Assembly (NCBI RefSeq): GCF_003075435.1
Contig: NZ_QCZJ01000007.1
Coordinates: 124,001-188,000 of the forward strand
Direction of reading: 5' to 3'
DNA length: 64,000 bases
Origin: Terrimonas sp.
GTDB lineage: Bacteria; Bacteroidota; Bacteroidia; Chitinophagales; Chitinophagaceae
Within the stretch, counting starts at the first letter, position 1. Each line of letters begins with the position of its first letter. Below the pieces are notes generated by a model. The model was not told the origin of the DNA. It made no database searches and was given only the letters and a program-made list of their open reading frames with translations. Made by a program: the position numbers and the translations under genes. This document shows positions 1 to 64,000 of the stretch, one piece after another.

Positions 1-2640
1 CGCAATCAACGCCTGCCTTTCTTTATTTACATCTTCAAGATTAGCGGTAAGTTCTTTAAGCAAAGCCTGCTGCCTGGCTGAAATATTTAAATGCAATCGC
101 TCTTCTACTTTTGGTTGTATCAGCACCCGTGCAAATATTTCACCTTTTCTTACCTTATCAAACAGCATATCTTTTCCCGCACCGGTGCCTGCAAGTGCAA
201 CCGCTATGCTTTGCTGTAATTCAGGCTCAGGATTTTTTATTCCCGCCAGTATATTAGCTGAGGTTGTTTCTGTGAATTCTCCCAGCGTATTAACAATATC
301 TCTTTTAAAATCTATATCGGTTCCTGCATTTTGAATAAGCACCCCGGCTAATGGAGCGTTTTTATGCATATTTAGTTTTAATAAGGCGCGAAGTGCAGTT
401 GTTCTTACATCATTCTTATTGGCAGTATCTTTTGCAATTTTAACCAGTTTCGGCGTTACGCTCTGCAGCTTATACCTGCCTGCCATATCCATTGCAAATT
501 TTTGCTTATTGATCTGCAAACCATCACCTGCAATTTTACTGCCTTCTATATTATCCAAAACACTGATCGCCATTTTTTTACCCCATTCATTGAACTGGGC
601 AGTTTCTTTTCCTCCTCTTCGCACTATACCATCCTGTATGCTTTTAAAAATGGTATAATCAAGATCAGCGTCTTTATTTCCTTTTTCTATTCCCGCAGTA
701 ATAACAGCATCAAGCTGAGTGTCAGGAATAAACCTGGACATATGCATAAATACCTTAGGGAACTCATCTTTAGATACATCATTATCCCTGATATAGTTAT
801 ACAGGAAGCTGGCTGATGCAGGCGTTTGCACACCCACAAGCACAGTAGCCAAAACCGCCGCGTCTTCATTTTTCCATTGTTTTCCCGCCATCTCCTTCAT
901 CAAAAATTCATGGCGCAATAAATTACGCAGGCAAAGCCTGATCGTGTAGATCATATGCGTATCAGAGTCTTCTACCTTCTTCCTGAAAGCGATCAACCTG
1001 CCTACAGCATCAGCATTCACATACCTGCCCATTAGCTCTACGGCTGCTCTGCGCACATGTACATCTTTATCATCAAGCGCAGCAGTTATTAAGGGATATA
1101 ACGCGGATAAAGTATCTTTCTGTTCACTTAATACACGCATAGCATGTAATCGTATAACAGGATCAGCGTGAGTAGCCGAAGATCTTATAATATCATCCGG
1201 CAAGGCATGCAACCTGTGCAATACCCACAAACTATGCACGTACTGCCTGGTGGTAGCATCTTTCTTTTGCAACATAGCTTTTGCAGGCTCAACCGCATCT
1301 ATTCCTATCCTGTCGGTAAGTTGGTTAGCAGCTTCTATTCTTATCTTAATGTTATCAGCGTTCAATGCGGCAAAGAGCTCTTTTGCTGTGGCGGTTGACA
1401 GATCCTGTTTTTTATTGGATTGCCCCTTGTAGGTTATACGCCATATCCTTCCTCGTATCCTGTCGCGTTTTGGATGATCGAGCGGTACTTCATAATGACC
1501 GATAATACTGTTATAAAAATCTGCAATGTAAATGGCGCCATCAGGTCCGAGCTTTACATCTACAGGTCTGAACCAGGGATCTTCACTTAATACAAAATCT
1601 GCCTCGCGTTTACCTACCGGCGTAGAACCTTTAAATGAAAATGAATTCCTGTATACCCTTGATGCTACCACATCACCCATAAATAGGTTTTTGCGATATG
1701 CTTCAGGGAATAATACATCTGCATAATAGGCAAGTCCGGCTAAAGCGGTGGCTTCATTTTCAAACGGCTTCATATCCGGAGCAAAACCCATTCCTTCTTC
1801 TTTGCCCCATTGAGAATAATCGCCGCCCCTGATCAATTGATATAAAGGCGAAGTATGACAGTCTGTTGAATACAGGTAACCCAACTCATCAAAGGCAAGA
1901 CCAAACGGGTTAATCCTTCCGGCAGTATGATGTTCAATGCGGCTGCCGTCAGCTTTAAAACGAATGGTATTACCTGAAACCAGGTGAATGCTGTCACCAT
2001 CTGCGCCTGCTATATTTGACCTGTTGGTAAAGCCATGACATCCATATATCCAGCCATCATATCCATCCGTAAAATTATTCACCATGCCATGCGTGTCTTT
2101 GTATTCAAACGGTCCAAATATCCTTTGCTGGCTTTCCAACTTTCCATCGCCATTAGCATCTGTAAAATGCAGCACATTCGGAATGGAATATGCAACTGCG
2201 CCATCTTTTACAGGTAAAATACCAATAGGAATATTCAATGTATCATCAAAGTGAATGAACCTATCTGCCTTACCATCATTATCGGTGTCTTCCAGTATGC
2301 TCAGCCTGTCTTTTCCTTTTCCCGGAACAGCAGCGAAAGGATACTCAAAAGATTGTGTAACCCACATTCTTCCTTTGGCATCAAATGCAAAATTGATGGG
2401 CTTGCCTATATCAGGTTCTGAAGCGTATAACTGAATCTCAAAGCCTTCAGGTAATTTAAATCCCCGGCGTTCTTCTTCAGGAGTGCGGGCAACCGTGGAA
2501 CGAATATGTTCATTAAATTTTAAACCGCTGTAGAGGGTATCCGGTCCGTCAGCCGGTTTTTCATTTGAGCCGTTATTACAAGCACTATTCAGCAGGAAGC
2601 AGCATATGGCAGAAGCCACGATAATTCTTTTTATATTCAT
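1..2640 (-). CDS. Membrane-bound dehydrogenase-type lipoprotein with HEAT repeats (3' part outside window)
   Basis: The frame is open from the ATG at the right end to the left window edge, giving 880 codons without a stop, so the C-terminus is missing. The N-terminus is a lipoprotein signal with lipobox LNSAC (Cys21), so the protein should be anchored outside the cytoplasm. Residues ~40-400 form an NHL/beta-propeller-like part with repeated phrases such as FDAKGRMWVTQ, EDTDNDGKADRF, FTDANGDGK and KLGPDGAIYIADFYN, typical of the 'putative membrane-bound dehydrogenase' family (often called PVC-type haem-binding CxxCH protein). Residues ~410-870 look like alpha-helical HEAT repeats. Family members commonly end with a cytochrome c domain; here that would lie beyond the edge, so haem binding cannot be confirmed. 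Substrate unknown; sugar or alcohol oxidation at the cell surface is inference. Confidence 0.85.
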   Translation of the reverse strand, partial: MNIKRIIVASAICCFLLNSACNNGSNEKPADGPDTLYSGLKFNEHIRSTVARTPEEERRGFKLPEGFEIQLYASEPDIGKPINFAFDAKGRMWVTQSFEYPFAAVPGKGKDRLSILEDTDNDGKADRFIHFDDTLNIPIGILPVKDGAVAYSIPNVLHFTDANGDGKLESQQRIFGPFEYKDTHGMVNNFTDGYDGWIYGCHGFTNRSNIAGADGDSIHLVSGNTIRFKADGSRIEHHTAGRINPFGLAFDELGYLYSTDCHTSPLYQLIRGGDYSQWGKEEGMGFAPDMKPFENEATALAGLAYYADVLFPEAYRKNLFMGDVVASRVYRNSFSFKGSTPVGKREADFVLSEDPWFRPVDVKLGPDGAIYIADFYNSIIGHYEVPLDHPKRDRIRGRIWRITYKGQSNKKQDLSTATAKELFAALNADNIKIRIEAANQLTDRIGIDAVEPAKAMLQKKDATTRQYVHSLWVLHRLHALPDDIIRSSATHADPVIRLHAMRVLSEQKDTLSALYPLITAALDDKDVHVRRAAVELMGRYVNADAVGRLIAFRKKVEDSDTHMIYTIRLCLRNLLRHEFLMKEMAGKQWKNEDAAVLATVLVGVQTPASASFLYNYIRDNDVSKDEFPKVFMHMSRFIPDTQLDAVITAGIEKGNKDADLDYTIFKSIQDGIVRRGGKETAQFNEWGKKMAISVLDNIEGSKIAGDGLQINKQKFAMDMAGRYKLQSVTPKLVKIAKDTANKNDVRTTALRALLKLNMHKNAPLAGVLIQNAGTDIDFKRDIVNTLGEFTETTSANILAGIKNPEPELQQSIAVALAGTGAGKDMLFDKVRKGEIFARVLIQPKVEERLHLNISARQQALLKELTANLEDVNKERQALIA

Positions 2641-2975
2641 AATGGATAAATCCGGTTTTAGCAATCATTTATCAATAAGTGATGAATATAAAATGAAAAA
2701 CCGCAACAGCAAAGGATTTACTTTACAGAATAATTAAAAAATAAATATCCTCCCTGCCTGTATACTGAACATTATATTATAAATCGAACAGAATACACTT
2801 CAGGCAAGGCATTGAGCGTATATGCACCAGGTATGCTTTCCGGGAATATAAGTGAAGACAGCAGCATACTACAGGATAGTTTAAACAAAGCTGCCGGGAA
2901 TATATAAATACTTTTCAAGTCCATTAAAAACAAAAACAGGCATTCCGTATTTGAAGAATTGCTGAATCCGCAGTC
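2641..2975. other. Intergenic region without recognised gene
   Basis: About 330 bases lie between the start of the dehydrogenase-type lipoprotein gene and the end of the small redox cluster. It is AT-rich and holds no convincing coding frame, repeat copy or strong hairpin. It presumably carries the lipoprotein gene's promoter; I could not pick a -33/-7 pair. Confidence 0.5.
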
Positions 2976-3164
2976 TTACTTTTTTAACATAGAAAAGAGC
3001 AATCCGCCCATAACCGCGCCATACACACTACTGTTTAAAGGTTTTGAAGTAATGGGGCATGTGCCGGAAGTGCAGCCAACAAATTTCCAGTATAAAAACC
3101 CCGCGATAGCGCCGGCTATTATGCCTATGATAACCAGTAAATTTTTCTTTAAAAGACTACTCAT
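2976..3164 (-). CDS. Small membrane protein, DUF6132-like
   Basis: A 62-residue protein with two predicted membrane helices (residues ~8-27 and ~46-60) separated by a short loop with the motif GCTSGTCPITS. This two-cysteine loop followed by a second Gly-rich helix is the pattern of the DUF6132 family of Bacteroidota. These small proteins often sit near rhodanese, YgaP-like and other sulfur-handling genes, which fits the neighbours here; the exact function is unknown. Its start overlaps the end of the upstream haem-binding protein gene by 8 bases, so the two are probably translationally coupled. It is the last gene of the cluster. Confidence 0.75.
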   Translation of the reverse strand: MSSLLKKNLLVIIGIIAGAIAGFLYWKFVGCTSGTCPITSKPLNSSVYGAVMGGLLFSMLKK

Positions 3165-3771
3165 TTGTGTTACTCATTTTAGTTTTCCACATGCCTCTAA
3201 GTTCGCCCATTTTATAACCTGTTGCTTTATCAGCAGGATATTTTTGATTAATAGCCGCCAGCGCATCCGGCGCTATACCCGCGTCTTTACTGCCATGGCA
3301 ATTAAGGCATGCTGGCATGGCAATAGTAATAGCCTTGTAATAATACATATTACCATCACTATGCTGTAACACAAAATGCTTTTTTGTGGCAAGCGTATCT
3401 GTAATTATTGCCTTCAGCTTTTGCCAGGCCAAACTATCACCCGGTGTTTGGATTGCATTAGCAGGATTCCGGTTTTTATCGCTTAGCCTTGCAATGCCCG
3501 CATGTACTGCCATTGCAACTGAATCCGTAAGCGGCATCGCCCTCTCATTACAAAACGAAACGGCACCTGCAACTCCTTTGGTTTGAATAGCCTGCATAAC
3601 ATTTGATACCAATATGCGCTGGGCTAAGCTTGTTATACTATCGCCTTTGTGTAAATACAATTCATCATTGTTATCAGCTACTGCCGTATCAGTATTATGG
3701 CAGGCTGCTGTTAAAAAAACAGCGGCAGCAACATTCACACCCTTTTTAAATATTTTATCTATACCCGCCAT
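3157..3771 (-). CDS. DUF3365 (Tll0287-like) haem-binding lipoprotein
   Basis: The ATG gives MAGIDKIFKKGVNVAAA with lipobox LTAAC, so this is a probable lipoprotein. I prefer it to a TTG two codons upstream. The body has the sequence SFCNERAMPLTDS and, near the C-terminus, a single c-type haem motif CLNCHG preceded by a hydrophobic beta strand (KAITIAMPA). This arrangement matches DUF3365/Tll0287-like domains, which bind haem c and are thought to be redox or sensor modules; the partner is unknown. Length (~204 residues) is normal for the family. It lies between DUF2892 and DUF6132 genes on the same strand, suggesting a shared role in redox or sulfur stress at the envelope (inference). Confidence 0.85.
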   Translation of the reverse strand: MAGIDKIFKKGVNVAAAVFLTAACHNTDTAVADNNDELYLHKGDSITSLAQRILVSNVMQAIQTKGVAGAVSFCNERAMPLTDSVAMAVHAGIARLSDKNRNPANAIQTPGDSLAWQKLKAIITDTLATKKHFVLQHSDGNMYYYKAITIAMPACLNCHGSKDAGIAPDALAAINQKYPADKATGYKMGELRGMWKTKMSNTNE

Positions 3772-3809
3772 GATCAATGCGTTTTGTTTTTACATATTCG
3801 AAAAATCAG

Positions 3810-4016
3810 TTACTCTTTTTTCTTAGAAGTATTTATGCCCAACAGCACATACAAAGGGCAAAAATTTATAAAAGAAGTAACAACAAAAATAATGGCAATA
3901 ATTCCCAGTACAATAGCCAGGGTACCGGAAATAACATTTCCAAAATATAAAACGGCAATAGCAGCCGCAATAAAAATGCGGATCGCCTTATCCATTGAAC
4001 CCATGTTCTTTTTCAT
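3810..4016 (-). CDS. DUF2892 inner-membrane protein (YgaP-like membrane domain)
   Basis: A 68-residue protein starting MKKNMGSMDKAIRIF, with two membrane helices (residues ~11-28 and ~31-52) and a conserved FCPLY motif just after the second. This is the standard layout of DUF2892, the membrane part of YgaP-type rhodaneses found here as a stand-alone protein. In other genomes these proteins accompany sulfurtransferases, OsmC proteins and sulfide-handling enzymes. It lies 74 bases downstream of the OsmC gene and 38 bases upstream of the haem-binding DUF3365 gene, all on one strand, so an operon is likely. Confidence 0.85.
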   Translation of the reverse strand: MKKNMGSMDKAIRIFIAAAIAVLYFGNVISGTLAIVLGIIAIIFVVTSFINFCPLYVLLGINTSKKKE

Positions 4017-4090
4017 AACCGGAGATTATTTTAATTTGAATAATAAAGCTAAAAAAATATTTCCCTGCGTTTAGCTACGTTTGTTACCTA

Positions 4091-4540
4091 CTACTGAAAT
4101 GCATATTCCGTTTTTGGTTTTAGTGAAACAGCCGTTTTAACTGAATTTGTTATGAGACAGGCAGATTTTGCTTTTTCCATTACACGGTTGAGTTTTTCTG
4201 TATCTGCTAAAGGATCTTTTAGCTTAACCTCAGGCTCAATTACTGCATGGGGTATCTGGTACCTGTTTTCTATCATTTCCAGCTTACAGGTTGTTTTACA
4301 TTCAAAGCTTTCAAAAGCCAGCTTAAAATTTTCAGCAATGGCAAGAAATGTAGCCATGTAACAACTGTTAATAGCAGCAGCATATAAATGTTCAGGAGAC
4401 CAGATACCCGGCACACCTCCTGAAAATTCAGGTGGTGTTGCGCAGGTAATATTTTCATTTAATCCCGGAGCAGACAGATGCCCGATCCTACCCTCTTTCC
4501 ATTTTACATTTACTTCATAATAATGTTCCTCGTTTGACAT
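4091..4540 (-). CDS. OsmC/Ohr family peroxiredoxin-like protein
   Basis: A 149-residue protein with the OsmC fold signature: N-terminal strands (YYEVNVKWKEGRIGHL), the central helix with SPEHLYAAAINSCYMATF, and a second region ending KAKSACLITNSVKT. The cysteines in NSCY (first) and SACLI (second) are the two expected reactive residues of the OsmC/Ohr thiol peroxidases that reduce organic hydroperoxides. The protein is cytoplasmic. It is the first gene of the cluster OsmC - DUF2892 - DUF3365 - DUF6132, so the cluster probably handles oxidants or reactive sulfur species; that reading is inference from gene content. Confidence 0.88.
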   Translation of the reverse strand: MSNEEHYYEVNVKWKEGRIGHLSAPGLNENITCATPPEFSGGVPGIWSPEHLYAAAINSCYMATFLAIAENFKLAFESFECKTTCKLEMIENRYQIPHAVIEPEVKLKDPLADTEKLNRVMEKAKSACLITNSVKTAVSLKPKTEYAFQ

Positions 4541-4847
4541 AACATTCTAGGTTGAAGTCAATAATATATTCATCAATAAACAGCAGAAGTTATCTGCAAT
4601 TATTGATAGTACAAAGCTGAGGCAGAATAATAAGATAGAATGTTACTTAAGTCACATTAGGGTAATTTTATTTCTCCCTGACTGTAAGATAAGCTGACCT
4701 TCCGCTTACCTGGAAAGCTGTGCTCGGGCAGTTTCCAATCCTTTAACCAAATGTTCATGTGTGATGTGCACTGTTTTAAGACCGGTTAACAGCGCTTTTT
4801 ATTAAGCAGCAAAAGCAAACGCTCAATCATTTTTTTGAGACACTGCT
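4541..4847. other. Intergenic region, possible small remnant
   Basis: No gene of convincing length. On the minus strand a short frame near 4710-4800 reads ...TVHITHEHLVKGLETARAQ... before a stop; it has coding-like composition but no ATG (only GTG) and no recognised relatives, so it may be a gene fragment. The rest likely holds the promoter of the OsmC cluster. Confidence 0.3.
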
Positions 4848-5150
4848 TTAATTCAGATTTATTTCTTTCCGCTTTCGGGAAAAACGGGTGCTGATATTTT
4901 GAGTACCGATAAGATTTCCCTTATCATCAAAATGAGCCCTTACCACAAAAATTCCCTTATCCCATTTATAACGACGGGTTTTCATATCAACTGGCCTTGA
5001 CCGGTAACCTTCACCAAGTATTTTTTTATACCCATCAAGATTTGTGTGATTTAATTTTTTCCACAAATAGGAAAATCTCCAAAACTGGATACAGGTGTAA
5101 ACAACTATTAAAGCACCTAAAGTAATGAGGATGAAGTTTGTCCATTCCAT
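4848..5150 (-). CDS. Small membrane-anchored protein of unknown function
   Basis: From the ATG used here the product is 100 residues, beginning MEWTNFILITLGALIV, with one membrane helix at residues ~5-25 and a basic cytoplasmic part. The C-terminal half is rich in Arg/Lys and ends in strand-forming sequence (GIFVVRAHFDDKGNLIG). A longer start 24 codons upstream is possible but would put charged and Pro-rich residues before the helix. I do not recognise the family. It stands alone between the redox cluster and a small divergent gene. Confidence 0.5.
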   Translation of the reverse strand: MEWTNFILITLGALIVVYTCIQFWRFSYLWKKLNHTNLDGYKKILGEGYRSRPVDMKTRRYKWDKGIFVVRAHFDDKGNLIGTQNISTRFSRKRKEINLN

Positions 5151-5391
5151 ACATATCAGATTTGTGGGCACCATGTACATTTCGTATGGCAGGTACTGCA
5201 ATTTACCCAAAATTGGCTTCACTAATCTTATTGTTTTTTTAAAAAGATGTTAACATACAGGGTAACACTTAAGGCATTCAGGGGATTTTTAGCTGGCTCT
5301 TCATACTAATTTCCAGAAGATGCCGTTATTAACCAGGACATAAAAATACCATATGGTAATTTTTAAGCCTGATAAAATTAAAACGAAAGCC

Positions 5392-5736
5392 ATGACAACA
5401 ATCTCCAACCTGCAACAGATCCTTTCTATTTCTTCTACCCTCACCAAAGAAAACTATACTGATAATATAATGGCATTACAGCTTACCATTCCGGCAAGAC
5501 TCAAAAAACTCATTGCCATTTCAGAGCAAACGCCTTTGGAAAGTGAAATGCGTAGCCTGGTAGAGGAAAATCTGATCTCATCTTACAAAGAACTGCTTGC
5601 AGAGATTATGAGCTTTAATCGCAAACCTGACCAGTCAAAAGCCAAAGATCTTATGAATTGGCTTCGCTGCGAAATTGAAATGGGAATGCTGTTTCTTGAA
5701 GGTATTTACAGGTATACTTCGCGCTATCGTGATTAG
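5392..5736 (+). CDS. Small helical protein of unknown function
   Basis: The ATG gives a protein of 114 residues starting MTTISNLQQILSISS; an in-frame ATG 13 codons upstream is less likely. The sequence is alpha-helical without membrane segments or cysteine motifs and contains LVEENLISSYKELLAEIM and LNWLRCEIEMG-like amphipathic helices (actual MNWLRCEIEMG). I do not recognise a family. It converges on the aminotransferase-reductase fusion gene with only 9 bases between the two stops. Composition looks like normal coding sequence of this genome. Confidence 0.5.
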   Translation: MTTISNLQQILSISSTLTKENYTDNIMALQLTIPARLKKLIAISEQTPLESEMRSLVEENLISSYKELLAEIMSFNRKPDQSKAKDLMNWLRCEIEMGMLFLEGIYRYTSRYRD

Positions 5737-5745
5737 CATTTTAAA

Positions 5746-8451
5746 TCAAACACTATCTTCTACTTTTGCCCTTTTTAACCCAAAACCTTCTTTTTCCATA
5801 ATACAGGATATCTTCCTGATGTTTCCGGTGCTTATTTCGCCAGTAAAATTTGCTGACCGTGGTAAAGAGAAAGCAAGCCCAAAGGTTTCTGCCATACAGG
5901 CAAAACACTCCCCTTCATCAAAAGGAAGAATAACAGACTCCAGGTTTTGCGTTATACCTGCGTACAGGGGAAGCGAGGCTATACCACCTTTTATATATAC
6001 ATAATTATTATCGTGCTGTATTTCGTTGCAAACATTAGATGGAACAGATATATCAACAATAATAGCGCCTTTATTTACATGCTCTTTCTGTAATAATGCA
6101 TTGGTATCGTTAGTGCCAGTAAAAATTATATCAGCGCTGCTTATTGCTTCATGACAAAGTGAATCCGTTACAATAATATCATTGCCCAGCTGAGCAATAA
6201 TATCATCAAATTTTATATCAATATTGTATATATCAAGCAATGCTATTATTTTCTTTGCAAGTTCACTGCTTCCCGACACCTTACGCAGCAATGAGCGGTA
6301 ATGATGCCATGTATCATTATCTTTTTCAAGAGCATGCCTGTAAACAAGAATAAGTTTTTGTGCAGATTGTATCATCTCTTCAGCTATAGAGGAAATGATA
6401 TTGCCCTTTGCGCCTACAAGGCAAACACAAGGCTTCGACCTGTTTGGATTCCTCTCTTTGTACTGATGAAATGCTGCCTGCATAGCAAGTATCGCTGTAT
6501 AAGTGTTGCCTGTAGTAAGCGTGGCATGTGGCGAATGCAGGTGCATTCCACTTTTTGTAATGATGCTTGTAAACTGTCCTAAGCCAATGCTTTTTGCATT
6601 TTTCTGATTTGCAAGATTAACAGCATCCTGTATTTTTTTTACCCATCCGTGCCTGTTGCCCCGACGCAGTAAATGAAAAAAAGACAGGCTGGTGAGCGGA
6701 ATACCCAGGAATACTACAGGAATTGTTGTACCCTCAGCATTGATGAGTGTATCAATATGATAAACCGTAAATTGCTGGTAAATACTTAATTCTTCCAGCA
6801 TCGCAGTTAACGCCTGCTCATCATAATCATCTATAAGATCAACTATACGGCGGATATGCACATTATCAATCGGGTGGCAAATAAACACAGCCGCATTTTC
6901 CGGAAATTCATTGTGCTTTACAGCCGGGGGAAGATGTTTTAAAACAGCATTAGCCGGGAATTTGAGTATGTGACCAAACAGGTAATTTAAATCATGGCTT
7001 TCAATCGCATTGAAGAGCTTACTGAAACCATTTATCAAAAAGCAGGCATCATCTTCAGAAAATTGTATGGAAGGCTGAATACGGAATGATAAAGGATTTG
7101 AAAGCGTAGGCAAAATCCGGATACGCTCCCTGTTTAATAATACAGAAGCAATCCAGTAGCCCAGCATGCCTATATCTTTAAGAAATTTGGTGATAAAAGA
7201 ATTGTGCAGCCTGTCCTCATTAAGTTCTATAGCGCACATCAGGCCTTTTCCTCTTACATCAACCACATACCCGGGAAAAATATTTTTCAAAACTGATAAC
7301 TGCCTGAATAACCAATCTTCCTTTATATGCGCTGTTATATTATTTTCTTCAAATAATTTCAAAAAAAGTAACGCTGCTTTACTGCTGAATGCATCACCGG
7401 CAAAACTTGATGAATGAAATTGAAAAAAGTTTGGCGTATATATTCTATCCGAACAACATAAGGCGCTAAGCTTGGCAATACCTGCGCCGAGCGCTTTACC
7501 AAAACAATACATATCTGCGACAAGTATTTTCCGGTCAAGACAGGAAAAATAACCCGTTCTGTAAAGACCACATTGAATTTCATCGGCAATAACTGGTAGC
7601 CCCCATATTTTTTTTAGTTCACTTACCTGCGATAATAATGTATCACTCAGGCATAGCACTCCTGCCTCCCCCTGAACAGGCTCTATAAACAAACCTATAA
7701 CAGGCAGGTGTTTTTTTTCAACAATTTTATCTGTCTTTTCATCAATAACAAAGTATTTGATAACGTATTCTTCTACATTCTTTTTTAATGCTTCCACATC
7801 CTTGGGCAACGTCAAAGATTTTAAAGCTACCGGGAAAGTATTTTTCAACCAGGCATTACTCATAACAGATAAAGCGCCTAATGTTTTTCCATGAAAGCTT
7901 CCTTCCAAATGCGCGACAGCCGGTGCTGCATCTGTAAGCTTTAACTGGCCGGTAAAAAATTTTATTTCATCAGCACATGTATTTTTCTTTTCAAGATAAT
8001 TAATGGAATAGTATATCTCCTGCCGGATAAGATCAATCTTTCTTTCATACTGAAGCCAGCAAAGCTTTATTGCGACTTCAATAATTTCAGCACCACTGTT
8101 TGCATACTCCACATGCCAGCCTTTAACCCCTGTTTGTGCTTCAGTAAGCTCAGCCAGTTTTTGTGACAACCTGGTTTTACCCGGTTGGTTACTTGCCTGT
8201 ACAAAACAAGGCTCATTAAATGAATGTAATAATGTTTGAACAGATGGATTATTGTGCCCAAGCAGGTTGATGCCATAAGAGCCAACCACATCCAGTACAT
8301 TTATTTTAACGCCATTCTCATCCGTATAAGTCAACCAATCGCCCTGCCCGGATTCATAATACTTATCTATTTTCAGAAACCGGAGCATATGCTCCAACTC
8401 GTGCGCTGACTGTTTCTCCTTTGTAAACATCGGATTGATTTTTGAATACAT
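5746..8451 (-). CDS. Fusion of class III aminotransferase and acyl-ACP reductase-like (AAR) domain
   Basis: A 901-residue two-domain enzyme. Residues ~30-470 are a class III PLP-dependent aminotransferase: NSGAEIIEVA at 118-127, GSFHGKTLGA, the PLP-ring-binding Asp290 in PVIADEIQCG, and the Schiff-base Lys319 in CFGKALGAG. Residues ~521-901 align along their whole length with cyanobacterial long-chain acyl-ACP reductase: GLGQFTSI (623-630), TLTTGNTYTA, nucleotide-binding VGAKGNI (679-685), and FACMAE with Cys852 matching the acyl-accepting Cys294 of the Synechococcus enzyme, 49 residues from the C-terminus there 47. Expected chemistry: acyl thioester to aldehyde by NAD(P)H, then aldehyde to amine (inference). 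Last gene of a five-gene operon; the start overlaps the preceding gene by 89, 68 or 26 bases depending on which of three ATGs is used. Confidence 0.85.
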   Translation of the reverse strand: MYSKINPMFTKEKQSAHELEHMLRFLKIDKYYESGQGDWLTYTDENGVKINVLDVVGSYGINLLGHNNPSVQTLLHSFNEPCFVQASNQPGKTRLSQKLAELTEAQTGVKGWHVEYANSGAEIIEVAIKLCWLQYERKIDLIRQEIYYSINYLEKKNTCADEIKFFTGQLKLTDAAPAVAHLEGSFHGKTLGALSVMSNAWLKNTFPVALKSLTLPKDVEALKKNVEEYVIKYFVIDEKTDKIVEKKHLPVIGLFIEPVQGEAGVLCLSDTLLSQVSELKKIWGLPVIADEIQCGLYRTGYFSCLDRKILVADMYCFGKALGAGIAKLSALCCSDRIYTPNFFQFHSSSFAGDAFSSKAALLFLKLFEENNITAHIKEDWLFRQLSVLKNIFPGYVVDVRGKGLMCAIELNEDRLHNSFITKFLKDIGMLGYWIASVLLNRERIRILPTLSNPLSFRIQPSIQFSEDDACFLINGFSKLFNAIESHDLNYLFGHILKFPANAVLKHLPPAVKHNEFPENAAVFICHPIDNVHIRRIVDLIDDYDEQALTAMLEELSIYQQFTVYHIDTLINAEGTTIPVVFLGIPLTSLSFFHLLRRGNRHGWVKKIQDAVNLANQKNAKSIGLGQFTSIITKSGMHLHSPHATLTTGNTYTAILAMQAAFHQYKERNPNRSKPCVCLVGAKGNIISSIAEEMIQSAQKLILVYRHALEKDNDTWHHYRSLLRKVSGSSELAKKIIALLDIYNIDIKFDDIIAQLGNDIIVTDSLCHEAISSADIIFTGTNDTNALLQKEHVNKGAIIVDISVPSNVCNEIQHDNNYVYIKGGIASLPLYAGITQNLESVILPFDEGECFACMAETFGLAFSLPRSANFTGEISTGNIRKISCIMEKEGFGLKRAKVEDSV

Positions 8452-9592
8452 TAAGCATGGGAATTTTTGTATGAGGAAATATCCATGGATTAAGTTTTTT
8501 CAAAATAGCATGGATTAAAGGTCTTCTGCTCCTTACATAAATAAACCGGTCCTCTGTGCAGGCGCCAATACGTTGCTTCGGATAATAAGAAGTTTGCCCA
8601 AGCACAATTTTTTCACACCTGTTTTCTATAGCAATTTCAACCAATGCATTAAGTAAATTATGATAACTGTCGAACGCATCTTTGTTATGCTTTTTCCCTG
8701 TCCATAAAAAATTTAGTACCCCGTTGTGAATAGTAAACGCAAATACGCAGATTATTTCACTGTTATACATAAATGCAATAAGCTTCAATTCATCTTTGAG
8801 CACTTCAAAAACGTTTTCAAAAAAAACATCATTCAGCGTTTCGAGCTTTACAGCAGTTCTCGACATCACACTTAAATAGTATATGTAAAATTCCTTTCCG
8901 GTGATTTCCTCTTTGCTGATATACCTGATAACAGGTTTGCCTGCAGTAAATAATGCTGAACTGTTATTTGAAACAACAGGAAGTTCCATTCCTGCTTTTT
9001 TCAGCGATGCAATGATTTGCCGCCTGAAATTATGACGCATGCTTTTTAAATAATCATTGTATTGCTCATACTTAACCGGCATCCATGTTGAAGGAATGCT
9101 GTATCCACAGAAGTACCCCTGTTGAAGTAAAGTATCTGAATATTGCAGATCACCGGGTAAAAATTCTTTAAATATTAAGGTATTAGCTTTTGCTTTTACG
9201 GCTATGCCTTCCATAGTTGCAGCAACGGCTTTATATACACTTGTTCGGGCATATTGTATTGTCTGTATGTTTTTATGCGCTGCTGAAATAGGCGTACCAC
9301 AAAAAAGCACCCTGGTTTTAAAAATATGCGGAAATATTTTTTTTATCAATCTTGTCAAGGATTGCACATTTATAAACAAATCGAGATGGATAGTAAAAGC
9401 GCTCAGTACAGCTGTACCCACCATGCGATCCTCATCTTTTATAACCAGGAAATACATATCAGCATCTTCTACACGTGATTTTTGCAATGCCTTAAGAAAA
9501 TGATATGTATGAAAAAGCTCTGCCTCCGGGTTTAGAGAATCCCATTCATGCGGATCAATAGCTTCTATATCATCATATATTTCTGTTTTCAT
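8363..9592 (-). CDS. GNAT/BioF2-like (FemAB-related) acyltransferase
   Basis: A 409-residue protein without signal or membrane helices. It has the double-GNAT layout of the BioF2-like/FemAB-like families: an N-terminal half with LFHTYHFLKALQ and TLIFKEFLPGD, and a C-terminal half with RHNFRRQIIASL, FTIHNGVLNFLWTG, SYHNLLNALVEIAIE and LGQTSYYPKQRIGA. Such enzymes transfer acyl or aminoacyl groups to amines. Next to an enzyme expected to make a fatty amine, N-acylation of that amine is a reasonable guess. Its ATG overlaps the stop of the preceding radical SAM gene in an ATGA, and its own 3' end overlaps the fusion gene, so translation is coupled on both sides. Confidence 0.75.
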   Translation of the reverse strand: MKTEIYDDIEAIDPHEWDSLNPEAELFHTYHFLKALQKSRVEDADMYFLVIKDEDRMVGTAVLSAFTIHLDLFINVQSLTRLIKKIFPHIFKTRVLFCGTPISAAHKNIQTIQYARTSVYKAVAATMEGIAVKAKANTLIFKEFLPGDLQYSDTLLQQGYFCGYSIPSTWMPVKYEQYNDYLKSMRHNFRRQIIASLKKAGMELPVVSNNSSALFTAGKPVIRYISKEEITGKEFYIYYLSVMSRTAVKLETLNDVFFENVFEVLKDELKLIAFMYNSEIICVFAFTIHNGVLNFLWTGKKHNKDAFDSYHNLLNALVEIAIENRCEKIVLGQTSYYPKQRIGACTEDRFIYVRSRRPLIHAILKKLNPWIFPHTKIPMLNVFKNQSDVYKGETVSARVGAYAPVSENR

Positions 9593-11115
9593 ACAGCTTC
9601 AAGCGCAGCAATACGGTTTTGCAAGGGTTGTTCCCTGAAGTTTTTAAATGAAGGGTGACGGAATTTATCTTCATACGTAAGTCCTGGCACGATTCTGCCT
9701 TTGTACGTTGCAATCGCTATTTCCTTAGGACTGTGATGTGTATGTGCAAAATAGAACTGGCGGCCAATTTTTAATCCGCCTATAATAATATTCCAGTAAT
9801 CCTTGTGCCATATAGTTGGCAATGTTCTGAAAGTATTCTTCTGCGCTCTCCTGAAATTCATAATCGTTTTCCAGTACAGGTAGAGCAATTGCCGGTAGTA
9901 TGCTTTCAGTGGCATTTTAGTTGGCATAAGCTGATGCGATAAATCAAATAAACCATGCGCATCAACGGGAACAGTTAATTTGCTTTTTTGGGCATCATAA
10001 TCCATCGCTCCGGGCAACGGCGTAGCAGGAGATATATTTACGTAATATAATTTGGCGTCTTCAATAAACTGCCAGAGTCTGTCCCAGTCTTTTTTTTCGT
10101 AATCTGCTCCAGGTATCAGCGATCCGTAGGTGTCAACTTCATATTTCCGCAATACCTCCACCGCCTTCCTGTTATAATGCGCAGATGATTGCTTATTCAT
10201 ATGTTTCAGCTCTTCGTCTGTAACTCCATCCAAACCTATGAATACCGCTCTGAGCCCCAGCTCCGACCATTCTTTAATAACCTCTTCATTCTCTGCAATA
10301 AAATCTGCACGGGCATAGCATAAATAATGTTTTTCAATTTTATGTTCACGGATAAGGTCAGCCAGTTTTCGCAACCTGCTTTTATTAATAAGAAAGATAT
10401 CATCAACGATATAAACATCTTTAGCTTTAATGGTTAACAACTCTTCAATAATCGATTCAGGAGATCTGCTATAAGGCATACCATCAGTTATTCTCCAGGT
10501 AAAACAAAAATTGCAACGATACCAGCAGCCCCATGTTGTTTTGATGGTAGCAACCGGCTTATGCATAAGGTAATAATATCTATGAGCAAGATGACTGACA
10601 AGTTCCCTTCTTGGTAAAGGAAGCGTATCAGCAGGCGGCATATATTTTCGTTGTGCTGTTTTTACAAGTAACCCCTCGCCTACAGGAATAGCAATACCAG
10701 GAACTTCTATTAAGGGCTGCTTATTATCCAGCGCATCTATTATTTCCGCAAGCAGCAATGTGCCATCACCTATGCCAATAATATCTACAGCAGCATCTGC
10801 AAAATCTTCGGGGTTCAATGTGGCATGCACACCACCTGCTATGGTAATTATATTTTTATCCAGATGCTTAATTTCTCTGAATAGCTTAACTACTTCATTC
10901 GTTCCTGATTTATAACAACTGCTAACCACCACATCAGGGTTAAAGGCTTTTATCCTGTTTAAAAATTTTTTTTCAACCAGGTGATCAAATATCATCACCT
11001 CGTGGTGCAGCAGTTCCGCGGCAATATATTCAAGCTCCAGCGGTTCACATATCATAATATGTTTCAACCCTATGGTATGCTTTGGCACCGGTGGACGAAC
11101 CAATAAAACTTTCAT
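9589..11115 (-). CDS. B12-binding-domain radical SAM enzyme (second of the operon)
   Basis: A 508-residue protein. Residues 1-150 form a Rossmann-like B12-binding-type domain (MKVLLVRPPVPK, AGGVHATLNPEDFADAAVD) and residues ~185-400 the radical SAM barrel, with the [4Fe-4S] motif C197-WYR-C201-NF-C204. The DxHxxG motif for base-off cobalamin is not seen, so true cobalamin binding is uncertain. The ~110-residue C-terminal tail is specific, with helical KAYYRQLLYLYWKTI and HTHHSPKE. Family members methylate, cyclise or couple unactivated carbons, often in lipid and natural-product pathways; no TRAM domain, so it is not a methylthiotransferase. One base separates it from the P450 gene, and it overlaps the acyltransferase gene by 4 bases. 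Confidence 0.85.
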   Translation of the reverse strand: MKVLLVRPPVPKHTIGLKHIMICEPLELEYIAAELLHHEVMIFDHLVEKKFLNRIKAFNPDVVVSSCYKSGTNEVVKLFREIKHLDKNIITIAGGVHATLNPEDFADAAVDIIGIGDGTLLLAEIIDALDNKQPLIEVPGIAIPVGEGLLVKTAQRKYMPPADTLPLPRRELVSHLAHRYYYLMHKPVATIKTTWGCWYRCNFCFTWRITDGMPYSRSPESIIEELLTIKAKDVYIVDDIFLINKSRLRKLADLIREHKIEKHYLCYARADFIAENEEVIKEWSELGLRAVFIGLDGVTDEELKHMNKQSSAHYNRKAVEVLRKYEVDTYGSLIPGADYEKKDWDRLWQFIEDAKLYYVNISPATPLPGAMDYDAQKSKLTVPVDAHGLFDLSHQLMPTKMPLKAYYRQLLYLYWKTIMNFRRAQKNTFRTLPTIWHKDYWNIIIGGLKIGRQFYFAHTHHSPKEIAIATYKGRIVPGLTYEDKFRHPSFKNFREQPLQNRIAALEAV

Positions 11116-11116
11116 A

Positions 11117-12451
11117 TCAGTTCAAAGTTTTTAGCGTGATCAATATGGGTTTATGGGGTTTTAATGTTGAGCCGGATTCTGGTAGCGGTACTTCATCATC
11201 TTCAAGTTCAAAATCAAATTGCTGAACAAATGATGCTAATGTAAGCACAAGCATGGGGGTAGCGAGGTATCGTCCTATACAGGTATGCCTTCCTGCACCA
11301 AAAGGGATATAGCTGTATTTCACTGGCGCTGCTTCAAAACGCTCCGGTATAAAATCAAGCGGGGCCCTCCAATAGGCTGGGTTGCGGTGAAGCGCATAAC
11401 TACTAATAAAAACAGATGCTCCTTTATGTATTGTAATGCCATTTATATAATCATCTTCAAGTGCATCACGAGCTATTGTATGACTCGGAGAATATAATCG
11501 CAATCCTTCTTTAACAACATAGTCAGCATATACAAGATCACTTAAATGATCTGCCCCAACAGGATTACCACCGGTTACCTTCAAGATATCTGCACGCAAA
11601 CAATCCAGCTTATCGCGGTTTTTTGCAAGAAGATATATGATCCACCCCAACCCCACCGCTGCTGTTTCAGTTCCTGCACCCAGGTAAACAATCAGTTCAC
11701 TGCGGAGTTCTTTAATGAATGATACTGAGCCGGCGTGATTTGACTTCTCAATAAGTATATCAATCAGCTTTTCAATATCACCGGTTGAGTTTGTTCTGTT
11801 TTTAAGTATATCTATTGCAAGATTTTCAAAAAAAATAAGGCTGCTGTCATATTTCCTGTCTTTACCGGAAAAATTGGATAAAAAAGGCCGCCAGGGATAT
11901 TTGGAACGCCACAGTATATGCTTTTGTCCTGCTCCAACAAGTGATGCTATGGTTGCACAAATAGCCTTGTTTTCATACCCGAATAATGCCTGAAGCAAAA
12001 TGGCTACATTCATTTCAGCAAAAAGCGCAATAATATCAACTGTTGAATTTTTATAAGCTTTCCATTGGTGCAGATAGTTATGAATATCAGCATTTATATT
12101 AAACAGGTATGTAGTTGTTTTAGCATTACCCAGTGCTTTTGCGTGAAGTTTCCTCATCAGCAACCATTCATCTCCTTCCAATGTACCAAGTGCGTTACCT
12201 ATAATTGCCTTGAGCTGTTGCCAGTAATACCTGCTCTTTATATAATTAGTTTCATTCCTTACCAGTATATGCTGCAACACATCAGCATTGGCAACAGCCA
12301 ATATTTCTCGTCCAGGAAGTTTTACCTCAAAAAAATCGCCATAGGTATCCATTTTTTCGGAAATGAATACAGCAGTGTTTTTTATGAAAGCAGGAAAAAG
12401 ATAATAAGGTGTAGACCTGATGTTATATGATGTTGGTTCGGCTACTCGCAT
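11117..12451 (-). CDS. Cytochrome P450
   Basis: A 444-residue soluble P450 with all core motifs: I-helix GAGTETAAVG (acid-alcohol pair Glu-Thr for O2 activation), K-helix EGLR in VVKEGLRLYSP, the PERF element in DFIPERFEA, and the haem loop FGAGRHTCIG with the axial Cys near residue 391. No N-terminal membrane anchor is present, as usual for bacterial enzymes, and no reductase is encoded nearby, so redox partners come from elsewhere. The motif set resembles CYP4/CYP102-like fatty acid hydroxylases, consistent with a lipid substrate, but the substrate cannot be read from sequence. It is gene two of the operon, 14 bases after the first radical SAM gene and 1 base before the second. Confidence 0.93.
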   Translation of the reverse strand: MRVAEPTSYNIRSTPYYLFPAFIKNTAVFISEKMDTYGDFFEVKLPGREILAVANADVLQHILVRNETNYIKSRYYWQQLKAIIGNALGTLEGDEWLLMRKLHAKALGNAKTTTYLFNINADIHNYLHQWKAYKNSTVDIIALFAEMNVAILLQALFGYENKAICATIASLVGAGQKHILWRSKYPWRPFLSNFSGKDRKYDSSLIFFENLAIDILKNRTNSTGDIEKLIDILIEKSNHAGSVSFIKELRSELIVYLGAGTETAAVGLGWIIYLLAKNRDKLDCLRADILKVTGGNPVGADHLSDLVYADYVVKEGLRLYSPSHTIARDALEDDYINGITIHKGASVFISSYALHRNPAYWRAPLDFIPERFEAAPVKYSYIPFGAGRHTCIGRYLATPMLVLTLASFVQQFDFELEDDEVPLPESGSTLKPHKPILITLKTLN

Positions 12452-12465
12452 ATAAGCTTGCTTGT

Positions 12466-13800
12466 TTAAACAATTCCGGGAGTGATGCCACGATTAATAT
12501 GATTGCGGTAAACCATATTTGTTCCTAATACAAACAACCGCATAAATGGACTTAATCCCGCATCATTCCCACTTAATCTTTTATAAATATTTTTTACGGA
12601 ATACAGCTTTTTATACAAGTCCCAATAGCCGCGCTGCAGGCGTTCTGCCGTCATATTTTTGGGATGAAATACTGCAGAGCCCCCAACATATTTTTGAATA
12701 TCATAATCAAAAATGCGACCCTGTTCTTCTAACTGCCTGTACATAGGTGTACCCGGCACAGGTGTAAGTATATACATGCGCGGCAGGGCGATTTTATTTT
12801 TCATTAAAAATTCAAAAGTCTTTTCAAACACTGTTTCATTATCACCATCTAAGCCAAGGATCATTTCGGTTGATATTTCAATACCGTGTTTTTTAATATT
12901 CAAAAAAGCCTTTTCATAATTATGCGGTTCATTCCATTCCTTTTCCACATGTTCAAGACTTTCAGGATTAATGGTTTCTACACCAAAGGAAAGAATACGG
13001 CAGCCACTTTTGTATGCAAGCGCAAGCATGTCATCGTTTTTGGCAATATGAAGACTGCACTGGCTAACCCAAATAATATTTTCAGGGATCAACGCAGTCC
13101 ACAACTCTTTGCAATAATTAAAATCAACACCTATATTATCATCAATAAAAGCGATATACCTGCTGCCTGATGCTTTTGCCGCTCGTACATCCCTTATCAC
13201 CTGCTCAACAGGCCGCTTACGATAGCTGCGTTTAAAAAATTCTGATATAGAACAGAATGTACAGGGAAAAGGGCAGCCCCGCGTGGCCTGCACCGGGCGC
13301 CAGAATCCATAATATTTTAAATTAAAAGCATTATAGTCAGGAGGTGGAAATAATTTAACATCAGGTACATGGGTCATCGTATATGTTTCCTTTACTTCAC
13401 CTGCGAGGTAATCATCAAGAAAACGCGGCCATACATCTTCTGATTCGCCATTTACAATAACATCCGCATGCTGCCTCGTCCATGAATCATCAAACAAAGA
13501 AATAGCGATACCACCCATTACTACCAGGGAACCTTTTTTCCTGAATATATCAGCTATCTGATAGCCTCTCACAACACCGGCACCTCCCATACCCGTAAGT
13601 CCAACAATATCCCATTGCTCATTCCAGGGAATAGGCTCGGATGTTTCTGAAACAACTCTTACTTCAAAATGCTCTTTAGGAGTAACTGCGCTTAATTGTA
13701 GTAATGTTAGCCCGGGCAAATAGGTTTTGCGCTGAACAATCGGTTTCCCATCGTTGTCCAGCCCCGTGGGGCTTATTAAAAGAATCCGTTTTTTCTTCAT
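12466..13800 (-). CDS. B12-binding-domain radical SAM enzyme (first of the operon)
   Basis: A protein of 444 residues from the ATG (MKKKRILLISPTGLDNDG); a GTG ten codons upstream, at 13830, would also be in frame. The N-terminal ~150 residues form the B12-binding-type Rossmann domain (VGLTGMGGAG, VVMGGIAISLF), followed by the radical SAM domain with RGCPFPCTFC (three Cys of the cluster), FIDDNIGVD and SFGVETINPESL. The C-terminus carries AVFHPKNMTAERLQRGYW, typical of COG1032-type lipid or natural-product radical SAM enzymes. It opens the five-gene operon whose promoter must lie between it and the divergent GNAT-like gene. The two radical SAM proteins in the operon are only distantly alike and so probably act at different steps. 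Confidence 0.85.
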   Translation of the reverse strand: MKKKRILLISPTGLDNDGKPIVQRKTYLPGLTLLQLSAVTPKEHFEVRVVSETSEPIPWNEQWDIVGLTGMGGAGVVRGYQIADIFRKKGSLVVMGGIAISLFDDSWTRQHADVIVNGESEDVWPRFLDDYLAGEVKETYTMTHVPDVKLFPPPDYNAFNLKYYGFWRPVQATRGCPFPCTFCSISEFFKRSYRKRPVEQVIRDVRAAKASGSRYIAFIDDNIGVDFNYCKELWTALIPENIIWVSQCSLHIAKNDDMLALAYKSGCRILSFGVETINPESLEHVEKEWNEPHNYEKAFLNIKKHGIEISTEMILGLDGDNETVFEKTFEFLMKNKIALPRMYILTPVPGTPMYRQLEEQGRIFDYDIQKYVGGSAVFHPKNMTAERLQRGYWDLYKKLYSVKNIYKRLSGNDAGLSPFMRLFVLGTNMVYRNHINRGITPGIV

Positions 13801-13981
13801 ACCCGGTATTTTGAACTCCAGATTCCTCACTTAAGCTACAAACTTTCCACGCAAATAGCAAATATTATTTTTAATTATAATGAATATAAAACCAGGAATT
13901 GTAAAAATTCCACTGCAGGATCATAAAAGATATTAGCAAAGCATTGATGTAGTTTTATTATTTTTAATTAAGACAGGCAAA
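13801..13981. promoter_or_regulatory. Divergent control region of the lipid-type operon and GNAT-like gene
   Basis: This AT-rich stretch must hold the promoters for the five-gene minus-strand operon and for the plus-strand GNAT-like gene. I could not find an exact TAnnTTTG -7 element in either direction. The plus-strand side has a run rich in T and A just before the gene (GTAGTTTTATTATTTTTAA). Confidence 0.4.
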
Positions 13982-15091
13982 ATGGAAATTATAGAAGTTA
14001 CCAATAAAAGCTTGCTGAATCTCTTCCTGGATGCTCCGGGAAACATCCTGAAAAACTATCCTCATTACATCGCCCCTATTCTATCAAACGTAAAGGACAC
14101 GCTGAGCATAAAAAAAAATCCACTGTGGCAGGTTGCAGAAAGAAAACTTTTTGTTGCATTAAAAAAAGGTAAAGCAGCAGGAACAATTGCAGCCATTTAT
14201 CACTCCCAGCATAAGCAGTATAACCCTGAAGATGCCGTTTATTTTGGATATCTCCATTTTGAAAACGATCCGGGATTATTACATGAGCTTGTTAGCGCTG
14301 TAAAAAAATTTGCTTCGGAAAAAAAAGTAAATACATTAATCGGACCGCTCAATCCCAGCCTTAATTATGAACTGGGTATTCTTACCGAAGGTTTTGATAG
14401 TGATCCTTTTTTTATGATGAACTATAATCCTCCTTACTACCCTGCTTTAATAGAAAAGGAAGGAGGAAAAGTCGCGATGGAATTCCTGGCATATAATTAC
14501 CGGCAGGGAATAAAAACAGATAAAATAGAAAGAGTGAGCGGGCTGTTAAAAAACAGGTATAACATCAGCATTGAAAACATCAATTTCAAAAAGTTTGAAG
14601 CTGAAGCAAATGAACTCTGTGAGGTATACAATGATGCTTTTAAAGGGCATTTTGGCTTTATTCCTTTTTCCGAAAAAGAATTTCTCTTTATGGCAAAAGC
14701 ATTGAAACAGATATTAAATCCGCAACTATTGTTTAAAGTTAAACTCAAAGGGGATACAGCAGGATTTATGCTTACCATCCCCAACATAAACCCGGCAGTT
14801 AAACAATTGCATAAGGGCAGGTTAACGCCGTGGGGCATTATAAAATTTATTTACCGGTTAAGAAAAATTGATTCGGCCAAGGTGATGCTTGTGGCTATCC
14901 GTAAGCGCTACCAGGAACTCGGGTTGGGGAGCATATTGTATAGTGAAATGAATGCAAGAACAAAAAAGGCAGGGTACCTGCAGGGAGAAATCAGTTGGAT
15001 TGCAGGAGAAAATAATAAAATGCAAAAAATTACAGAAAGTATTGGAGCGGAGCCTTATAAAAAATATGTTGTTTACCGGTTTAACGTATAA
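13982..15091 (+). CDS. GNAT-like N-acyltransferase family protein
   Basis: A 369-residue protein starting MEIIEVTNKSLLNLFLD. It carries the pattern of a large GNAT-like family: YPHYIAPIL near the N-terminus, GPLNPSLNYELGILTEGFD, MMNYNPPYYPALIEKEGG in the middle, and a C-terminal acetyl-CoA-type fold with RYQELGLGSILYSEM and ESIGAEPYKKYVVYRF. Function in this family is not settled; members are often found beside lipid genes. It is divergent from the radical SAM/P450/aminotransferase operon and shares its ~150-180-base control region, so co-regulation is possible. Its stop lies 5 bases from the stop of the next, convergent gene. Confidence 0.7.
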   Translation: MEIIEVTNKSLLNLFLDAPGNILKNYPHYIAPILSNVKDTLSIKKNPLWQVAERKLFVALKKGKAAGTIAAIYHSQHKQYNPEDAVYFGYLHFENDPGLLHELVSAVKKFASEKKVNTLIGPLNPSLNYELGILTEGFDSDPFFMMNYNPPYYPALIEKEGGKVAMEFLAYNYRQGIKTDKIERVSGLLKNRYNISIENINFKKFEAEANELCEVYNDAFKGHFGFIPFSEKEFLFMAKALKQILNPQLLFKVKLKGDTAGFMLTIPNINPAVKQLHKGRLTPWGIIKFIYRLRKIDSAKVMLVAIRKRYQELGLGSILYSEMNARTKKAGYLQGEISWIAGENNKMQKITESIGAEPYKKYVVYRFNV

Positions 15092-15096
15092 ACGAA

Positions 15097-15663
15097 CTAT
15101 ATTTCTACATCACGGCCGATGCTGTTAATCTCTTCCTCTGGTATATAATTCTTTTTGATACGCACAATATAAATGAGCACCAGAGGATATAATATTGGCA
15201 AAGCGTTTAACACCAGCAAATAGCTATAACTTATGTTGGGAACTAATTCTCTCACTATAAATTGAAACGCAAAAATCATTAATAGGGTAATGATGTATGC
15301 TACTGCAAATAAGCGATAAACGGTTTTAAAAAGATATACAATAAAAGCGGCAACCACAGCCAAAACAAGCAACTGAATAAAAAGCATCATATTACGCGAT
15401 AGCATGTCCGTAATATTAGAAAAGGTAATTACCAAGGAAGAGCATACAAACAAATATATCAGCCTGACTCTCTTTCCATAATTTTGTTTTAAATCTTTTG
15501 CAATAAAGAAAAATAAAGACAGAAAAAGCAATTGCCCAATTACATCGGCAATAATGGCAATGGTATATGATGCATAATAATAATTACATAGTAAGCTCAG
15601 CAACCGGAACATGAATGAAAGTATTCCTACTATTGTAAATATTTTGATTATACGTTCAGACAT
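15097..15663 (-). CDS. Polytopic membrane protein of unknown function
   Basis: A 188-residue hydrophobic protein with about six membrane helices: starts MSERIIKIFTIVGILSF, with later segments around LLFLSLFFFIAKDL, MMLFIQLLVLAVVAAFIVYLF and IITLLMIFAFQFI. A short charged C-terminal tail (PEEEINSIGRDVEI) would be cytoplasmic. I do not recognise a family. It lies 14 bases downstream of the YdjM-type hydrolase gene on the same strand and is probably co-transcribed with it. Confidence 0.65.
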   Translation of the reverse strand: MSERIIKIFTIVGILSFMFRLLSLLCNYYYASYTIAIIADVIGQLLFLSLFFFIAKDLKQNYGKRVRLIYLFVCSSLVITFSNITDMLSRNMMLFIQLLVLAVVAAFIVYLFKTVYRLFAVAYIITLLMIFAFQFIVRELVPNISYSYLLVLNALPILYPLVLIYIVRIKKNYIPEEEINSIGRDVEI

Positions 15664-15677
15664 TTTGTATACTAAGT

Positions 15678-16685
15678 TTATATCCCTTTCACCCTTCTTA
15701 TAAAGCTGGAAACCCTTTCCCTGTTCATATTCTTAAACCGTCCCCTTTGTATTACCAGTTGATTACCTTCGGGCTTATTGAGTAAATAATGAAAGGTAAA
15801 TTTTGCAGCAGGATCCTGCCAGCCGATCTGGCCAAACCTTAATACATTCAACACCAACGTATCACTCCATTTTTCTACAGTATAATACCCGGATGAAAAA
15901 CGGATCAGTTTCAACGCATCATTTTTGTCAGTAACATTGTTTAGCAGGCTGTCATTTCTCTCCACATCATTAAAAACAATCTCGCCTGTTTTATCAAATA
16001 CCGACCTGTAGCCAACTTTATATCCGTCCTCCTGCTTAACCACCACATACCACAATAAACTGTTTAAAATAGTTGGGGTAGTAAAATGTCCTTCCGAAAC
16101 AATATGCTGCCGGTTCAAAGTATTTGCTACTACCTGCTCTACTTTCATCTTATTTGCGAAGGCATAGGTTATGTATATAGTAGTGAGCGCAATAGCGTAT
16201 ACAGCAATTTTTTTTCGGTGTACGTATTTACTTTTTGCCAGTAATAACCATACAAAAGCAATCAACGGCCCGATGGAAAACAACGGATCAGCTACAAAAA
16301 CCAGGTTAAAAGAAAACCTGGTATCGTTAAACGGGTAAAACAATTCAGTACCATACGCATTAAATGCATCAATAAAAACATGCACAAATATATTTACCGA
16401 AAACAGCAGCACATATGTTCGCTTTGCCGCATTATGCCTGTGAAACATTTTACCGGCTATCCATGCCAATAAACAACTCACTACTATGGCAAATACTATT
16501 GAATGTGTAAGCGAGCGATGGGCAACAATATCATCTACTTCATTCAGCCATATACTACCGATAGCATCTATATCAGGAATACTTTGAGCAACAGCGCCTA
16601 ACAGCATTGCTTTTTTACCAAGTTGTTTACCAGCGACAGCTTCACCAATGCACGCGCCCAGAACTATATGTGTAAGAGAATCCAA
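15678..16685 (-). CDS. Membrane-bound metal-dependent hydrolase, YdjM/DUF457 family
   Basis: A 335-residue protein beginning MDSLTHIVLGACIGEA, an N-terminus typical of the family, read from a TTG start; stops lie just upstream in this frame, so no ATG alternative exists. The conserved histidine and aspartate motifs of the YdjM (PF04307) hydrolases are present: SLTHIVLG, SIPDIDAIGS and HRSLTHSIVF, with HVFIDAFNAYG further on. Four to five membrane helices follow (residues ~65-190), then a ~140-residue extracytoplasmic-type domain with beta-rich sequence. Substrate unknown. It precedes a small membrane-protein gene by 14 bases. Confidence 0.82.
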   Translation of the reverse strand: MDSLTHIVLGACIGEAVAGKQLGKKAMLLGAVAQSIPDIDAIGSIWLNEVDDIVAHRSLTHSIVFAIVVSCLLAWIAGKMFHRHNAAKRTYVLLFSVNIFVHVFIDAFNAYGTELFYPFNDTRFSFNLVFVADPLFSIGPLIAFVWLLLAKSKYVHRKKIAVYAIALTTIYITYAFANKMKVEQVVANTLNRQHIVSEGHFTTPTILNSLLWYVVVKQEDGYKVGYRSVFDKTGEIVFNDVERNDSLLNNVTDKNDALKLIRFSSGYYTVEKWSDTLVLNVLRFGQIGWQDPAAKFTFHYLLNKPEGNQLVIQRGRFKNMNRERVSSFIRRVKGI

Positions 16686-16733
16686 AATGCAAATTTATTA
16701 TCAAACGTACATGAAATTTTCCGTTCATGAGAT

Positions 16734-16940
16734 GGATGCATTTCAAATTTTCGGGTATATGGTAATATAGTCCAGATGCCTCGTGCCTCGGCATGACAGC
16801 AGCAGTGCGTTGTTCAGCATTGATACAAATGCCTGGCAATAGTAACATAGTTCGTCATTGCACCGCAGCCTGTCGCCCCCAGGCACGAGGGGTCTGACAT
16901 AGCCGTAGTACCTACATACAGAAATTTAAAATGCACCCCA
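16734..16940. repeat. Palindromic repeat family 1, copy A
   Basis: An imperfect palindrome of about 207 bases in a 476-base gap. The outer ends are inverted copies of each other (GGATGCATTTCAAATTTTC on the left, GAAATTTAAAATGCACCCC on the right). Inside are arms GATGCCTCGTGCCTCGGCAT and CCCAGGCACGAGGGGTCTGA. Same family as the copies at 31770, 38925 and 50237. No transposase is inside. Confidence 0.8.
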
Positions 16941-17010
16941 TAAAATCACATAAAGAATGAATAAAAATTTACTTGAAATTCTTCTGCAAAATATAAAATT
17001 TCAAAAACCT

Positions 17011-17030
17011 TCTGTAGAAACAGAAGGTCT
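17011..17030. repeat. Small inverted repeat
   Basis: CCTTCTGT and ACAGAAGG separated by four bases. It lies just beyond the strong terminator of the barrel gene; it may be part of another decayed palindrome. No function assigned. Confidence 0.35.
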
Positions 17031-17082
17031 CAATTAAACCAATGCTTGCAACATGGTTTATCGATTGTTTACACTCTTTATT

Positions 17083-17119
17083 AAAAAAGGTCAAAGGAAG
17101 AAATTTTTCCTTTGACCTT
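17083..17119 (-). terminator. Rho-independent terminator of the outer-membrane barrel gene
   Basis: A perfect 13-base-pair stem (AAGGTCAAAGGAA with its complement, 7-base loop) followed on the minus strand by a run of T. It lies about 45 bases after the stop of the barrel gene read from the right. Confidence 0.85.
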
Positions 17120-17161
17120 ATCCGAAATACAAAATCTATATTACCCTTGCTGTCCTTCCTT

Positions 17162-19732
17162 TTACTGCATCTGCATGCCATTCTGCATGCCTTCCTGCTG
17201 GCTCTTCATATTCTGACGCTTAAAGAGCGACATATCTATTTTACCAAAACGGTAACTAACGGTCAGGCGTACCATCTGCGGGTTATTCAACCTGTAATAG
17301 TATTGCTCAAACCCAATACCCCGGGAATACTGATCAGTTTTACGGCTGCGGAAAATATCATTAAAGCTGAGGGTTGCTGATGCTTTATTGTCTTTCAGGA
17401 ATGTTTTTTTGATAGCAAGATCAACGCCATAAAATGCTTTGATATAACCTTGTGATGCACTCTGCGCCTGCGACATTGGAGGACCAAATTGCTGTGCTGT
17501 ATTTATCGGCAGGTTTGTTTTGCTCTGGTAATCAGCAGAGAGCTGAATGCTAAAATTGGCAGGCAGTTTAAAATTATTATTGAACTTGCTAAACATGCTC
17601 CACATCGCATCCTGCGATGTGCCGGAGACATTATCCGTATTGATTTTTGAATTATAAATATTCACGTTCAGCGTTATATCCCACCAGGGTGTCAGCTTAT
17701 TAATAGAGGTAATTTCAGAACCGTAAGAAACCGCTGAATTGGCATTCACATAAGTGCTGATATAATCCTGCTTACCAGATATTTCATTCACTGCAGTATC
17801 ATAATACCTGGTGATAAGATCTGTAGTATGTTTATAGTATATGGTTGCCAGTAAAGAATTGCTTCCTTTAAAAGTTTTACTATAAGAAAACTCAGCAGAA
17901 TAGGTAAACTCAGGCACAAGATCAGGATTGCCTTTTGTGATATTTAAGCTGTCTGTGTAATCAGTATATGGAATCAGCTGGAAGAAGTTTGGGCGATTGA
18001 CGCGACGCGTTACGCTGAATTGCAGTTCCTGCTTGTTCTCCAGCTTCTGACTGAGAAATAAAGAAGGAAACAGGCTGACAGGATAATTATTCTTGAACTT
18101 TTGACCTGTACTCAACAGGTCTCCCTTATAATTCGAACTCTCAGCACGCAATCCTATTTTGTATCCAAAATTTGTTTTAATAGTGCTGGCAAAAGAAACA
18201 TAAGCCGCATACACGCTGCTGGTATTTTTATAATTGGTACTGGCGTTTGATAATTTAATATAATCTGTTGCACCGGGATATTTAATGAGGTTTTCATTAT
18301 TATTTTCCGTGTTGTTGATCTGCGCCCTCAACCCTGTTTCCAGTTTTGTTGCGCCTGCAAATGGTCTTACATAATCCGTCTGGATAGTCATAAAGCCCAT
18401 TTTACCATCGCCCAGGTTTTGCTGAATTTGTGTTCCGGCAATTGTTTTGTCGCTGTTGTAATAGTTGGTAGTATACAATCCATCGCCTTCATTTTTTCCG
18501 TTGAACATATTGAAATCGGCTGTCCATTCTTCACCCTGCCTTTTAAAGTTGTGCTTTATACCACCCTGGAAGCCCAATGCATTAAATTCCCTGCTCGACT
18601 GAGATATTCTCTCAGATAACCTGCTTATAGTTTCACCCTGCAAAAGACTGTCTGTTCTGATATCAATTGTTTCGCTGGGTTTGAATTTACCATGCACACG
18701 TATTACACTTGCTGAAATAGTGGTACGGTTTGAAACAAAATAATCAAGCCCTACTTTTCCAAATAAAAATCCACCTTTAGTTTTATTAAGGTTATCCTGG
18801 AAAACATTTACAGGAATATCCCCAAGGTTATACCTGTCAACGGTTCCGGTAGTTCTGTTTCTCATCTGGTTGCTCATCAATGCAGCCGAAAAATTAAATT
18901 TATCCTGGCGCAGGTTAATATTTCCACCCAGGTTCCATCCACCCCTCCTGTCTATCCCGGCCATTATATTTCCGTTATACCCTGATTTTTTGTTTTTCTT
19001 CAATACAATGTTCAATATACCCGCATTACCGCCGGAGGCATCATATTTCGCGGAAGGATTGGTAATTACTTCCACACTTTCTATAGCATCTGCAGGTATC
19101 TGGTCGAGCGATAATGTAGAAGGGCGTCCATCCACATATATCTGCGGCGCTGCGTTACGGAGTTTTACATTGCCATCAATATCAACCTGTACAGAAGGCA
19201 CATTACGCATTACATCTACCGCAGTACCGCCTGCGGTAACAATATTCTTTTCTACATTAAATGTTTTTTTATCAATATCCATCTGCATCATTGGCTTGGT
19301 AGCAGTAACTACTACTGTTTCCAACTGCTTTGCATCTGATTCTAATTTAATATTGCCAAGATCTCTGTCAAAATTGCCCCCCATTGCAAGGTTATTAAAC
19401 TCCTGCTCAAATACTTTATAACCTACTGCAGAAATTTTTAACTTCAATTTGCCCATTATGGGTAATTCTTCCAGGTTGAACTCCCCATTGCTTTTGGTAG
19501 TCATGCCCTTCAGTAAAACGTCTTTATTCTTTTTTGAAACTGAATCCATTTTGGCCACAAGGAGCAAAACAGACGCTTCGGCAATGCCTTTGCCGTCAGC
19601 ATCTATAATTTTGCCGTACAAATGACCAATATTAGCAGGCTTTCCGCCACCACGTGGCATCTGCCCACCCGGCACTTGTGCTACCGCAAATAAACCATTC
19701 ATCAATAAAACCAGGAGTAATAACTTTTTCAT
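17162..19732 (-). CDS. Outer-membrane beta-barrel protein with carboxypeptidase-regulatory and plug-like domains
   Basis: From the ATG giving MKKLLLLVLLMNGLFAVAQ (a clear signal peptide; the upstream extension is unlikely) the protein is 856 residues. After the signal comes a Gly/Pro-rich linker, then a CarboxypepD-regulatory-like domain (YGKIIDADGKGIAEASVLL), then a TonB-plug-like part (VDVMRNVPSVQVDIDGNVKL, YVDGRPSTLSLDQIPADAI), then a long barrel with the motif set of the 'outer membrane beta-barrel family' (OMP_b-brl_3). It likely sits in the outer membrane and may import a ligand through TonB, although no classical C-terminal TonB receptor signature stands out. It lies 96 bases downstream of a LytTR regulator gene on the same strand, suggesting that the pair controls it or that all three form one unit. 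Confidence 0.88.
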   Translation of the reverse strand: MKKLLLLVLLMNGLFAVAQVPGGQMPRGGGKPANIGHLYGKIIDADGKGIAEASVLLLVAKMDSVSKKNKDVLLKGMTTKSNGEFNLEELPIMGKLKLKISAVGYKVFEQEFNNLAMGGNFDRDLGNIKLESDAKQLETVVVTATKPMMQMDIDKKTFNVEKNIVTAGGTAVDVMRNVPSVQVDIDGNVKLRNAAPQIYVDGRPSTLSLDQIPADAIESVEVITNPSAKYDASGGNAGILNIVLKKNKKSGYNGNIMAGIDRRGGWNLGGNINLRQDKFNFSAALMSNQMRNRTTGTVDRYNLGDIPVNVFQDNLNKTKGGFLFGKVGLDYFVSNRTTISASVIRVHGKFKPSETIDIRTDSLLQGETISRLSERISQSSREFNALGFQGGIKHNFKRQGEEWTADFNMFNGKNEGDGLYTTNYYNSDKTIAGTQIQQNLGDGKMGFMTIQTDYVRPFAGATKLETGLRAQINNTENNNENLIKYPGATDYIKLSNASTNYKNTSSVYAAYVSFASTIKTNFGYKIGLRAESSNYKGDLLSTGQKFKNNYPVSLFPSLFLSQKLENKQELQFSVTRRVNRPNFFQLIPYTDYTDSLNITKGNPDLVPEFTYSAEFSYSKTFKGSNSLLATIYYKHTTDLITRYYDTAVNEISGKQDYISTYVNANSAVSYGSEITSINKLTPWWDITLNVNIYNSKINTDNVSGTSQDAMWSMFSKFNNNFKLPANFSIQLSADYQSKTNLPINTAQQFGPPMSQAQSASQGYIKAFYGVDLAIKKTFLKDNKASATLSFNDIFRSRKTDQYSRGIGFEQYYYRLNNPQMVRLTVSYRFGKIDMSLFKRQNMKSQQEGMQNGMQMQ

Positions 19733-19828
19733 GTAATTAACTTTAAAACGACTGCAAAATAAATCTGTAAAAACCGAACTATTATATAAATGAGATGAGA
19801 TCAAAAAAAACAGCGACAAACGGAAAAA

Positions 19829-20539
19829 TCAGCCTATAAAACCGGTAATGGCGGAAACGGCATCACGGTAATTACTGCTGATGGGCAGCTCAATCTGCCC
19901 AAGAAATATGGAGTTTTTACGAACCGCTGTTATATATTTTTTTGAGATAATATAGGAGCGGTGAATACGGATAAACTGGGCGGCAGGCAGCATATCTTCT
20001 ATATTTTTCATGCCCATTCTTACAATAAATGGTTTATTGGTACTGTGCAGGTTGATTTTCAGGTAATCTTTAAGCCCTTCTATCCAGGTAATATCTGATA
20101 ACACTATTTTTATAAGGCTGTAATCCGCGTTTACGAAAATATAATCAAGCTGTGCAGCAGTTGCGGATTTTGCTTTTTCTTTAAGCTGATGCAGTTCCCA
20201 CGCCTTATTGCACGATTTTATAAACCTGTCTAATGATACCGGTTTCACGAGGTAATCCACCACATCAAGATTAAATCCTTCCAGCGCGTATTTTTCGTAA
20301 GCCGTAATCATAATAACCATCGGCTTCTGCACAAGACTCTGCAAAAACTGCAGACCGGTAAGCCTCGGCATCTGTATATCAAGAAATATCAGGTCAATCT
20401 GCTTTTCCTGCAAAACCTTCATAGCCTCCACCGGGTTACTACATGTGGCAGTTAACTCCAAAAACGGCACTTTGCTGATATTATCTTCCAATAATTCAAG
20501 CGCAAGTGGTTCATCATCTATTGCAAGGCAACGCAGCAT
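19829..20539 (-). CDS. LytTR-family response regulator
   Basis: A 236-residue regulator: receiver domain at residues 1-118 with acidic pair near LAIDDEP, phosphorylatable Asp54 in IFLDIQMPRL and Lys99 in LVKPVS; LytTR DNA-binding domain at ~135-236 (FVNADYSLIKIVLSDITWIEGL, IRIHRSYIISKKYITA). It partners the histidine kinase encoded 41 bases upstream. LytTR proteins bind direct repeats near their target promoters; the outer-membrane barrel gene 96 bases downstream is the nearest candidate target. Confidence 0.95.
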   Translation of the reverse strand: MLRCLAIDDEPLALELLEDNISKVPFLELTATCSNPVEAMKVLQEKQIDLIFLDIQMPRLTGLQFLQSLVQKPMVIMITAYEKYALEGFNLDVVDYLVKPVSLDRFIKSCNKAWELHQLKEKAKSATAAQLDYIFVNADYSLIKIVLSDITWIEGLKDYLKINLHSTNKPFIVRMGMKNIEDMLPAAQFIRIHRSYIISKKYITAVRKNSIFLGQIELPISSNYRDAVSAITGFIG

Positions 20540-20580
20540 AATTTATAATGGTATAAGGTGTAAGGCATATGGCATTTTTG

Positions 20581-21603
20581 TTAATGCAAATTCAATGTAA
20601 GCAACACCGAAAACCAACCGTCTTTTTTCTCAATCTGCAAATCATGATTATGATTATATAATAAATTCAGGCGTCGCTGCACATTTGCCAGCCCTATTCC
20701 CGATGTTTTATCTTTCACTTCTTCCGTTACCTCACTATACTTGTTTTTAACGTAGAAGAATAATGTATTCTTTTCCACTTTTAAATCTACAATAATATGC
20801 GCGTTTTCCACAAAACCGGTTCCATGTTTAATCGCATTTTCTACAAAAGGTATCAGCAGCATTGGCTCAATTGCATAAGGCTGTGATGGCTCCTGTAAAA
20901 TGATATTGAACAGAACGTTGTTGCCAAAACGCTGCCGCTGAAGGTCAATATAGCTTTCGAGGTATTCAATTTCCTTATCCAGCTGTACGGTTTCTTCATC
21001 AGCTTCATAAACAGTGTATCTTATGAGTGATGAGAGCTTAATGAGAGAAGGCTCTAAAAGATCAGATTTTTTTCTTGCCAGCGCTACCATATTGTTCAGC
21101 ACATTGAACATAAAATGAGGGCTTGCCTGTGAGCGCAGCAGCGATAATTCTGTTTTAAGATTTTCATTTTCCCTGTCTTTTGCAAGACTATCTGCGCGGG
21201 TTTTATCAACAATAAGCCTGTACGCAAGGCTACTGGCGGCAAAAAACAGGAATAAAAGAAAATTAAAAATAAGATGTGTTCTTAACTGAAGGCGTTGTAC
21301 TTCTCCTGACTTATAATAAAACAAAACAGCCTGTATAACCAAAATGAACAGGTAAGCACACAACAGCATTACTATATACCTTCCATAAAGATTTTTATTG
21401 AGCAGGCGGGGAATAAATAATAATGCATTGCAGTAAAAAAAAATTATCCAAACAGCATTACCTGCTACATACGAGAGAATATCCCGCAATGTATAGTCGT
21501 GTTTATCCGGCCTAAGTAAAAACGGAAGAGAAAATAAGGCAATCCAGACAATGGCATGTATCAACACTATCCATCCCCTTTTTGTATACCAAACCGATTT
21601 CAT
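20581..21603 (-). CDS. LytS/YehU-type sensor histidine kinase
   Basis: From the ATG giving MKSVWYTKRGW the kinase has 340 residues (a longer frame exists upstream but lacks support). About four membrane helices fill residues ~10-135, followed by a short coiled linker (KTRADSLAKDRENENLKTEL), the His_kinase domain with the phospho-acceptor His in SQASPHFMFNVLNNM, and a HATPase domain with PFVENAIKHGTGF and GIGLANVQRRL. No extracytoplasmic sensor domain is present, so the signal is probably sensed in the membrane. It is paired with the LytTR regulator gene immediately downstream. Confidence 0.93.
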   Translation of the reverse strand: MKSVWYTKRGWIVLIHAIVWIALFSLPFLLRPDKHDYTLRDILSYVAGNAVWIIFFYCNALLFIPRLLNKNLYGRYIVMLLCAYLFILVIQAVLFYYKSGEVQRLQLRTHLIFNFLLFLFFAASSLAYRLIVDKTRADSLAKDRENENLKTELSLLRSQASPHFMFNVLNNMVALARKKSDLLEPSLIKLSSLIRYTVYEADEETVQLDKEIEYLESYIDLQRQRFGNNVLFNIILQEPSQPYAIEPMLLIPFVENAIKHGTGFVENAHIIVDLKVEKNTLFFYVKNKYSEVTEEVKDKTSGIGLANVQRRLNLLYNHNHDLQIEKKDGWFSVLLTLNLH

Positions 21604-21812
21604 TCCGGAAAAGTAGCAACTAATCCGCAGTATAAGGCACTCAGGCAAAAATGCTGCGATAAACAGGGATTTTTTTGATACAAAATGGATTATAGTTGCT
21701 TGCTCTTGTAAACCATTAAGAAGTTAAGTATACTTAAGTTCCTGCTTAATTTTCTAAATACTTAATAGGTATTACCAGCATGCAACTTTCATTACACACT
21801 GCAGCAAAATCC

Positions 21813-22928
21813 TTACGGGAGCTTCTGCGCCAAGTACAAATACCGGTATGGCTGATGATGCTGCCATATTGCAAATTGCCCGGTTTCTGGTTTATACGCT
21901 GAATAATAATCGCTATCTGCATAAAGCACAATGGTATTTCCTGTTCTCACATAATAGTTACTCTTATAATATTCTGGAATGCGGAAAGAAGGCAATTGTT
22001 TTCCTACCGTCTTTGAAACCATTTTCCCGAGGTATCGCTGGTAATTTCTCTGAGCCCTTTTACTTGGTTTGCTAAGCCGGTTATATACATGCCTTAAAAC
22101 AAGATTTTTAGGAAATTTTTGTTTTTTAATAATTGTCTTTGCATTTGTAAACGGATTCACTTCTGTAAAATCATCAACCGTTTGTACGGAAAATGGTACA
22201 TCAACCACCCAGTCTGCCGTATTCGCTACATTAAACGCCCATCCTCCGCTGTTCATATTTTCATACGCATAGGCAAAGAATAAGTTTCCCGGTTTAGGAG
22301 CGGCACTGCAATAAGTTTTAAAAGTTATATCTGCCGGCAGCTTTTGCTGCTGCTGCAAACTGTGCAAATAAGCGTTTAATAAATAAGTGATACCTCCACC
22401 CTGGCTGTGTCCGGTTAAAATAAAATCTTTAATACCGGCTTTATAGCAGGAATCAATTTTATGCACCACTCCGGATGACATATATGCCATTGCAACAAAC
22501 CATCCCACATGCACAGCAGCATTAGGATTATCTGTTAACTCATAATCAAAAGTGAGGTTAGTATCTAATTCCAGCTGACCTTTAGCCGGTATCATTGCAG
22601 CATAAAAATTGGCAAGAAAACTCGCCTCTGTGGCTATAGTACCTCTTGCAGCAATAAGCGCTACAGGCTTTTCATTATTCATCCATAAATCCCATGCATT
22701 ATCAAAAGCAATTTTAGGAGAGCGGTAAACCAGGTGATAATGTTCAGGAGAAGCAATAACGGAATCTGCGGCCCATTTTGCAGTATCTAAATGTACTTTC
22801 TGGTTAATTTTTAAGGTCTCAATATATTCCTGCTTATCAAAGCCAGGCTGCAAATGCTGGCTGAATGCCCGGCAGATAATGCAGCAAAAACATATATATA
22901 GAATGAATGCAATTTTTGAAAAATTCAT
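21813..22928 (-). CDS. Secreted class 3 lipase
   Basis: A 371-residue protein with a signal peptide (MNFSKIAFILYICFCCIICRAFSQ region) and an alpha/beta-hydrolase of the Lipase_3 family. The nucleophile Ser175 is in LTGHSQGGGITYLL, preceded by the typical oxyanion region LIAARGTIATEASFLANFYAAM; TYCSAAPKPGN and a downstream DWVVDVP supply the expected acid. Active site His is probably in LRHVYN. It should act on lipids outside the cytoplasm. It stands upstream of the kinase gene with a ~165-base gap and probably has its own promoter. Confidence 0.88.
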   Translation of the reverse strand: MNFSKIAFILYICFCCIICRAFSQHLQPGFDKQEYIETLKINQKVHLDTAKWAADSVIASPEHYHLVYRSPKIAFDNAWDLWMNNEKPVALIAARGTIATEASFLANFYAAMIPAKGQLELDTNLTFDYELTDNPNAAVHVGWFVAMAYMSSGVVHKIDSCYKAGIKDFILTGHSQGGGITYLLNAYLHSLQQQQKLPADITFKTYCSAAPKPGNLFFAYAYENMNSGGWAFNVANTADWVVDVPFSVQTVDDFTEVNPFTNAKTIIKKQKFPKNLVLRHVYNRLSKPSKRAQRNYQRYLGKMVSKTVGKQLPSFRIPEYYKSNYYVRTGNTIVLYADSDYYSAYKPETGQFAIWQHHQPYRYLYLAQKLP

Positions 22929-23236
22929 ATCATACGTTTAAAGTAAAGGCAGCATGCAACAAAGATGAGGCAAAACGATGTTACAACAATGTATGAAATA
23001 GTATGTCAACAGAAAATTATCATGATATTTTTTATTCACATTGATAAATACTGAGTATTTCTACGATAGAAAAAACCTTGTGACATCCTTAAATTGCGCC
23101 CTACTTCAAAAGGGTTTAGGGATAAACCTTACGGGGCTCCATTTCAATGGAGCCTTTTATGTTACTACCCCGGTACAGGCAGGATGGCTTAACGGCTGCA
23201 ATTACATATTTTGCAAAAAACTGTATTACTGATAAC
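22929..23236. promoter_or_regulatory. Intergenic region with structured leader of the nucleoside hydrolase gene
   Basis: A divergent gap of ~308 bases between the lipase and nucleoside hydrolase genes. The half closest to the hydrolase contains two consecutive stem-loops (see separate entry); the other half is AT-rich and presumably holds both promoters. No small gene is convincing: a frame at 23041-23232 merely spans the hairpins. Confidence 0.4.
23109..23160 (+). terminator. Tandem stem-loops, the second an intrinsic terminator
   Basis: A first stem pairs AAGGGTTTA with TAAACCTT, then a second perfect 9-base-pair stem (GGCTCCATT / AATGGAGCC) is followed by TTTTAT. The terminator lies 77 bases before the hydrolase ATG, so it either ends an upstream small RNA or attenuates the hydrolase mRNA. 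No riboswitch class was recognised. Confidence 0.55.
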
Positions 23237-24232
23237 ATGAAAAAAATCATCCTGCTTCTTACGCTCTCTCTTAGCTTTACTTCATTACTGCATGCACAGA
23301 GACCTAAAAATATACCGGTAATATTTGATACGGATATGGGGCCGGACTATGATGATGTTGGTGCGATTGCATTACTGCATTATTTTGAAGACAAGGGCAA
23401 TACAACAATTTTAGCAACAATGGCAAGCAGCAGCCATAGCAATATTGCTGCTACACTCAGCGTATTAAATACGTATTTTAAAAGGCCGGAAATACCTGTT
23501 GGTGTTCCCAAAGCCCCGGCCGATACGATGAGGGATTTCCAGCACTGGACAGATTCATTGATCAGTAAATACCCCCACCATATTAAAAATAATGATGAGG
23601 CAGAAGACGCTGTTAAGCTATACAGGAAAATACTATCAGCACAAAAGAACAAAAGTGTAACTATAGTAACGGTTGGATTCTTTACCAACCTGTCCGGATT
23701 GCTGCGGAGTAAGCCTGATGAATATTCATTGCTTACCGGGCGGGAGCTTGTTCAGCAAAAAGTAAAACAATTGGTAAGTATGGCGGGTATGTTTCCCACG
23801 GGAATTGAATTCAATGTAGTAAGGGATAAAGAAGCTGCCAGGTATGTATTTGAGCAATGGCCAACCAAAATTATCATAAGCGGATTTGAAATTGGCAAGA
23901 ATATCAAGACAGGCATCCCCCTCATCCGCAGTGAAAAAATACAAAACAGCCCGGTCAAAGATGCTTTTCGCATATCTATCCCTTTGTCCCCGCAGGATAG
24001 TGCCGGCAGAATGAGTTGGGATGAAACAGCCGTGCTTGTTGCCATTGCCGGATATGAGCCATGGTATGATCTTGAACAGGGTATATTAACCGTAAACGCT
24101 GCGGACGGAAGCAATACCTGGATTAGAAATACCCGGGGAACACACTATAAACTGGTAGAAAAAACACCATCTGCCGTGGTTGAAGAGCTGATCAATAATA
24201 TGATGATGCATGAGCCAAAGAACAATAAATAG
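23237..24232 (+). CDS. Secreted inosine/uridine-preferring nucleoside hydrolase
   Basis: From the ATG giving MKKIILLLTLSLSFTSLLHA, a signal peptide, the protein has 331 residues. The calcium-binding Asp cluster of the family is intact at the start of the mature protein: VIFDTDMGPDYDDVGAIALL. Later come TIVTVGFFTNLSGLL and SMAGMFPTGIEFN (NVxxD-type metal site NVVRDKEAA) and the C-terminal DETAVLVAIAGYE. It should cleave ribonucleosides to base and ribose in the periplasm. The leader upstream carries a terminator-like hairpin. Confidence 0.92.
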   Translation: MKKIILLLTLSLSFTSLLHAQRPKNIPVIFDTDMGPDYDDVGAIALLHYFEDKGNTTILATMASSSHSNIAATLSVLNTYFKRPEIPVGVPKAPADTMRDFQHWTDSLISKYPHHIKNNDEAEDAVKLYRKILSAQKNKSVTIVTVGFFTNLSGLLRSKPDEYSLLTGRELVQQKVKQLVSMAGMFPTGIEFNVVRDKEAARYVFEQWPTKIIISGFEIGKNIKTGIPLIRSEKIQNSPVKDAFRISIPLSPQDSAGRMSWDETAVLVAIAGYEPWYDLEQGILTVNAADGSNTWIRNTRGTHYKLVEKTPSAVVEELINNMMMHEPKNNK

Positions 24233-24395
24233 CCTTACGAGAGAAAAATCAGCATTTTCAGCAATTTTCAGAGGGAAAAACGCATAGGTTCTCCACAAAG
24301 TGTGCATAACTGCTTATAACTGTATAAAACTATTCGCTTACTTTGTACATTAAACAAAATCTAAACAAATTTCCTAACTATTAAATTCAGCACAC

Positions 24396-24788
24396 ATGCC
24401 TGCCAAACCAAAAAAAGCAGCAAAAAAAGCTCCGGCAAAAAAAGCAGCTCCTAAGAAAGCAGCAAAAAAAGCAGCCCCCAAAAAAGCAGCTCCTAAGAAA
24501 GCAGCAAAAAAAGCGGCTCCTAAAAAGAAATCAGCACGTAAACCAAATGCAGCCTTCATGGCTCCTCTCACTCCCAGCGCTACTCTCGGAGAAGTAATCG
24601 GCGCTAAACCGGTTGCACGTACTGAAGCAATCAAAAAAATATGGGATTATATCAAGAAGAACAAATTACAGGATGCTACCAACAAAAGAAATATTAATGC
24701 CGACAGTAAGCTGAAAGCATTATTTGATGGTAAATCCCAGGTATCCATGTTTGATCTTGCAAAAATCATCAACAAACATCTGAAATAA
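24396..24788 (+). CDS. SWIB-domain protein with histone H1-like Lys/Ala-rich tail
   Basis: A 130-residue basic protein. Residues ~1-48 consist almost only of K, A and P in repeated AAPKKAAKK units, like eukaryotic linker histone tails; residues ~55-130 form a SWIB/MDM2 domain (AFMAPLTPSATLGEVIGA, IKKIWDYIKKNKLQD, MFDLAKIINKHLK). Proteins of this layout in Bacteroidota and Chlamydiae are believed to bind DNA and may compact the chromosome. The repeat is visible at DNA level as A-rich/GC alternating units. A strong intrinsic terminator follows 23 bases after the stop, so the gene is monocistronic. Confidence 0.93.
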   Translation: MPAKPKKAAKKAPAKKAAPKKAAKKAAPKKAAPKKAAKKAAPKKKSARKPNAAFMAPLTPSATLGEVIGAKPVARTEAIKKIWDYIKKNKLQDATNKRNINADSKLKALFDGKSQVSMFDLAKIINKHLK

Positions 24789-24810
24789 ACCCATCTAAAT
24801 TGCAACATAA

Positions 24811-24840
24811 AACTCCGGTAATGCCGGAGTTTTTTATTTT
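24811..24840 (+). terminator. Rho-independent terminator after the SWIB gene
   Basis: Perfect 8-base-pair stem AACTCCGG / CCGGAGTT with a TAATG loop, then a run of T (TTTTTATTTT). Confidence 0.88.
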
Positions 24841-24894
24841 TATGGAATATCTGTTTTTTTGGATCTGAGAATAAACCTGAACATTGATTGCTGT

Positions 24895-25722
24895 ATGAAA
24901 CTCGTCCTGTCAATATTTTTTTCTTTGGTTTTACTCTCCTGCTCAAGCCCCAACAATAATAAATCAGATAAGGCCGGACATTCAACAGGCATTAATGAAG
25001 ATAGCCTGAATAAAAGCTTCAATATTAATCCTGCCGTTATATTAAAGGATTTTCAAACTTGGTATAATTATACTTATTTCAATGCTCCGTTATCACAGGA
25101 TTTTATAGGATTGGATATTGACTCGACCGTGATTGATAAAACAAGATTCCTGGAAAATTTGATGAAAGGAAATGTAATATCCCTGAAAGTGAAATTGTAT
25201 CAGGGAACAGCGGTGTATAAATTATATAAACTTAGTACGTTAAACAAAAATATCGCTTCTACAGCAGCCCATCTTGCCGAAATTGAAATGAATTACTACA
25301 AGATGGAGGGTATGCAAATTCCTTCATTTGATTTTATTGATCTGAAAGGCGTAAAATATAATGAAACATCTGTAAGAGGTAAAATAATGGTATTAAAATG
25401 CTGGTTTATTGCCTGTCATGCCTGCATTGAGGAGTTTCCTGATTGTAATAAATTAGTTGATGAATACTCCGGCAGAGACGATATACTTTTTATAAGCCTT
25501 GCCAGCGATAAAAAAAGCAACCTTAAAAATTTTCTGCAAAAGAAAAGATTTAAATATGCAACAATTCCGGAAGTGCAGGATTATATAACTGAAAAGTTAG
25601 CTATCAGCATGTATCCAACCCATATACTTGTTGATAAAAGCGGGAAAATAAAAAAAGTGGTCAACTCACTTAAAGAATTGAAACCTTTCTTAAAAAAGGA
25701 GGCAGAAAAAGAAACGATTTAG
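24895..25722 (+). CDS. TlpA/thioredoxin-like lipoprotein
   Basis: From the ATG giving MKLVLSIFFSLVLLSC the protein has 275 residues with lipobox LLSC, so it is a lipoprotein. The N-terminal ~135 residues have no recognised domain; the C-terminal half is a TlpA/AhpC-like thioredoxin fold: GKIMVLKCWFIACHACIEE with the redox pair CHAC, FISLASDKKS, and cis-Pro MYPTHILVDKSGKI. It probably reduces or isomerises disulfides, or serves cytochrome assembly, in the periplasm. It is followed by a stretch of degraded genes. Confidence 0.85.
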   Translation: MKLVLSIFFSLVLLSCSSPNNNKSDKAGHSTGINEDSLNKSFNINPAVILKDFQTWYNYTYFNAPLSQDFIGLDIDSTVIDKTRFLENLMKGNVISLKVKLYQGTAVYKLYKLSTLNKNIASTAAHLAEIEMNYYKMEGMQIPSFDFIDLKGVKYNETSVRGKIMVLKCWFIACHACIEEFPDCNKLVDEYSGRDDILFISLASDKKSNLKNFLQKKRFKYATIPEVQDYITEKLAISMYPTHILVDKSGKIKKVVNSLKELKPFLKKEAEKETI

Positions 25723-25743
25723 CTACCGGACTATAAATCAATC

Positions 25744-26248
25744 ATGCAACAGTAACGAGATACCGGATTTTATTCTTTTTCTCTATTGTAGCACAATATA
25801 CCTATTGTCAAAAAAACACGCTCCTGCAATACAAACCGCTTTTTGAACTTAAACTAAAAACGTGGATAAACACATTTAACAATTTCAATCTTCCTGATTT
25901 CAAGCCAGAGGGTACTTTAATTTTTGAAAACGATCTTCAACAGGACTTTAGAAATTATAATCAGATCAGGCTGTGTTGTTATGCATTCCGAAAAATAAGT
26001 ACTGGAACCGTATATATTTTTGTAGTTCTTCCGTTCAATGGATTGAAGATGTTGTATGGACAACAAATACTACTTTTATTTTAACAGGTATTTCAAAGTG
26101 GCAAAACAAAAGAAAAACGTCAGTTATATTTCTGGGCGATATAGTTAATCAAACACTTGTACAATATATAAATGAAAATGAAGCAACTTTTCAAACCAAA
26201 AATCATCTATCGCCAGCATTGAAGAGATTAAGAATAAAAGGATCGTAA
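25744..26248 (+). pseudogene. Broken gene for an unknown secreted protein
   Basis: Two frames together read as one protein. The first (frame at 25740-26072) begins without a start codon with a signal-like RILFFFSIVAQYTYC and continues QYKPLFELKLKTWINTFNNF and DFKPEGTLIFENDLQQDF. Near 25970 the meaningful frame shifts by one and continues CIPKNKYWNRIYFCSSSVQW, ISKWQNKRKTSVIFLGDIVN, ALKRLRIKGS. A lost start and a frameshift support decay. I do not recognise the family. Confidence 0.6.
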
Positions 26249-26346
26249 ATCACTATTTAGAAATTTAGTCAGGCCAGCAATTTCCAAACAACATAAACTG
26301 CGTAAAAAACTTGTTAATGGGCATCTAATGTTAAACAGGATCGCCC

Positions 26347-26728
26347 ATGAGAAAAAAATTCAGAAGGTTTGCTCTTTTCATACTCATACTCCTGACAATT
26401 GATATTTGTTCCCTCAATCATTCCATATTTACAAAGGCAATATTAAAATGGGAGGAAATGTAGTGATGGTACCCGGTCCTAAATGGTGCATTCACTATTA
26501 TGTCATTTAGATAGTATTAAAACAAATGCATTTTCATTAGTTTCCTACAAAACAATCATTGGCATTGTAAGCGCTACAGGCAATGCTGCAGGAAAGCCGC
26601 CACACCTGCACTATACTATAAAAACAATTATTCCCTATCCCTGGAGAATAGATAAAAGCAAACAGGGATGGAAAAAAATGTTTTACTTAAATCCGGTTGA
26701 ATTGCTTAATAAAAATCTCACGAGATAA
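26347..26728 (+). pseudogene. Degraded M23 (LytM) peptidase gene
   Basis: An intact ATG starts a membrane/signal segment (MRKKFRRFALFILILLTIDI) that ends at a stop after 38 codons. An overlapping frame then reads MGGNVVMVPGPKWCIHYY, and after a frameshift at ~26505 the remaining frame reads HLDSIKTNAFSLVSYKTIIG and SATGNAAGKPPHLHY, followed by WRIDKSKQGWKKM and NPVELLNK. PPHLHY is the HxH zinc motif of M23 peptidases, and GGNVV...IHYY.HLDS is the strand before it. The region with the first zinc ligands (HxxxD) is absent, so an internal deletion plus frameshift has inactivated the gene. Confidence 0.82.
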
Positions 26729-26835
26729 AACTAAATGTCATAGTTGCATCTTCCTTTTTCTGCACTTCCAAACCAGAATAATTACATGCCAGATATAATT
26801 ATCTTTATGCTTTACGTAAATCGTAACTTTAATGC

Positions 26836-27492
26836 ATGGAATTAATCTTCGGAACCATAGCTGCCCTGTTGCCAATTATCAACCCTTTCAGTACAGCGCC
26901 AATGTTTATTTCACTTACCGAAGGGTATAGCAACGCAGAGCGTAATAACCAGGCTAAGAAAGGTGTAATATATATGACCTGTATATTACTGGTGTTCCTG
27001 ATAGCCGGCACATTCATTATGAATTTTTTCGGGCTTTCATTGCCAGGCATGCGTATTGCCGGCGGTATATTGGTTTCCGGTGTGGGCATGGGCATGTTAA
27101 AACCCAAAGACAGTGAGCATACCGATGCTGAAAGGGCGGAAGCCGTTGCAAAAAGAGATATATCATTTACGCCGCTTGCCATGCCAAGCCTCAGCGGTCC
27201 CGGTGCTATTTCTGTTGTTATTGGCATGAGCTCTGTAGCCAAAGGAGCATTTATGGATTATGTATACATTGCCATAGGTATATTGGTAGTAGCAGCAATT
27301 GTATATCTCACACTGCGTTCATCAAACAGGCTGGTAAAATTATTAGGCGTAAACGGCCTGCACGCCATGACGAAAATTATGGGCTTCATCATCCTTTGTG
27401 TTGGTGTGCAGTTTGTTGTTACCGGTGTGCTGGGAGTATTGACGGGTGAAGAGGTAAAGACGTTTATACAGTCTTTTGGGCAGAGTCGTTAA
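26836..27492 (+). CDS. MarC family integral membrane protein
   Basis: A 218-residue membrane protein with about six helices. It starts MELIFGTIAALLPIINPF, includes the family motif NPFSTAPMFISLTEGY, and has RIAGGILVSGVGMGML, FTPLAMPSLSGPGAISVVIG and ILCVGVQFVVTGVLGVL, all typical of the MarC/NAAT family. Its transport role is unproven in most bacteria. It is intact although it sits between two stretches of decayed genes. Confidence 0.92.
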   Translation: MELIFGTIAALLPIINPFSTAPMFISLTEGYSNAERNNQAKKGVIYMTCILLVFLIAGTFIMNFFGLSLPGMRIAGGILVSGVGMGMLKPKDSEHTDAERAEAVAKRDISFTPLAMPSLSGPGAISVVIGMSSVAKGAFMDYVYIAIGILVVAAIVYLTLRSSNRLVKLLGVNGLHAMTKIMGFIILCVGVQFVVTGVLGVLTGEEVKTFIQSFGQSR

Positions 27493-27604
27493 GGCTCTTT
27501 TATAGCAATAAATTCCAATTTCAGAAATCATGTTAATATATTCTTTATAGCCTAACTTGTAAAATATTTTACATTTTGTATCTTACTGTATAGTAATCCA
27601 AAAA

Positions 27605-27856
27605 GTGCTTTCCCATGATCACCTACTCAAAATTCATGATGTGCTGATTTTTGAACAAGTTACGCAACAGAATATTCATCTCTGTCAGCAGAAATTTGGA
27701 TTATATACGGAAGAAAGAGAGATCATGATTGGCAGGTACGAAATAAAGAACGTGCTTGTTGACCTGGTATTAAATGATTTCAAAAAACATAAGTTTGATT
27801 TTAAAAAGCAGATGACTTTCTGGAAATTGTTTGCAGTGTATCAGCATGTGGTGTGA
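27605..27856 (+). CDS. Doubtful small protein
   Basis: An 83-codon frame that can only start at GTG. It reads DVLIFEQVTQQNIHLCQQKF and LVLNDFKKHKFDFKKQM, with coding-like composition but no recognised family, signal or membrane helix. Given the pseudogenes on both sides it may be a fragment. Confidence 0.25.
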   Translation: MLSHDHLLKIHDVLIFEQVTQQNIHLCQQKFGLYTEEREIMIGRYEIKNVLVDLVLNDFKKHKFDFKKQMTFWKLFAVYQHVV

Positions 27857-27910
27857 GAAAGTTCTAAGGAGGAGGTGACCCGATTATTATATACTTAAAG
27901 AAAAGAAGCT

Positions 27911-28115
27911 ATGAACATCAAACAACCTACTTCCATAATTTGCTTTACATTTGGTTTTTCTTTTTTGTAAGGGCTCAGTCAGCAATCAATTAGCCGAAAA
28001 AAAACTTTTTGACGGCAGGTTTGAAATGAGCAGAACACAGGCATTGAACAATGCCTTTAAACACCAAACACATTACAGAGGCAAACTATCATATACATTT
28101 GCCTTGCAGGTGTAA
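27911..28115 (+). pseudogene. Remnant of a secreted protein gene
   Basis: An ATG starts a signal-like peptide (MNIKQPTSIICFTFGFSFL) that stops after 19 codons. In shifted frames the reading goes on as FFVRAQSAIN and then NQLAEKKLFDGRFEMSRTQA and RGKLSYTFALQV before a stop. The phrase FDGRF recurs just downstream (near 28140), so further pieces of the same gene may follow. The family is not recognised. Confidence 0.5.
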
Positions 28116-28175
28116 AACCTCCCAAGGAGAAATTATTTTGACGGTCGGTTTTATTGGCAATAATTTTCCACGCGT

Positions 28176-28577
28176 ATGCTGAATTTAAAAAGCCAGGTTA
28201 ATGCAATTGTTATTACAGTAATGATTTTAATTACCGTGCTTACCATCTTCATTATTAAAACAATTAATACTCCTCCGGCGATTCTTGTAATTAAACCTCC
28301 GCCTGTTGATTCTGCTATTGTAAGAGGAATGACAACATTCAAAAAAAATTGTAATGTATGCCATTCAACAAAAACGCAATTACATTATAAATTTGCCGGA
28401 ATAGTTGATAGATTAGGAGAAAACTATCTCAGACTTTATATCACCAGGCAAGACTCTCTTACAAATATTAAAGACCCTTATGCAATGCAGTTAAAGGAAG
28501 AATACAAAATGGCAAATAGCCACAATTTTAAATACTCAAAAAAAGAACTTGATGACCTGATAGCATATTTGCGATAG
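28176..28577 (+). CDS. Membrane-anchored monohaem cytochrome c
   Basis: A 133-residue protein with an N-terminal membrane anchor (residues ~9-29, AIVITVMILITVLTIFIIK) and a small cytochrome c domain. The haem motif is CNVCH in FKKNCNVCHSTKTQ; a methionine in EYKMANSHNFKYS is the likely sixth ligand, and the C-terminal helix SKKELDDLIAYLR is typical of class I cytochromes. It faces the periplasm and probably passes electrons between membrane enzymes. No partner oxidase is near. Confidence 0.88.
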   Translation: MLNLKSQVNAIVITVMILITVLTIFIIKTINTPPAILVIKPPPVDSAIVRGMTTFKKNCNVCHSTKTQLHYKFAGIVDRLGENYLRLYITRQDSLTNIKDPYAMQLKEEYKMANSHNFKYSKKELDDLIAYLR

Positions 28578-28615
28578 TGGGATATAATACATTACGCATT
28601 GCGGAAGTTACAAAC

Positions 28616-28945
28616 TCACATAGCAGTAATTCTTGAAATTTTGACGAAATTATTCGAACATCTCCCTTCGTCAATAGAGAAATCAATTTTTACTTTAACA
28701 GGAAATATTGTGTTATTGGTGATATTATAAGCGGAAGGCATTTCAGAAATCAAAAAGAACGAATCTCCATTAGAAGGTTGTTTCCCATCTATCACGATCA
28801 TATATCCACCACAACAGCCACCGCAATATCTTCCGTCCATACCAATTATTTCAGCATTATGCAAATATGTGTTATGCTTTTTGCAAGAGAGAAAAAATAT
28901 TAACAGTAGTAATATGGAAAACAAGCCGAATTGTTTGACTTGCAT
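28616..28945 (-). CDS. Small lipoprotein with a CGGCCGG motif
   Basis: From the ATG giving MQVKQFGLFSILLLLIFFLSC the product is 109 residues, a lipoprotein with Cys in FFLSC. The mature part has RYCGGCCGGYMIVIDG, a paired-cysteine and glycine motif followed by beta-strand-rich sequence. Small lipoproteins with this kind of C-C-GG motif are seen in Bacteroidota, but I know of no assigned function. The upstream extension lacks signal character. Confidence 0.6.
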   Translation of the reverse strand: MQVKQFGLFSILLLLIFFLSCKKHNTYLHNAEIIGMDGRYCGGCCGGYMIVIDGKQPSNGDSFFLISEMPSAYNITNNTIFPVKVKIDFSIDEGRCSNNFVKISRITAM

Positions 28946-29030
28946 TTCTCTATGCTTTAAATGTTGACTTCCCGGAAAATGAGATCGTTGCATGTATAAT
29001 GACAGAAAAATACAAACGCAAGCTGGTTTC

Positions 29031-30083
29031 TCATTTCACCTCCTCCCTCCTTTCCATAATCTCCCTCCACGTTGTAATAATAATACCTTCTTTTTCCAGG
29101 CTCTTTTTAAACTGCGGGTCCATCATCGCCAGCATATCTCCCTTTCTTCGGGTACCCGAGCCTGATATATGCTGAAAGATATCAGAAGGATTGGTGCAAT
29201 GCATTAATACCATAGTCAGCCCGGGCTTTAAGGAAGCAATAGTTTCTGAATATTTTTTTGTGTAAAATGCCTGCAAGGCTTTGTCTGATTTTTTAGCTTC
29301 TTCGGGTATATCCCAGGTGCCGCTGTTATTATGCAGATCATCCAGTACGGGCAAGCCTGCATTCCAAACCATTTTGCCAATGGCTTCTGCCCTGTCTAAT
29401 ATTGCCGGCGCTTTCAACTCCATGCCTTCTTTCCATTTGCCCGCTTTTTGCAATTCATTTTTCTGCCGTTCTATATAATCTGCACGGAGGTAAGTATTGT
29501 GTCCGGCTGGCAACATGACCGGAATTTTCTTTTCAATGCCAAGCTTTATATACTTTTCCAGGAATGCTTCAGAGGCAAATAATGTTCCCATATGCGAATC
29601 CATATGCGTTGGTATAAAACCCATGGTAATAGCCCTGTCTAACTGCGCCCTTATTTCTTTATCCACTTCTTCAGGCGAGGCGTGTTGCACAACGTCTTCC
29701 GCTTCATGCCACATAGCGCCTTCCTCATCTACCAGGCCTGGCGTTGCAGGTTTACCCATCAACGGCGGCCAACGGTAATTATTCCATTCTGAGGTAAGGG
29801 TAAGATGCAATCCGCCATCGTGCTTAGGATTTGCTTTGATATACTTTACCACCTGCGGTACCCAGGGGCATGGCATCATTACGCTGAAGGAGGATGCAAC
29901 ACCTTTATCAATAGCATTTTTAACACCTTCATTGGAGTCGAATGACATACCTGCGTCATCTACATGTAGTACTATTACTTTAGCGCCTTTTGGCCAGCCG
30001 AGCTTTTCGGCATACGTGGGTTCCTGGGCTGATGATATTATGCTTATGAGCAGGGGTGATAAAACAAGAAAACTGTATTTCAT
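29031..30083 (-). CDS. ChbG/YdjC-like carbohydrate deacetylase, secreted
   Basis: A 350-residue protein with a signal peptide ending near SAQEPTYAEKLG. The metal-binding motifs of the YdjC/ChbG/HpnK family are present: VIVLHVDDAGMSFDSNEGV with the Asp-Asp pair, GGLHLTLTSEWN, and FIPTHMDSHMGTLF. These enzymes remove N-acetyl groups from chitooligosaccharides or related sugars. The leader places it in the periplasm. It lies upstream of no obvious partner; the sugar transporter gene is its divergent-free neighbour on the same strand, separated by ~125 bases. Confidence 0.85.
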   Translation of the reverse strand: MKYSFLVLSPLLISIISSAQEPTYAEKLGWPKGAKVIVLHVDDAGMSFDSNEGVKNAIDKGVASSFSVMMPCPWVPQVVKYIKANPKHDGGLHLTLTSEWNNYRWPPLMGKPATPGLVDEEGAMWHEAEDVVQHASPEEVDKEIRAQLDRAITMGFIPTHMDSHMGTLFASEAFLEKYIKLGIEKKIPVMLPAGHNTYLRADYIERQKNELQKAGKWKEGMELKAPAILDRAEAIGKMVWNAGLPVLDDLHNNSGTWDIPEEAKKSDKALQAFYTKKYSETIASLKPGLTMVLMHCTNPSDIFQHISGSGTRRKGDMLAMMDPQFKKSLEKEGIIITTWREIMERREEVK

Positions 30084-30208
30084 AATGGTGAGATGTTACA
30101 AAAAAGAGGCATTAGCAAAAAACGAATACTCATTATATCTGTAATTTAGATATAACCAGAATAACTCAGATCTGCACACTAACCAGCACACGGAATACGC
30201 GGATGTTA

Positions 30209-31594
30209 CTATTCTTCTTTCACCAATTTCTTTTCAAGTTCCTCCAGTGATACTCCTTTTGTTTCAGGCATAGCGGTTAGTACCCATACCAGTTGCAACA
30301 CCATCATAAATGCAAAAAATGCAAAAATGGGCCATGGGTTTTGACCGAAAATACCATCTTTTTCATCAAGAAATATCGGTGTGATAAGCGTAATAATAGC
30401 AGCAAACACCCAGTGCACACTCGCTCCGAATGATTGACCCAGCGCACGCACTTTATTGGGAAATATTTCAGAAATGAAAACCCATATTACAGCGCCCTGC
30501 CCCATAGCATGTGCACCAATAAAAAGCAGTAAAGAAAAAAGTAAAAAAGAAGGGCTTGAGCCTACATAAAAAGCATAGGCAACCATCGAAAGGCTGAGAA
30601 TATACCCGAAAGAACCAATGATAAGCAACATTCTCCTGCCTACCCTGTCAATAAGATACAGTCCAACGAAGGTGAAAAGAAGATTTGAACCGCCAATAGC
30701 TATTGAATTAAAAAGAGATTCTTTTGCCCCTAAACCCGCACGCTCTAGAATTTCAGGTGCATAATATAATACAAAGTTTATTCCTGACCATTGATTAAAA
30801 AAAGCTACCATAAAAGCCAGCCATATAATCCTGCTGTATTTCGCGCTGAAGAAGCCTTTTCCTTTTGACTGGTTTTCGTGCCGAAGGCTTTCTGAGATGG
30901 CGGAAGCTTCTTCTTCAGGATTTTGTATACCCAGTTTTTGCATTATTGTAATGGCAGTCTTATTATCCTTCTTTCTTGCTATCAACCACCTGGGGCTTTC
31001 CGGTATTTTTATAACCATTGCAGTATAAATAAGAGAAGGCAATGCCATAATACCAAGCATCCAGCGCCAGTCATTTTCCCCTCCCACACCTTTAAAAAAA
31101 TAATTTGAGAGAAAGGCAATCAAAACACCTAGTACAATATTGAACTGGTACATTGCCCCCAGTCTGCCCCTTGTAGCCGGGGTTGAAATTTCTGATATAT
31201 AGGTAGGAGCCGTTACGGATGAAACGCCAATACCTACCCCACCAATAAACCTGAAAAATGAAAATGTATAGGGATCCTGCGCCAATGCTGAGCCAAAGGC
31301 TGAAACCGAAAATAATATGCCTATCCAAAATAAAACCTTCTTTCTGCCATATACCTCAGTGGGCATGCCTCCGAAAATTGAACCAATTACTGTGCCCCAC
31401 AATGCCATCGACATAATAAAAAAACCATGAAATAAAGGAGAAGATGGCCACAACTCCTTAATAGGAAGATTGGCGCCTGAAATAACTACTGTATCAAATC
31501 CAAAAATAAAACCGGCAAGAGCAGCGATCAATGAAATACCAAATAAACTAACACCGCCTTTTGCGGCTGAAGCATCGTTAGAGGACAGTTGCAT
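30209..31594 (-). CDS. MFS sugar transporter (sugar porter family)
   Basis: A 461-residue protein with 12 membrane helices and the sugar porter signatures: GFDTVVISGANL in helix 1, GRKKVLFW after helix 2, IPESPRWLIARKK before the central loop, YLIDRVGRRMLL after helix 8, and MPETKGVSLEELEKK at the C-terminus. It should co-transport a hexose or pentose with protons or sodium. It may share an operon with the downstream secreted deacetylase gene (gap ~125 bases), which would suggest amino sugar use, but that is inference. Confidence 0.93.
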   Translation of the reverse strand: MQLSSNDASAAKGGVSLFGISLIAALAGFIFGFDTVVISGANLPIKELWPSSPLFHGFFIMSMALWGTVIGSIFGGMPTEVYGRKKVLFWIGILFSVSAFGSALAQDPYTFSFFRFIGGVGIGVSSVTAPTYISEISTPATRGRLGAMYQFNIVLGVLIAFLSNYFFKGVGGENDWRWMLGIMALPSLIYTAMVIKIPESPRWLIARKKDNKTAITIMQKLGIQNPEEEASAISESLRHENQSKGKGFFSAKYSRIIWLAFMVAFFNQWSGINFVLYYAPEILERAGLGAKESLFNSIAIGGSNLLFTFVGLYLIDRVGRRMLLIIGSFGYILSLSMVAYAFYVGSSPSFLLFSLLLFIGAHAMGQGAVIWVFISEIFPNKVRALGQSFGASVHWVFAAIITLITPIFLDEKDGIFGQNPWPIFAFFAFMMVLQLVWVLTAMPETKGVSLEELEKKLVKEE

Positions 31595-31649
31595 GTTTTT
31601 TTGTAATGAATATAGTTGTTTTTTGGGATTATGTTGAAATTGTGTATTT

Positions 31650-31800
31650 CAGTGATATTGCTATTGTTTATGCTTGTATTTTTTCCAGCACTGCTCCACA
31701 GTCTGTCATTCCGACCAAAAGAGGAGTCTATTACAACCCGACACCTAATATATAAACCGTAACAAAACTCAGTTCAGATGCTTCGTGCCTCAGCATAACA
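31650..31800. repeat. Left direct repeat flanking the GIY-YIG gene
   Basis: About 150 bases starting CAGTGATATTGCTATTGTTT and continuing through CACAGTCTGTCATTCCGACC to AGATGCTTCGTGCCTCAGCA. The same order, roughly three quarters identical, recurs at 32410-32560 after the GIY-YIG gene in the same orientation. Confidence 0.75.
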
Positions 31801-31936
31801 AACCGCAGTGCTGTGTTCGGTATCAGGACTATTGTTGACATTGGTACTATTATTCAAATACATTCTTCCGCCTGTCATGCCGAGGCACGAGGCATCCGTA
31901 TAAGATTACCATATACAGGAAATTTGAGATGCACCC
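31770..31936. repeat. Palindromic repeat family 1, copy B
   Basis: Arms AGATGCTTCGTGCCTCAGCA and CATGCCGAGGCACGAGGCAT, with an outer right end GGAAATTTGAGATGCACCC like those of copies A and E. The matching outer left end is missing, replaced by the direct-repeat sequence. The core (ACTATTGTTGACATTGGTAC) is close to that of copy E. Confidence 0.8.
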
Positions 31937-32000
31937 TTCCGACCTAAGAAGGAATCAATTCTTCTCAAATGAATTAATTTCACATTAAAGCTAACCTCCT

Positions 32001-32351
32001 ATGCCAGCAGCAAATTCTTTATACTATGTATACATTTTAACCAATTTTACAAAAACTGTTTTGTATACAGGTATAACAAATAATCTTCCACAAAGAATTA
32101 TTGAACATTATTTAGCCAGGGGAAATCAAAGTAGTTTTACCGGTAAATACAATTGCTTCTATTTACTTTACTACGAAGATTTTAAATATGTAAATGATGC
32201 TATTATGCGGGAAAAAGAAATTAAAGGATGGCGCAGGGCTAAGAAGATGGCCTTAATCCGTTCATTTAATTCCGAAATGAAATTTCTGAATACTGAACTT
32301 TTTGATGAATGGCCGCCAAAAGAAATGCATCATAGAAAAGATATGCTATAA
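32001..32351 (+). CDS. GIY-YIG nuclease family protein
   Basis: A 116-residue protein of the small YhbQ/UPF0213-like GIY-YIG group. The catalytic motif appears as YYVYILTN...LYTGITN, followed by the conserved Arg in NLPQRIIEHY and a second part AIMREKEIKGWRRAKKMALI with the metal-binding Glu. Function of these stand-alone domains is unsettled; many copies per genome are common in Bacteroidota. It is flanked by direct repeats of ~150 bases and palindromic elements, which raises the possibility that it belongs to a mobile unit. No Shine-Dalgarno sequence is seen. Confidence 0.88.
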   Translation: MPAANSLYYVYILTNFTKTVLYTGITNNLPQRIIEHYLARGNQSSFTGKYNCFYLLYYEDFKYVNDAIMREKEIKGWRRAKKMALIRSFNSEMKFLNTELFDEWPPKEMHHRKDML

Positions 32352-32366
32352 CGCTGTTTGCACAAT

Positions 32367-32491
32367 AGATGTCTCCTTAGGTCGACATGACAAACTGCAG
32401 GATAATACCCAGCAGTATTGCTACTGTCCATCATTTGTATTTAGCCCGGCATTGCACCACAGTCTGTCATTCCGACTAAAGGAGGAATCTG
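32367..32491. repeat. Related palindrome with a different head
   Basis: Left arm GTCTCCTTAGGTCGACATGA(CAAACTGC) pairs imperfectly with right arm (GCACCACA)GTCTGTCATTCCGACTAAAG(GAGG). The spacer of ~65 bases resembles the core of family 1. It starts 16 bases after the GIY-YIG stop. Confidence 0.7.
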
Positions 32492-32600
32492 TTAGAACAT
32501 GACACCTATATACAAACCATAACAAAGGACAATTCAGATGCTTCGTGCCTCGTCATGGCAGACTGCGGTGGGGGTATACTCATTATTGATGCCATCCCTG
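32410..32600. repeat. Right direct repeat and family 1 half copy C
   Basis: Begins CAGCAGTATTGCTACTGTCC and parallels 31650-31800 up to AGATGCTTCGTGCCTCGTCA. The family 1 element stops after its left arm (GGCAGACTGCGGTG), so this is a half copy. It ends a few bases before the porin gene's stop. Confidence 0.7.
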
Positions 32601-32609
32601 AAAACTTCA

Positions 32610-33974
32610 TTACCGCGCATTGAATATAAATGCAGGTTTAATATTCACCATTATATATGCCCAGTTATTATTTTTTTTAGCGTCCGTAATATTTTTTACG
32701 CCGGCTGATGACAAAGAAGCTGTACTAAAAAAATGACTATACCCGGCTTCAAAGCCAATGATCTTAGTCAGGCTATAGCTGGCTACCACATCTACTTCAG
32801 TTCCAAAATTTCTTGTCAATGTATTTCCTGTATTATTATACACTGCACTTGCACTAAAAAACTGGTGCACATCCCCGGATAGTTGTAATAATGGGGAAGG
32901 CTTGAACCTTGTCTTAACATAGCAATCTGTAAGACCTTTATTTCCAAAAGCACTTGCGGCATAGAAGTAATCCATAAATCCCCAAAACTTATGTGCTGTT
33001 CCATACAAAGGATCAAATGCGTGGCTGATATTTCCTGACGCCCCTCCTGTTGTGTAATCAATGCCGGGACCAATACTCCACTTATTATTTACATTATACA
33101 ACAGGCTGGCTGCTAATAATGCTGCGGAAAGTTTTTGTCCGGCTGATGTATGCCCGGTTTGGTAATACACTGAGGCAGTAATATCTGTTTTACCGAAATT
33201 ATTCATAGTATGCAAGCCGGTTGTAAACCTGCTCCACGCACCGTTGTCCCAGGTTTTAACCGGAACGTTGTTTTCTATATTGATATGATATTTATTAAAC
33301 TGGTCGGCGAAAAACAGGAATGAAACATTTCCGGTTTTATATTTCCGGTTGGCATACAGGTATTCAAAGCTTTTATACATGCTGCCGGCATTGGTATTGC
33401 CTGTATAATTGCCCGGGGGTGTTTGATTATATTTTGTGCCGCTGGCATTTTCTTTATTTTGATTATAGGCAAATCCGCCATGCACCACTAAACCAGGCGA
33501 ACTAAATTGAATTACCGCGGCATCATGGCGGCGTGCCTGCTGCAGCCAGTCGAGATTGCCAATAAGCCGCTGATCATCGTACATCAGTTCCTGCCGGCCA
33601 AGTTTTAATGCAAGATTATACCGCTTGTTGGTAGTATCTGTTAACCCTATTTCAGCCCATGCTTCGTGTAGCATCATGCCATTGTTATCCTGGGTGGTTG
33701 TTTTATTTATGGTAGATGCGTCCTGCCCCCAAATACGCACATCCTGTACGGTTAATCCAAATTTTAAGCGATAGGTAGCAAACCCTGCACTTAGCCTTGT
33801 ACGTTGTGAAGTAAAAAAAGCAGGATCTGAGCTTTCGGGAAGTGGAGCACCCTGTCCGTCCCGCAATTCAGTTCGTGTACGCAATTGAGCCGACAGGCTA
33901 ACCTGTGCAGTAGTTTCGGTATGACATACCAGCAATAATATGATGCAGTATATGCCGCTTAATGTTAGTTTCAT
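32610..33974 (-). CDS. Alginate-export-like outer-membrane porin
   Basis: From the ATG giving MKLTLSGIYCIILLLVC the protein has 454 residues with a signal peptide and a beta-barrel of the alginate_exp family: SAQLRTRTELRDGQG, FFTSQRTRLSAGF, KFGLTVQDVRIWGQD, LHEAWAEIGLTD and LKLGRQELMYDDQRLIG are its hallmark strands. The name comes from AlgE-type porins, but alginate genes are absent. It is the last gene after nirB, nirD and the FocA/NirC channel, so it more likely admits nitrite, nitrate or another small anion through the outer membrane (inference). Confidence 0.88.
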   Translation of the reverse strand: MKLTLSGIYCIILLLVCHTETTAQVSLSAQLRTRTELRDGQGAPLPESSDPAFFTSQRTRLSAGFATYRLKFGLTVQDVRIWGQDASTINKTTTQDNNGMMLHEAWAEIGLTDTTNKRYNLALKLGRQELMYDDQRLIGNLDWLQQARRHDAAVIQFSSPGLVVHGGFAYNQNKENASGTKYNQTPPGNYTGNTNAGSMYKSFEYLYANRKYKTGNVSFLFFADQFNKYHINIENNVPVKTWDNGAWSRFTTGLHTMNNFGKTDITASVYYQTGHTSAGQKLSAALLAASLLYNVNNKWSIGPGIDYTTGGASGNISHAFDPLYGTAHKFWGFMDYFYAASAFGNKGLTDCYVKTRFKPSPLLQLSGDVHQFFSASAVYNNTGNTLTRNFGTEVDVVASYSLTKIIGFEAGYSHFFSTASLSSAGVKNITDAKKNNNWAYIMVNIKPAFIFNAR

Positions 33975-34067
33975 ATAAATTGTATTGAATAAAGATTCCC
34001 CTATGCGCATTTTTTAGAAAAAGCGCACCATGTTTTTTTGATAAAATAAGAGATAAGTTTTGTGAGA

Positions 34068-34892
34068 CTATGCTACTTTCTGCAAAGCATTTAATTCGGT
34101 TTTTGCCTGGCGGCCGTAAGTATAATATATAGCCATGCCTGTAAAGAGCAGCCCGCCCACTATATTTCCGGCAGTAACAATAAGCTGGTTATACAACCAC
34201 CAGTCTGTGATAGATACTTTAGCGCCAAACAGCATTCCGGCTGGAATAACAAACATATTTACAACAGCGTGCTCGTATCCCAAAGCAAAAAATATAAAAA
34301 TGGGAATGCCTGCAGCAAGGATTTTTCCGAGCGTTGATTTAGATGTCATTGCCATTACCACGCCCATACAAACCATCCAGTTACAAAGAATAGCTTTTAC
34401 AAATGCCGCAAATAAACCGGGAGCCCCGTGTTGCGCATAGCCGATCGTTTTCTTCTCTGCAACAGTAACCAGCATTTGATCTATAGCGCCAACGGATGCG
34501 ATTGTTCCTACTTCTGAAGCTGCCGCCCAATACAATACCGCGTATAGCAAACTTCCGATAAGGTTACCTAAGAACACTAATGACAGGTTTTTAAGCATGG
34601 TTGCCCTGCTTATTTTCTTTTCAAAATAAGCGAGGGGTATTAATGCAAAACTTCCGGTTACCAGTTCCAGCCCCAGAATAACGATAATCACAAATCCAAC
34701 AGGAAAAACAATTGCGCCTGTTAATGCAATTTTGGTTTGCGTAACTGCCGCATATGCCAGTGTTACAGAAATGGCAAGCAACGCGCCGGAAAGTATTCCG
34801 CGTATTAAAAGGTCTTTTGTACCTAATGAAGCTTTTGTTACAGCAGCATTCAGCATATTGCCTGCTACTTCTTTTGGAGTTACGTAGTCCAT
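34068..34892 (-). CDS. nirC: Formate/nitrite transporter (FocA/NirC family)
   Basis: A 274-residue channel protein with six helices and family motifs: GILSGALLAISVTLAY, FPVGFVIIVILGLELVTGSF, LVFLGNLIGSLLYAV, KAILCNWMVCMGVVMAM and ALGYEHAVVNMFVIPAGM, with NIVGGLLFTGMAIYYTYG at the end. The hydrophobic His in GYEHAVVNMF is the pore histidine of FocA/NirC channels. The position between nirD and a porin gene points to nitrite uptake. A hairpin lies between it and nirD, so its expression may be partly uncoupled. Confidence 0.9.
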   Translation of the reverse strand: MDYVTPKEVAGNMLNAAVTKASLGTKDLLIRGILSGALLAISVTLAYAAVTQTKIALTGAIVFPVGFVIIVILGLELVTGSFALIPLAYFEKKISRATMLKNLSLVFLGNLIGSLLYAVLYWAAASEVGTIASVGAIDQMLVTVAEKKTIGYAQHGAPGLFAAFVKAILCNWMVCMGVVMAMTSKSTLGKILAAGIPIFIFFALGYEHAVVNMFVIPAGMLFGAKVSITDWWLYNQLIVTAGNIVGGLLFTGMAIYYTYGRQAKTELNALQKVA

Positions 34893-34949
34893 ACAGTTGA
34901 TTTTAAGTGTTGGTTATTATAAAAAAGATTATCAGGACGCATTACAATA

Positions 34950-35003
34950 GTGAGAAGTGAGACATCAGAGGTGAAAGCTCACGTTTACCTCCTCTCTTCT
35001 CAC
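34950..35003 (-). terminator. Hairpin between nirD and the nitrite channel gene
   Basis: GTGAGAAG and CTTCTCAC bracket a longer imperfect stem with GAGGTGAAAG and TTTACCTC. No strong T-run follows, so it may be an attenuator or processing site rather than a full terminator. Confidence 0.4.
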
Positions 35004-35016
35004 GATTAACATAGCG

Positions 35017-35376
35017 CTATTCAACATAGATATACACATTCCCGTTTTCTACTTTTACGGGATAGGTTTTTATACTGCATTCATCTCCGCTCAGGCATTC
35101 ACCTGTAGTTAATGAAAATGTTTTTTTATGAAACGGGCAGGCAATTTTGGGCTCATTATTTTTTGTTCCTATCATGCCGCGGCTCAGCGCCATCTGTTTT
35201 TTATGCGGGCACTCATTTTGTGTAGCATACCATTCATTGCGGCGTGTAAAATAGAAAAGCGCGATTTGCTCATCACCATATTTTACACATACACCTCCAT
35301 TTTCCACCACATCCTCTACACGGCAGGCGGCAAACCAATGAGCGTTTTGTACAGCAGTGTCGTTTTGTTTTATCAT
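35017..35376 (-). CDS. nirD: Nitrite reductase small subunit
   Basis: A 119-residue Rieske-fold protein. Both halves of a Rieske [2Fe-2S] site are intact: CPHKKQMAL (Cys-X-His) and CPFHKKTFSL (Cys-X-X-His), which some enterobacterial NirD proteins lack. The C-terminal KTYPVKVENGNVYIYVE is the usual NirD strand. It is the small subunit of the cytoplasmic NADH-dependent nitrite reductase that makes ammonium. It follows nirB after 49 bases. Confidence 0.93.
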   Translation of the reverse strand: MIKQNDTAVQNAHWFAACRVEDVVENGGVCVKYGDEQIALFYFTRRNEWYATQNECPHKKQMALSRGMIGTKNNEPKIACPFHKKTFSLTTGECLSGDECSIKTYPVKVENGNVYIYVE

Positions 35377-35425
35377 ACTTGCAGAATTGTAATTGTAGAA
35401 AAATGGCAGGCAATCGTATAGCTGC

Positions 35426-37945
35426 TTACTTCCAGTTGGCAGCTTTTTTCTGATCTCTCAGAGCATCAAATTTTACAGTAGGATCTTTTTCTCCCGGGGC
35501 ATTAATAAAGTGGTTAAACCTTTTTCTTATTTCAGGTGTTTCTATCGCTACTTTCCATTCACACACATAAGCATCTACCAAACCCTGCATTTCCAGTTCC
35601 CATTGCGCGGCCATTCCAAGACTATCATTCACCACTACATTACGCAGGTAATTTATACCACCTTCCATTTTATTAAGCCAGGTAGCGGTGCGGGTTAGCG
35701 GATCTGCAGTGCGTATATAAAACATCAGGAACCGGTCAATATATTTAATACAGGTTTCACTGTCAACATCTGTTGCCAGCAGCAATGCATGCTGTGGTTT
35801 GCTTCCACCGTTTCCGCATACATATAAGTTCCATCCTTTTTCTGTAGCGATAATACCAAAGTCTTTACTCTGTGCTTCAGCGCATTCTCTTATACAACCA
35901 GATACTGCAGATTTGATTTTATGCGGAGCTCTCAATCCACGATACCTTTCTTCCACCTGTATGGCAAAGCTTACACTATCCTGCAAACCAAACCTGCACC
36001 AGGTGCTGCCCACGCAACTTTTTACCGTACGCAACGCTTTACCATAAGCATGACCACTTTCAAAACCAGCCGCAATCAGTTCACTCCATATCAGTGGTAA
36101 ATCACCTACATGTGCACCAAACAGGTCAATACGCTGCCCGCCGGTTATTTTGGTATATAATCCATATTTCTGCGCCACCTGTCCAATAACAATCAGTTTT
36201 TCAGGCGTAATTTCTCCACCGGGTATACGTGGCACAACGGAGTAAGTGCCCCCTCTCTGGATATTGCCAAGAAAGCGGTCGTTACTATCCTGCGAAGTAT
36301 CATTCCCCTTTTTGAGCACCATCTCATTCCACAAACTTGCCAGTATTGATGAGATGGCAGGCTTGCACACCTCGCATCCGTCGCCTTTACCCAATTGATC
36401 AAGCACATCATCATATGTTTTTAATTCATGCAGTTTTACAAGATCAAATAACTCCTGCCTGCTGTAAGCAAAATGCTCACACAATACATTCCTGATGTAT
36501 TTACCCTGCTGCTTCATGGTATATACCATCAGGTCTTTAACCATTGGCAAACAACCGCCGCAACCTGTACCAGCCTTTGTACATTTTTTTATAGCATCCA
36601 CGGTTTCGCAACCCTGTTCACTTACAGCTTTACAAATAGCCGCCTTATTAACACTTTCGCAACTGCATATCAACGCATCATCAGGCAGTGCTACTATACC
36701 TGCGCCTTCTTCTTTTTTACTCTCACGGGCAGGCAAGATCATATCTTCAGGATTGGGCGGAAGAATGAGTTTGTTTTTGCAGGTTTGCAATAAAATATTG
36801 TATTGCGTCGCATCTCCCACCAAAACACCGCCGAGCAGGTATTTACCATCGGCAGATACATTCATTCTTTTGTAAACACCTTTAGCGGTATCTCTTAAAA
36901 TAATATTGCGCACATTATCTCCATTGGCAAAGGGATCGCCAAAGCTTGCCACATCTGTGCCCACCAATTTTAATTTTGTGCTCATATCAAAGCCGGTGAA
37001 AGCTTTTGTTTTTACCGGAGACGCAGAATGAATGCGACAGATTTCATGAACTGCTACATCCGCCATTTCATAACCCGGCGCTATCAAACCGTAAATCATT
37101 TCATTATATAAAGCACATTCGCCTATGGCATAAATAAACTCATCGCTGGTTTGCATATAATCATTTACCACAATACCACCATTCATCCCTGTTTCCAAAC
37201 CACATTCAGCAGCCAGTTCGCCACGGGGTTTAATACCTGCAGAAACCACAAGTATATCTGTTTGCAAAGATGTTCCATCTGTAAACTGCATGCCTGTTAT
37301 ACACTCATCACCGGTTATTTTAGCGGTATTTTTATTGGTATGAATATTCAAACCGATATTGGTTAATGTAGACGCCAGCATTTCCGCGCCGGCTTCATCG
37401 AGTTGCCTGGGCATCAGCCGTGGCGCAAATTCAATTACATCAGGATTTTCAATGCCAAGATCAAGCAATGCTTTGGCGGCCTCAAGCCCAAGTAATCCGC
37501 CACCGATCACTGCGCCTCGTTTTGCTTTTTTTGCATAAGATTTAATGAGGTGCAGATCTTCAACTGTACGATACAGGAACACACCATCTTTTTCAATGCC
37601 ATCTATACGGGGAACAAAAGGTGATGAACCTGTTGCCATTACCAGTATATCGTAATGCAATACATAACCTTTAAAGGTTTGCAGCAGCTTTATGGAGTTT
37701 CTGATATATTGAACCGGGTCACCCAGGTGCAGTTGTATCCCGTTTTCCTTATACCAGGATGCAGGAGCAAGTGCCAGGTCATCTGCATTTTTACCATTAA
37801 AAAAATCGCTGAGGTGAACGCGGTCGTAAGCAGGATACTGTTCCTCACCAAAAACGATGATTTCAAGATCAGGTAATTTCTTTGCAATTAGCTTTTCGCA
37901 AAACTTATAGCCTACCATGCCATTTCCAACAACAACTACTTTCAT
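35426..37945 (-). CDS. nirB: NADH-dependent nitrite reductase large subunit
   Basis: An 839-residue protein of normal NirB length. Residues 1-~400 are the FAD/NAD reductase (VVVGNGMVGYKFCEKL; RGAVIGGGLLGLEAAKAL). Next is the BFD-like [2Fe-2S] site (ICSCESVNK ... GTGCGGCLPM), then the nitrite/sulfite reductase ferredoxin half-domain, then the sirohaem/[4Fe-4S] domain with KSCVGSTWCRFG and SGCIRECAEAQSKD (four Cys ligands). It reduces nitrite to ammonium with six electrons from NADH in the cytoplasm. It is the first gene of the nirB-nirD-nirC-porin run, divergent from the sirohaem methyltransferase gene. Confidence 0.97.
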   Translation of the reverse strand: MKVVVVGNGMVGYKFCEKLIAKKLPDLEIIVFGEEQYPAYDRVHLSDFFNGKNADDLALAPASWYKENGIQLHLGDPVQYIRNSIKLLQTFKGYVLHYDILVMATGSSPFVPRIDGIEKDGVFLYRTVEDLHLIKSYAKKAKRGAVIGGGLLGLEAAKALLDLGIENPDVIEFAPRLMPRQLDEAGAEMLASTLTNIGLNIHTNKNTAKITGDECITGMQFTDGTSLQTDILVVSAGIKPRGELAAECGLETGMNGGIVVNDYMQTSDEFIYAIGECALYNEMIYGLIAPGYEMADVAVHEICRIHSASPVKTKAFTGFDMSTKLKLVGTDVASFGDPFANGDNVRNIILRDTAKGVYKRMNVSADGKYLLGGVLVGDATQYNILLQTCKNKLILPPNPEDMILPARESKKEEGAGIVALPDDALICSCESVNKAAICKAVSEQGCETVDAIKKCTKAGTGCGGCLPMVKDLMVYTMKQQGKYIRNVLCEHFAYSRQELFDLVKLHELKTYDDVLDQLGKGDGCEVCKPAISSILASLWNEMVLKKGNDTSQDSNDRFLGNIQRGGTYSVVPRIPGGEITPEKLIVIGQVAQKYGLYTKITGGQRIDLFGAHVGDLPLIWSELIAAGFESGHAYGKALRTVKSCVGSTWCRFGLQDSVSFAIQVEERYRGLRAPHKIKSAVSGCIRECAEAQSKDFGIIATEKGWNLYVCGNGGSKPQHALLLATDVDSETCIKYIDRFLMFYIRTADPLTRTATWLNKMEGGINYLRNVVVNDSLGMAAQWELEMQGLVDAYVCEWKVAIETPEIRKRFNHFINAPGEKDPTVKFDALRDQKKAANWK

Positions 37946-38134
37946 ATAATGATTTTAAGTGTCAGGAAAAATGGCAAGCAATCAAATTAAAATATAAAAT
38001 ATGTTTATTATAATTAATAATTCATCAATAAAATTAATTATAAATAAAAATATATTGTAAATATAAATGTTTAAGAATTAAATTTTTCTATTTTTATCTA
38101 AATAATATTACATATATATTTTAATAATATTAAA
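37946..38134. promoter_or_regulatory. Divergent control region nirB / sirohaem methyltransferase
   Basis: This region is extremely AT-rich. It contains an inverted repeat with arms at 38004-38018 (TTTATTATAATTAAT) and 38033-38048 (ATTAATTATAAATAAA), differing by one inserted base. It could be a regulator site or a cruciform; in such AT-rich sequence chance is also possible. The Crp/Fnr-type regulator encoded downstream is a candidate binder. Confidence 0.45.
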
Positions 38135-38887
38135 ATGTCAAAACTAATTCTGGTTGGTGCAGGTCCCGGAGATCCGGATTTAATAACATTAAAAGCAATA
38201 AAAGCACTGCAAAAAGCTGATGTGGTATTATATGATGCGCTGGCAAACGAAGCGCTTCTCCAATATGCAGACAAGGCTGCCGTAAAACAATTTGTAGGCA
38301 AAAGATTTGGCTGCCACGCATTAAGTCAATCTGAAATCAACCATCTTATTATTGATTTTGGAAAACGCTACCATAATATCGTACGCTTAAAGGGAGGAGA
38401 TCCTTTTGTGTTTGGAAGAGCGCATGAGGAAATTGTTGCCGCTACTGAGGCAGGTATGGATATAGCAATTGTTCCGGGAATTACCAGCGCTATTGCTGTT
38501 CCTGCATCTAAAATGATACCCGTAACCTGCAGGGGAATTAATGAAAGCTTTTGGGTTGTAACCGGCACCACCCAAACAGGCGATATTTCCAAAGATATTT
38601 ACCTGGCTGCCCAATCATCTGCTACGGTAATAATATTAATGGCCATGAGTAAGCTCGAAACCATTGCCGAAATATTTGCCCAATACGGCAAAGCGGAGAC
38701 CGCCGCTGCAGTTATTCAGAATGGTACATTGCCGAATGAGAAAATGGTAACCGGCAAAGTAAAAGACATTTATTTCAGGGTACAACACGCAGAACTGGAA
38801 AACCCTGCTATTATTATTATAGGTGATGTGGTGAACCTGCAATCTTTGGCGGTGAAGCAATACCTAAATCAGGCTGCTATGATTTGA
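38135..38887 (+). CDS. cobA: Uroporphyrinogen-III C-methyltransferase (SUMT)
   Basis: A 250-residue SAM-dependent methylase. Signatures: LVGAGPGDPDLITLKA at the N-terminus, VVLYDALANE, RLKGGDPFVFGRAHEE and VPGITSAIAVPA. It converts uroporphyrinogen III to precorrin-2, the first step to sirohaem (and cobalamin). No fused CysG oxidase/chelatase part is present. Divergence from nirB fits supply of sirohaem for NirB. The next gene on the strand, a Crp/Fnr regulator, is separated by a long perfect palindrome. Confidence 0.95.
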   Translation: MSKLILVGAGPGDPDLITLKAIKALQKADVVLYDALANEALLQYADKAAVKQFVGKRFGCHALSQSEINHLIIDFGKRYHNIVRLKGGDPFVFGRAHEEIVAATEAGMDIAIVPGITSAIAVPASKMIPVTCRGINESFWVVTGTTQTGDISKDIYLAAQSSATVIILMAMSKLETIAEIFAQYGKAETAAAVIQNGTLPNEKMVTGKVKDIYFRVQHAELENPAIIIIGDVVNLQSLAVKQYLNQAAMI

Positions 38888-38924
38888 TGTACACCGCTTT
38901 CGGAAATTCACGAGATTCTTCATA

Positions 38925-39053
38925 ACAGTCCCCTCGTGCCTCGGGGTGACAAGCAATAGGAACTATATTTAGCAAAGGTACTCCTGCTGAACACTTGTAC
39001 AAATGCTGAACAACCGCGCTACAGTTTGTCACCCCGAGGCACGAGGGGACTGT
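38925..39053. repeat. Palindromic repeat family 1, copy D, with perfect 28-base arms
   Basis: Arms 38925-38952 and 39026-39053 are exact inverted copies over 28 bases, built around CCCCTCGTGCCTCGGGG, with a 73-base spacer. It lies 38 bases after the sirohaem methyltransferase stop and 77 bases before the regulator ATG; as RNA it could form a strong hairpin and end or attenuate transcription. Outer ends of copies A and E are missing. Confidence 0.85.
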
Positions 39054-39130
39054 GGCATACTTATGATATAATGAATTATCGCAGCGAAGACATATCGCAG
39101 AATTGTTTCCGAGTCTTTATCTTTATCCCA

Positions 39131-39817
39131 ATGAAAAAAGAGAAAGGATACTACGATGCCACGCAGTCTTTTATTTACAGAAAATGTTTAAAAGAATGGT
39201 GGCCGGCGCTTGATTCCAACCGCAGGATCATACATTATAAAAAAGGAGAAACACTTTTTAAAGAAGGTGATACCGTGGAAGGTGTTTTTTTTATGCTGAA
39301 CGGAGTAGTAAAAGTGCATAAGCACTGGACAGATGATAAAGAACTGATTATACGATTTGCTGCGGAAGATGATATTTTAGGGCACAGGGGACTCTCTACA
39401 CATTCAATCACCTACCCTATTACTGCAACCGCGCTATCGGATGTTACGATACTTTTTTTAACGCTTGACTTTTTTCGGGTAACCCTTACCGTAAATACCG
39501 GCTTCATGTATGATTTCATGATGTTTTTTGCAGACGAGCTGCTGTTGTCGGAACAAAGAATGCGGAACCTGGCTCATATGCAGGTTAAAGGAAGGGTTGC
39601 CAGGGCTTTGCTGGTAATAGAAGATAAGTTCGGGAAAGACCAGGAAGGGTTTATAGGTTTTGCGATTACGCGGCAGGATATAGCGGCATATACAGGCGCT
39701 GCTTATGAAACAGTATATAAACTGCTTACCGAATTTACAGAATCAGGTTATATAAAAACGGATGGTAAACGCATCGCTATTCTTAATAACGATGCTTTAC
39801 TGCAACTGACGAGATAA
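39131..39817 (+). CDS. Crp/Fnr family transcriptional regulator
   Basis: The ATG giving MKKEKGYYDATQSF yields 228 residues. A cyclic-nucleotide-binding-like domain (HYKKGETLFKEGDTVEGVFF, LNGVVKVHKH, IRFAAEDDILGHRGL) is followed by a linker helix and a winged HTH domain (FAITRQDIAAYTGAAYETVY, SGYIKTDGKRIAI). The N-terminal cysteines of oxygen-sensing FNR are absent, so sensing is by another ligand. Its position beside the nitrite genes suggests that it controls them. Frames starting upstream run through the palindrome and are not credible. Confidence 0.92.
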   Translation: MKKEKGYYDATQSFIYRKCLKEWWPALDSNRRIIHYKKGETLFKEGDTVEGVFFMLNGVVKVHKHWTDDKELIIRFAAEDDILGHRGLSTHSITYPITATALSDVTILFLTLDFFRVTLTVNTGFMYDFMMFFADELLLSEQRMRNLAHMQVKGRVARALLVIEDKFGKDQEGFIGFAITRQDIAAYTGAAYETVYKLLTEFTESGYIKTDGKRIAILNNDALLQLTR

Positions 39818-39894
39818 AAATAATGCGGGCTTTACGTATTCCAAATCTATAAGGTACCGGGCTGCATCGCGGTGCCGAAAACCTTTAAAAACGC

Positions 39895-40911
39895 TTAATC
39901 ATTTTCAACAATAGCTTTTATTACTCCTGATGCCGGATCAAGCCATTGCTCAAATACATTTTTTACTTCTTCAAATTTCACCCTGTGCGTAATCAATGCA
40001 AGCGGATCAATTCCTTTATTACTGATGCATTGAATCACATACTCAAAATCCTGTCTGGTAGCATTACGGCTGCTCATTAATGTGGTTTCCCTTTTATGAA
40101 ATTCAGGATGACTGAAAATGAGCTCATTTTTTTGTAACCCGATCAATATATACCTGCCGCCGTGCGCAAGGTATTGCAAAGCATTATTAATAGCTGCCTG
40201 GTTGCCGGTGGCATCAAAAATTACCGTTGGCATGTCCCCAGAAGTAATATCCTGTAAACGCTGCGTTACATTTTCGGTTGAGGCATTAATGGTATGCTCA
40301 ACATTCAATTGTTCTTTACAGAATTTCAGCCGGTCTTCATTCATATCAGTAACGATTACCTTAGCCCGGGCAATTTTTGCAAATGCAATCGTACCCAATC
40401 CTATTGGCCCGGCGCCTGATACCAAAACAAATTCTCCGGCTTTTATATCTGCACGCCGTACACCATGTGCGCCAATCGCCAGTGGCTCAACCAGTGCAAG
40501 CTCATCATAGCTTAATCCTTTACTTTTTAATAGCAAGTCGTTGGGGATAGATATATAATCGGTCATTCCGCCATCAGTATGCACACCAATAACCTGTATT
40601 GAAGAACAGCAATTTGTTTTACCGCTTCGGCAGGCGATACATTTTTTGCAACTCAGGTAAGGAATAAAAGTGAGTGATTCTCCGGGAGAAAAGCCTGTGT
40701 CATCATTGGAGGTTACAAATTCAGCAGCAAGCTCATGACCTAAAATTCTTGGGTAATTAAAATAAGGTTGTGTGCCGCGGTAGGCATGCAGATCAGTACC
40801 ACAAATGCCAATGCGTTTAATTTTTAGCATACTGTATCCCGGTTGTAACCGGGGCTCTTCAATTTGTGTATACTCAAATTCACCGGGTTTTAAACATACC
40901 AATGCTTTCAT
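39895..40911 (-). CDS. Zinc-dependent alcohol dehydrogenase (MDR family)
   Basis: From the ATG giving MKALVCLKPGEFEYTQ the protein has 338 residues. Catalytic zinc ligands appear in GICGTDLHAYRG and ILGHELAAEF; structural zinc cysteines in CKKCIACRSGKTNCC; NAD(P)-binding glycines in VLVSGAGPIGLGTIAFAK. This is the sorbitol/threonine/L-galactonate dehydrogenase-like group of MDR enzymes; the true substrate is unclear. The gene is convergent with the regulator gene. The frame extends upstream but the extension looks non-coding. Confidence 0.9.
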   Translation of the reverse strand: MKALVCLKPGEFEYTQIEEPRLQPGYSMLKIKRIGICGTDLHAYRGTQPYFNYPRILGHELAAEFVTSNDDTGFSPGESLTFIPYLSCKKCIACRSGKTNCCSSIQVIGVHTDGGMTDYISIPNDLLLKSKGLSYDELALVEPLAIGAHGVRRADIKAGEFVLVSGAGPIGLGTIAFAKIARAKVIVTDMNEDRLKFCKEQLNVEHTINASTENVTQRLQDITSGDMPTVIFDATGNQAAINNALQYLAHGGRYILIGLQKNELIFSHPEFHKRETTLMSSRNATRQDFEYVIQCISNKGIDPLALITHRVKFEEVKNVFEQWLDPASGVIKAIVEND

Positions 40912-41120
40912 GCCCGCAATATTACACCAAACTATTAAACGAATATAGCGGATGGAAAACACTGGTACAGGACGCATTTAAATTTTCGCGTGTTGGGCAA
41001 TCATGTGCAGATGCCGTAACAGGAGTATCTATATGCAAAATTTGGAATGCAACCGCAACATACTTTTTGTTCAATCTTCATGAGGCGGGATCGAAAGAAC
41101 AGTTCAACTATTGAGCTTTA
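40912..41120. other. Intergenic with remnant of repeat family 2
   Basis: At 41071-41096 the sequence TCAATCTTCATGAGGCGGGA plus TCGAAA matches the interior of the repeat at 44840-45150 with one difference. The rest of this repeat is not recognisable. No gene. Confidence 0.5.
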
Positions 41121-41867
41121 TCAGATCATGATCTGCCAGATATATCTTGCGCCCCATTTGCCCCAACGCTTCAGGCTGTTCTGCACCGTTTTTTCCATTC
41201 CTTTATAATCAGTGGTTTTGCCTTTTTTGGGAGGGGCAATGGCTGTTTCCTTTATCCCAGACAGTTCAACTTTTGTAGCATACCAACTGGTGTACAAGCG
41301 GGGAATAACTACTCCCAATATCATTCCCGGTAACCCGTTAAAAGATTCAGGGCCGCCAGGCGCTACAATCTCATCTGTGTAAAAAGCAACAACAAAAACA
41401 GAATCCATGATCACTGTGGTAGCCCTGCGACATTCAAAACCCGCTATCTTCCTGGTATCATTAGTAATACGCCATTTGTATTTTTTCAGGCTGTCCTGGA
41501 TTAAAAACGATTCATCAAATACCTGCTTGGCGGCAGTAGTATGCGCGGTATTAAAATCAGAATAGATGATATTATCATTTGCCGGTGGTTCTCCAAACGG
41601 AGTAGGTTTATCATTGCTTTCACGCCCGGGCTCGTATCTTGCTTTACCATCAGAAAAAAGCAGGTTAAAATAAGTATGCTTATTTTCCGGGATCTGCTTT
41701 TTCATCGTGTTTATCCAGTCCATATCTTCTTCATCAACAGACGACATTAATTGCTTATGCTGGTTAACTGTTTTTTCAAACTCAATTTTCCCTTTAAGGA
41801 TAAATTGAGCGCCGGCAAATTGTATGGAGCCAATGCATACAAATAATACAAGGCAAATTCTTTTCAT
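41121..41867 (-). CDS. GLPGLI family protein
   Basis: A 248-residue secreted protein with a signal peptide (ICLVLFVCIGSIQFAGAQ) and the family-defining motif GLPGMI in ESFNGLPGMILGV. The rest is beta-rich (KGKIEFEKTVNQHK, FECRRATTVIMDSVFVVAFY). GLPGLI proteins are a Bacteroidota family of unknown function that repeatedly stands next to large TonB-type barrels. Here it follows one after 10 bases, so both are certainly one transcription unit. Confidence 0.93.
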   Translation of the reverse strand: MKRICLVLFVCIGSIQFAGAQFILKGKIEFEKTVNQHKQLMSSVDEEDMDWINTMKKQIPENKHTYFNLLFSDGKARYEPGRESNDKPTPFGEPPANDNIIYSDFNTAHTTAAKQVFDESFLIQDSLKKYKWRITNDTRKIAGFECRRATTVIMDSVFVVAFYTDEIVAPGGPESFNGLPGMILGVVIPRLYTSWYATKVELSGIKETAIAPPKKGKTTDYKGMEKTVQNSLKRWGKWGARYIWQIMI

Positions 41868-41877
41868 AACTGTCGAT

Positions 41878-44640
41878 TTATGGTTTTTTCACTTCAGCGT
41901 TATTCTTTGTAAAGTTCCAGGTAAAGCTCAGCATCCAGAATCTGCGCAATGTTGTATAAGTATTTTCACTCACGAAATTGCTTTGTATATCTCTCCTGAA
42001 ACCTATGTTTTGATTAAGAATATCATTGATTGAAAATTTCAAATTGCATTTTTCCTTAAGCAATCTTTTACTTATTGAGGCATTCCACAGTAATACATTC
42101 CTGTTTTGATCAAACACACTGGTTGCCTGCCGCACATTAAAATCCGCGTCTGTATTAAAATCAAATTTATAAGGCAATGCGATATAAATATCTGCATTAT
42201 AGGATTGCGTCCAGTACCGGGTTTTCACATCTTCTCTTATAGAAGAAACAGAAGTATTATAATTTACATTTCCCCTTAAGCTTATACCCAGTTTATTGTC
42301 AATAGAATAATATGTATTTAAGCCTAAACCGTAATTAGTGTTATTAGTAATGTTCTGTACTTCATTTACAAAATTGGTGAACCTGCTGCCATTAGCCTGG
42401 AGATTAAGCCCAATCCTTGTTTTGATAGGAGCAATTTTCATATTATATCCCATGTACGACCAGTAATTATAAGTAGTGCCCGCGTTTACAGATTGATATT
42501 CCCTGCGTCCCTGCTTATCAACTGTGTTGCTGTTGGTAATGGTATTGTCAGTAAGATTAAAGCTCGCGTTTACATACATCCCTCTTTCTTTAAGCACTTT
42601 ATAATCATTAAAGAACATAAAGAAACGGTGGTTAAATGCAGGTGAAATATCAGGATTACCAATGAAAACATTCAGCGGATCATTATTTTCAGGAACAGGC
42701 TGAATCTGTTGTATAGTGGGTTGCTGTGTATTACCATTATAACTTAAAGACAGCATTGTTTGCGGTTTAAAATTATACCTGAAATTTACTTTCGGAAGAA
42801 GATTGACACGATTATAACGAATGGTAGAATCCTTACGGTTATCAACCTGGCGATAAGCCTGGTTAACCACATCCCCCCCAAAAGAAAAATTATATTTTTT
42901 CTTTGCTATACGGTATGCTACGCCTCCGGCGTTTGTGTTGATAAGAAAATCATAATCATTGGTAAGTAAACTGTCTAATTTATCATATTTACCATCGTCA
43001 TAATTGTACGTAGTTCTGTCTGCGCTGCTGGTTGTGTTGGAGTAGCCGTAATTTACTTCCAGGAAATTATTTTTTCCCAAAGGCTCGGTATAGGTTACTT
43101 TGGCGTTTAATGTAAACAACTTGCTGTGGTTATATTTTCTTTGATTGATGGTATCAACCTGGTAAATATCTCCATTAGTATTATAATAATCATTAACGGC
43201 ATCAAGATATCCTTCTGAATCATTATCGTTGAATTTTTGTTCAACACGAGCCGAAATAGTCCGTCCGGCTTTCTTAAATTTTTTCCGCCATAGTATACTG
43301 CTGTTGAATGATGCTTCATCTGACTCCGAAGAAGTATTACGGTGGCTTTGGTTTACAGGTTGTGATTTATCGTTTAATGCTTCTGAATAAAAGTCACTGT
43401 TGTTCTCCGACTTTCCTTTATAACCACTAAAAGTGAATTTTAAAGAAGAGGAAGAATCGAGTTGTATTTCATATTTCCCGCTTAAGGTATTGCGTAAGCG
43501 TTGGGAAAAATTATTATTCCTCTGGTTCATGTAATACAATGTATCAGGAAGGATATACTGTGTTTTGGTTTGGTCAATACCGTTTATATTAAGTTTTTTA
43601 TACAGGTAGCTTACATTAAAGTTGTTCTTGTCTTCATTCCATTTATTAGAAAAATGAGCGCCGCCGGTCCATGCCTGCGGTAACCCGTTACCATTAAAAT
43701 AAAAATCATTGTTATTACCAAAGGAATAGAAAAAACCACTGTTCTCATCAAACTCAATATCATCGTCTTCACCTCCGTATTTCCTGTTGTCTTCCCAGTT
43801 CAAACCTGTCTGCCCGGTATTAGACATTGTACCAAACGCTGCAATCTTCCTTTTACCTTTAAAGAAATTGATCATAGCCTCATTGTTGTACTTATCCTTT
43901 AAGCCTCCACCCGCGCTCACTTTTCCGAAATAGCCATTCTTCTTATCTTCTTTTAATTTGAGGTTTATGGTTTTTGTTTTCTCTCCATCATCAATGCCTG
44001 TAAATGCTGCCTGGTCGCTTTTTTTGTCAAACACCTGTACTTTGTCAACGGCATCTGCTCTTATATTACGCGTAGCAACGGTAGGGTCATCACTGAAAAA
44101 CTCTTCACCATCAACTAACACTTTCTGCACTTCCTGTCCCTGGGCTACTATTTTCCCGTTTTTATCAACCTGTATACCCGGCAATACTTTCAATAAATCT
44201 TCCGCAGTGGCATTAGGGCGAACATTAAAGCTATCTGCTGTAAATTCTGTGGTATCTCCTTTAATCCTCATCGCATTATTCTGTTTTATCACAATTTCTT
44301 TAAGCAAAGTGGCTTTATTGATGAGATTGATATTGCCAAGAGCAAGCGGTTTTCCCGCTTCCAGTTGTATATCATCCACATAATCTGCAAAAGATGGGTA
44401 AGATATCATCAGCAGGAAATTTCCAACCGGTAAATCATTTAAACTAAAATTCCCGGATTTATCTGTGCGGGTAAATTTAAGAAAGGTAGAATCGGATTTG
44501 TTGATTACAGCAACAACAGCATGTTGGAGTTTTTTGTTGTTAGCAGTGTCGGTAACGGTTCCGGTTATAGACACATCTTGCGCTTTAATGCATTGCATAC
44601 AACATATAGCAAGCAATAAGCAGGTTATTGGTTTGAGCAT
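41878..44640 (-). CDS. TonB-dependent-receptor-like barrel with carboxypeptidase-regulatory domain
   Basis: A 920-residue outer-membrane protein: signal peptide (LLLAICCMQCIKAQ), CarboxypepD-regulatory-like domain (ITGTVTDTANNKKLQHAVVA ... GNFSLNDLPVGNFLLM), plug-like region (ATAEDLLKVLPGIQVDKNGK, KVLVDGEEFFSDDPT), and a long barrel ending in FWMLSFTWNFTK. It is paired with the downstream GLPGLI gene, a common Bacteroidota combination whose cargo is unknown. Confidence 0.92.
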   Translation of the reverse strand: MLKPITCLLLAICCMQCIKAQDVSITGTVTDTANNKKLQHAVVAVINKSDSTFLKFTRTDKSGNFSLNDLPVGNFLLMISYPSFADYVDDIQLEAGKPLALGNINLINKATLLKEIVIKQNNAMRIKGDTTEFTADSFNVRPNATAEDLLKVLPGIQVDKNGKIVAQGQEVQKVLVDGEEFFSDDPTVATRNIRADAVDKVQVFDKKSDQAAFTGIDDGEKTKTINLKLKEDKKNGYFGKVSAGGGLKDKYNNEAMINFFKGKRKIAAFGTMSNTGQTGLNWEDNRKYGGEDDDIEFDENSGFFYSFGNNNDFYFNGNGLPQAWTGGAHFSNKWNEDKNNFNVSYLYKKLNINGIDQTKTQYILPDTLYYMNQRNNNFSQRLRNTLSGKYEIQLDSSSSLKFTFSGYKGKSENNSDFYSEALNDKSQPVNQSHRNTSSESDEASFNSSILWRKKFKKAGRTISARVEQKFNDNDSEGYLDAVNDYYNTNGDIYQVDTINQRKYNHSKLFTLNAKVTYTEPLGKNNFLEVNYGYSNTTSSADRTTYNYDDGKYDKLDSLLTNDYDFLINTNAGGVAYRIAKKKYNFSFGGDVVNQAYRQVDNRKDSTIRYNRVNLLPKVNFRYNFKPQTMLSLSYNGNTQQPTIQQIQPVPENNDPLNVFIGNPDISPAFNHRFFMFFNDYKVLKERGMYVNASFNLTDNTITNSNTVDKQGRREYQSVNAGTTYNYWSYMGYNMKIAPIKTRIGLNLQANGSRFTNFVNEVQNITNNTNYGLGLNTYYSIDNKLGISLRGNVNYNTSVSSIREDVKTRYWTQSYNADIYIALPYKFDFNTDADFNVRQATSVFDQNRNVLLWNASISKRLLKEKCNLKFSINDILNQNIGFRRDIQSNFVSENTYTTLRRFWMLSFTWNFTKNNAEVKKP

Positions 44641-45224
44641 TAGTGGCTAAAGCATTGGTTGAAGGTGTAAAAGTGTAATAAATACTACCCAAATAAATAT
44701 TTATGGTGATAATATTACGTTAAAAAATATCCGTTCTGCATCATATCGTGTGTGATGCAAACCAATGCTATTTTCCATAAATGAAATTAAAAAATGTGAT
44801 GAACGCTGATATACTGTGATGAAATCAAATCTTCTTACTGACGTACCCGGCTGAGGACATCGTCATATCGAACGAGCAACACGAGGCTTTACTATCATCG
44901 TTTTGGCGCGAGTGAGATATCTGCCGGGCAATAATACTAATGCTCAACATTTGAATTACTGCCTAACAGATTTCTCTCCCGCCATAACATACCTTTAATT
45001 CAATCTTCATAAGGCGGGATCGAAATGACGCGGCAGAGTTTTTATATTTTACTGTCAGCACTAAAGCAAAGTTTGTAATTTCCAACGCCAGCTCTTTGCA
45101 CTCGTGTACCTACGGGAAAAGCAACCTCAACTTCTTTTATTGCTTAACTATGTGATTGGTCTTTTGAGATATAAAACGCTATTCTAAAAGCTCATCCCTG
45201 ATCGCCGGTTATACTCCCGGAATA
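44641..45224. other. Intergenic gap of ~580 bases holding repeat family 2, copy F
   Basis: The half near the barrel gene (44641-44830) is AT-rich and should carry its promoter. The other half is a repeat copy. No gene or transposase was found. Confidence 0.6.
44840..45150. repeat. Dispersed repeat family 2, copy F
   Basis: Shares a ~120-base block with the copy at 53650: AGATTTCTCTCCCGCC, TAACATACCTTTAATTCAAT, GGCGGGATCGAAATGACG, TTTTACTGTCAGCAC, TTTGTAATTTCCAAC. Outer parts are diverged; a degenerate end GGGAAAAGCAACCTCAA matches the other copy's GGGAGAAGCAATCTCAA. Confidence 0.75.
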
Positions 45225-46328
45225 TTAAGATAGTATCTTTATAAATTGCTGCATTTCTTCTTTGGTACCTACGGTAATTCTTGACCACTTACCTTCTTCT
45301 TCATAAATACCGGTTCCCAAAATATTATTGCGTTTCAGCAAATCAAAATAATCTTTCTTATAATCAGCCAGTGTAAAATAAATAAAGTTAGTATTGGAAG
45401 GGATACACCTGATATTCAACTTTTCCATTTCGTCTATAGTATATCTTCTTACCTCATGAATTTTATCGTAGGTTCCCCTCACAAATTTTTCATCTTTTAA
45501 AGAAGCGATAGCCGCAGCAACTGATGGTACACTGCAACTGCCGTTTGCCCAGGTAGTAACCTGGCTGATTTCATTTATAGTATCCTTATGTGCAAGCGCA
45601 TATCCTACTCTTGCTCCTGCCATACCATAAATTTTAGAAAATGTCTTGGCAATAATAATGTTCCTGTGTTCTGACACCAGGCCGCACAAAGAAGGCTGTT
45701 CCGTGAAATCTATATAAGCTTCATCCACCAGCACCAGGGATTTTTCAGAAACTTTTTTCACAAATTCAACCAGCTTATCTCTTTCTAACATAGTACCTGT
45801 AGGGTTATTCGGATTGCATATATACACCAGCCTGGTATCATCCTGTATTGCAGCCATCATTGTAGGCAAATCAATTTTCTTATCTGTGGTGAGCGGCACT
45901 GTTATTTTTTTAAATCCTGTTTTCTCAATCATATTAGCCCAGAAAGCAAATGTTGGCACAGGTATTACAAAACTGCCGCCTTTCAATGCTGAATACCGTG
46001 CAACAATATCAAGTATTTCAGTTGAGCCTGCACCCATCAAAACATTGTCACCGGTGAGATCATACTTTTGTGCAATTGCCGACACCAGTTCATTCGTGCG
46101 GGCGCCACCATACCTGTTACTCTCCAGCAAATGATCAGCCATTGCTTTACGTGCCAGTGGCGATGGTCCATAAGGATTTTCGTTTGATGACAAACGAATG
46201 GGCTTATCAACTATAAATTCCCTTGTGAATGAATGTGAAGGTGAGGCTATAGTTTCCAGTCTGGAAATGGTTAAGCCGGCTACGCCTAAACCTATTTGTT
46301 TCAGCCAGCTTCTTCTGTTTGATCTCAT
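45225..46328 (-). CDS. Tat-exported histidinol-phosphate aminotransferase-like enzyme
   Basis: From the ATG giving MRSNRRSWLKQIGLGVAGL the protein has 367 residues with a twin-arginine export signal (NRRSWLKQ followed by a hydrophobic stretch). The rest is a complete class I/II aminotransferase of the HisC type: LSSNENPYGPSPLARKAM, GAGSTEILDIVARY, VYICNPNNPTGT, VLVDEAYIDFTEQP and PLP Lys in IIIAKTFSKIYGMAGARVGY. A PLP enzyme folded with cofactor and sent out by Tat is plausible. No his genes are nearby, so it is unlikely to serve histidine synthesis; its substrate in the periplasm is unknown. Confidence 0.88.
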   Translation of the reverse strand: MRSNRRSWLKQIGLGVAGLTISRLETIASPSHSFTREFIVDKPIRLSSNENPYGPSPLARKAMADHLLESNRYGGARTNELVSAIAQKYDLTGDNVLMGAGSTEILDIVARYSALKGGSFVIPVPTFAFWANMIEKTGFKKITVPLTTDKKIDLPTMMAAIQDDTRLVYICNPNNPTGTMLERDKLVEFVKKVSEKSLVLVDEAYIDFTEQPSLCGLVSEHRNIIIAKTFSKIYGMAGARVGYALAHKDTINEISQVTTWANGSCSVPSVAAAIASLKDEKFVRGTYDKIHEVRRYTIDEMEKLNIRCIPSNTNFIYFTLADYKKDYFDLLKRNNILGTGIYEEEGKWSRITVGTKEEMQQFIKILS

Positions 46329-46640
46329 AATTGCAGTGTTTAAAATTATTGGGAAAAGTGCAGGCAATAAGTCGTTAAAATGTACGCAATGTTACATAGC
46401 GGTATAAATTTACTTTATACGGCTCAAAACAGGAAATAGAAGAATTTAACCGGTATGTTACAAACTTAGCTACTACTATCAGCGCCTGTTGTGTCACTCA
46501 CTTGTACGTCCGGTAACGCTATTCAGCAACGTGCCGCTGCAAAACAATCGGTAACTTTTAGCAGAGACAAAGTCTCTGAAGAACATAATTTGTACGAAAT
46601 CTGAAGACTTCGTACAGCAAACCAGCATCGATTAGAAGCC
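46329..46640. other. Intergenic region with small hairpins
   Basis: Contains CAGAGAC/GTCTCTG (46562-46578), TGTACGAA/TTCGTACA (46591-46616) and AAGCCTCAGGCTT just after the kinase stop. The last is a short minus-strand terminator candidate. No gene. Confidence 0.5.
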
Positions 46641-49600
46641 TCAGGCTTTTAACGGAAGTGAGAAATAAAAAGTTGAACCTTCTCCCAATTCACTTGTTAC
46701 ACCAATTGTACCACGGCTGCGTTTTATAATTTCAGAAGCTATATATAAACCTATACCAAACCCGGGATAGGTTTTCGTATTTTTATTTGGCACTCTGTAA
46801 AATCTTTCAAATATTTTAACCTGGTCTTTTTTCGAGATACCAATACCATTGTCTTTAATCGTAACTACTACCTCGTTGTCTGTAATTTCACTTTTTACAT
46901 CTATAATATTTGAAGACGGAGAATATTTAACCGCGTTATTAATAAGATTGGCTATCACCTGTCTTATCCTGTCCTTATCCGCATAAATGAATGCCGGTTG
47001 CTTATACTCATAATTTATTACAAATCCCGGGTTGATCATTCTTTTTTCCTCCATTATTTCTGAGAGAAACATATTCAAATCAAAATCCTCTTCTTCAAAA
47101 ACAAGATTTCCAAGTTTTATTTTCGACAGGTCCAGCAGCTCAGAGATAAGTTTATTTAGCCGGACGGTTTGTTTATCAATAACATTTAATGAAGTAATAA
47201 GGAAATTATCTCCGCTGTTTTCATACTTTGACTGTAGTAACTGCGTGTATCCTTTCAGCGAGGTAACCGGTGTTTTTAATTCATGGCTTGCCATGCTGAT
47301 AAAATAATCTTTTTGCTGGTCTATTTCTTTTATATCATGTATATCAGTGCTGGTTCCCACCCACATTTGTATCACACCATCAGCGTCACGTTGCGGAATA
47401 GCCCTGCTGAGCTGCCACCTGTATTCCCCGTCAAATCTCCTGAACCGATGTTCAAAAATAAAATCCTCACCCGTTGAAACCGAATGCTGCCACAGCCTTG
47501 AATTTTCCTGTTGCTCATCAGGATGAACTATTTTTAATAAACCATCTCCGCGAAGATCCTGGAAGCTTAATCCACTATAATCATACACGGCGCTGTTATA
47601 ATAATTAATATTTCCTTTTTCATCACTTGTCCATATCAATTGAGGCATTGAATCTGCAAGCAGCCTGAATTTTTGTTCCCGTTCTTCTAATTCCTGCTCA
47701 TAAAATTTATCTTCGGTTATATCGCGGAGGATACCGATTATTTTAGAAGGTATTCCCTCTTCATAAAAAACTTTTCCCTGCACCCTGATCCACCGCAAAA
47801 TACCATCAGCCCTTATGATCCGTGTCTCATAAGTATAAATGCCGGTAGTCATCGCCAGTTCAAAAGCTTTTTCTACTATTTCTTTCAGATCTTTCGGATG
47901 AAGCAGTGACCGCAGTTGCCGATGGGTAACTTCATTTAATGTTTCAAGTCCGAATATTTCTTTAAGCCTCGGCGAATAAATAAGGCGCTTCGTTCTTAAA
48001 TCAAGGTCCCAGGTTGCCAGTTCCGCCGATTCCAGCGCAATTCGTAATCTTTCTTCAGCATCTTCAACTTTTTTCCTTGCATTCACTTTTTCCGTTACAT
48101 CATTTACAGTTATCATGATAGCCGAAACGCGTCCGTCTGTTTCGAATAAGGGGGCATATTCAAAGTCAAGATAAAATTTGCTCATACCATCACTGCCCAT
48201 TACATACGCAACAGACTCCGCTTCCTGGTGTGGTTTGCCTGAAGTAAATACTTTTCTCAATAATTCCGGGTACTTCTGTTCAACCAATTCCGGAAAAGCA
48301 TCTGTTACTTTCTTTCCTACAACCTCTTCTTCTTTCCGCCTCCATATTTTTTCAAACATCACTGTATTAGCCATTTCTATTACAAAATCTTCACCACGGA
48401 ATATTGTCATGGGTATGGGAGATTGCATAATAAAATTCCTGAACTGTTTCTCACTTTCAGCAAGCGCGTGCTGCGCTTTTACAGAAGAGGTAACATCTGT
48501 GGCAATAACAATAATCCCGGTTATAGTATCACTTTCCTCACGTAAAGGCTGGTAAACAAAATTAAAATACGCCAGTTCTGATTTGCCATAACGGTTTATG
48601 GTTACAGGAAATTCATTACCATAATAAGGAATACCATTTTTTAGTACCTGTGTCAATAATCCACCCACCGAGGCTTTAACTTCCGGCAAAGAATCAAATA
48701 ATGGCTTGTCAATAAAATCAGCTGCTTTCCTGTCTACCAGTTCCATGTACTTGTCATTAGCAAGTTCTACCACAAAATTTTCACCACGTAATATGGTTAT
48801 TCCAACAGGCGCCTGTTTTACGGTGTTGCGAAATTTCTTTTCCCGGTCATCTACTTCATGAAATAAACGCAACAGGGTTGCTTCAGCTTTTTTTTGTTCA
48901 TTTATATTGGTGAATGTACCTATCCATTTCTCTATCTGTCCTCTCTCATTACGTGTTGGCAAACCATTCGCGAAAAACCATTCATATTCCCCATTCTTAT
49001 TTTTAAGCCTCACTTCCGTTTTATATATATCACCTGTTTTAAGCGATGCACTCCAGGTTTCAAGAACATGATTGATATCTTCCGGATGTACCATCCTGGT
49101 AAAGGTCTTTTCATCATATGGATCAAGCCCAGTAAATGCCTTCCATCGTTTTGAAGCAAAAGTTTGATTGCCATTTCTATCCGTTGTCCACACCAATGCA
49201 GGCAGAAGATCGGCCAACTCCCGGAAATCTCTTCCGATTTCTTCCAGCTTTCTGTTAGCCACTACTTTCCCGGTAATATCCTGTATTATCCCGCTAAACC
49301 TGCAGGCTATTCCTTTATCATCAAAAAAAGCTCTTCCCTTTGCAAGTAAATGTCTTAAAACACCAGACTGAGGTTCTATTATTGCACATTCCGTTTCAAA
49401 ACTACCGCCTGAAACACCATTCAATGCCTGTTGAATGGAATTGATCACACGCTCCCTGTCATCTTCAATTATTCTTTTTAATGCAAATTCAAAATCAATT
49501 TCATTTTTGGATGGAAATCCTGCCCATGCTCTCAGAAGATCATTACAAACTAATTTACCGGTTGCCGGGTTCAAATCCCATGTGCCCAGGTCGCCGGCAT

Positions 49601-50147
49601 CAATGGCAAATGACAATTCATCCCGGCTGTTGTTAACCTGGCGAAATGCTTCAACTTCTTTTGTAGTTTCATAACAGGTAACCAAAACGCCCGCAGGCTT
49701 CAGCATCTCATCATATACAGGGCTGTAACTGAAAGTCCAGTATACATCTTCTATCTTACCATTCCTATATATAGGAATTAACTGGTTTTCACTCCAGGTA
49801 GCATCTCCTTCATTTAATACCTGGTCAATAAGCGGTTTAATGATATCCCATATTTCTGCCCAGGCATCTTCCGCCGGTTTGCCTAATATTCCGGGATGCT
49901 TGCCATTTATACCAAGACTGGGACGGTATGCATCATTATAAAAACAGATCAGTTCTTTACCCCACCACAAAAACATGGGGAATTTAGAGTTGAGTAAATT
50001 ATTCAACGTTGTGCGCAAACTTTGCGGCCATTGTTGCGGATTACCCACAGGAGTTTCTTCCCAGTTTTTTTCCCGGATGAGCTTCCCCATCTCGCCGCCA
50101 CCGGATAAAAAATGTTGTTGTACGCTGATATCTTCTTCGGGTTTCAT
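46641..50147 (-). CDS. Soluble multi-PAS sensor histidine kinase (seven PAS domains)
   Basis: An ATG giving MKPEEDISVQQHF yields 1168 residues with no membrane helices. Seven PAS units follow one another, recognisable by starts such as LNSKFPMFLWWGKELICFYN, AIDAGDLGTWDLN, LADLLPALVWTTDRNGN, VKQAPVGITILRGENF, IMQSPIPMTIFRGEDF, ALESAELATWDLDLR and LADSMPQLIWTSDEKGN; several end in DIT/DVT motifs. Then HisKA with the phospho-His in SMASHELKTPVTSLKG and HATPase with NLINNAVKYSPSSN, DNGIGISKKDQ and GFGIGLYIASEII. No receiver domain and no cognate regulator lie nearby. Confidence 0.95.
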   Translation of the reverse strand: MKPEEDISVQQHFLSGGGEMGKLIREKNWEETPVGNPQQWPQSLRTTLNNLLNSKFPMFLWWGKELICFYNDAYRPSLGINGKHPGILGKPAEDAWAEIWDIIKPLIDQVLNEGDATWSENQLIPIYRNGKIEDVYWTFSYSPVYDEMLKPAGVLVTCYETTKEVEAFRQVNNSRDELSFAIDAGDLGTWDLNPATGKLVCNDLLRAWAGFPSKNEIDFEFALKRIIEDDRERVINSIQQALNGVSGGSFETECAIIEPQSGVLRHLLAKGRAFFDDKGIACRFSGIIQDITGKVVANRKLEEIGRDFRELADLLPALVWTTDRNGNQTFASKRWKAFTGLDPYDEKTFTRMVHPEDINHVLETWSASLKTGDIYKTEVRLKNKNGEYEWFFANGLPTRNERGQIEKWIGTFTNINEQKKAEATLLRLFHEVDDREKKFRNTVKQAPVGITILRGENFVVELANDKYMELVDRKAADFIDKPLFDSLPEVKASVGGLLTQVLKNGIPYYGNEFPVTINRYGKSELAYFNFVYQPLREESDTITGIIVIATDVTSSVKAQHALAESEKQFRNFIMQSPIPMTIFRGEDFVIEMANTVMFEKIWRRKEEEVVGKKVTDAFPELVEQKYPELLRKVFTSGKPHQEAESVAYVMGSDGMSKFYLDFEYAPLFETDGRVSAIMITVNDVTEKVNARKKVEDAEERLRIALESAELATWDLDLRTKRLIYSPRLKEIFGLETLNEVTHRQLRSLLHPKDLKEIVEKAFELAMTTGIYTYETRIIRADGILRWIRVQGKVFYEEGIPSKIIGILRDITEDKFYEQELEEREQKFRLLADSMPQLIWTSDEKGNINYYNSAVYDYSGLSFQDLRGDGLLKIVHPDEQQENSRLWQHSVSTGEDFIFEHRFRRFDGEYRWQLSRAIPQRDADGVIQMWVGTSTDIHDIKEIDQQKDYFISMASHELKTPVTSLKGYTQLLQSKYENSGDNFLITSLNVIDKQTVRLNKLISELLDLSKIKLGNLVFEEEDFDLNMFLSEIMEEKRMINPGFVINYEYKQPAFIYADKDRIRQVIANLINNAVKYSPSSNIIDVKSEITDNEVVVTIKDNGIGISKKDQVKIFERFYRVPNKNTKTYPGFGIGLYIASEIIKRSRGTIGVTSELGEGSTFYFSLPLKA

Positions 50148-50236
50148 TAAAATAGCTTTAATCAAAATTCCTGTTGCTACGGGCTTGTATTCTTCAAATA
50201 TATTGGTTTGCTTTTAAAGAAATTATTCCGCCCCCA

Positions 50237-50441
50237 GGGTGCATTCAAATTTTCGTATGCAGGTACTACAGCTATGGTAGATGCCTCGTGCCCCGGCATG
50301 ACAATCCGTAGTGCTGTGTTGGGCGTCAGTGCTATTGTTGAACATTGGTACTATTGTTCAATATACATTCTTCTGCTGTAATGCCGGGGCACGAGGCTCT
50401 GCACTATATCGTCATATACACGAAAATTTGAATTGCGCCCG
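50237..50441. repeat. Palindromic repeat family 1, copy E (most complete)
   Basis: Outer ends GGGTGCATTCAAATTTTCGT and ACGAAAATTTGAATTGCGCC(C) are inverted copies with few changes. Inner arms are GATGCCTCGTGCCCCGGCAT(GACA) and (TG)TAATGCCGGGGCACGAGGC. The core between them is AT-rich with TATTGTTGAACATTGGTACT. It fills most of the gap before the flavin monooxygenase gene. Confidence 0.85.
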
Positions 50442-50477
50442 TCCGCTATACGGGTATATTTTAATCTGGTATTATTG

Positions 50478-50485
50478 TAGCTTTG
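50478..50485 (+). promoter_or_regulatory. Candidate -7 element of the flavin monooxygenase gene
   Basis: TAGCTTTG is an exact match to the Bacteroidota TAnnTTTG element, ~53 bases before the ATG. No clear -33 TTTG at the usual distance was seen. Confidence 0.45.
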
Positions 50486-50537
50486 CAGATTATTTTATAA
50501 ACCAATCCATAACGACTGCTTGCAAAGATTAAACCAA

Positions 50538-51527
50538 ATGAAGCAGTTACAATTATCTATACTTGACCTGGCAATAGTTATTGAAGGAGGAAATGCAAAT
50601 TCAGCCATACAAAGAACAGTGGAAGCAGCCCGGCATGCAGAGCAACTGGGTTTTAAACGTATCTGGCTGGCAGAACATCACAACATGGAAAATATTGCCA
50701 GTTCGGCTACATCAGTTTTGATCGGTCATGTGGCAGGCAAAACAAATCATATACGTGTTGGCTCTGGCGGTATTATGCTGCCTAATCATTCGCCGCTTGC
50801 CATTGCCGAACAGTTCGGCACGCTTGAAAGCTTATATCCCGGCAGGATTGACCTGGGGTTGGGAAGGGCGCCCGGCACAGATCAGCTAACCGCAATGGCA
50901 TTGAGAAGAAGCAATGACGCGGTATACAATTTCCCCGCAGAGATCCGCCAGTTGCAAACCTATTTCAGTAAAGAAAATCAACAGTCACGCGTACGCGCTT
51001 TTCCGGGGGAAGGCTCAGATATCCCTATCTGGATTTTAGGATCCAGTACCGATAGTGCATACCTTGCTGCCGACATGGGATTGCCTTATGCTTTTGCCGC
51101 GCACTTTGCACCGGCACAATTCAGAACAGCGATTAATATTTACCGGAATCATTTTAAACCTTCTGCGCAATTGCAGCAGCCTTATGTACTGGCATGTGTA
51201 AACGTTATAGCGGCAGATACGGATAAGGAAGCGCATTTTCTTGCCACCAGTCTTTTCAGGATGTTCACAGGCATTGTTACCAATATGCGCAAACCAATGC
51301 AGCCGCCTGTTGCCTCAATGGAACCATACTGGAACGATGAAATAAAAGCCGCGCTATCGCAAATGCTGGCCTGCACCTTTATTGGTGGAAAAGAAAAAGT
51401 AAAAGAGGAACTTCTTGCATTTGTTGAAGAAACAGAGATAGATGAACTGATGACCACAACAAATATATATGATGAGAAAGCAAGGTTGTATTCGATGGAT
51501 ATATTGAAGGAGGTGTTGAGGGGGTAG
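50538..51527 (+). CDS. LLM-class flavin-dependent monooxygenase
   Basis: The ATG gives [20 protein letters not shown], 329 residues. Luciferase-like monooxygenase features: [50 protein letters not shown] and [20 protein letters not shown]. This is the YhbW/alkanal-monooxygenase-like subgroup, which uses reduced flavin; the substrate is unknown. A -7-type promoter element lies upstream, and the gene stands alone. Confidence 0.92.
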
Positions 51528-51528
51528 T

Positions 51529-51615
51529 TCCCTCACCCCCGGCCCTCTCCGCACGGCGGAAAGGGGAGCCCAAATTCAAACCAGGTTAATAATATAGCGA
51601 GAGGGGGAGGTTGAA
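51529..51615. repeat. Short GC-rich intergenic repeat
   Basis: CCCTCACCCCCGGCCCTCTC ... GGAAAGGGGAG ... GAGAGGGGGAGG, an imperfect palindrome of the kind found dispersed between genes in Bacteroidota. Single copy in this window. It lies just after the monooxygenase stop. Confidence 0.5.
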
Positions 51616-51716
51616 AATCTAAAAGTGTGATGAATATTAAACACTTTGTTTGGATGCGTTTTATTGTTGATGTGGTAGTTATAAAGGAGCAATAGACAAC
51701 TAATATAGCATCGTAT

Positions 51717-52283
51717 TTATTCGACATTAGTGTTTATCCAGGTAATAACTTTATCCACCATCAGGTTCTCAATGGTACTATGTGTTACGGCAGTCTCCTG
51801 TATATTTTGCCTGGTTAAATCAATATTTTCAATTATAGTATCAGCAGAAACTGCAACAGTTTGCATTCCATATGAGCGTAACGGGAAATTAGGAATGCTT
51901 TGATAAACATTGATATTCTTTTTGACGTTGTGTGGAATTGTACGGTCAATCTTATGCGACCAGGGTCCGTTAGCAACATCTATAGTAATCAACAGGTTTA
52001 TATTCAGTGCAGACTGCAGCATTCTCGACAATTGCAGTACTACATCTCCTCCTTTACTGTAACCATACAGTATAACATATGGGGTATTGCTTTTAGAGGA
52101 TAAGTAGTTAAACAACTTCTTTAACGAGCTCCCAAAATCAAGAAAGTAGTTGTAATTAATAATAACCACTTCATCAAAGCTTTCATGTATTGCTTTATAA
52201 ATATGCTTTGTGCCTTTTGATATTCCCCGCATACCTGAAAACAGGTCAGATCCTCCTACAAGCACCGCGATTTTTTCACTCAT
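51717..52283 (-). CDS. Alpha/beta-hydrolase-like protein
   Basis: From the ATG giving MSEKIAVLVGGSDLF the product has 188 residues. It has an N-terminal strand with GG, the nucleophile motif GYSKGGDVVLQL (Ser in G-Y-S-K-G), an acid strand INLLITIDVANG, and a C-terminal His in AVTHSTIENL. This is a small alpha/beta hydrolase without a signal. Substrate unknown. It follows cinA after 14 bases on the same strand. Confidence 0.7.
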   Translation of the reverse strand: MSEKIAVLVGGSDLFSGMRGISKGTKHIYKAIHESFDEVVIINYNYFLDFGSSLKKLFNYLSSKSNTPYVILYGYSKGGDVVLQLSRMLQSALNINLLITIDVANGPWSHKIDRTIPHNVKKNINVYQSIPNFPLRSYGMQTVAVSADTIIENIDLTRQNIQETAVTHSTIENLMVDKVITWINTNVE

Positions 52284-52297
52284 AAAATTCCACCGGT

Positions 52298-53575
52298 TTA
52301 TTCTTCTAAAATACACTTCCTCAACATATTCAACGCATATATCGCCGCCATTTCAATATTCCTTTCCCTGTCATAACGGAAATGAAATTTCTCCGTTATT
52401 ATACGGTTACGGCTACCCGCCGCTATCCAAACCGTGCCAACCGGTTTATCAGAGGTGCCGCCGCCCGGGCCCATAATGCCTGAAGTTGCCACGGCATAAT
52501 CCGTATGCATTGCCGCCATCACACCGGTAACCATTTGCCGCACCGTTGCTTCACTCACCGCGCCGTCTGTAAGCAAAATTTCTTGTTTTACGTGTAGCAC
52601 ATTTTCCTTTACTTCATTGGCGTAGCTCACCACACTGCCTTTAAAGTAATCAGATGAACCGGCAAAAGAAGTGATCAGGTGCGCTATATAACCACCGGTA
52701 CAACTTTCTGCCGTTGAAACCGTAGCCTTCTTTTCTTTCAAAAGTTTGCCTATAACCTTAGCCAGGGGTATATCTTCATCTACTACCAGCCACTCCTTTA
52801 CGTATGTTTTTAATGCATTAAAAGATGCATTCAGTTGCTGTTGCAGTCTTTCATTATTGCTGTCGCTACCGGTAATGCGTAAACGCACCATGCCATAGTT
52901 GGGTAAATAAGCAAGCTTGAAATTTGAAGGCAGTGTGTTTTCCCAATCCTGTATTTTTTCCGCTATAAAAGATTCACCAATGCCTGCTGTAAGTAAGGTG
53001 CGGTGATCAATAAATGGAAATGTAAAATATTGCTGTAGCCTGGGAATTACATAATCTGTCATCATACCTTTCATTTCATGCGGCACGCCGGGCATGCTCA
53101 CGATTATATTTCCATCTTTTTCAAACCACATTCCCGGGGCTGTGCCTCTTTTATTGGGTATTACAGTGCAAACATCAGGCACTTCCGCCTGCTTCATATT
53201 CCGCTCTATCATCGGGCGGTTAAGCCTGGCGAATATCTGTTGCACATTTTCCAAAGCGCCTTTGTCCATCACCAGCTTACCACCAAAATATTCCGCCAGC
53301 ACAGGTTTGGTAATATCGTCTGCCGTGGGGCCAAGTCCACCGGTAATTAAAACAATAGTGGCAGCTTTCATTTCTGTATTCAATGCATTTACAATTTCTT
53401 CTTTACTATCTCCAACAGATATTCTTCTCCGCAGCCAGATACCTGCTTTATTCAGCTCCTGCGCTATCCATGCACTGTTGGTATCTACTACCTGGCCTAT
53501 CAATAATTCATCTCCTATGGTTATAATGGAGGCATAAATTGCCGGAATGTTGTTTGATTTTATATCTCGATTCAT
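52298..53575 (-). CDS. cinA: CinA family nicotinamide mononucleotide deamidase
   Basis: A 425-residue two-domain protein. The N-terminal molybdopterin-binding-like domain has ITIGDELLIGQVVDTNSAW, LITGGLGPTADDI and SMPGVPHEM. The C-terminal PncC-type deamidase domain has STAESCTGGYIAHL, GSVVSYANEVK and ATSGIMGPGGGT. It recycles NMN to nicotinic acid mononucleotide in the pyridine nucleotide cycle. A ~13-residue N-terminal extension compared with usual CinA may mean the true start is internal, though no ATG is there. Confidence 0.95.
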   Translation of the reverse strand: MNRDIKSNNIPAIYASIITIGDELLIGQVVDTNSAWIAQELNKAGIWLRRRISVGDSKEEIVNALNTEMKAATIVLITGGLGPTADDITKPVLAEYFGGKLVMDKGALENVQQIFARLNRPMIERNMKQAEVPDVCTVIPNKRGTAPGMWFEKDGNIIVSMPGVPHEMKGMMTDYVIPRLQQYFTFPFIDHRTLLTAGIGESFIAEKIQDWENTLPSNFKLAYLPNYGMVRLRITGSDSNNERLQQQLNASFNALKTYVKEWLVVDEDIPLAKVIGKLLKEKKATVSTAESCTGGYIAHLITSFAGSSDYFKGSVVSYANEVKENVLHVKQEILLTDGAVSEATVRQMVTGVMAAMHTDYAVATSGIMGPGGGTSDKPVGTVWIAAGSRNRIITEKFHFRYDRERNIEMAAIYALNMLRKCILEE

Positions 53576-53982
53576 TTTTTTTATTTTGCTTTGGGCTATC
53601 GGCCATGGCCATTTTAATATTTAGATCATTGGTATTAGTTTAGAAAAACCCTAAGGCAAATTGCAGCAGCTACAGGAGATTGCTTCGCCCGCCGTAATAT
53701 GCCTTTAACTCAAATCTTCGTGCCGGCGGGCTCGCAAGGACGGCATAGCGTATTTTGATTTTACTGTCAGCACTGCGGCAAGGTTTATAATTGGTCAACC
53801 TCTCGCGTCATTGCGATCCCGCCCCAACCATTTATAAATATCAGGTTGATATGCGGGAGAAGCAATCTCAATTCCTTTGTAGACCTCTTTTTATTACTTA
53901 ACATTTTAATATTCCTTTATTACCTTCATTTATTTAAGAATAAAATTAATCGTTTGTAGTCAGTCGTTAAATATTATTTGTA
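53576..53982. other. Divergent intergenic region containing repeat family 2, copy G
   Basis: About 400 bases between cinA and the PBP4-type gene. The middle is a repeat copy; the flanks are AT-rich and should carry the two promoters. No gene. Confidence 0.6.
53650..53890. repeat. Dispersed repeat family 2, copy G
   Basis: Bounded by a perfect inverted repeat, GAGATTGCTTC (53676-53686) and GAAGCAATCTC (53859-53869). Interior contains GCCCGCCGTAATATGCCTTT, GGCGGGCTCGCAAGGACGG, TTTTACTGTCAGCACTGC and CTCTCGCGTCATTGCGATCC. Homologous to copy F over ~120 bases. Confidence 0.8.
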
Positions 53983-55359
53983 ATGAGATTAAAGGTTTCA
54001 GTTATTGCATGTTTATTATATATTGTGCATGCACCTGCAGATGTATCAGCTCAAATTGTTTCAAAAAAAATAGAAGCGGCTTTTGCGCAGTTTGAAAAAG
54101 ACCCGCAACTGGCCAACGCCATCAGCTCATTATATGTTATTGAAGATAAGACCGGTGCAGTTATATTCGACCGGAACAGCAGGATTGGTTTAGCGCCGGC
54201 ATCAACCCAAAAAACCATTACCAGTATAAGCGCGTATGAATTGCTGGGTAAAACCTTCAGCTATTTCACCTCTTTCTATACCGACGGCGGTAATCTTTAT
54301 ATAGTTCCTTCAGGCGATCCAACCTTAGGTAGCTTCCGCTGGGAAAATACCAAACCGGTAAATGTGTTGCAAAGAATAGCTACAGCTTTGCAACAAAAAA
54401 AAATCACAAACATTTATATTGACAGCAGCGGCTATGAACCGGGAAATATACCCGATGGCTGGATGTGGCAGGACATTGGCAATTATTATGGCGCAGGTTC
54501 AGAAAAGCTTACCTGGCGGGAAAATCAATTTGATATTCTTTTACGATCAGGCAATAAAATTGGAGATCCGGTCAGCATTGCAGCCACAGTGCCCGCCATA
54601 CTTTATCAATATAAGCTGCAATCTTTTGTTAGTTCTGCACGCACCGGCACAGGCGACAATGCCTATATTTATTTACCTGCTAATAACAATGAAGGCATCA
54701 TAAAAGGCACGATACCTGTTAATGAAAAAAGGTTTTCTATTTCAGGGGCTTTCCCTTCAGGCGCTGCGCAATTTGTATTTGAATTAGAGGACACTTTATC
54801 TAAACTGAATATATTGCCTGCTCCTCTGCCCAACAAAAACTCATTTGCAATACCTCCTCAAAATATCGCTCCTGCTCATACAGAAACCTCTCCCCCGCTC
54901 GATTCTATCATTTTCTGGCTAAACAGGAAGAGTGTAAATCTTTATGCAGAAGCGTTGATCAAAACAATTGGTTTAATTAAAAAAGGTTATAGCAGCACAG
55001 ATAACGGAATTAATGTTTTAAAAGATTACTGGAAAGAAAAGGGCATTAGCCCAACAGAATTGAATATGTTTGACGGATCGGGGCTTTCTCCTTTAAACAG
55101 AACTACCACCCACGCACAGGTACAGTTATTGAAATATGCAAAACAGCAACCCTGGTTCACTTCGTTTTATGAATCGCTGCCCTTATATAACGGAATGAAA
55201 ATGAAAAGCGGAACCATCACCAACGTAAAAGGATTTACCGGCTATCATACTTCCGCCTCCGGCAAAACATATATATTTTCTTTCCTGGTTAATAATTATA
55301 ACGGATCAGCAACCGCGCTGGTGAAGAAGATGTATAAGGTGTTGGATAGGGTGAAGTAG
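53983..55359 (+). CDS. dacB: D-alanyl-D-alanine carboxypeptidase/endopeptidase (PBP4 type, S13)
   Basis: A 458-residue secreted protein with a signal peptide (VIACLLYIVHAPADVSAQ). Penicillin-binding motifs are complete: SxxK as Ser74-Thr-Gln-Lys77 in LAPASTQKTI, SxN as RKSVNLYAEALIK, and KSGT in MKMKSGTITNVKGFTGY; FDGSGLSPLNRTT is also conserved. It trims or opens peptidoglycan peptide cross-links in the periplasm. A long hairpin right after the stop is shared with the convergent doxX gene. Confidence 0.93.
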   Translation: MRLKVSVIACLLYIVHAPADVSAQIVSKKIEAAFAQFEKDPQLANAISSLYVIEDKTGAVIFDRNSRIGLAPASTQKTITSISAYELLGKTFSYFTSFYTDGGNLYIVPSGDPTLGSFRWENTKPVNVLQRIATALQQKKITNIYIDSSGYEPGNIPDGWMWQDIGNYYGAGSEKLTWRENQFDILLRSGNKIGDPVSIAATVPAILYQYKLQSFVSSARTGTGDNAYIYLPANNNEGIIKGTIPVNEKRFSISGAFPSGAAQFVFELEDTLSKLNILPAPLPNKNSFAIPPQNIAPAHTETSPPLDSIIFWLNRKSVNLYAEALIKTIGLIKKGYSSTDNGINVLKDYWKEKGISPTELNMFDGSGLSPLNRTTTHAQVQLLKYAKQQPWFTSFYESLPLYNGMKMKSGTITNVKGFTGYHTSASGKTYIFSFLVNNYNGSATALVKKMYKVLDRVK

Positions 55360-55413
55360 TTTGTGGTTTGTAGTTTATGGAATAACTCAAAACCATAAAC
55401 AATAAACCACAAA
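55360..55413. terminator. Bidirectional terminator-like hairpin between dacB and doxX-like gene
   Basis: Arms at 55360-55380 (starting TTTGTGGTTTGTAG) and 55393-55413 (ending TAAACCACAAA) are 21 bases with two mismatches, loop 12. It fills the convergent gap and probably ends both transcripts. Confidence 0.75.
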
Positions 55414-55417
55414 TCCT

Positions 55418-55825
55418 CTATTTCCCCATTACCCCATCCACGCTTGCCTTGCCTGGACCTACCAGTAATATTCCGAGAAATATTGCAAGAAACAAGGCTG
55501 CTTTTTCGCCTTGTGTAAAAATAGCATTACCATGTGCTTTAAATAAAGCAACCGCCATGGCAATTACCAGCGGTATTACAGTAAACCGTGTAAACAATCC
55601 AATCATAACAAAAATAGCACAAAAGAACTCCGCGAAAATTACCATTGCAAGAGAGGTGGTGCTCCCCAATCCCAGGAAATTCATGAAATTATTTTTCTTC
55701 TCAGCAAAATGAACAAGCTTATCATAGCCATGTGGTATCATCATCAGTCCCGCGGTAACGCGTAATACAAATAAAGCAATGTTAAAAGCCCAGTCGGTAT
55801 AGCTGGTAGATAAAAGCCGTTTCAT
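55418..55825 (-). CDS. DoxX family membrane protein
   Basis: A 135-residue protein with four membrane helices: NIALFVLRVTAGLMMIPHGY (with the family's PHG), SLAMVIFAEFFCAIFVMIGL, FTVIPLVIAMAVALF and ALFLAIFLGILLVGPG ending KASVDGVMG. This is the DoxX/SURF4-like family; role unclear, sometimes linked to thiosulfate or redox processes. A good -7 element lies just upstream, so it is transcribed alone. Confidence 0.9.
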   Translation of the reverse strand: MKRLLSTSYTDWAFNIALFVLRVTAGLMMIPHGYDKLVHFAEKKNNFMNFLGLGSTTSLAMVIFAEFFCAIFVMIGLFTRFTVIPLVIAMAVALFKAHGNAIFTQGEKAALFLAIFLGILLVGPGKASVDGVMGK

Positions 55826-55838
55826 TTTTATTTTTTCG

Positions 55839-55846
55839 CAAAAATA
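55839..55846 (-). promoter_or_regulatory. Candidate -7 element of the doxX-like gene
   Basis: On the minus strand TATTTTTG, an exact TAnnTTTG, lies 13 bases before the ATG, with TGTG about 20 bases further upstream resembling the -33 TTTG. Confidence 0.45.
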
Positions 55847-55979
55847 GGCGATACAAACCTTTTATCCACACCATTATAAAACTGATCTTCACAAAAAAAT
55901 TGTTAGTAGTATCTTAGCACGGTTTTACTTTAAGAAAATTGTAACAAAAGAGAGAGGAACTTCGTGCAACGCATGGTTT

Positions 55980-55987
55980 GATATTTG
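55980..55987 (+). promoter_or_regulatory. Weak -7 element candidate of the TPR gene
   Basis: GATATTTG matches seven of eight positions of TAnnTTTG, 28 bases before the ATG. No -33 element at the usual distance. Confidence 0.3.
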
Positions 55988-56015
55988 CGTTTGCCATATA
56001 ACCCATTACACAATT

Positions 56016-59000
56016 ATGCAAAAACGTTTTATTTTGACCGGCATTGCTTTGGCATCTTTTTTTGCAGGAGCAAATGCACAGCAAAGCGCCATCCATACCG
56101 ACCCGGACGCGGCATACAAACAAGCAAAAGAATATTTTCAGAAAGAACAATTCAGCCTGGCTTACCCGGTTTTCAGGGAGTTAAGCCTGGCTACACGCTC
56201 TGCTGATAAAAGCAATAATGGGATTGTATACGATGATATACACTTTTATACTATTGCCTGCCGCCTGCTGCAAAATGAAAGTGTTGCCGCTGATGCTGCT
56301 ATAAACTTTATGCAGGTAAACCACAATCCTTCACTAAAGGAAAGAATGAGTTTTTACCTTGCAGAGTATTATTTCAGAAAAAACGATCTGCGCAATGCGC
56401 TTGCATATTACGAACAAACCGGTACCGGCAATTTAAGCAACCGCCAGGTGGCTGATATGAAATTTCACCAGGGCTACGCTTATTTTTCCATGAACCAGTA
56501 TGAAAAAGCTGCTCCCCTGCTGGAAGCAATAGCTAAAAATGCTTCAGACCCCAATTATAAGGATGCCAATTATTATTATGGCATGGTAGCTTATTCTAAA
56601 AAAAATTATAAAGAAGCACAGGCTGCATTTCAGAAAATTGAAAATGATGCCTATTACAGGAATATCGTACCGGTATATATTGCCAATATATACTATATGC
56701 AGGGGCAAAAAGATAAAGCGCTGAGCTATGGAGAAGATGCCCTGAATAAGCCACAGAACAAAAAAGATGCTTCAATGGAAGAACTGGTAGGGCACGGTCT
56801 TTTTGAAAAAGGAGATTATGCAAAAGCATTACCGCATCTTGAATCTTATGTAAACAAATCAAAAAAAGTAAGTCGCGAAACATTATATGAATTAAGTTAT
56901 TGCTACTATAAGGCAAATAACTTACAAAAGGCAGTTGAAGGATTAAAGCAGCTCAGCGGTGGTGAAGATTCTCTTAGCCAGAATGCCATGTATATATTGG
57001 GAGACGCTTACCTTAAACTGGGAGATAAAGCCAATGCAAGAAACGCGTTTTCTTTCGGCGCTACCAATAATGTAAACCTTTCCCAACGCGAGGTTTCAAA
57101 ATTCAACTATGCAAAGCTTTCGTACGAATTAGGCTACCAGGATATAGCGCTAAATGAATTCAGAAAATTTCTTGATGAATACCCCAATTCTGCATATCAG
57201 AAAGAAGCCGCGGAAATAGCAGCAGGGCTTCTTGCCAACACCAATAATTACCGCGAAGCGCTGAACATACTGGAAAAAATACAATCGCCTTCTGATGCCA
57301 TCAGGAAAATGTATCCCAGGGTACTATACGGCAGGGCAATGGAACTGATAAACGACCAGGATCTGAACGGCGCAAAAACATTATTGGATAAAGCATTGAA
57401 AGATCCAAACAATGCACCGGTTATCTCTTATGTAAACTTCTGGCAGGGAGAGATCGCTTATCGTCAGAACCGGCTGGATGATGCTATTCGCTTTTATAAT
57501 GATTACCTCAGCAATCCCGGCACACCATCCGGAGAAGTGAGTGCAACGAATGCAAAATATAACCTTGGATATTGTTATTACCGCAAAGAGAACTACAGGC
57601 AGGCTGTAAACTTTTTTGACCAGATCAGAAATTCCGCGTTAAATGCAAAACCGGTTGAGCAGGATGCCTATATCCGTGCCGCCGACTGTTATTACATGAA
57701 TAAGGAATTTGCGAAAGCAAGATCAATGTATGGTACGGTGATCAGCAACTCGTGGGCATCTGCAGATTATGCAACTTTTCAAACAGCAATGGTGGCAGGC
57801 GTAAACAGCTCGGGCGGGAAAATCAATCTTCTAAAAAGCTTTGATAAGAAATTCCCGACTTCTATGCTGATACCGGATGCTAATCTTGAAATTGCCAAAA
57901 CATATCTTGCAGATGAAAAATACCGGGATGCAGTGCCCTATTTAAACAATGTTATTAATGCACCGGTTGCAGGCAATTTGAAACCGGAAGCGCAACTGAA
58001 ACTCGGTTTGAGTTATTATAATCTTGATAACAATAATGAAGCGCTTAACCAGTTTAAAAAACTGGTATCACAATTTCCCAACTCACCCGAAGCTGAAGAG
58101 GCAATTGAAAATGCAAAAGCTATTTACACCGCGGAAGGAAGAACAGAGGAATATGTAAATTTCATGAAAAGTGTAGGCAGGTCTGTAACGGTGAATGAAG
58201 AAGAAAATCTTACTTATAAGGCAGCGGAAAACAAATATATAGACAGGGATTATAATGCAGCTTTTACAGCGCTCAATAATTATCTTACCAAATTCCCTGA
58301 CGGAACGCATGCAATAGATGCATGGTTTTTAAGAAGCGAAATTTATAACCAGCGTAAAGACTGGAAAAATGCTTCGGCAGGTTATGGGGAAGTAGCGGAC
58401 CGTGGACCAAGCAGGTATGCGGAAATGGCTGCCTCTACTGCCGGAAGGATATATTATTTTGAGCTGCAGGACTATCCTAAAGCCGAACAATATTTCACAA
58501 AGCTTAAAGAACTGGCAGCAGGTGGCGAAAACCGCCTTGAGGCAATGAGGGGATTATTGCGCAGCCAGTATCAGCAGAAAAAATGGTTGGATGCGGTGCC
58601 TAATGCGCAGGAATTGTTGAAAGAAAAAAATATAAGTGTAGATGATAAGGTGCTGGCATATATGGTAACGGCAAGAAGTCTGCAGGATAAAGGCCAATTC
58701 TCTGAAGCAATACAAAACTTCAGGAATGTGGTAAATATTAATAAGGCTTCGTTTGCAGCTGAAGCAAGGTATGAAATAGCCAATGCATACCTGCAGCTTA
58801 ATGATTTGAAGAATGCCGATAAAGCGGCATTTGAAACCATTAATAAATCCGGTTCGTACGACTTCTGGATTACCAAAGCATATATTTTACTGGGTGATAT
58901 TTATTTAAAAGAAAAAGATTATTTCAATGCAAAAGCAACATTGCAGAGCGTGGTTGACAACAGCAAAATAACAGAATTGAAGAATGAAGCCAGCGACAAA

Positions 59001-59051
59001 TTAAAAAAGGTAATTACTGAAGAAAAGACAGACAGCAAGATCGGCGGCTGA
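56016..59051 (+). CDS. Large periplasmic TPR protein
   Basis: A 1011-residue protein with a signal peptide (MQKRFILTGIALASFFAGANA) and more than fifteen tetratricopeptide-type repeats filling the rest, for example YPVFRELSLATR, MKFHQGYAYFSMNQYEKAAP, ANYYYGMVAYSKKNYKEAQA, NEFRKFLDEYPNSAYQKEA, LNQFKKLVSQFPNSPEAEEA and KAEQYFTKLKELAA. Such long YbgF/BamD-like arrays serve as scaffolds in the periplasm. It lies 20 bases upstream of an outer-membrane barrel gene on the same strand, so the two products probably work as one complex; the arrangement is common in Bacteroidota but its role is unknown to me. Confidence 0.88.
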   Translation: MQKRFILTGIALASFFAGANAQQSAIHTDPDAAYKQAKEYFQKEQFSLAYPVFRELSLATRSADKSNNGIVYDDIHFYTIACRLLQNESVAADAAINFMQVNHNPSLKERMSFYLAEYYFRKNDLRNALAYYEQTGTGNLSNRQVADMKFHQGYAYFSMNQYEKAAPLLEAIAKNASDPNYKDANYYYGMVAYSKKNYKEAQAAFQKIENDAYYRNIVPVYIANIYYMQGQKDKALSYGEDALNKPQNKKDASMEELVGHGLFEKGDYAKALPHLESYVNKSKKVSRETLYELSYCYYKANNLQKAVEGLKQLSGGEDSLSQNAMYILGDAYLKLGDKANARNAFSFGATNNVNLSQREVSKFNYAKLSYELGYQDIALNEFRKFLDEYPNSAYQKEAAEIAAGLLANTNNYREALNILEKIQSPSDAIRKMYPRVLYGRAMELINDQDLNGAKTLLDKALKDPNNAPVISYVNFWQGEIAYRQNRLDDAIRFYNDYLSNPGTPSGEVSATNAKYNLGYCYYRKENYRQAVNFFDQIRNSALNAKPVEQDAYIRAADCYYMNKEFAKARSMYGTVISNSWASADYATFQTAMVAGVNSSGGKINLLKSFDKKFPTSMLIPDANLEIAKTYLADEKYRDAVPYLNNVINAPVAGNLKPEAQLKLGLSYYNLDNNNEALNQFKKLVSQFPNSPEAEEAIENAKAIYTAEGRTEEYVNFMKSVGRSVTVNEEENLTYKAAENKYIDRDYNAAFTALNNYLTKFPDGTHAIDAWFLRSEIYNQRKDWKNASAGYGEVADRGPSRYAEMAASTAGRIYYFELQDYPKAEQYFTKLKELAAGGENRLEAMRGLLRSQYQQKKWLDAVPNAQELLKEKNISVDDKVLAYMVTARSLQDKGQFSEAIQNFRNVVNINKASFAAEARYEIANAYLQLNDLKNADKAAFETINKSGSYDFWITKAYILLGDIYLKEKDYFNAKATLQSVVDNSKITELKNEASDKLKKVITEEKTDSKIGG

Positions 59052-59071
59052 TAATAAACCCACCACGTTTA

Positions 59072-60781
59072 ATGCTTATCAAAAAAATGATCAAAATGCA
59101 AACAAGAATATATATTACCAGGTTATCCATAATCATAAGCGGTATTTTATTTTTATATACGTCCGCAAAGGCGCAGGAGCCTTCAAAAAAACAAACTATT
59201 GAAATCACTTCATCTTTTAAGCCTACTTTAAAGGATGCCGCAAAAATCAATTTCAATGCTGCCCCGCCTGTGCCGGATTCAGCCAGGCCAAAATTCAAAT
59301 ACACCATACCTGTAAATAGCCTTGCCCTGGCTTATCAGCCGGCTGCTGTTACTCCGGCAGCTCTACATATTGATTCAACCGGTAGCTGGTCTGCAACCAA
59401 TTTTATAAAACTTGGTTATGGTAATTTTCAAACACCATATGCACAGGCAGGATTAACGCTTGATAATAAGCCTAACTCGTCTCTTAATATACTCGGGCAT
59501 TATATTTCATCAAAAGGCAGTGCGGTTCCAAGGCAGCAGTATGCTGATGCAGGCGCCAGTGCTTATGGCAGTACTATTAATGCCAACAACCAGGAACTGT
59601 ATGGCAAGTTAGGTTTAAGCAACAAAGCGTATTACCTGTATGGATATGATCAAACGGCTTATACACACAGCAAGAATGAATTATTACAGCGTTTTTTAGG
59701 CATCGATGCAAATATAGGTTTCCGGAATATTGACCCTACCGGTTTTGGATTATTATATCACCCGGATATAAAGGTTTCTTTTTTTAACGACAACCACAGC
59801 AACAGGGAATTTAATGTGGTAGGCGATGTGCCTCTTGAAAAAAAGATCAGCGACGAATTAAGCATTAAACTGGGTATTAATGCCGATTACACGCAATTTT
59901 CACCTAAGTCCTCACCATCCATCAATAATTTTATTTTTACTGTTCCCATTGCCATTAAGTTCAAGAATGAGTCACTTAGCATACATGGAGGGGCTATTCC
60001 ATCCTGGGATAATTCAAACTTCAAGCTCTTGCCTGATCTGATGGCGGATGTAAAACTCAGCGGCGAAGAAGCCATCCTTCAATTTGGCTGGTTAATGCAT
60101 TACGATAAAGGCTCTTACCAACGCTGGGCATCTTTAAATCCTTACCTGGCTCTGCCAACCACATTATTTAACACAAGAATAAATGAAACCTATGGTGGTT
60201 TAAGGGGTACTTTTCTTGAAAAATTCTTCTATAACGCAAAAGTAGGATTGGTACAGTTTTACAATATGCCGCTTTTTGTGAATGACTATGCAACCAATAT
60301 TTTGAATGATGGAAAAACATTTGTAGCATTAAAAGAGGATAAATTAAACGCCTTCCAGATTCATGGCGAAGCAGGTGTGGTGCAGGCAGAAGATTTTTCG
60401 CTGTCAGCAAAATTCAACTGGCTGATGTTTGGCAAACAAAAAACACAGCAGCAACCCTGGGGAATTATACCAAGAGAGCTCAGTGCTGCGCTCCGCTGGA
60501 AAATTTTAAAAGATCTTTGGTTTAAATCTGACCTCTTCTTTTTTGAAGGAGCAAAATATATGAACAGGAGCTTAGGATCTGAAACCGCGAGAAGCCCGGT
60601 TGATCTGAATGCAGGTCTTGAATTTCGTGTAACAAAGCAATTCAATCTGTGGTTGCAGGCAAATAATATATTCAATAACACTTACCAGCGCTGGAACCAA
60701 TATGAAATATACGGCTTTAATATCATGGGTGGAATAGTATTCAATTTTGATAGCTTTACAAAGCCATTGACCAAACAGTAA
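59072..60781 (+). CDS. Outer-membrane beta-barrel protein partnered with the TPR protein
   Basis: A 569-residue protein; three near ATGs are possible, the third giving MQTRIYITRLSIIISGILFL and a clear signal peptide ending AKAQ. A short N-terminal segment (KKQTIEITSSFKPTLKDAAK) is followed by a barrel that ends FNIMGGIVFNFDSF. It is much shorter than a TonB receptor and lacks a plug, although the last strands resemble TonB-dependent barrels (FRVTKQFNLWLQANNIFNN). A terminator-like hairpin follows, then an HU-CCDC81 gene. Confidence 0.8.
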   Translation: MLIKKMIKMQTRIYITRLSIIISGILFLYTSAKAQEPSKKQTIEITSSFKPTLKDAAKINFNAAPPVPDSARPKFKYTIPVNSLALAYQPAAVTPAALHIDSTGSWSATNFIKLGYGNFQTPYAQAGLTLDNKPNSSLNILGHYISSKGSAVPRQQYADAGASAYGSTINANNQELYGKLGLSNKAYYLYGYDQTAYTHSKNELLQRFLGIDANIGFRNIDPTGFGLLYHPDIKVSFFNDNHSNREFNVVGDVPLEKKISDELSIKLGINADYTQFSPKSSPSINNFIFTVPIAIKFKNESLSIHGGAIPSWDNSNFKLLPDLMADVKLSGEEAILQFGWLMHYDKGSYQRWASLNPYLALPTTLFNTRINETYGGLRGTFLEKFFYNAKVGLVQFYNMPLFVNDYATNILNDGKTFVALKEDKLNAFQIHGEAGVVQAEDFSLSAKFNWLMFGKQKTQQQPWGIIPRELSAALRWKILKDLWFKSDLFFFEGAKYMNRSLGSETARSPVDLNAGLEFRVTKQFNLWLQANNIFNNTYQRWNQYEIYGFNIMGGIVFNFDSFTKPLTKQ

Positions 60782-60806
60782 TATAAACCCCAATAACTTA
60801 CATATG

Positions 60807-60834
60807 GGCTGCATATATTGCAGCCTTTTATTTA
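60807..60834 (+). terminator. Intrinsic terminator after the barrel gene
   Basis: Stem GGCTGCA / TGCAGCC with a TATAT loop followed by TTTTATTTATT, 25 bases after the barrel stop. Confidence 0.82.
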
Positions 60835-60884
60835 TTAAGAAGTATCGGCAATCTGTAATTAAATACTACCTTAGTCCCGATTTT

Positions 60885-61526
60885 ATGTTTGATATTCTAT
60901 ACAAATATTTGATTCAGAACAGGTCTGTTGCATTACCCGGGTTAGGGACGCTTGAATTGCAGAAAATTCCTTCTATCAGCAATTTTTCATCCCATGTTAT
61001 TCTACCACCTTCTTACAAAATAATATTTGACGACACACAGGATACTCCTTCAAAAAACCTGTTTCAGTATATTACCTCACAAACAGGTTTAACCGAGTGG
61101 GAAGCTATCAAACAATTGAACGATTTTTCCTTCAACATAAAAATCGGCTTAAAGGAAGGAAAAAAAATCACCTGGAAAAAGGTAGGCGAATTCAGTATGG
61201 AAGACAATGGCATTACCACGCTGGAGTCTGCTAAAATCGAATACGATTTTATGGAACCTGTACCTGCCATAAGAGTAATAAGGAACAATGTTAATCATAC
61301 CATACTTCGGGGAGATACTGAGGTTAGTGAAAGTTTTTTCAGGCAGGAGGAAGCTGAAACAATAACTACAGGAAAAAACAGGAAATGGTGGATAGGTGCA
61401 ATTGTACTTGGGGCAATCGCGCTGCTTTTAATATTTCTTTACTTATACAATAACGGATTTTCTGCAAGTGATTTTTTTAACACTTCAAAACCCGTAATTA
61501 AAGAAACTCCGGCCACTTACCGGTAA
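60885..61526 (+). CDS. Membrane-anchored HU-CCDC81 domain protein
   Basis: From the ATG giving MFDILYKYLIQNRSVALPGL the protein has 213 residues. Two CCDC81-like prokaryotic HU domains are seen: residues ~1-60 (VALPGLGTLELQKIP) and ~62-130 (LTEWEAIKQLNDFSFNIKIG, ITWKKVGEFSMEDNG). A single membrane helix follows at ~170-190 (WWIGAIVLGAIALLLIFLYL), then a short tail. Many relatives carry a C-terminal SPOR domain, which is absent here. It could link DNA or the cytoplasm to envelope components; the role is unknown. Confidence 0.85.
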   Translation: MFDILYKYLIQNRSVALPGLGTLELQKIPSISNFSSHVILPPSYKIIFDDTQDTPSKNLFQYITSQTGLTEWEAIKQLNDFSFNIKIGLKEGKKITWKKVGEFSMEDNGITTLESAKIEYDFMEPVPAIRVIRNNVNHTILRGDTEVSESFFRQEEAETITTGKNRKWWIGAIVLGAIALLLIFLYLYNNGFSASDFFNTSKPVIKETPATYR

Positions 61527-61590
61527 CAGTAACCGGAGCTATCTTTCTTTAATATTATTATTGGGTAATAAATGCAACAATTTTCCCCGG

Positions 61591-62166
61591 TTACATGCCC
61601 TCCTTACCTTCCGGCCCTTCTGTTCCGGCAAAAGCTTTCTCTATCTTATGCATAAGATTTGACACAGGTCCCTGCATTTTATTCGTACGGTCATCAAGAC
61701 TGTTATCATCTAACATCTCCCCTGCCCCGATAGCCGCAGGCAAATGAGAGAGAATATTTGTTCTTTGTTCAGTAAACAAATTTTTCACGGAAATTCCCGT
61801 GATTTCATTCAGATGCTCTCTTATAACCTGCGTTGCACCAGCAAAAACATGATCAAGCCTTTTCTTTACCTCATCATTTGTTACGCCTGCATAATCCGCT
61901 ATTTTAGCAGTCATTTCTTCACTGCCGGCACCAAATACTTCTTCCCGCCATCTGTTAGAAAAGCTATTGCCGAGTATATTATCGGCTTTTTGTTCATCTC
62001 GTGAATATTTATATAGTCCAATTAAAGTAGCAGGAATAGCTGCCTGGGAAAGTTTATCTGCATATACTTCCGCAGCAGCAACAATTTCCTGTGTATTAGG
62101 GTCAATTTTAGGCAGAGATGGTATGCCATCCCGCTGCGCTAATGTTTGTATAAGATTGAGTGCCAT
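61591..62166 (-). CDS. Soluble helical protein of unknown function
   Basis: From the ATG giving MALNLIQTLAQRDGIPSLP the product has 191 residues. It is largely alpha-helical, soluble and acidic, with ADNILGNSFSNRWREEVFG, EEMTAKIADYAGVTNDEV, and ILSHLPAAIGAGEMLDDN; the C-terminus is Gly/Glu-rich (GTEGPEGKEGM). Some parts recall DUF937/YidB-type repeats (helix, ADYAGV), but I cannot assign the family with confidence. Confidence 0.6.
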   Translation of the reverse strand: MALNLIQTLAQRDGIPSLPKIDPNTQEIVAAAEVYADKLSQAAIPATLIGLYKYSRDEQKADNILGNSFSNRWREEVFGAGSEEMTAKIADYAGVTNDEVKKRLDHVFAGATQVIREHLNEITGISVKNLFTEQRTNILSHLPAAIGAGEMLDDNSLDDRTNKMQGPVSNLMHKIEKAFAGTEGPEGKEGM

Positions 62167-62254
62167 AAAATAATATTTATAAGTGTTAATGGCAAAACCA
62201 TACCAAAAAGCAGCAATAACCATCTCAAAAACAATTAATATAATTTAGGCAAAC

Positions 62255-62285
62255 AAAAAAGCTTCACACCAAGTGAAGCTTTTAT
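62255..62285 (-). terminator. Intrinsic terminator after the isomerase-like gene
   Basis: Stem AGCTTCAC / GTGAAGCT with a 5-base loop. On the minus strand it is followed by a run of T; on the plus strand by TTTATT, so it may work both ways. Confidence 0.8.
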
Positions 62286-62308
62286 TATTCCGGTGAAGAA
62301 ATGCTATT

Positions 62309-63253
62309 TTATACTCCCAAAGCCTGCTTTGCAAAAAGCACACATTTTCCAACTTCCTTCACAGCATCTGAGCCTTCGGGTATTTTATATTCCAGTTCTA
62401 TAGAAACAGGTATTTTATATTTCTTTTCCTTCAGCAAATTAAGTATGGCAGGTATGGGCGTATTGCCTTCTCCCCAGGCAAGATTTTCACCACCATTTTC
62501 TTTTGTTTTACGATCTTTTAAATGCATGGAAGTGATGCGATCGTGTTTTGCCTGTATAAGTGCCAGCAAGGTTTCTGCAGTATTATTTCCGCCGGCAGCA
62601 ATATAATGCCCGCAATCAAGATTCATAGAATTGTACGGAGATTGGCTTAATGCAGTATCCCATGCGGTATCGGTTGCCTGTGTATGTGCATGATAACCGA
62701 TATAGACTTTATGCTTAGCTGCGAGTGTGCCTAACCGTTGGGAATGTGCCGGATCTTTAGGCAGCTCAACGGTAACGGAATTTGCACCCAACGCTTTTGC
62801 TGCTTTTAATGCATATTCAATTTCCGCATCGGTATTATTAGGATTTAAAGCGCTGGGTTTAAAAGCGTAAATGCTAACCCCGGCTTTTTCAAACATTTTA
62901 CGGATCTCCTTAAATTTTTCCATTGATGCCGAGGCCCGCCATTCAGCAACCTTTGCTTTATCTTCCGGGATACCGGCATATTTTTCCGGCGCTTCTCCCA
63001 TTAGTTCTACCGCGCTCACACCACTATCAATAATAAACTGAAGCAACTGATGAATATCATGCGGCATACTGCGGTAAGAATAAGTTATTACGCCCACCTG
63101 CACGCCCGAAAATTTTGAATTAGGTTTACCAGGCAGGAATAATCCTTTTGAAAAAACAGATCCTGAAGTAAGCAACCCCAGGGAAGCCATTGAGCCATTC
63201 AATAAAAATGAACGACGTGAAGCATTAAACAATTTATTTTTTTGTGCAGGCAT
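62309..63253 (-). CDS. Tat-exported sugar phosphate isomerase/epimerase-like TIM barrel
   Basis: A 314-residue protein with a strong twin-arginine motif, SRRSFLLNGSMASLGLL, so it is exported folded. The mature part is an AP-endonuclease-2-type TIM barrel as in sugar isomerases and epimerases: VGVITYSYRSM, AVELMGEAPEKY (metal Glu), VYIGYHAHTQATD, NLDCGHYIAAG, TSMHLKDRK and IPVSIELEY provide the usual Glu/Asp/His metal ligands. Substrate unknown; such secreted enzymes are common in sugar-degrading Bacteroidota. No sugar cluster surrounds it. Confidence 0.88.
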   Translation of the reverse strand: MPAQKNKLFNASRRSFLLNGSMASLGLLTSGSVFSKGLFLPGKPNSKFSGVQVGVITYSYRSMPHDIHQLLQFIIDSGVSAVELMGEAPEKYAGIPEDKAKVAEWRASASMEKFKEIRKMFEKAGVSIYAFKPSALNPNNTDAEIEYALKAAKALGANSVTVELPKDPAHSQRLGTLAAKHKVYIGYHAHTQATDTAWDTALSQSPYNSMNLDCGHYIAAGGNNTAETLLALIQAKHDRITSMHLKDRKTKENGGENLAWGEGNTPIPAILNLLKEKKYKIPVSIELEYKIPEGSDAVKEVGKCVLFAKQALGV

Positions 63254-63347
63254 AAATAAATTTTTAAATGAATAGGGTTACTAAGATATGCTTTGTAAAC
63301 GAAAATAACAGGATATGTGCAAAGAGAAGATATATTATGGCTTATTA

Positions 63348-64000
63348 TTAATCTTTATTTCTTCCCTTCTCACCAGGATACAACTGTTGAACAATATCAC
63401 TCTGCCACACTTTTTTTGTTTCAGCGTTTATAACAGATAATCTGCCTGTGAATGCTGCCCCGGTATCTACATTCCAGACATTAGCGGCATGCATCGGCAT
63501 ATAGCTGTTGAAATTAATAGTAGGCGTATGCCCTATAAATATTTCTTCAAAAAGTTTAAGCCGTTTGGGATACCATACTGAATCCTCCTGTATCCTGCTA
63601 TCCATTATTGTTACAGCCACTTCCCACAATGTTCTGTCCCAATAAAAATTGCTTTCATAACTCTCCGTCTCCGGGCCATGCATGGATGAAAACCCTGCAT
63701 GTACAAAGAGCCTGTTCTTATCATCTATATAGTAATTCTGCATCCGGCTAAAAAAAGCAAGATGACGTTGCTTTTCATGAACACCTATATTTCTGTAAGC
63801 CTCTACGGTAGACTTTCCCCCATGCTGCAGCCAGTATGGGTTGGGGTATTCACCTTTCAGCCAGGATTCACACCATACATCATGGTTCCCACGAAGAAAA
63901 ATACAATTACATATTGTGCCCAATTCATCAAGGTATGTTATAACACCCGGTGATTCAGACCACCCATCTACGTAATCACCAAGAAAGATCAGCAGATCAT
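63348..64000 (-). CDS. Calcineurin-like metallophosphatase (5' part outside window)
   Basis: The coding frame is open to the right window edge, so the start lies outside; a Met inside the frame at 63923 is not the real start. Metal-binding motifs: LIFLGDYVDGW and FLRGNHDVW, then a downstream HAGFSS and EIFIGHTPTINFN with NVDTGAAFTG. This matches the serine/threonine-phosphatase-like family of ApaH/PrpE type (PPP-like). It dephosphorylates proteins or dinucleotides; exact substrate unknown. Confidence 0.88.
   Translation of the reverse strand, partial: DLLIFLGDYVDGWSESPGVITYLDELGTICNCIFLRGNHDVWCESWLKGEYPNPYWLQHGGKSTVEAYRNIGVHEKQRHLAFFSRMQNYYIDDKNRLFVHAGFSSMHGPETESYESNFYWDRTLWEVAVTIMDSRIQEDSVWYPKRLKLFEEIFIGHTPTINFNSYMPMHAANVWNVDTGAAFTGRLSVINAETKKVWQSDIVQQLYPGEKGRNKD

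Follow-up and report, generated by a model that had tools for sequence, protein, structure and literature searches.

Which product could be made by an operon of Terrimonas sp. that combines two radical SAM proteins, a cytochrome P450, a BioF2-like transferase and a transaminase-reductase fusion? An earlier note had proposed an undescribed lipid amine or lipoamide, derived from acyl-ACP via an aldehyde and an amine that would be N-acylated, hydroxylated and altered in a radical step. We compared the 46 open reading frames (ORFs) of a 64,000-nt stretch of DNA, hereafter called the window (GCF_003075435.1, NZ_QCZJ01000007.1, positions 124,001 to 188,000 of the forward strand). This interpretation of the operon was partly supported.

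A conserved unit of six genes

Five genes lie on the minus strand, beginning with RS1 (12466 to 13830), a radical SAM protein with a DUF4070 tail (Pfam Radical_SAM, 68 bits; DUF4070, 27 bits). RS1 is followed by the P450 (11117 to 12451; p450, 217 bits), by RS2, an HpnR-like B12-binding radical SAM protein (9589 to 11115; Radical_SAM, 64.7 bits; B12-binding, 59.3 bits), by a BioF2/FemAB-like transferase of the GNAT fold, here called BioF2 (8363 to 9592; FemAB_like, 36.9 bits), and by a fusion of a class III transaminase to an acyl-ACP reductase (AAR) (5746 to 8451; Aminotran_3, 170 bits; Shikimate_DH, 32 bits). From RS1 to the fusion, the ORF coordinates give gaps of 14 nt and 1 nt and overlaps of 4 nt and 89 nt. 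The fusion may start at 8451, 8430 or 8388, and a start at the third ATG, 8388, would reduce its overlap with BioF2 to 26 nt. ORF coordinates and Pfam thus agree with the gene set, strand and spacing given in the earlier note. The GTG start of RS1 at 13830 is probably too early, since homologues align from residue 11, and the likely start is the ATG at 13800.

The conserved unit reaches beyond these five genes and includes a sixth that the earlier note had missed, a divergent GNAT on the plus strand (13982 to 15091). In the intergenic region between RS1 and this gene (13831 to 13981), promoter-like sites showed no excess over shuffles, and no excess over shuffles was found for terminators.

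A contig scan with the single fusion protein as query gave no match. A profile search of genome contigs with an alignment of the reductase half as query returned at least 590 stretches in at least 517 relatives, of which we considered the best 80 loci, a top slice and not a census. The order of all five genes and the divergent GNAT is kept in two Bacteroidota MAGs (Cryomorphaceae and Saprospiraceae; loci L017 and L018). In each of these loci all six genes of the unit had a match and the remaining 40 window ORFs had none, and this shared operon content is more than chance. Across the best 80 loci, the fusion matched in 80, the P450 and the GNAT in 9 each, RS1 in 3, and RS2 and BioF2 in 2 each; among the other 40 window ORFs, 35 matched none of the loci and 5 matched 1 to 4.

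Identity to L017 and L018, respectively, was 79% and 73% for RS1, 73% and 69% for RS2, 34% and 41% for BioF2, 44% and 42% for the fusion, and 38% (a 91-residue fragment) and 47% for the GNAT; the P450 showed 46% identity in L017 and 40% and 43% in the two copies of L018. The GNAT is placed alike in both loci, the L017 copy being cut by the contig end, and the operon region of L017 also holds a DUF3419 (BtaA-type) gene and a fatty acid desaturase gene. The gene order, whose conservation the earlier note had named as a check, was thus retained in two other Bacteroidota but not in close kin: at E <= 1e-60 the only one of 294 family genomes with the fusion was that of the window itself, and samples of the family, phylum and genus yielded no further genome with the fusion or with BioF2.

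Another Bacteroidota locus, L099, has RS1 (55% identity), RS2, BioF2, the P450 and a GNAT that is convergent with the operon. The fusion was not found there, and the operon has an alpha-oxoamine synthase, which falls below the cut-off of all 18 models that it matched and need not be a serine palmitoyltransferase (SPT). RS1- (41% identity), RS2-, BioF2- and GNAT-like genes also occur at L108, where neither the fusion nor an alpha-oxoamine synthase was found. Clusters that pair a class III transaminase with a BioF2-like gene, from Nostoc (L014) and Agrobacterium (L015), were inspected and set aside. Next to the unit, YdjM (15678 to 16685) was matched in 9 of 12 genus genomes; five YdjM regions (one of 8 kb, cut by a contig end) had no other window ORF match nearby that would point to a shared insertion site in the genus.

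The fusion resembles an enzyme that makes fatty amines

The fusion has a TamH-type architecture, with the class III transaminase domain at the N terminus (residues 32 to 450; 7102 to 8358, minus strand, converted from residues) and the AAR domain at the C terminus (about residues 519 to 895; 5767 to 6897, minus strand, likewise converted). A profile of the reductase half matched 4ppm (E 8e-49), which we take to be PigE, and the acyl-ACP reductase 6jzq (E 3e-38). For the alignment and tree, 17 of 87 rows covering at most 700 query residues were dropped and 70 were kept; the tree was built quickly, has long branches and carries no bootstrap values. The PLP lysine, K319, is present in 69 of the 70 rows and the catalytic cysteine, C852, in 68, the remaining 2 being gaps; the window fusion has both residues (residue roles from excerpts of PMC9594044). 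Within the nucleotide motif GxxGxxG, G680 and G683 are found in 70 of 70 rows, and the third position is I686 in the window and G in 32 of 70.

According to excerpts of PMC9594044, PtTamH produces fatty amines from acyl-ACP for the tail of tambjamine YP1. Judged by the domain order and residues described there, the fusion resembles PtTamH in its N-terminal class III transaminase, its C-terminal AAR-type thioester reductase and the retention of both the PLP lysine and the catalytic cysteine. With this architecture and these residues, the fusion is best predicted to convert acyl-ACP to the aldehyde and then to the amine, which backs the route proposed earlier. The fusion itself is an already known kind of enzyme. 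Its setting differs, since the operon has no TamA-like ANL-ACP gene and its partners are the GNAT, BioF2, the P450 and two radical SAM proteins. PigE also joins an AAR-type reductase and a class III transaminase in a single chain, but with the reductase first, in the opposite domain order, and in another pathway.

Such relatives could suggest a product that is secreted, namely a small alkylamide molecule of tambjamine or prodigiosin type that serves as a signal or antibiotic, its fatty amine tail being made by the fusion and joined to an oxidised head. Indeed, the characterised relative PtTamH serves tambjamine and the distant relative PigE serves prodigiosin, and other distant fusions occur in varied gene settings (e.g., L011 and L009). 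However, we consider such a product unlikely: no NRPS, PKS or pyrrole-pathway match was found in the 30 of 46 window ORFs scanned, the six genes include no transporter, the partner conserved with the fusion is homologous to ceramide synthase, and related fusions adjoin phospholipid-type genes. Among the best 80 loci, related fusions of several phyla adjoin kinase-type, CDP-activating and head-group genes.

The divergent GNAT is a homologue of a ceramide N-acyltransferase

The divergent GNAT is homologous to YghO, the N-acyltransferase (Aca, bCerS) of bacterial ceramide synthesis. Its 8 best plasmid matches, 2 of them named YghO, showed about 30 to 32% identity over 98 to 99%, and direct comparison with YghO gave full-length homology. 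A profile of 8 YghO or SPT-adjacent proteins aligned to it by hhalign with probability 100 (E 2.3e-63). Its predicted structure is a tandem-GNAT fold (pLDDT 88), for which Foldseek returned tandem GNATs of various functions; a search by sequence for solved relatives of the GNAT and BioF2 gave none that was meaningful. In excerpts of PMC9386255, CC_1154 and yghO are named as the gene for the N-acyltransferase that acts in dihydroceramide synthesis.

In E. coli and Klebsiella plasmids, yghO lies near alpha-oxoamine synthase, ACP, epimerase and fatty acyl-AMP ligase genes. Among the closest family homologues of the GNAT that were fetched, 24 of 24 have an SPT-type alpha-oxoamine synthase gene beside them, and the one of these neighbours that was scored against the SPT model (G006) was over its cut-off. 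Of the 24 GNATs adjacent to SPT and the 12 linked to a fusion, the GNAT tree left out 16 and 5, respectively. The GNAT belongs to a broad family, with a match at E <= 1e-12 in 282 of 294 family genomes (most of those listed at less than 30% identity), and homology alone therefore leaves the substrate unset. The divergent GNAT is predicted to N-acylate a long-chain amine. The N-acylation step proposed earlier is supported, but mainly through a gene that lay outside the earlier claim.

To our knowledge, known bacterial ceramide pathways start with SPT. Excerpts of PMC9386255 and PMC11334938 are consistent with this. SPT of the canonical sphingolipid pathway was not found in the source genome at the NF047600 cut-off of 640, its two alpha-oxoamine synthases scoring 342 and 300 bits. 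Since only 3 of 38 relatives pass this cut-off, a divergent SPT may exist in the source genome; in these three, 44, 93 or 203 nt separate a GNAT match from an SPT match. No SPT-type gene, and hence no GNAT-SPT linkage, was found in the operon or the flanking genes scanned, and the ten genes scanned (4091 to 16685) included none for an ACP, an acyl-ACP synthetase or an epimerase. We regard SPT as the usual companion of YghO/CC_1154-type genes rather than as a strict requirement. The operon is similar to the ceramide pathway known from Caulobacter and E. coli BL21 (SPT, AcpR, AasR, epimerase and CC_1154/YghO; excerpts of PMC9386255) in using a YghO homologue, but differs in lacking SPT, ACP, acyl-ACP synthetase and epimerase and in adding radical SAM and P450 genes. 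The predicted amine would come from a transaminated fatty aldehyde, and would therefore contain no serine carbons.

The GNAT, P450 and radical SAM enzymes might instead tailor an existing sulfonolipid or other aminolipid, the amine of the fusion being used elsewhere. The genome keeps the alpha-oxoamine synthase of about 300 bits, which is of a kind that nearly all relatives are listed with and presumably has a role in sulfonolipids, and it has a distant GNAT paralogue (G000:C18:60343). However, that second GNAT could itself serve the housekeeping lipid, and members of this GNAT family were found close to the fusion at 14 of the best 80 loci, spanning more than one phylum. We therefore hold such tailoring to be quite improbable.

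Radical SAM enzymes, P450 and BioF2

Alignments revealed CxxxCxxC in both RS1 and RS2, and ExxR and FGAGRHTCIG in the P450. The best curated match of RS2 was HpnR (TIGR04367; 213.7 bits against a cut-off of 650), with similarity over residues 1 to 422, and both RS1 and RS2 also matched HpnJ and BchE. RS2 is a B12-binding radical SAM protein similarly to HpnR, the hopanoid C-3 methylase, but scores far below the cut-off of that family. Hopanoid modification, in which RS2 would be an HpnR-type methylase while RS1 and the transaminase would act on the side chain, would fit these matches but is highly improbable given that score and largely refuted by the missing cyclase (no SQHop_cyclase_N, PF13249, match in the one genome searched, the source genome), and we know of no place for an acyl-ACP reductase domain in the hopanoid pathway.

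BioF2, which had been proposed as the N-acylating enzyme, may rather be a second acyl- or aminoacyl-transferase. Its homologue in L099 matches Acetyltransf_6 at 37 bits, and its predicted structure has a mean pLDDT of 67.

A predicted ceramide-like lipid with a fatty-amine base

We think it rather probable that the product of the six genes is a ceramide-like membrane lipid that arises without SPT, is built on a fatty amine and is remodelled by the P450 and the two radical SAM enzymes. Gene content, order conservation, homology and linkage were computed, and we infer every reaction and the product. In this pathway, the fusion would reduce acyl-ACP to a fatty aldehyde and transaminate it to a long-chain primary amine, as its TamH-type architecture suggests. 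The divergent GNAT would N-acylate this amine, as a bacterial ceramide synthase does with a sphingoid base; homology and the SPT-type neighbours of close homologues point to this step. The P450 would hydroxylate a chain, RS2 would most likely C-methylate an unactivated carbon, RS1 would carry out another radical reaction on this lipid, and BioF2 would attach a further acyl or aminoacyl group. The product, suggested earlier to be a lipid amine or lipoamide, is better called ceramide-like. Searches of open-access PMC literature, a scope outside which most subscription papers fall, found no description of this gene set. Scanning of the operon and its flanking genes revealed no recognisable head-group gene, and a BtaA-type head group was rejected for the source organism, whose genome has no DUF3419 match.

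More tentatively, a ceramide-like lipid class on fusion-made fatty amines, without a glycerol or serine-derived backbone, could possibly extend across several phyla, each lineage finishing it in its own way: some by PPDK-type phosphorylation, CarS-type CDP-activation, a CDP-alcohol transferase and PS decarboxylase, others by a BtaA-type head, and some Bacteroidota by two radical SAM enzymes and a P450 that act on the chain. In Bdellovibrionota, five control genes flanking the fusion at L022 recur in 8 to 9 loci, nearly all of that group, and an ABC ATPase recurs in 15 loci. Co-occurrence in this group is partly plain synteny, so support for the broader proposal comes from loci in other phyla. 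Separately, of four UbiA-like genes tested with Pfam, two passed the cut-off, one was under it and one had no match.

If the proposed pathway is true, a ceramide-synthase homologue tied to a maker of fatty amines would represent a second origin for ceramide-like lipids, and the operon offers two radical SAM enzymes that probably act on lipid.

Conservation and rarity of the operon

The five genes lie where the earlier note had placed them, all on the minus strand by ORF coordinates: the radical SAM gene RS1 (12466-13830; Pfam Radical_SAM and DUF4070), a P450 gene (11117-12451; p450), the B12-binding radical SAM gene RS2 (9589-11115; B12-binding and Radical_SAM), the FemAB-like/BioF2-like transferase gene BioF2 (8363-9592; FemAB_like) and the transaminase-acyl-ACP reductase (AAR) fusion (5746-8451; Aminotran_3 and Shikimate_DH). 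Their gaps of 14 nt and 1 nt and overlaps of 4 nt and 89 nt also agreed with that note, the last overlap being 26 nt with the third ATG. Elsewhere in the window, a formate/nitrite transporter, a nitrite reductase-type protein and a tetrapyrrole methylase (34068-38887) look like an ordinary nitrite assimilation locus.

Six aligned reductase halves served as the query against genome contigs, and the best 80 of 517 confirmed relatives were retained as loci. The top two, L017 (Cryomorphaceae MAG) and L018 (Saprospiraceae MAG), both carried the window's gene order, RS1, P450, RS2, BioF2 and fusion. L017 has a desaturase gene after RS1 that is absent from L018, and L018 has two P450 genes; its contig ends within the fusion, and a C-terminal end lies on a second contig from this MAG (L036). 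The two radical SAM proteins were the most conserved in these comparisons (identity in L017 and L018, respectively: RS1, 79 and 73%; RS2, 73 and 69%); the other values were 46% and, for the two copies, 40 and 43% for the P450, 44 and 42% for the fusion and 34 and 41% for BioF2. When 46 window ORFs were set against the 80 loci as a control, the five operon genes and the divergent GNAT (below) matched both L017 and L018, and the remaining 40 ORFs matched neither.

The fusion was not found in the rest of 294 family genomes (E <= 1e-60) and of 395 genomes in a phylum sample (E <= 1e-35), nor BioF2 in the rest of 12 genus genomes (E <= 1e-5). Thus, the locus is rare; it may have been transferred between lineages.

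A divergent sixth gene with a possible link to ceramide synthesis

The sixth gene, GNAT (13982-15091, plus strand), lies outside the operon. Its homologue points away from RS1 in both L017 and L018; in L017 it is cut by the contig end, and a DUF3419 (BtaA-type) gene separates it from RS1. The eight best plasmid matches to GNAT showed approximately 30-32% identity across 98-99% of its length, and two of them are named YghO. PMC9386255 assigns the acyl-CoA N-acyltransferase step in dihydroceramide synthesis to CC_1154 and yghO, with evidence cited from Caulobacter and the wording "might be" for E. coli. Comparison of profiles linked GNAT to eight YghO or serine palmitoyltransferase (SPT)-adjacent proteins at E 2.3e-63, and a tandem GNAT fold was confidently predicted (pLDDT 88).

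On E. coli and Klebsiella plasmids, yghO has genes for an alpha-oxoamine synthase, a fatty acyl-AMP ligase, an ACP and an NAD-dependent epimerase in its neighborhood. The synthase gene is also found directly upstream of the homologue in Aureispira and, with unnamed genes intervening, near that of Pseudomonas veronii. GNAT homologues occur in 282 of the 294 family genomes at E <= 1e-12. Close homologues (30-35% identity, E <= 1e-56) are less common, with 44 genomes besides that of the window among the matches listed, and an alpha-oxoamine synthase adjoins GNAT in all of the best 24 of these 44; the one such neighbor scored with the SPT model, from G006, was above the cut-off. SPT exceeded its cut-off in 3 of 38 relatives, and in these the SPT and GNAT matches are separated by 203, 93 and 44 nt; a second SPT, without a listed GNAT alongside, occurs in one of the three.

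The fusion as a possible source of fatty amine

Neither of the two alpha-oxoamine synthases of the window genome scored above the SPT cut-off. One of them (G000:C7:193320-194456) lies about 5.3 kb beyond the window end and belongs to a type listed in almost all of the relatives searched; perhaps it serves the housekeeping sulfonolipid.

Of 70 aligned fusions, 69 retain the PLP lysine and 68 the AAR cysteine, with gaps in the other two; the nucleotide motif lacks a conserved third glycine. A profile built from reductase halves matched 4ppm and the cyanobacterial acyl-ACP reductase. PtTamH, which has the same domain order, has been shown to convert C12-ACP to the C12 amine using NADH and L-Glu (PMC9594044).

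Gene content, homology and linkage point to a ceramide-like lipid built on a fatty amine, without SPT in the operon. The fusion would convert acyl-ACP to aldehyde and amine, GNAT would form the amide, the P450 may hydroxylate, RS2 and RS1 may carry out C-methylation or another radical reaction, and BioF2 could add a further acyl group. A hopanoid product is brought to mind by HpnR, the closest curated model to RS2, which scored well below the cut-off; it is unlikely, since no cyclase was found in the genome. Against the ceramide-like reading, no head-group gene was recognized near the operon, the genome had no DUF3419 match, and the locus is rare.

Related loci without the fusion

RS2 was found at E <= 1e-90 in 2 of the 395 phylum genomes, that of the window and G517; in the taxonomic order of G517, no other carrier was found at this threshold (1 of 114). 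The G517 locus, L099, encodes relatives of RS1 (55% identity), RS2 (46%), BioF2 (23%), P450 (22%) and GNAT (24%, E 1e-43), the last convergent with the operon, and gave no fusion match. An alpha-oxoamine synthase gene sits between RS2 and BioF2; its best models were BioF, Kbl-type and SPT, all with scores below cut-off. Such a swap of PLP enzymes, either of which could make a long-chain amine, is what a ceramide-like pathway would predict, but was seen in one case.

A seven-gene run on an Acetoanaerobium noterae replicon (L108:2648-10676) contains genes similar to RS1 (41%), RS2 (35%), BioF2 (27%) and GNAT (26%), two further B12-binding radical SAM genes, making four of RS1/RS2 type, and a methyltransferase gene. 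The run has no P450 match and no recognized amine-making gene. It resembles the window operon in an oxygen-free form. On a Citrobacter portucalensis plasmid (L107:7462-18848), a GH3-type protein, five RS1-like radical SAM proteins, an N-acetyltransferase, a PAP2 phosphatase and a fatty acid desaturase are encoded together, likely a lipid pathway of its own.

The wider fusion family

A full fusion ORF was present in 63 of the 80 loci, the best of 517 relatives. Nearby were PPDK-type (23/80), UbiA-like (16/80), CarS-like (14/80) and DUF3419 (2/80) genes, and GNATs of the window GNAT's family (14/80), which are remote but clear YghO relatives (E 4e-41). Many of these counts come from Bdellovibrionota, whose loci are not independent, because control flanking genes recur there too, in 8-9 loci. 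A quickly built tree grouped the fusions of the three operons in one clade (support 100), inside a larger clade of 19 rows that also includes Bdellovibrionota fusions (support 99).

Ten loci with other labels (Myxococcota, Pseudomonadota, Planctomycetota, Riflebacteria, Ozemobacter, Endobugula or uncultured) also have a PPDK-type gene beside the fusion: L038, L040, L041, L053, L055, L059, L062, L069, L074 and L080. In nine of them, the two ORFs are at most 52 nt apart or overlap by up to 44 nt. Pfam confirmed PPDK_N in 6/6 tested, CarS-like in 3/3 and UbiA in 2/4, and identified a PS decarboxylase in L055 and a CDP-alcohol phosphatidyltransferase in L053 and L041, that of L080 being below cut-off. 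Fusion, PPDK-type, UbiA-like, CarS-like and CDP-alcohol transferase or PS decarboxylase genes are clustered at L053:8108-21158, L055:8299-20829 (Candidatus Endobugula sertula, fusion in two separate ORFs) and L041:8273-21188. These wider clusters appear to be pathways for a phosphorylated lipid that bears a head group, with a backbone that would start from the fusion's amine. The radical SAM-bearing and PPDK-bearing kinds of cluster are joined in Candidatus Ozemobacter (L074:3724-11194), with an RS1-like radical SAM gene (31%), a PPDK-type gene and the fusion in a row.

By eye, a 1395-aa Leisingera transaminase-AAR (L011:9860-14047) has a C-terminal extension resembling an adenylating enzyme, and the Paraburkholderia phymatum fusion (L008:9647-12589) an ACP-like N-terminal extension. 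On Rhodobacterales plasmids (L010 and L012), the fusion gene lies near a VPLPA-CTERM protein gene, and in L010 also near exosortase XrtD. A class III transaminase and a BioF2-like GNAT are clustered on a Nostoc sp. C052 plasmid (L014:3671-17918) with a nitric oxide synthase oxygenase, a desaturase, an acyl-CoA dehydrogenase, a formyltransferase and a DevBCA-type exporter, and on an Agrobacterium larrymoorei plasmid (L015:7741-13505) in one run with an arginase and a hydrolase.

A search of the open-access literature found no description of the gene set of the window. Its parts are of known kinds; what is new is that a ceramide-synthase homologue is combined with two radical SAM proteins and a fusion predicted to make fatty amines.
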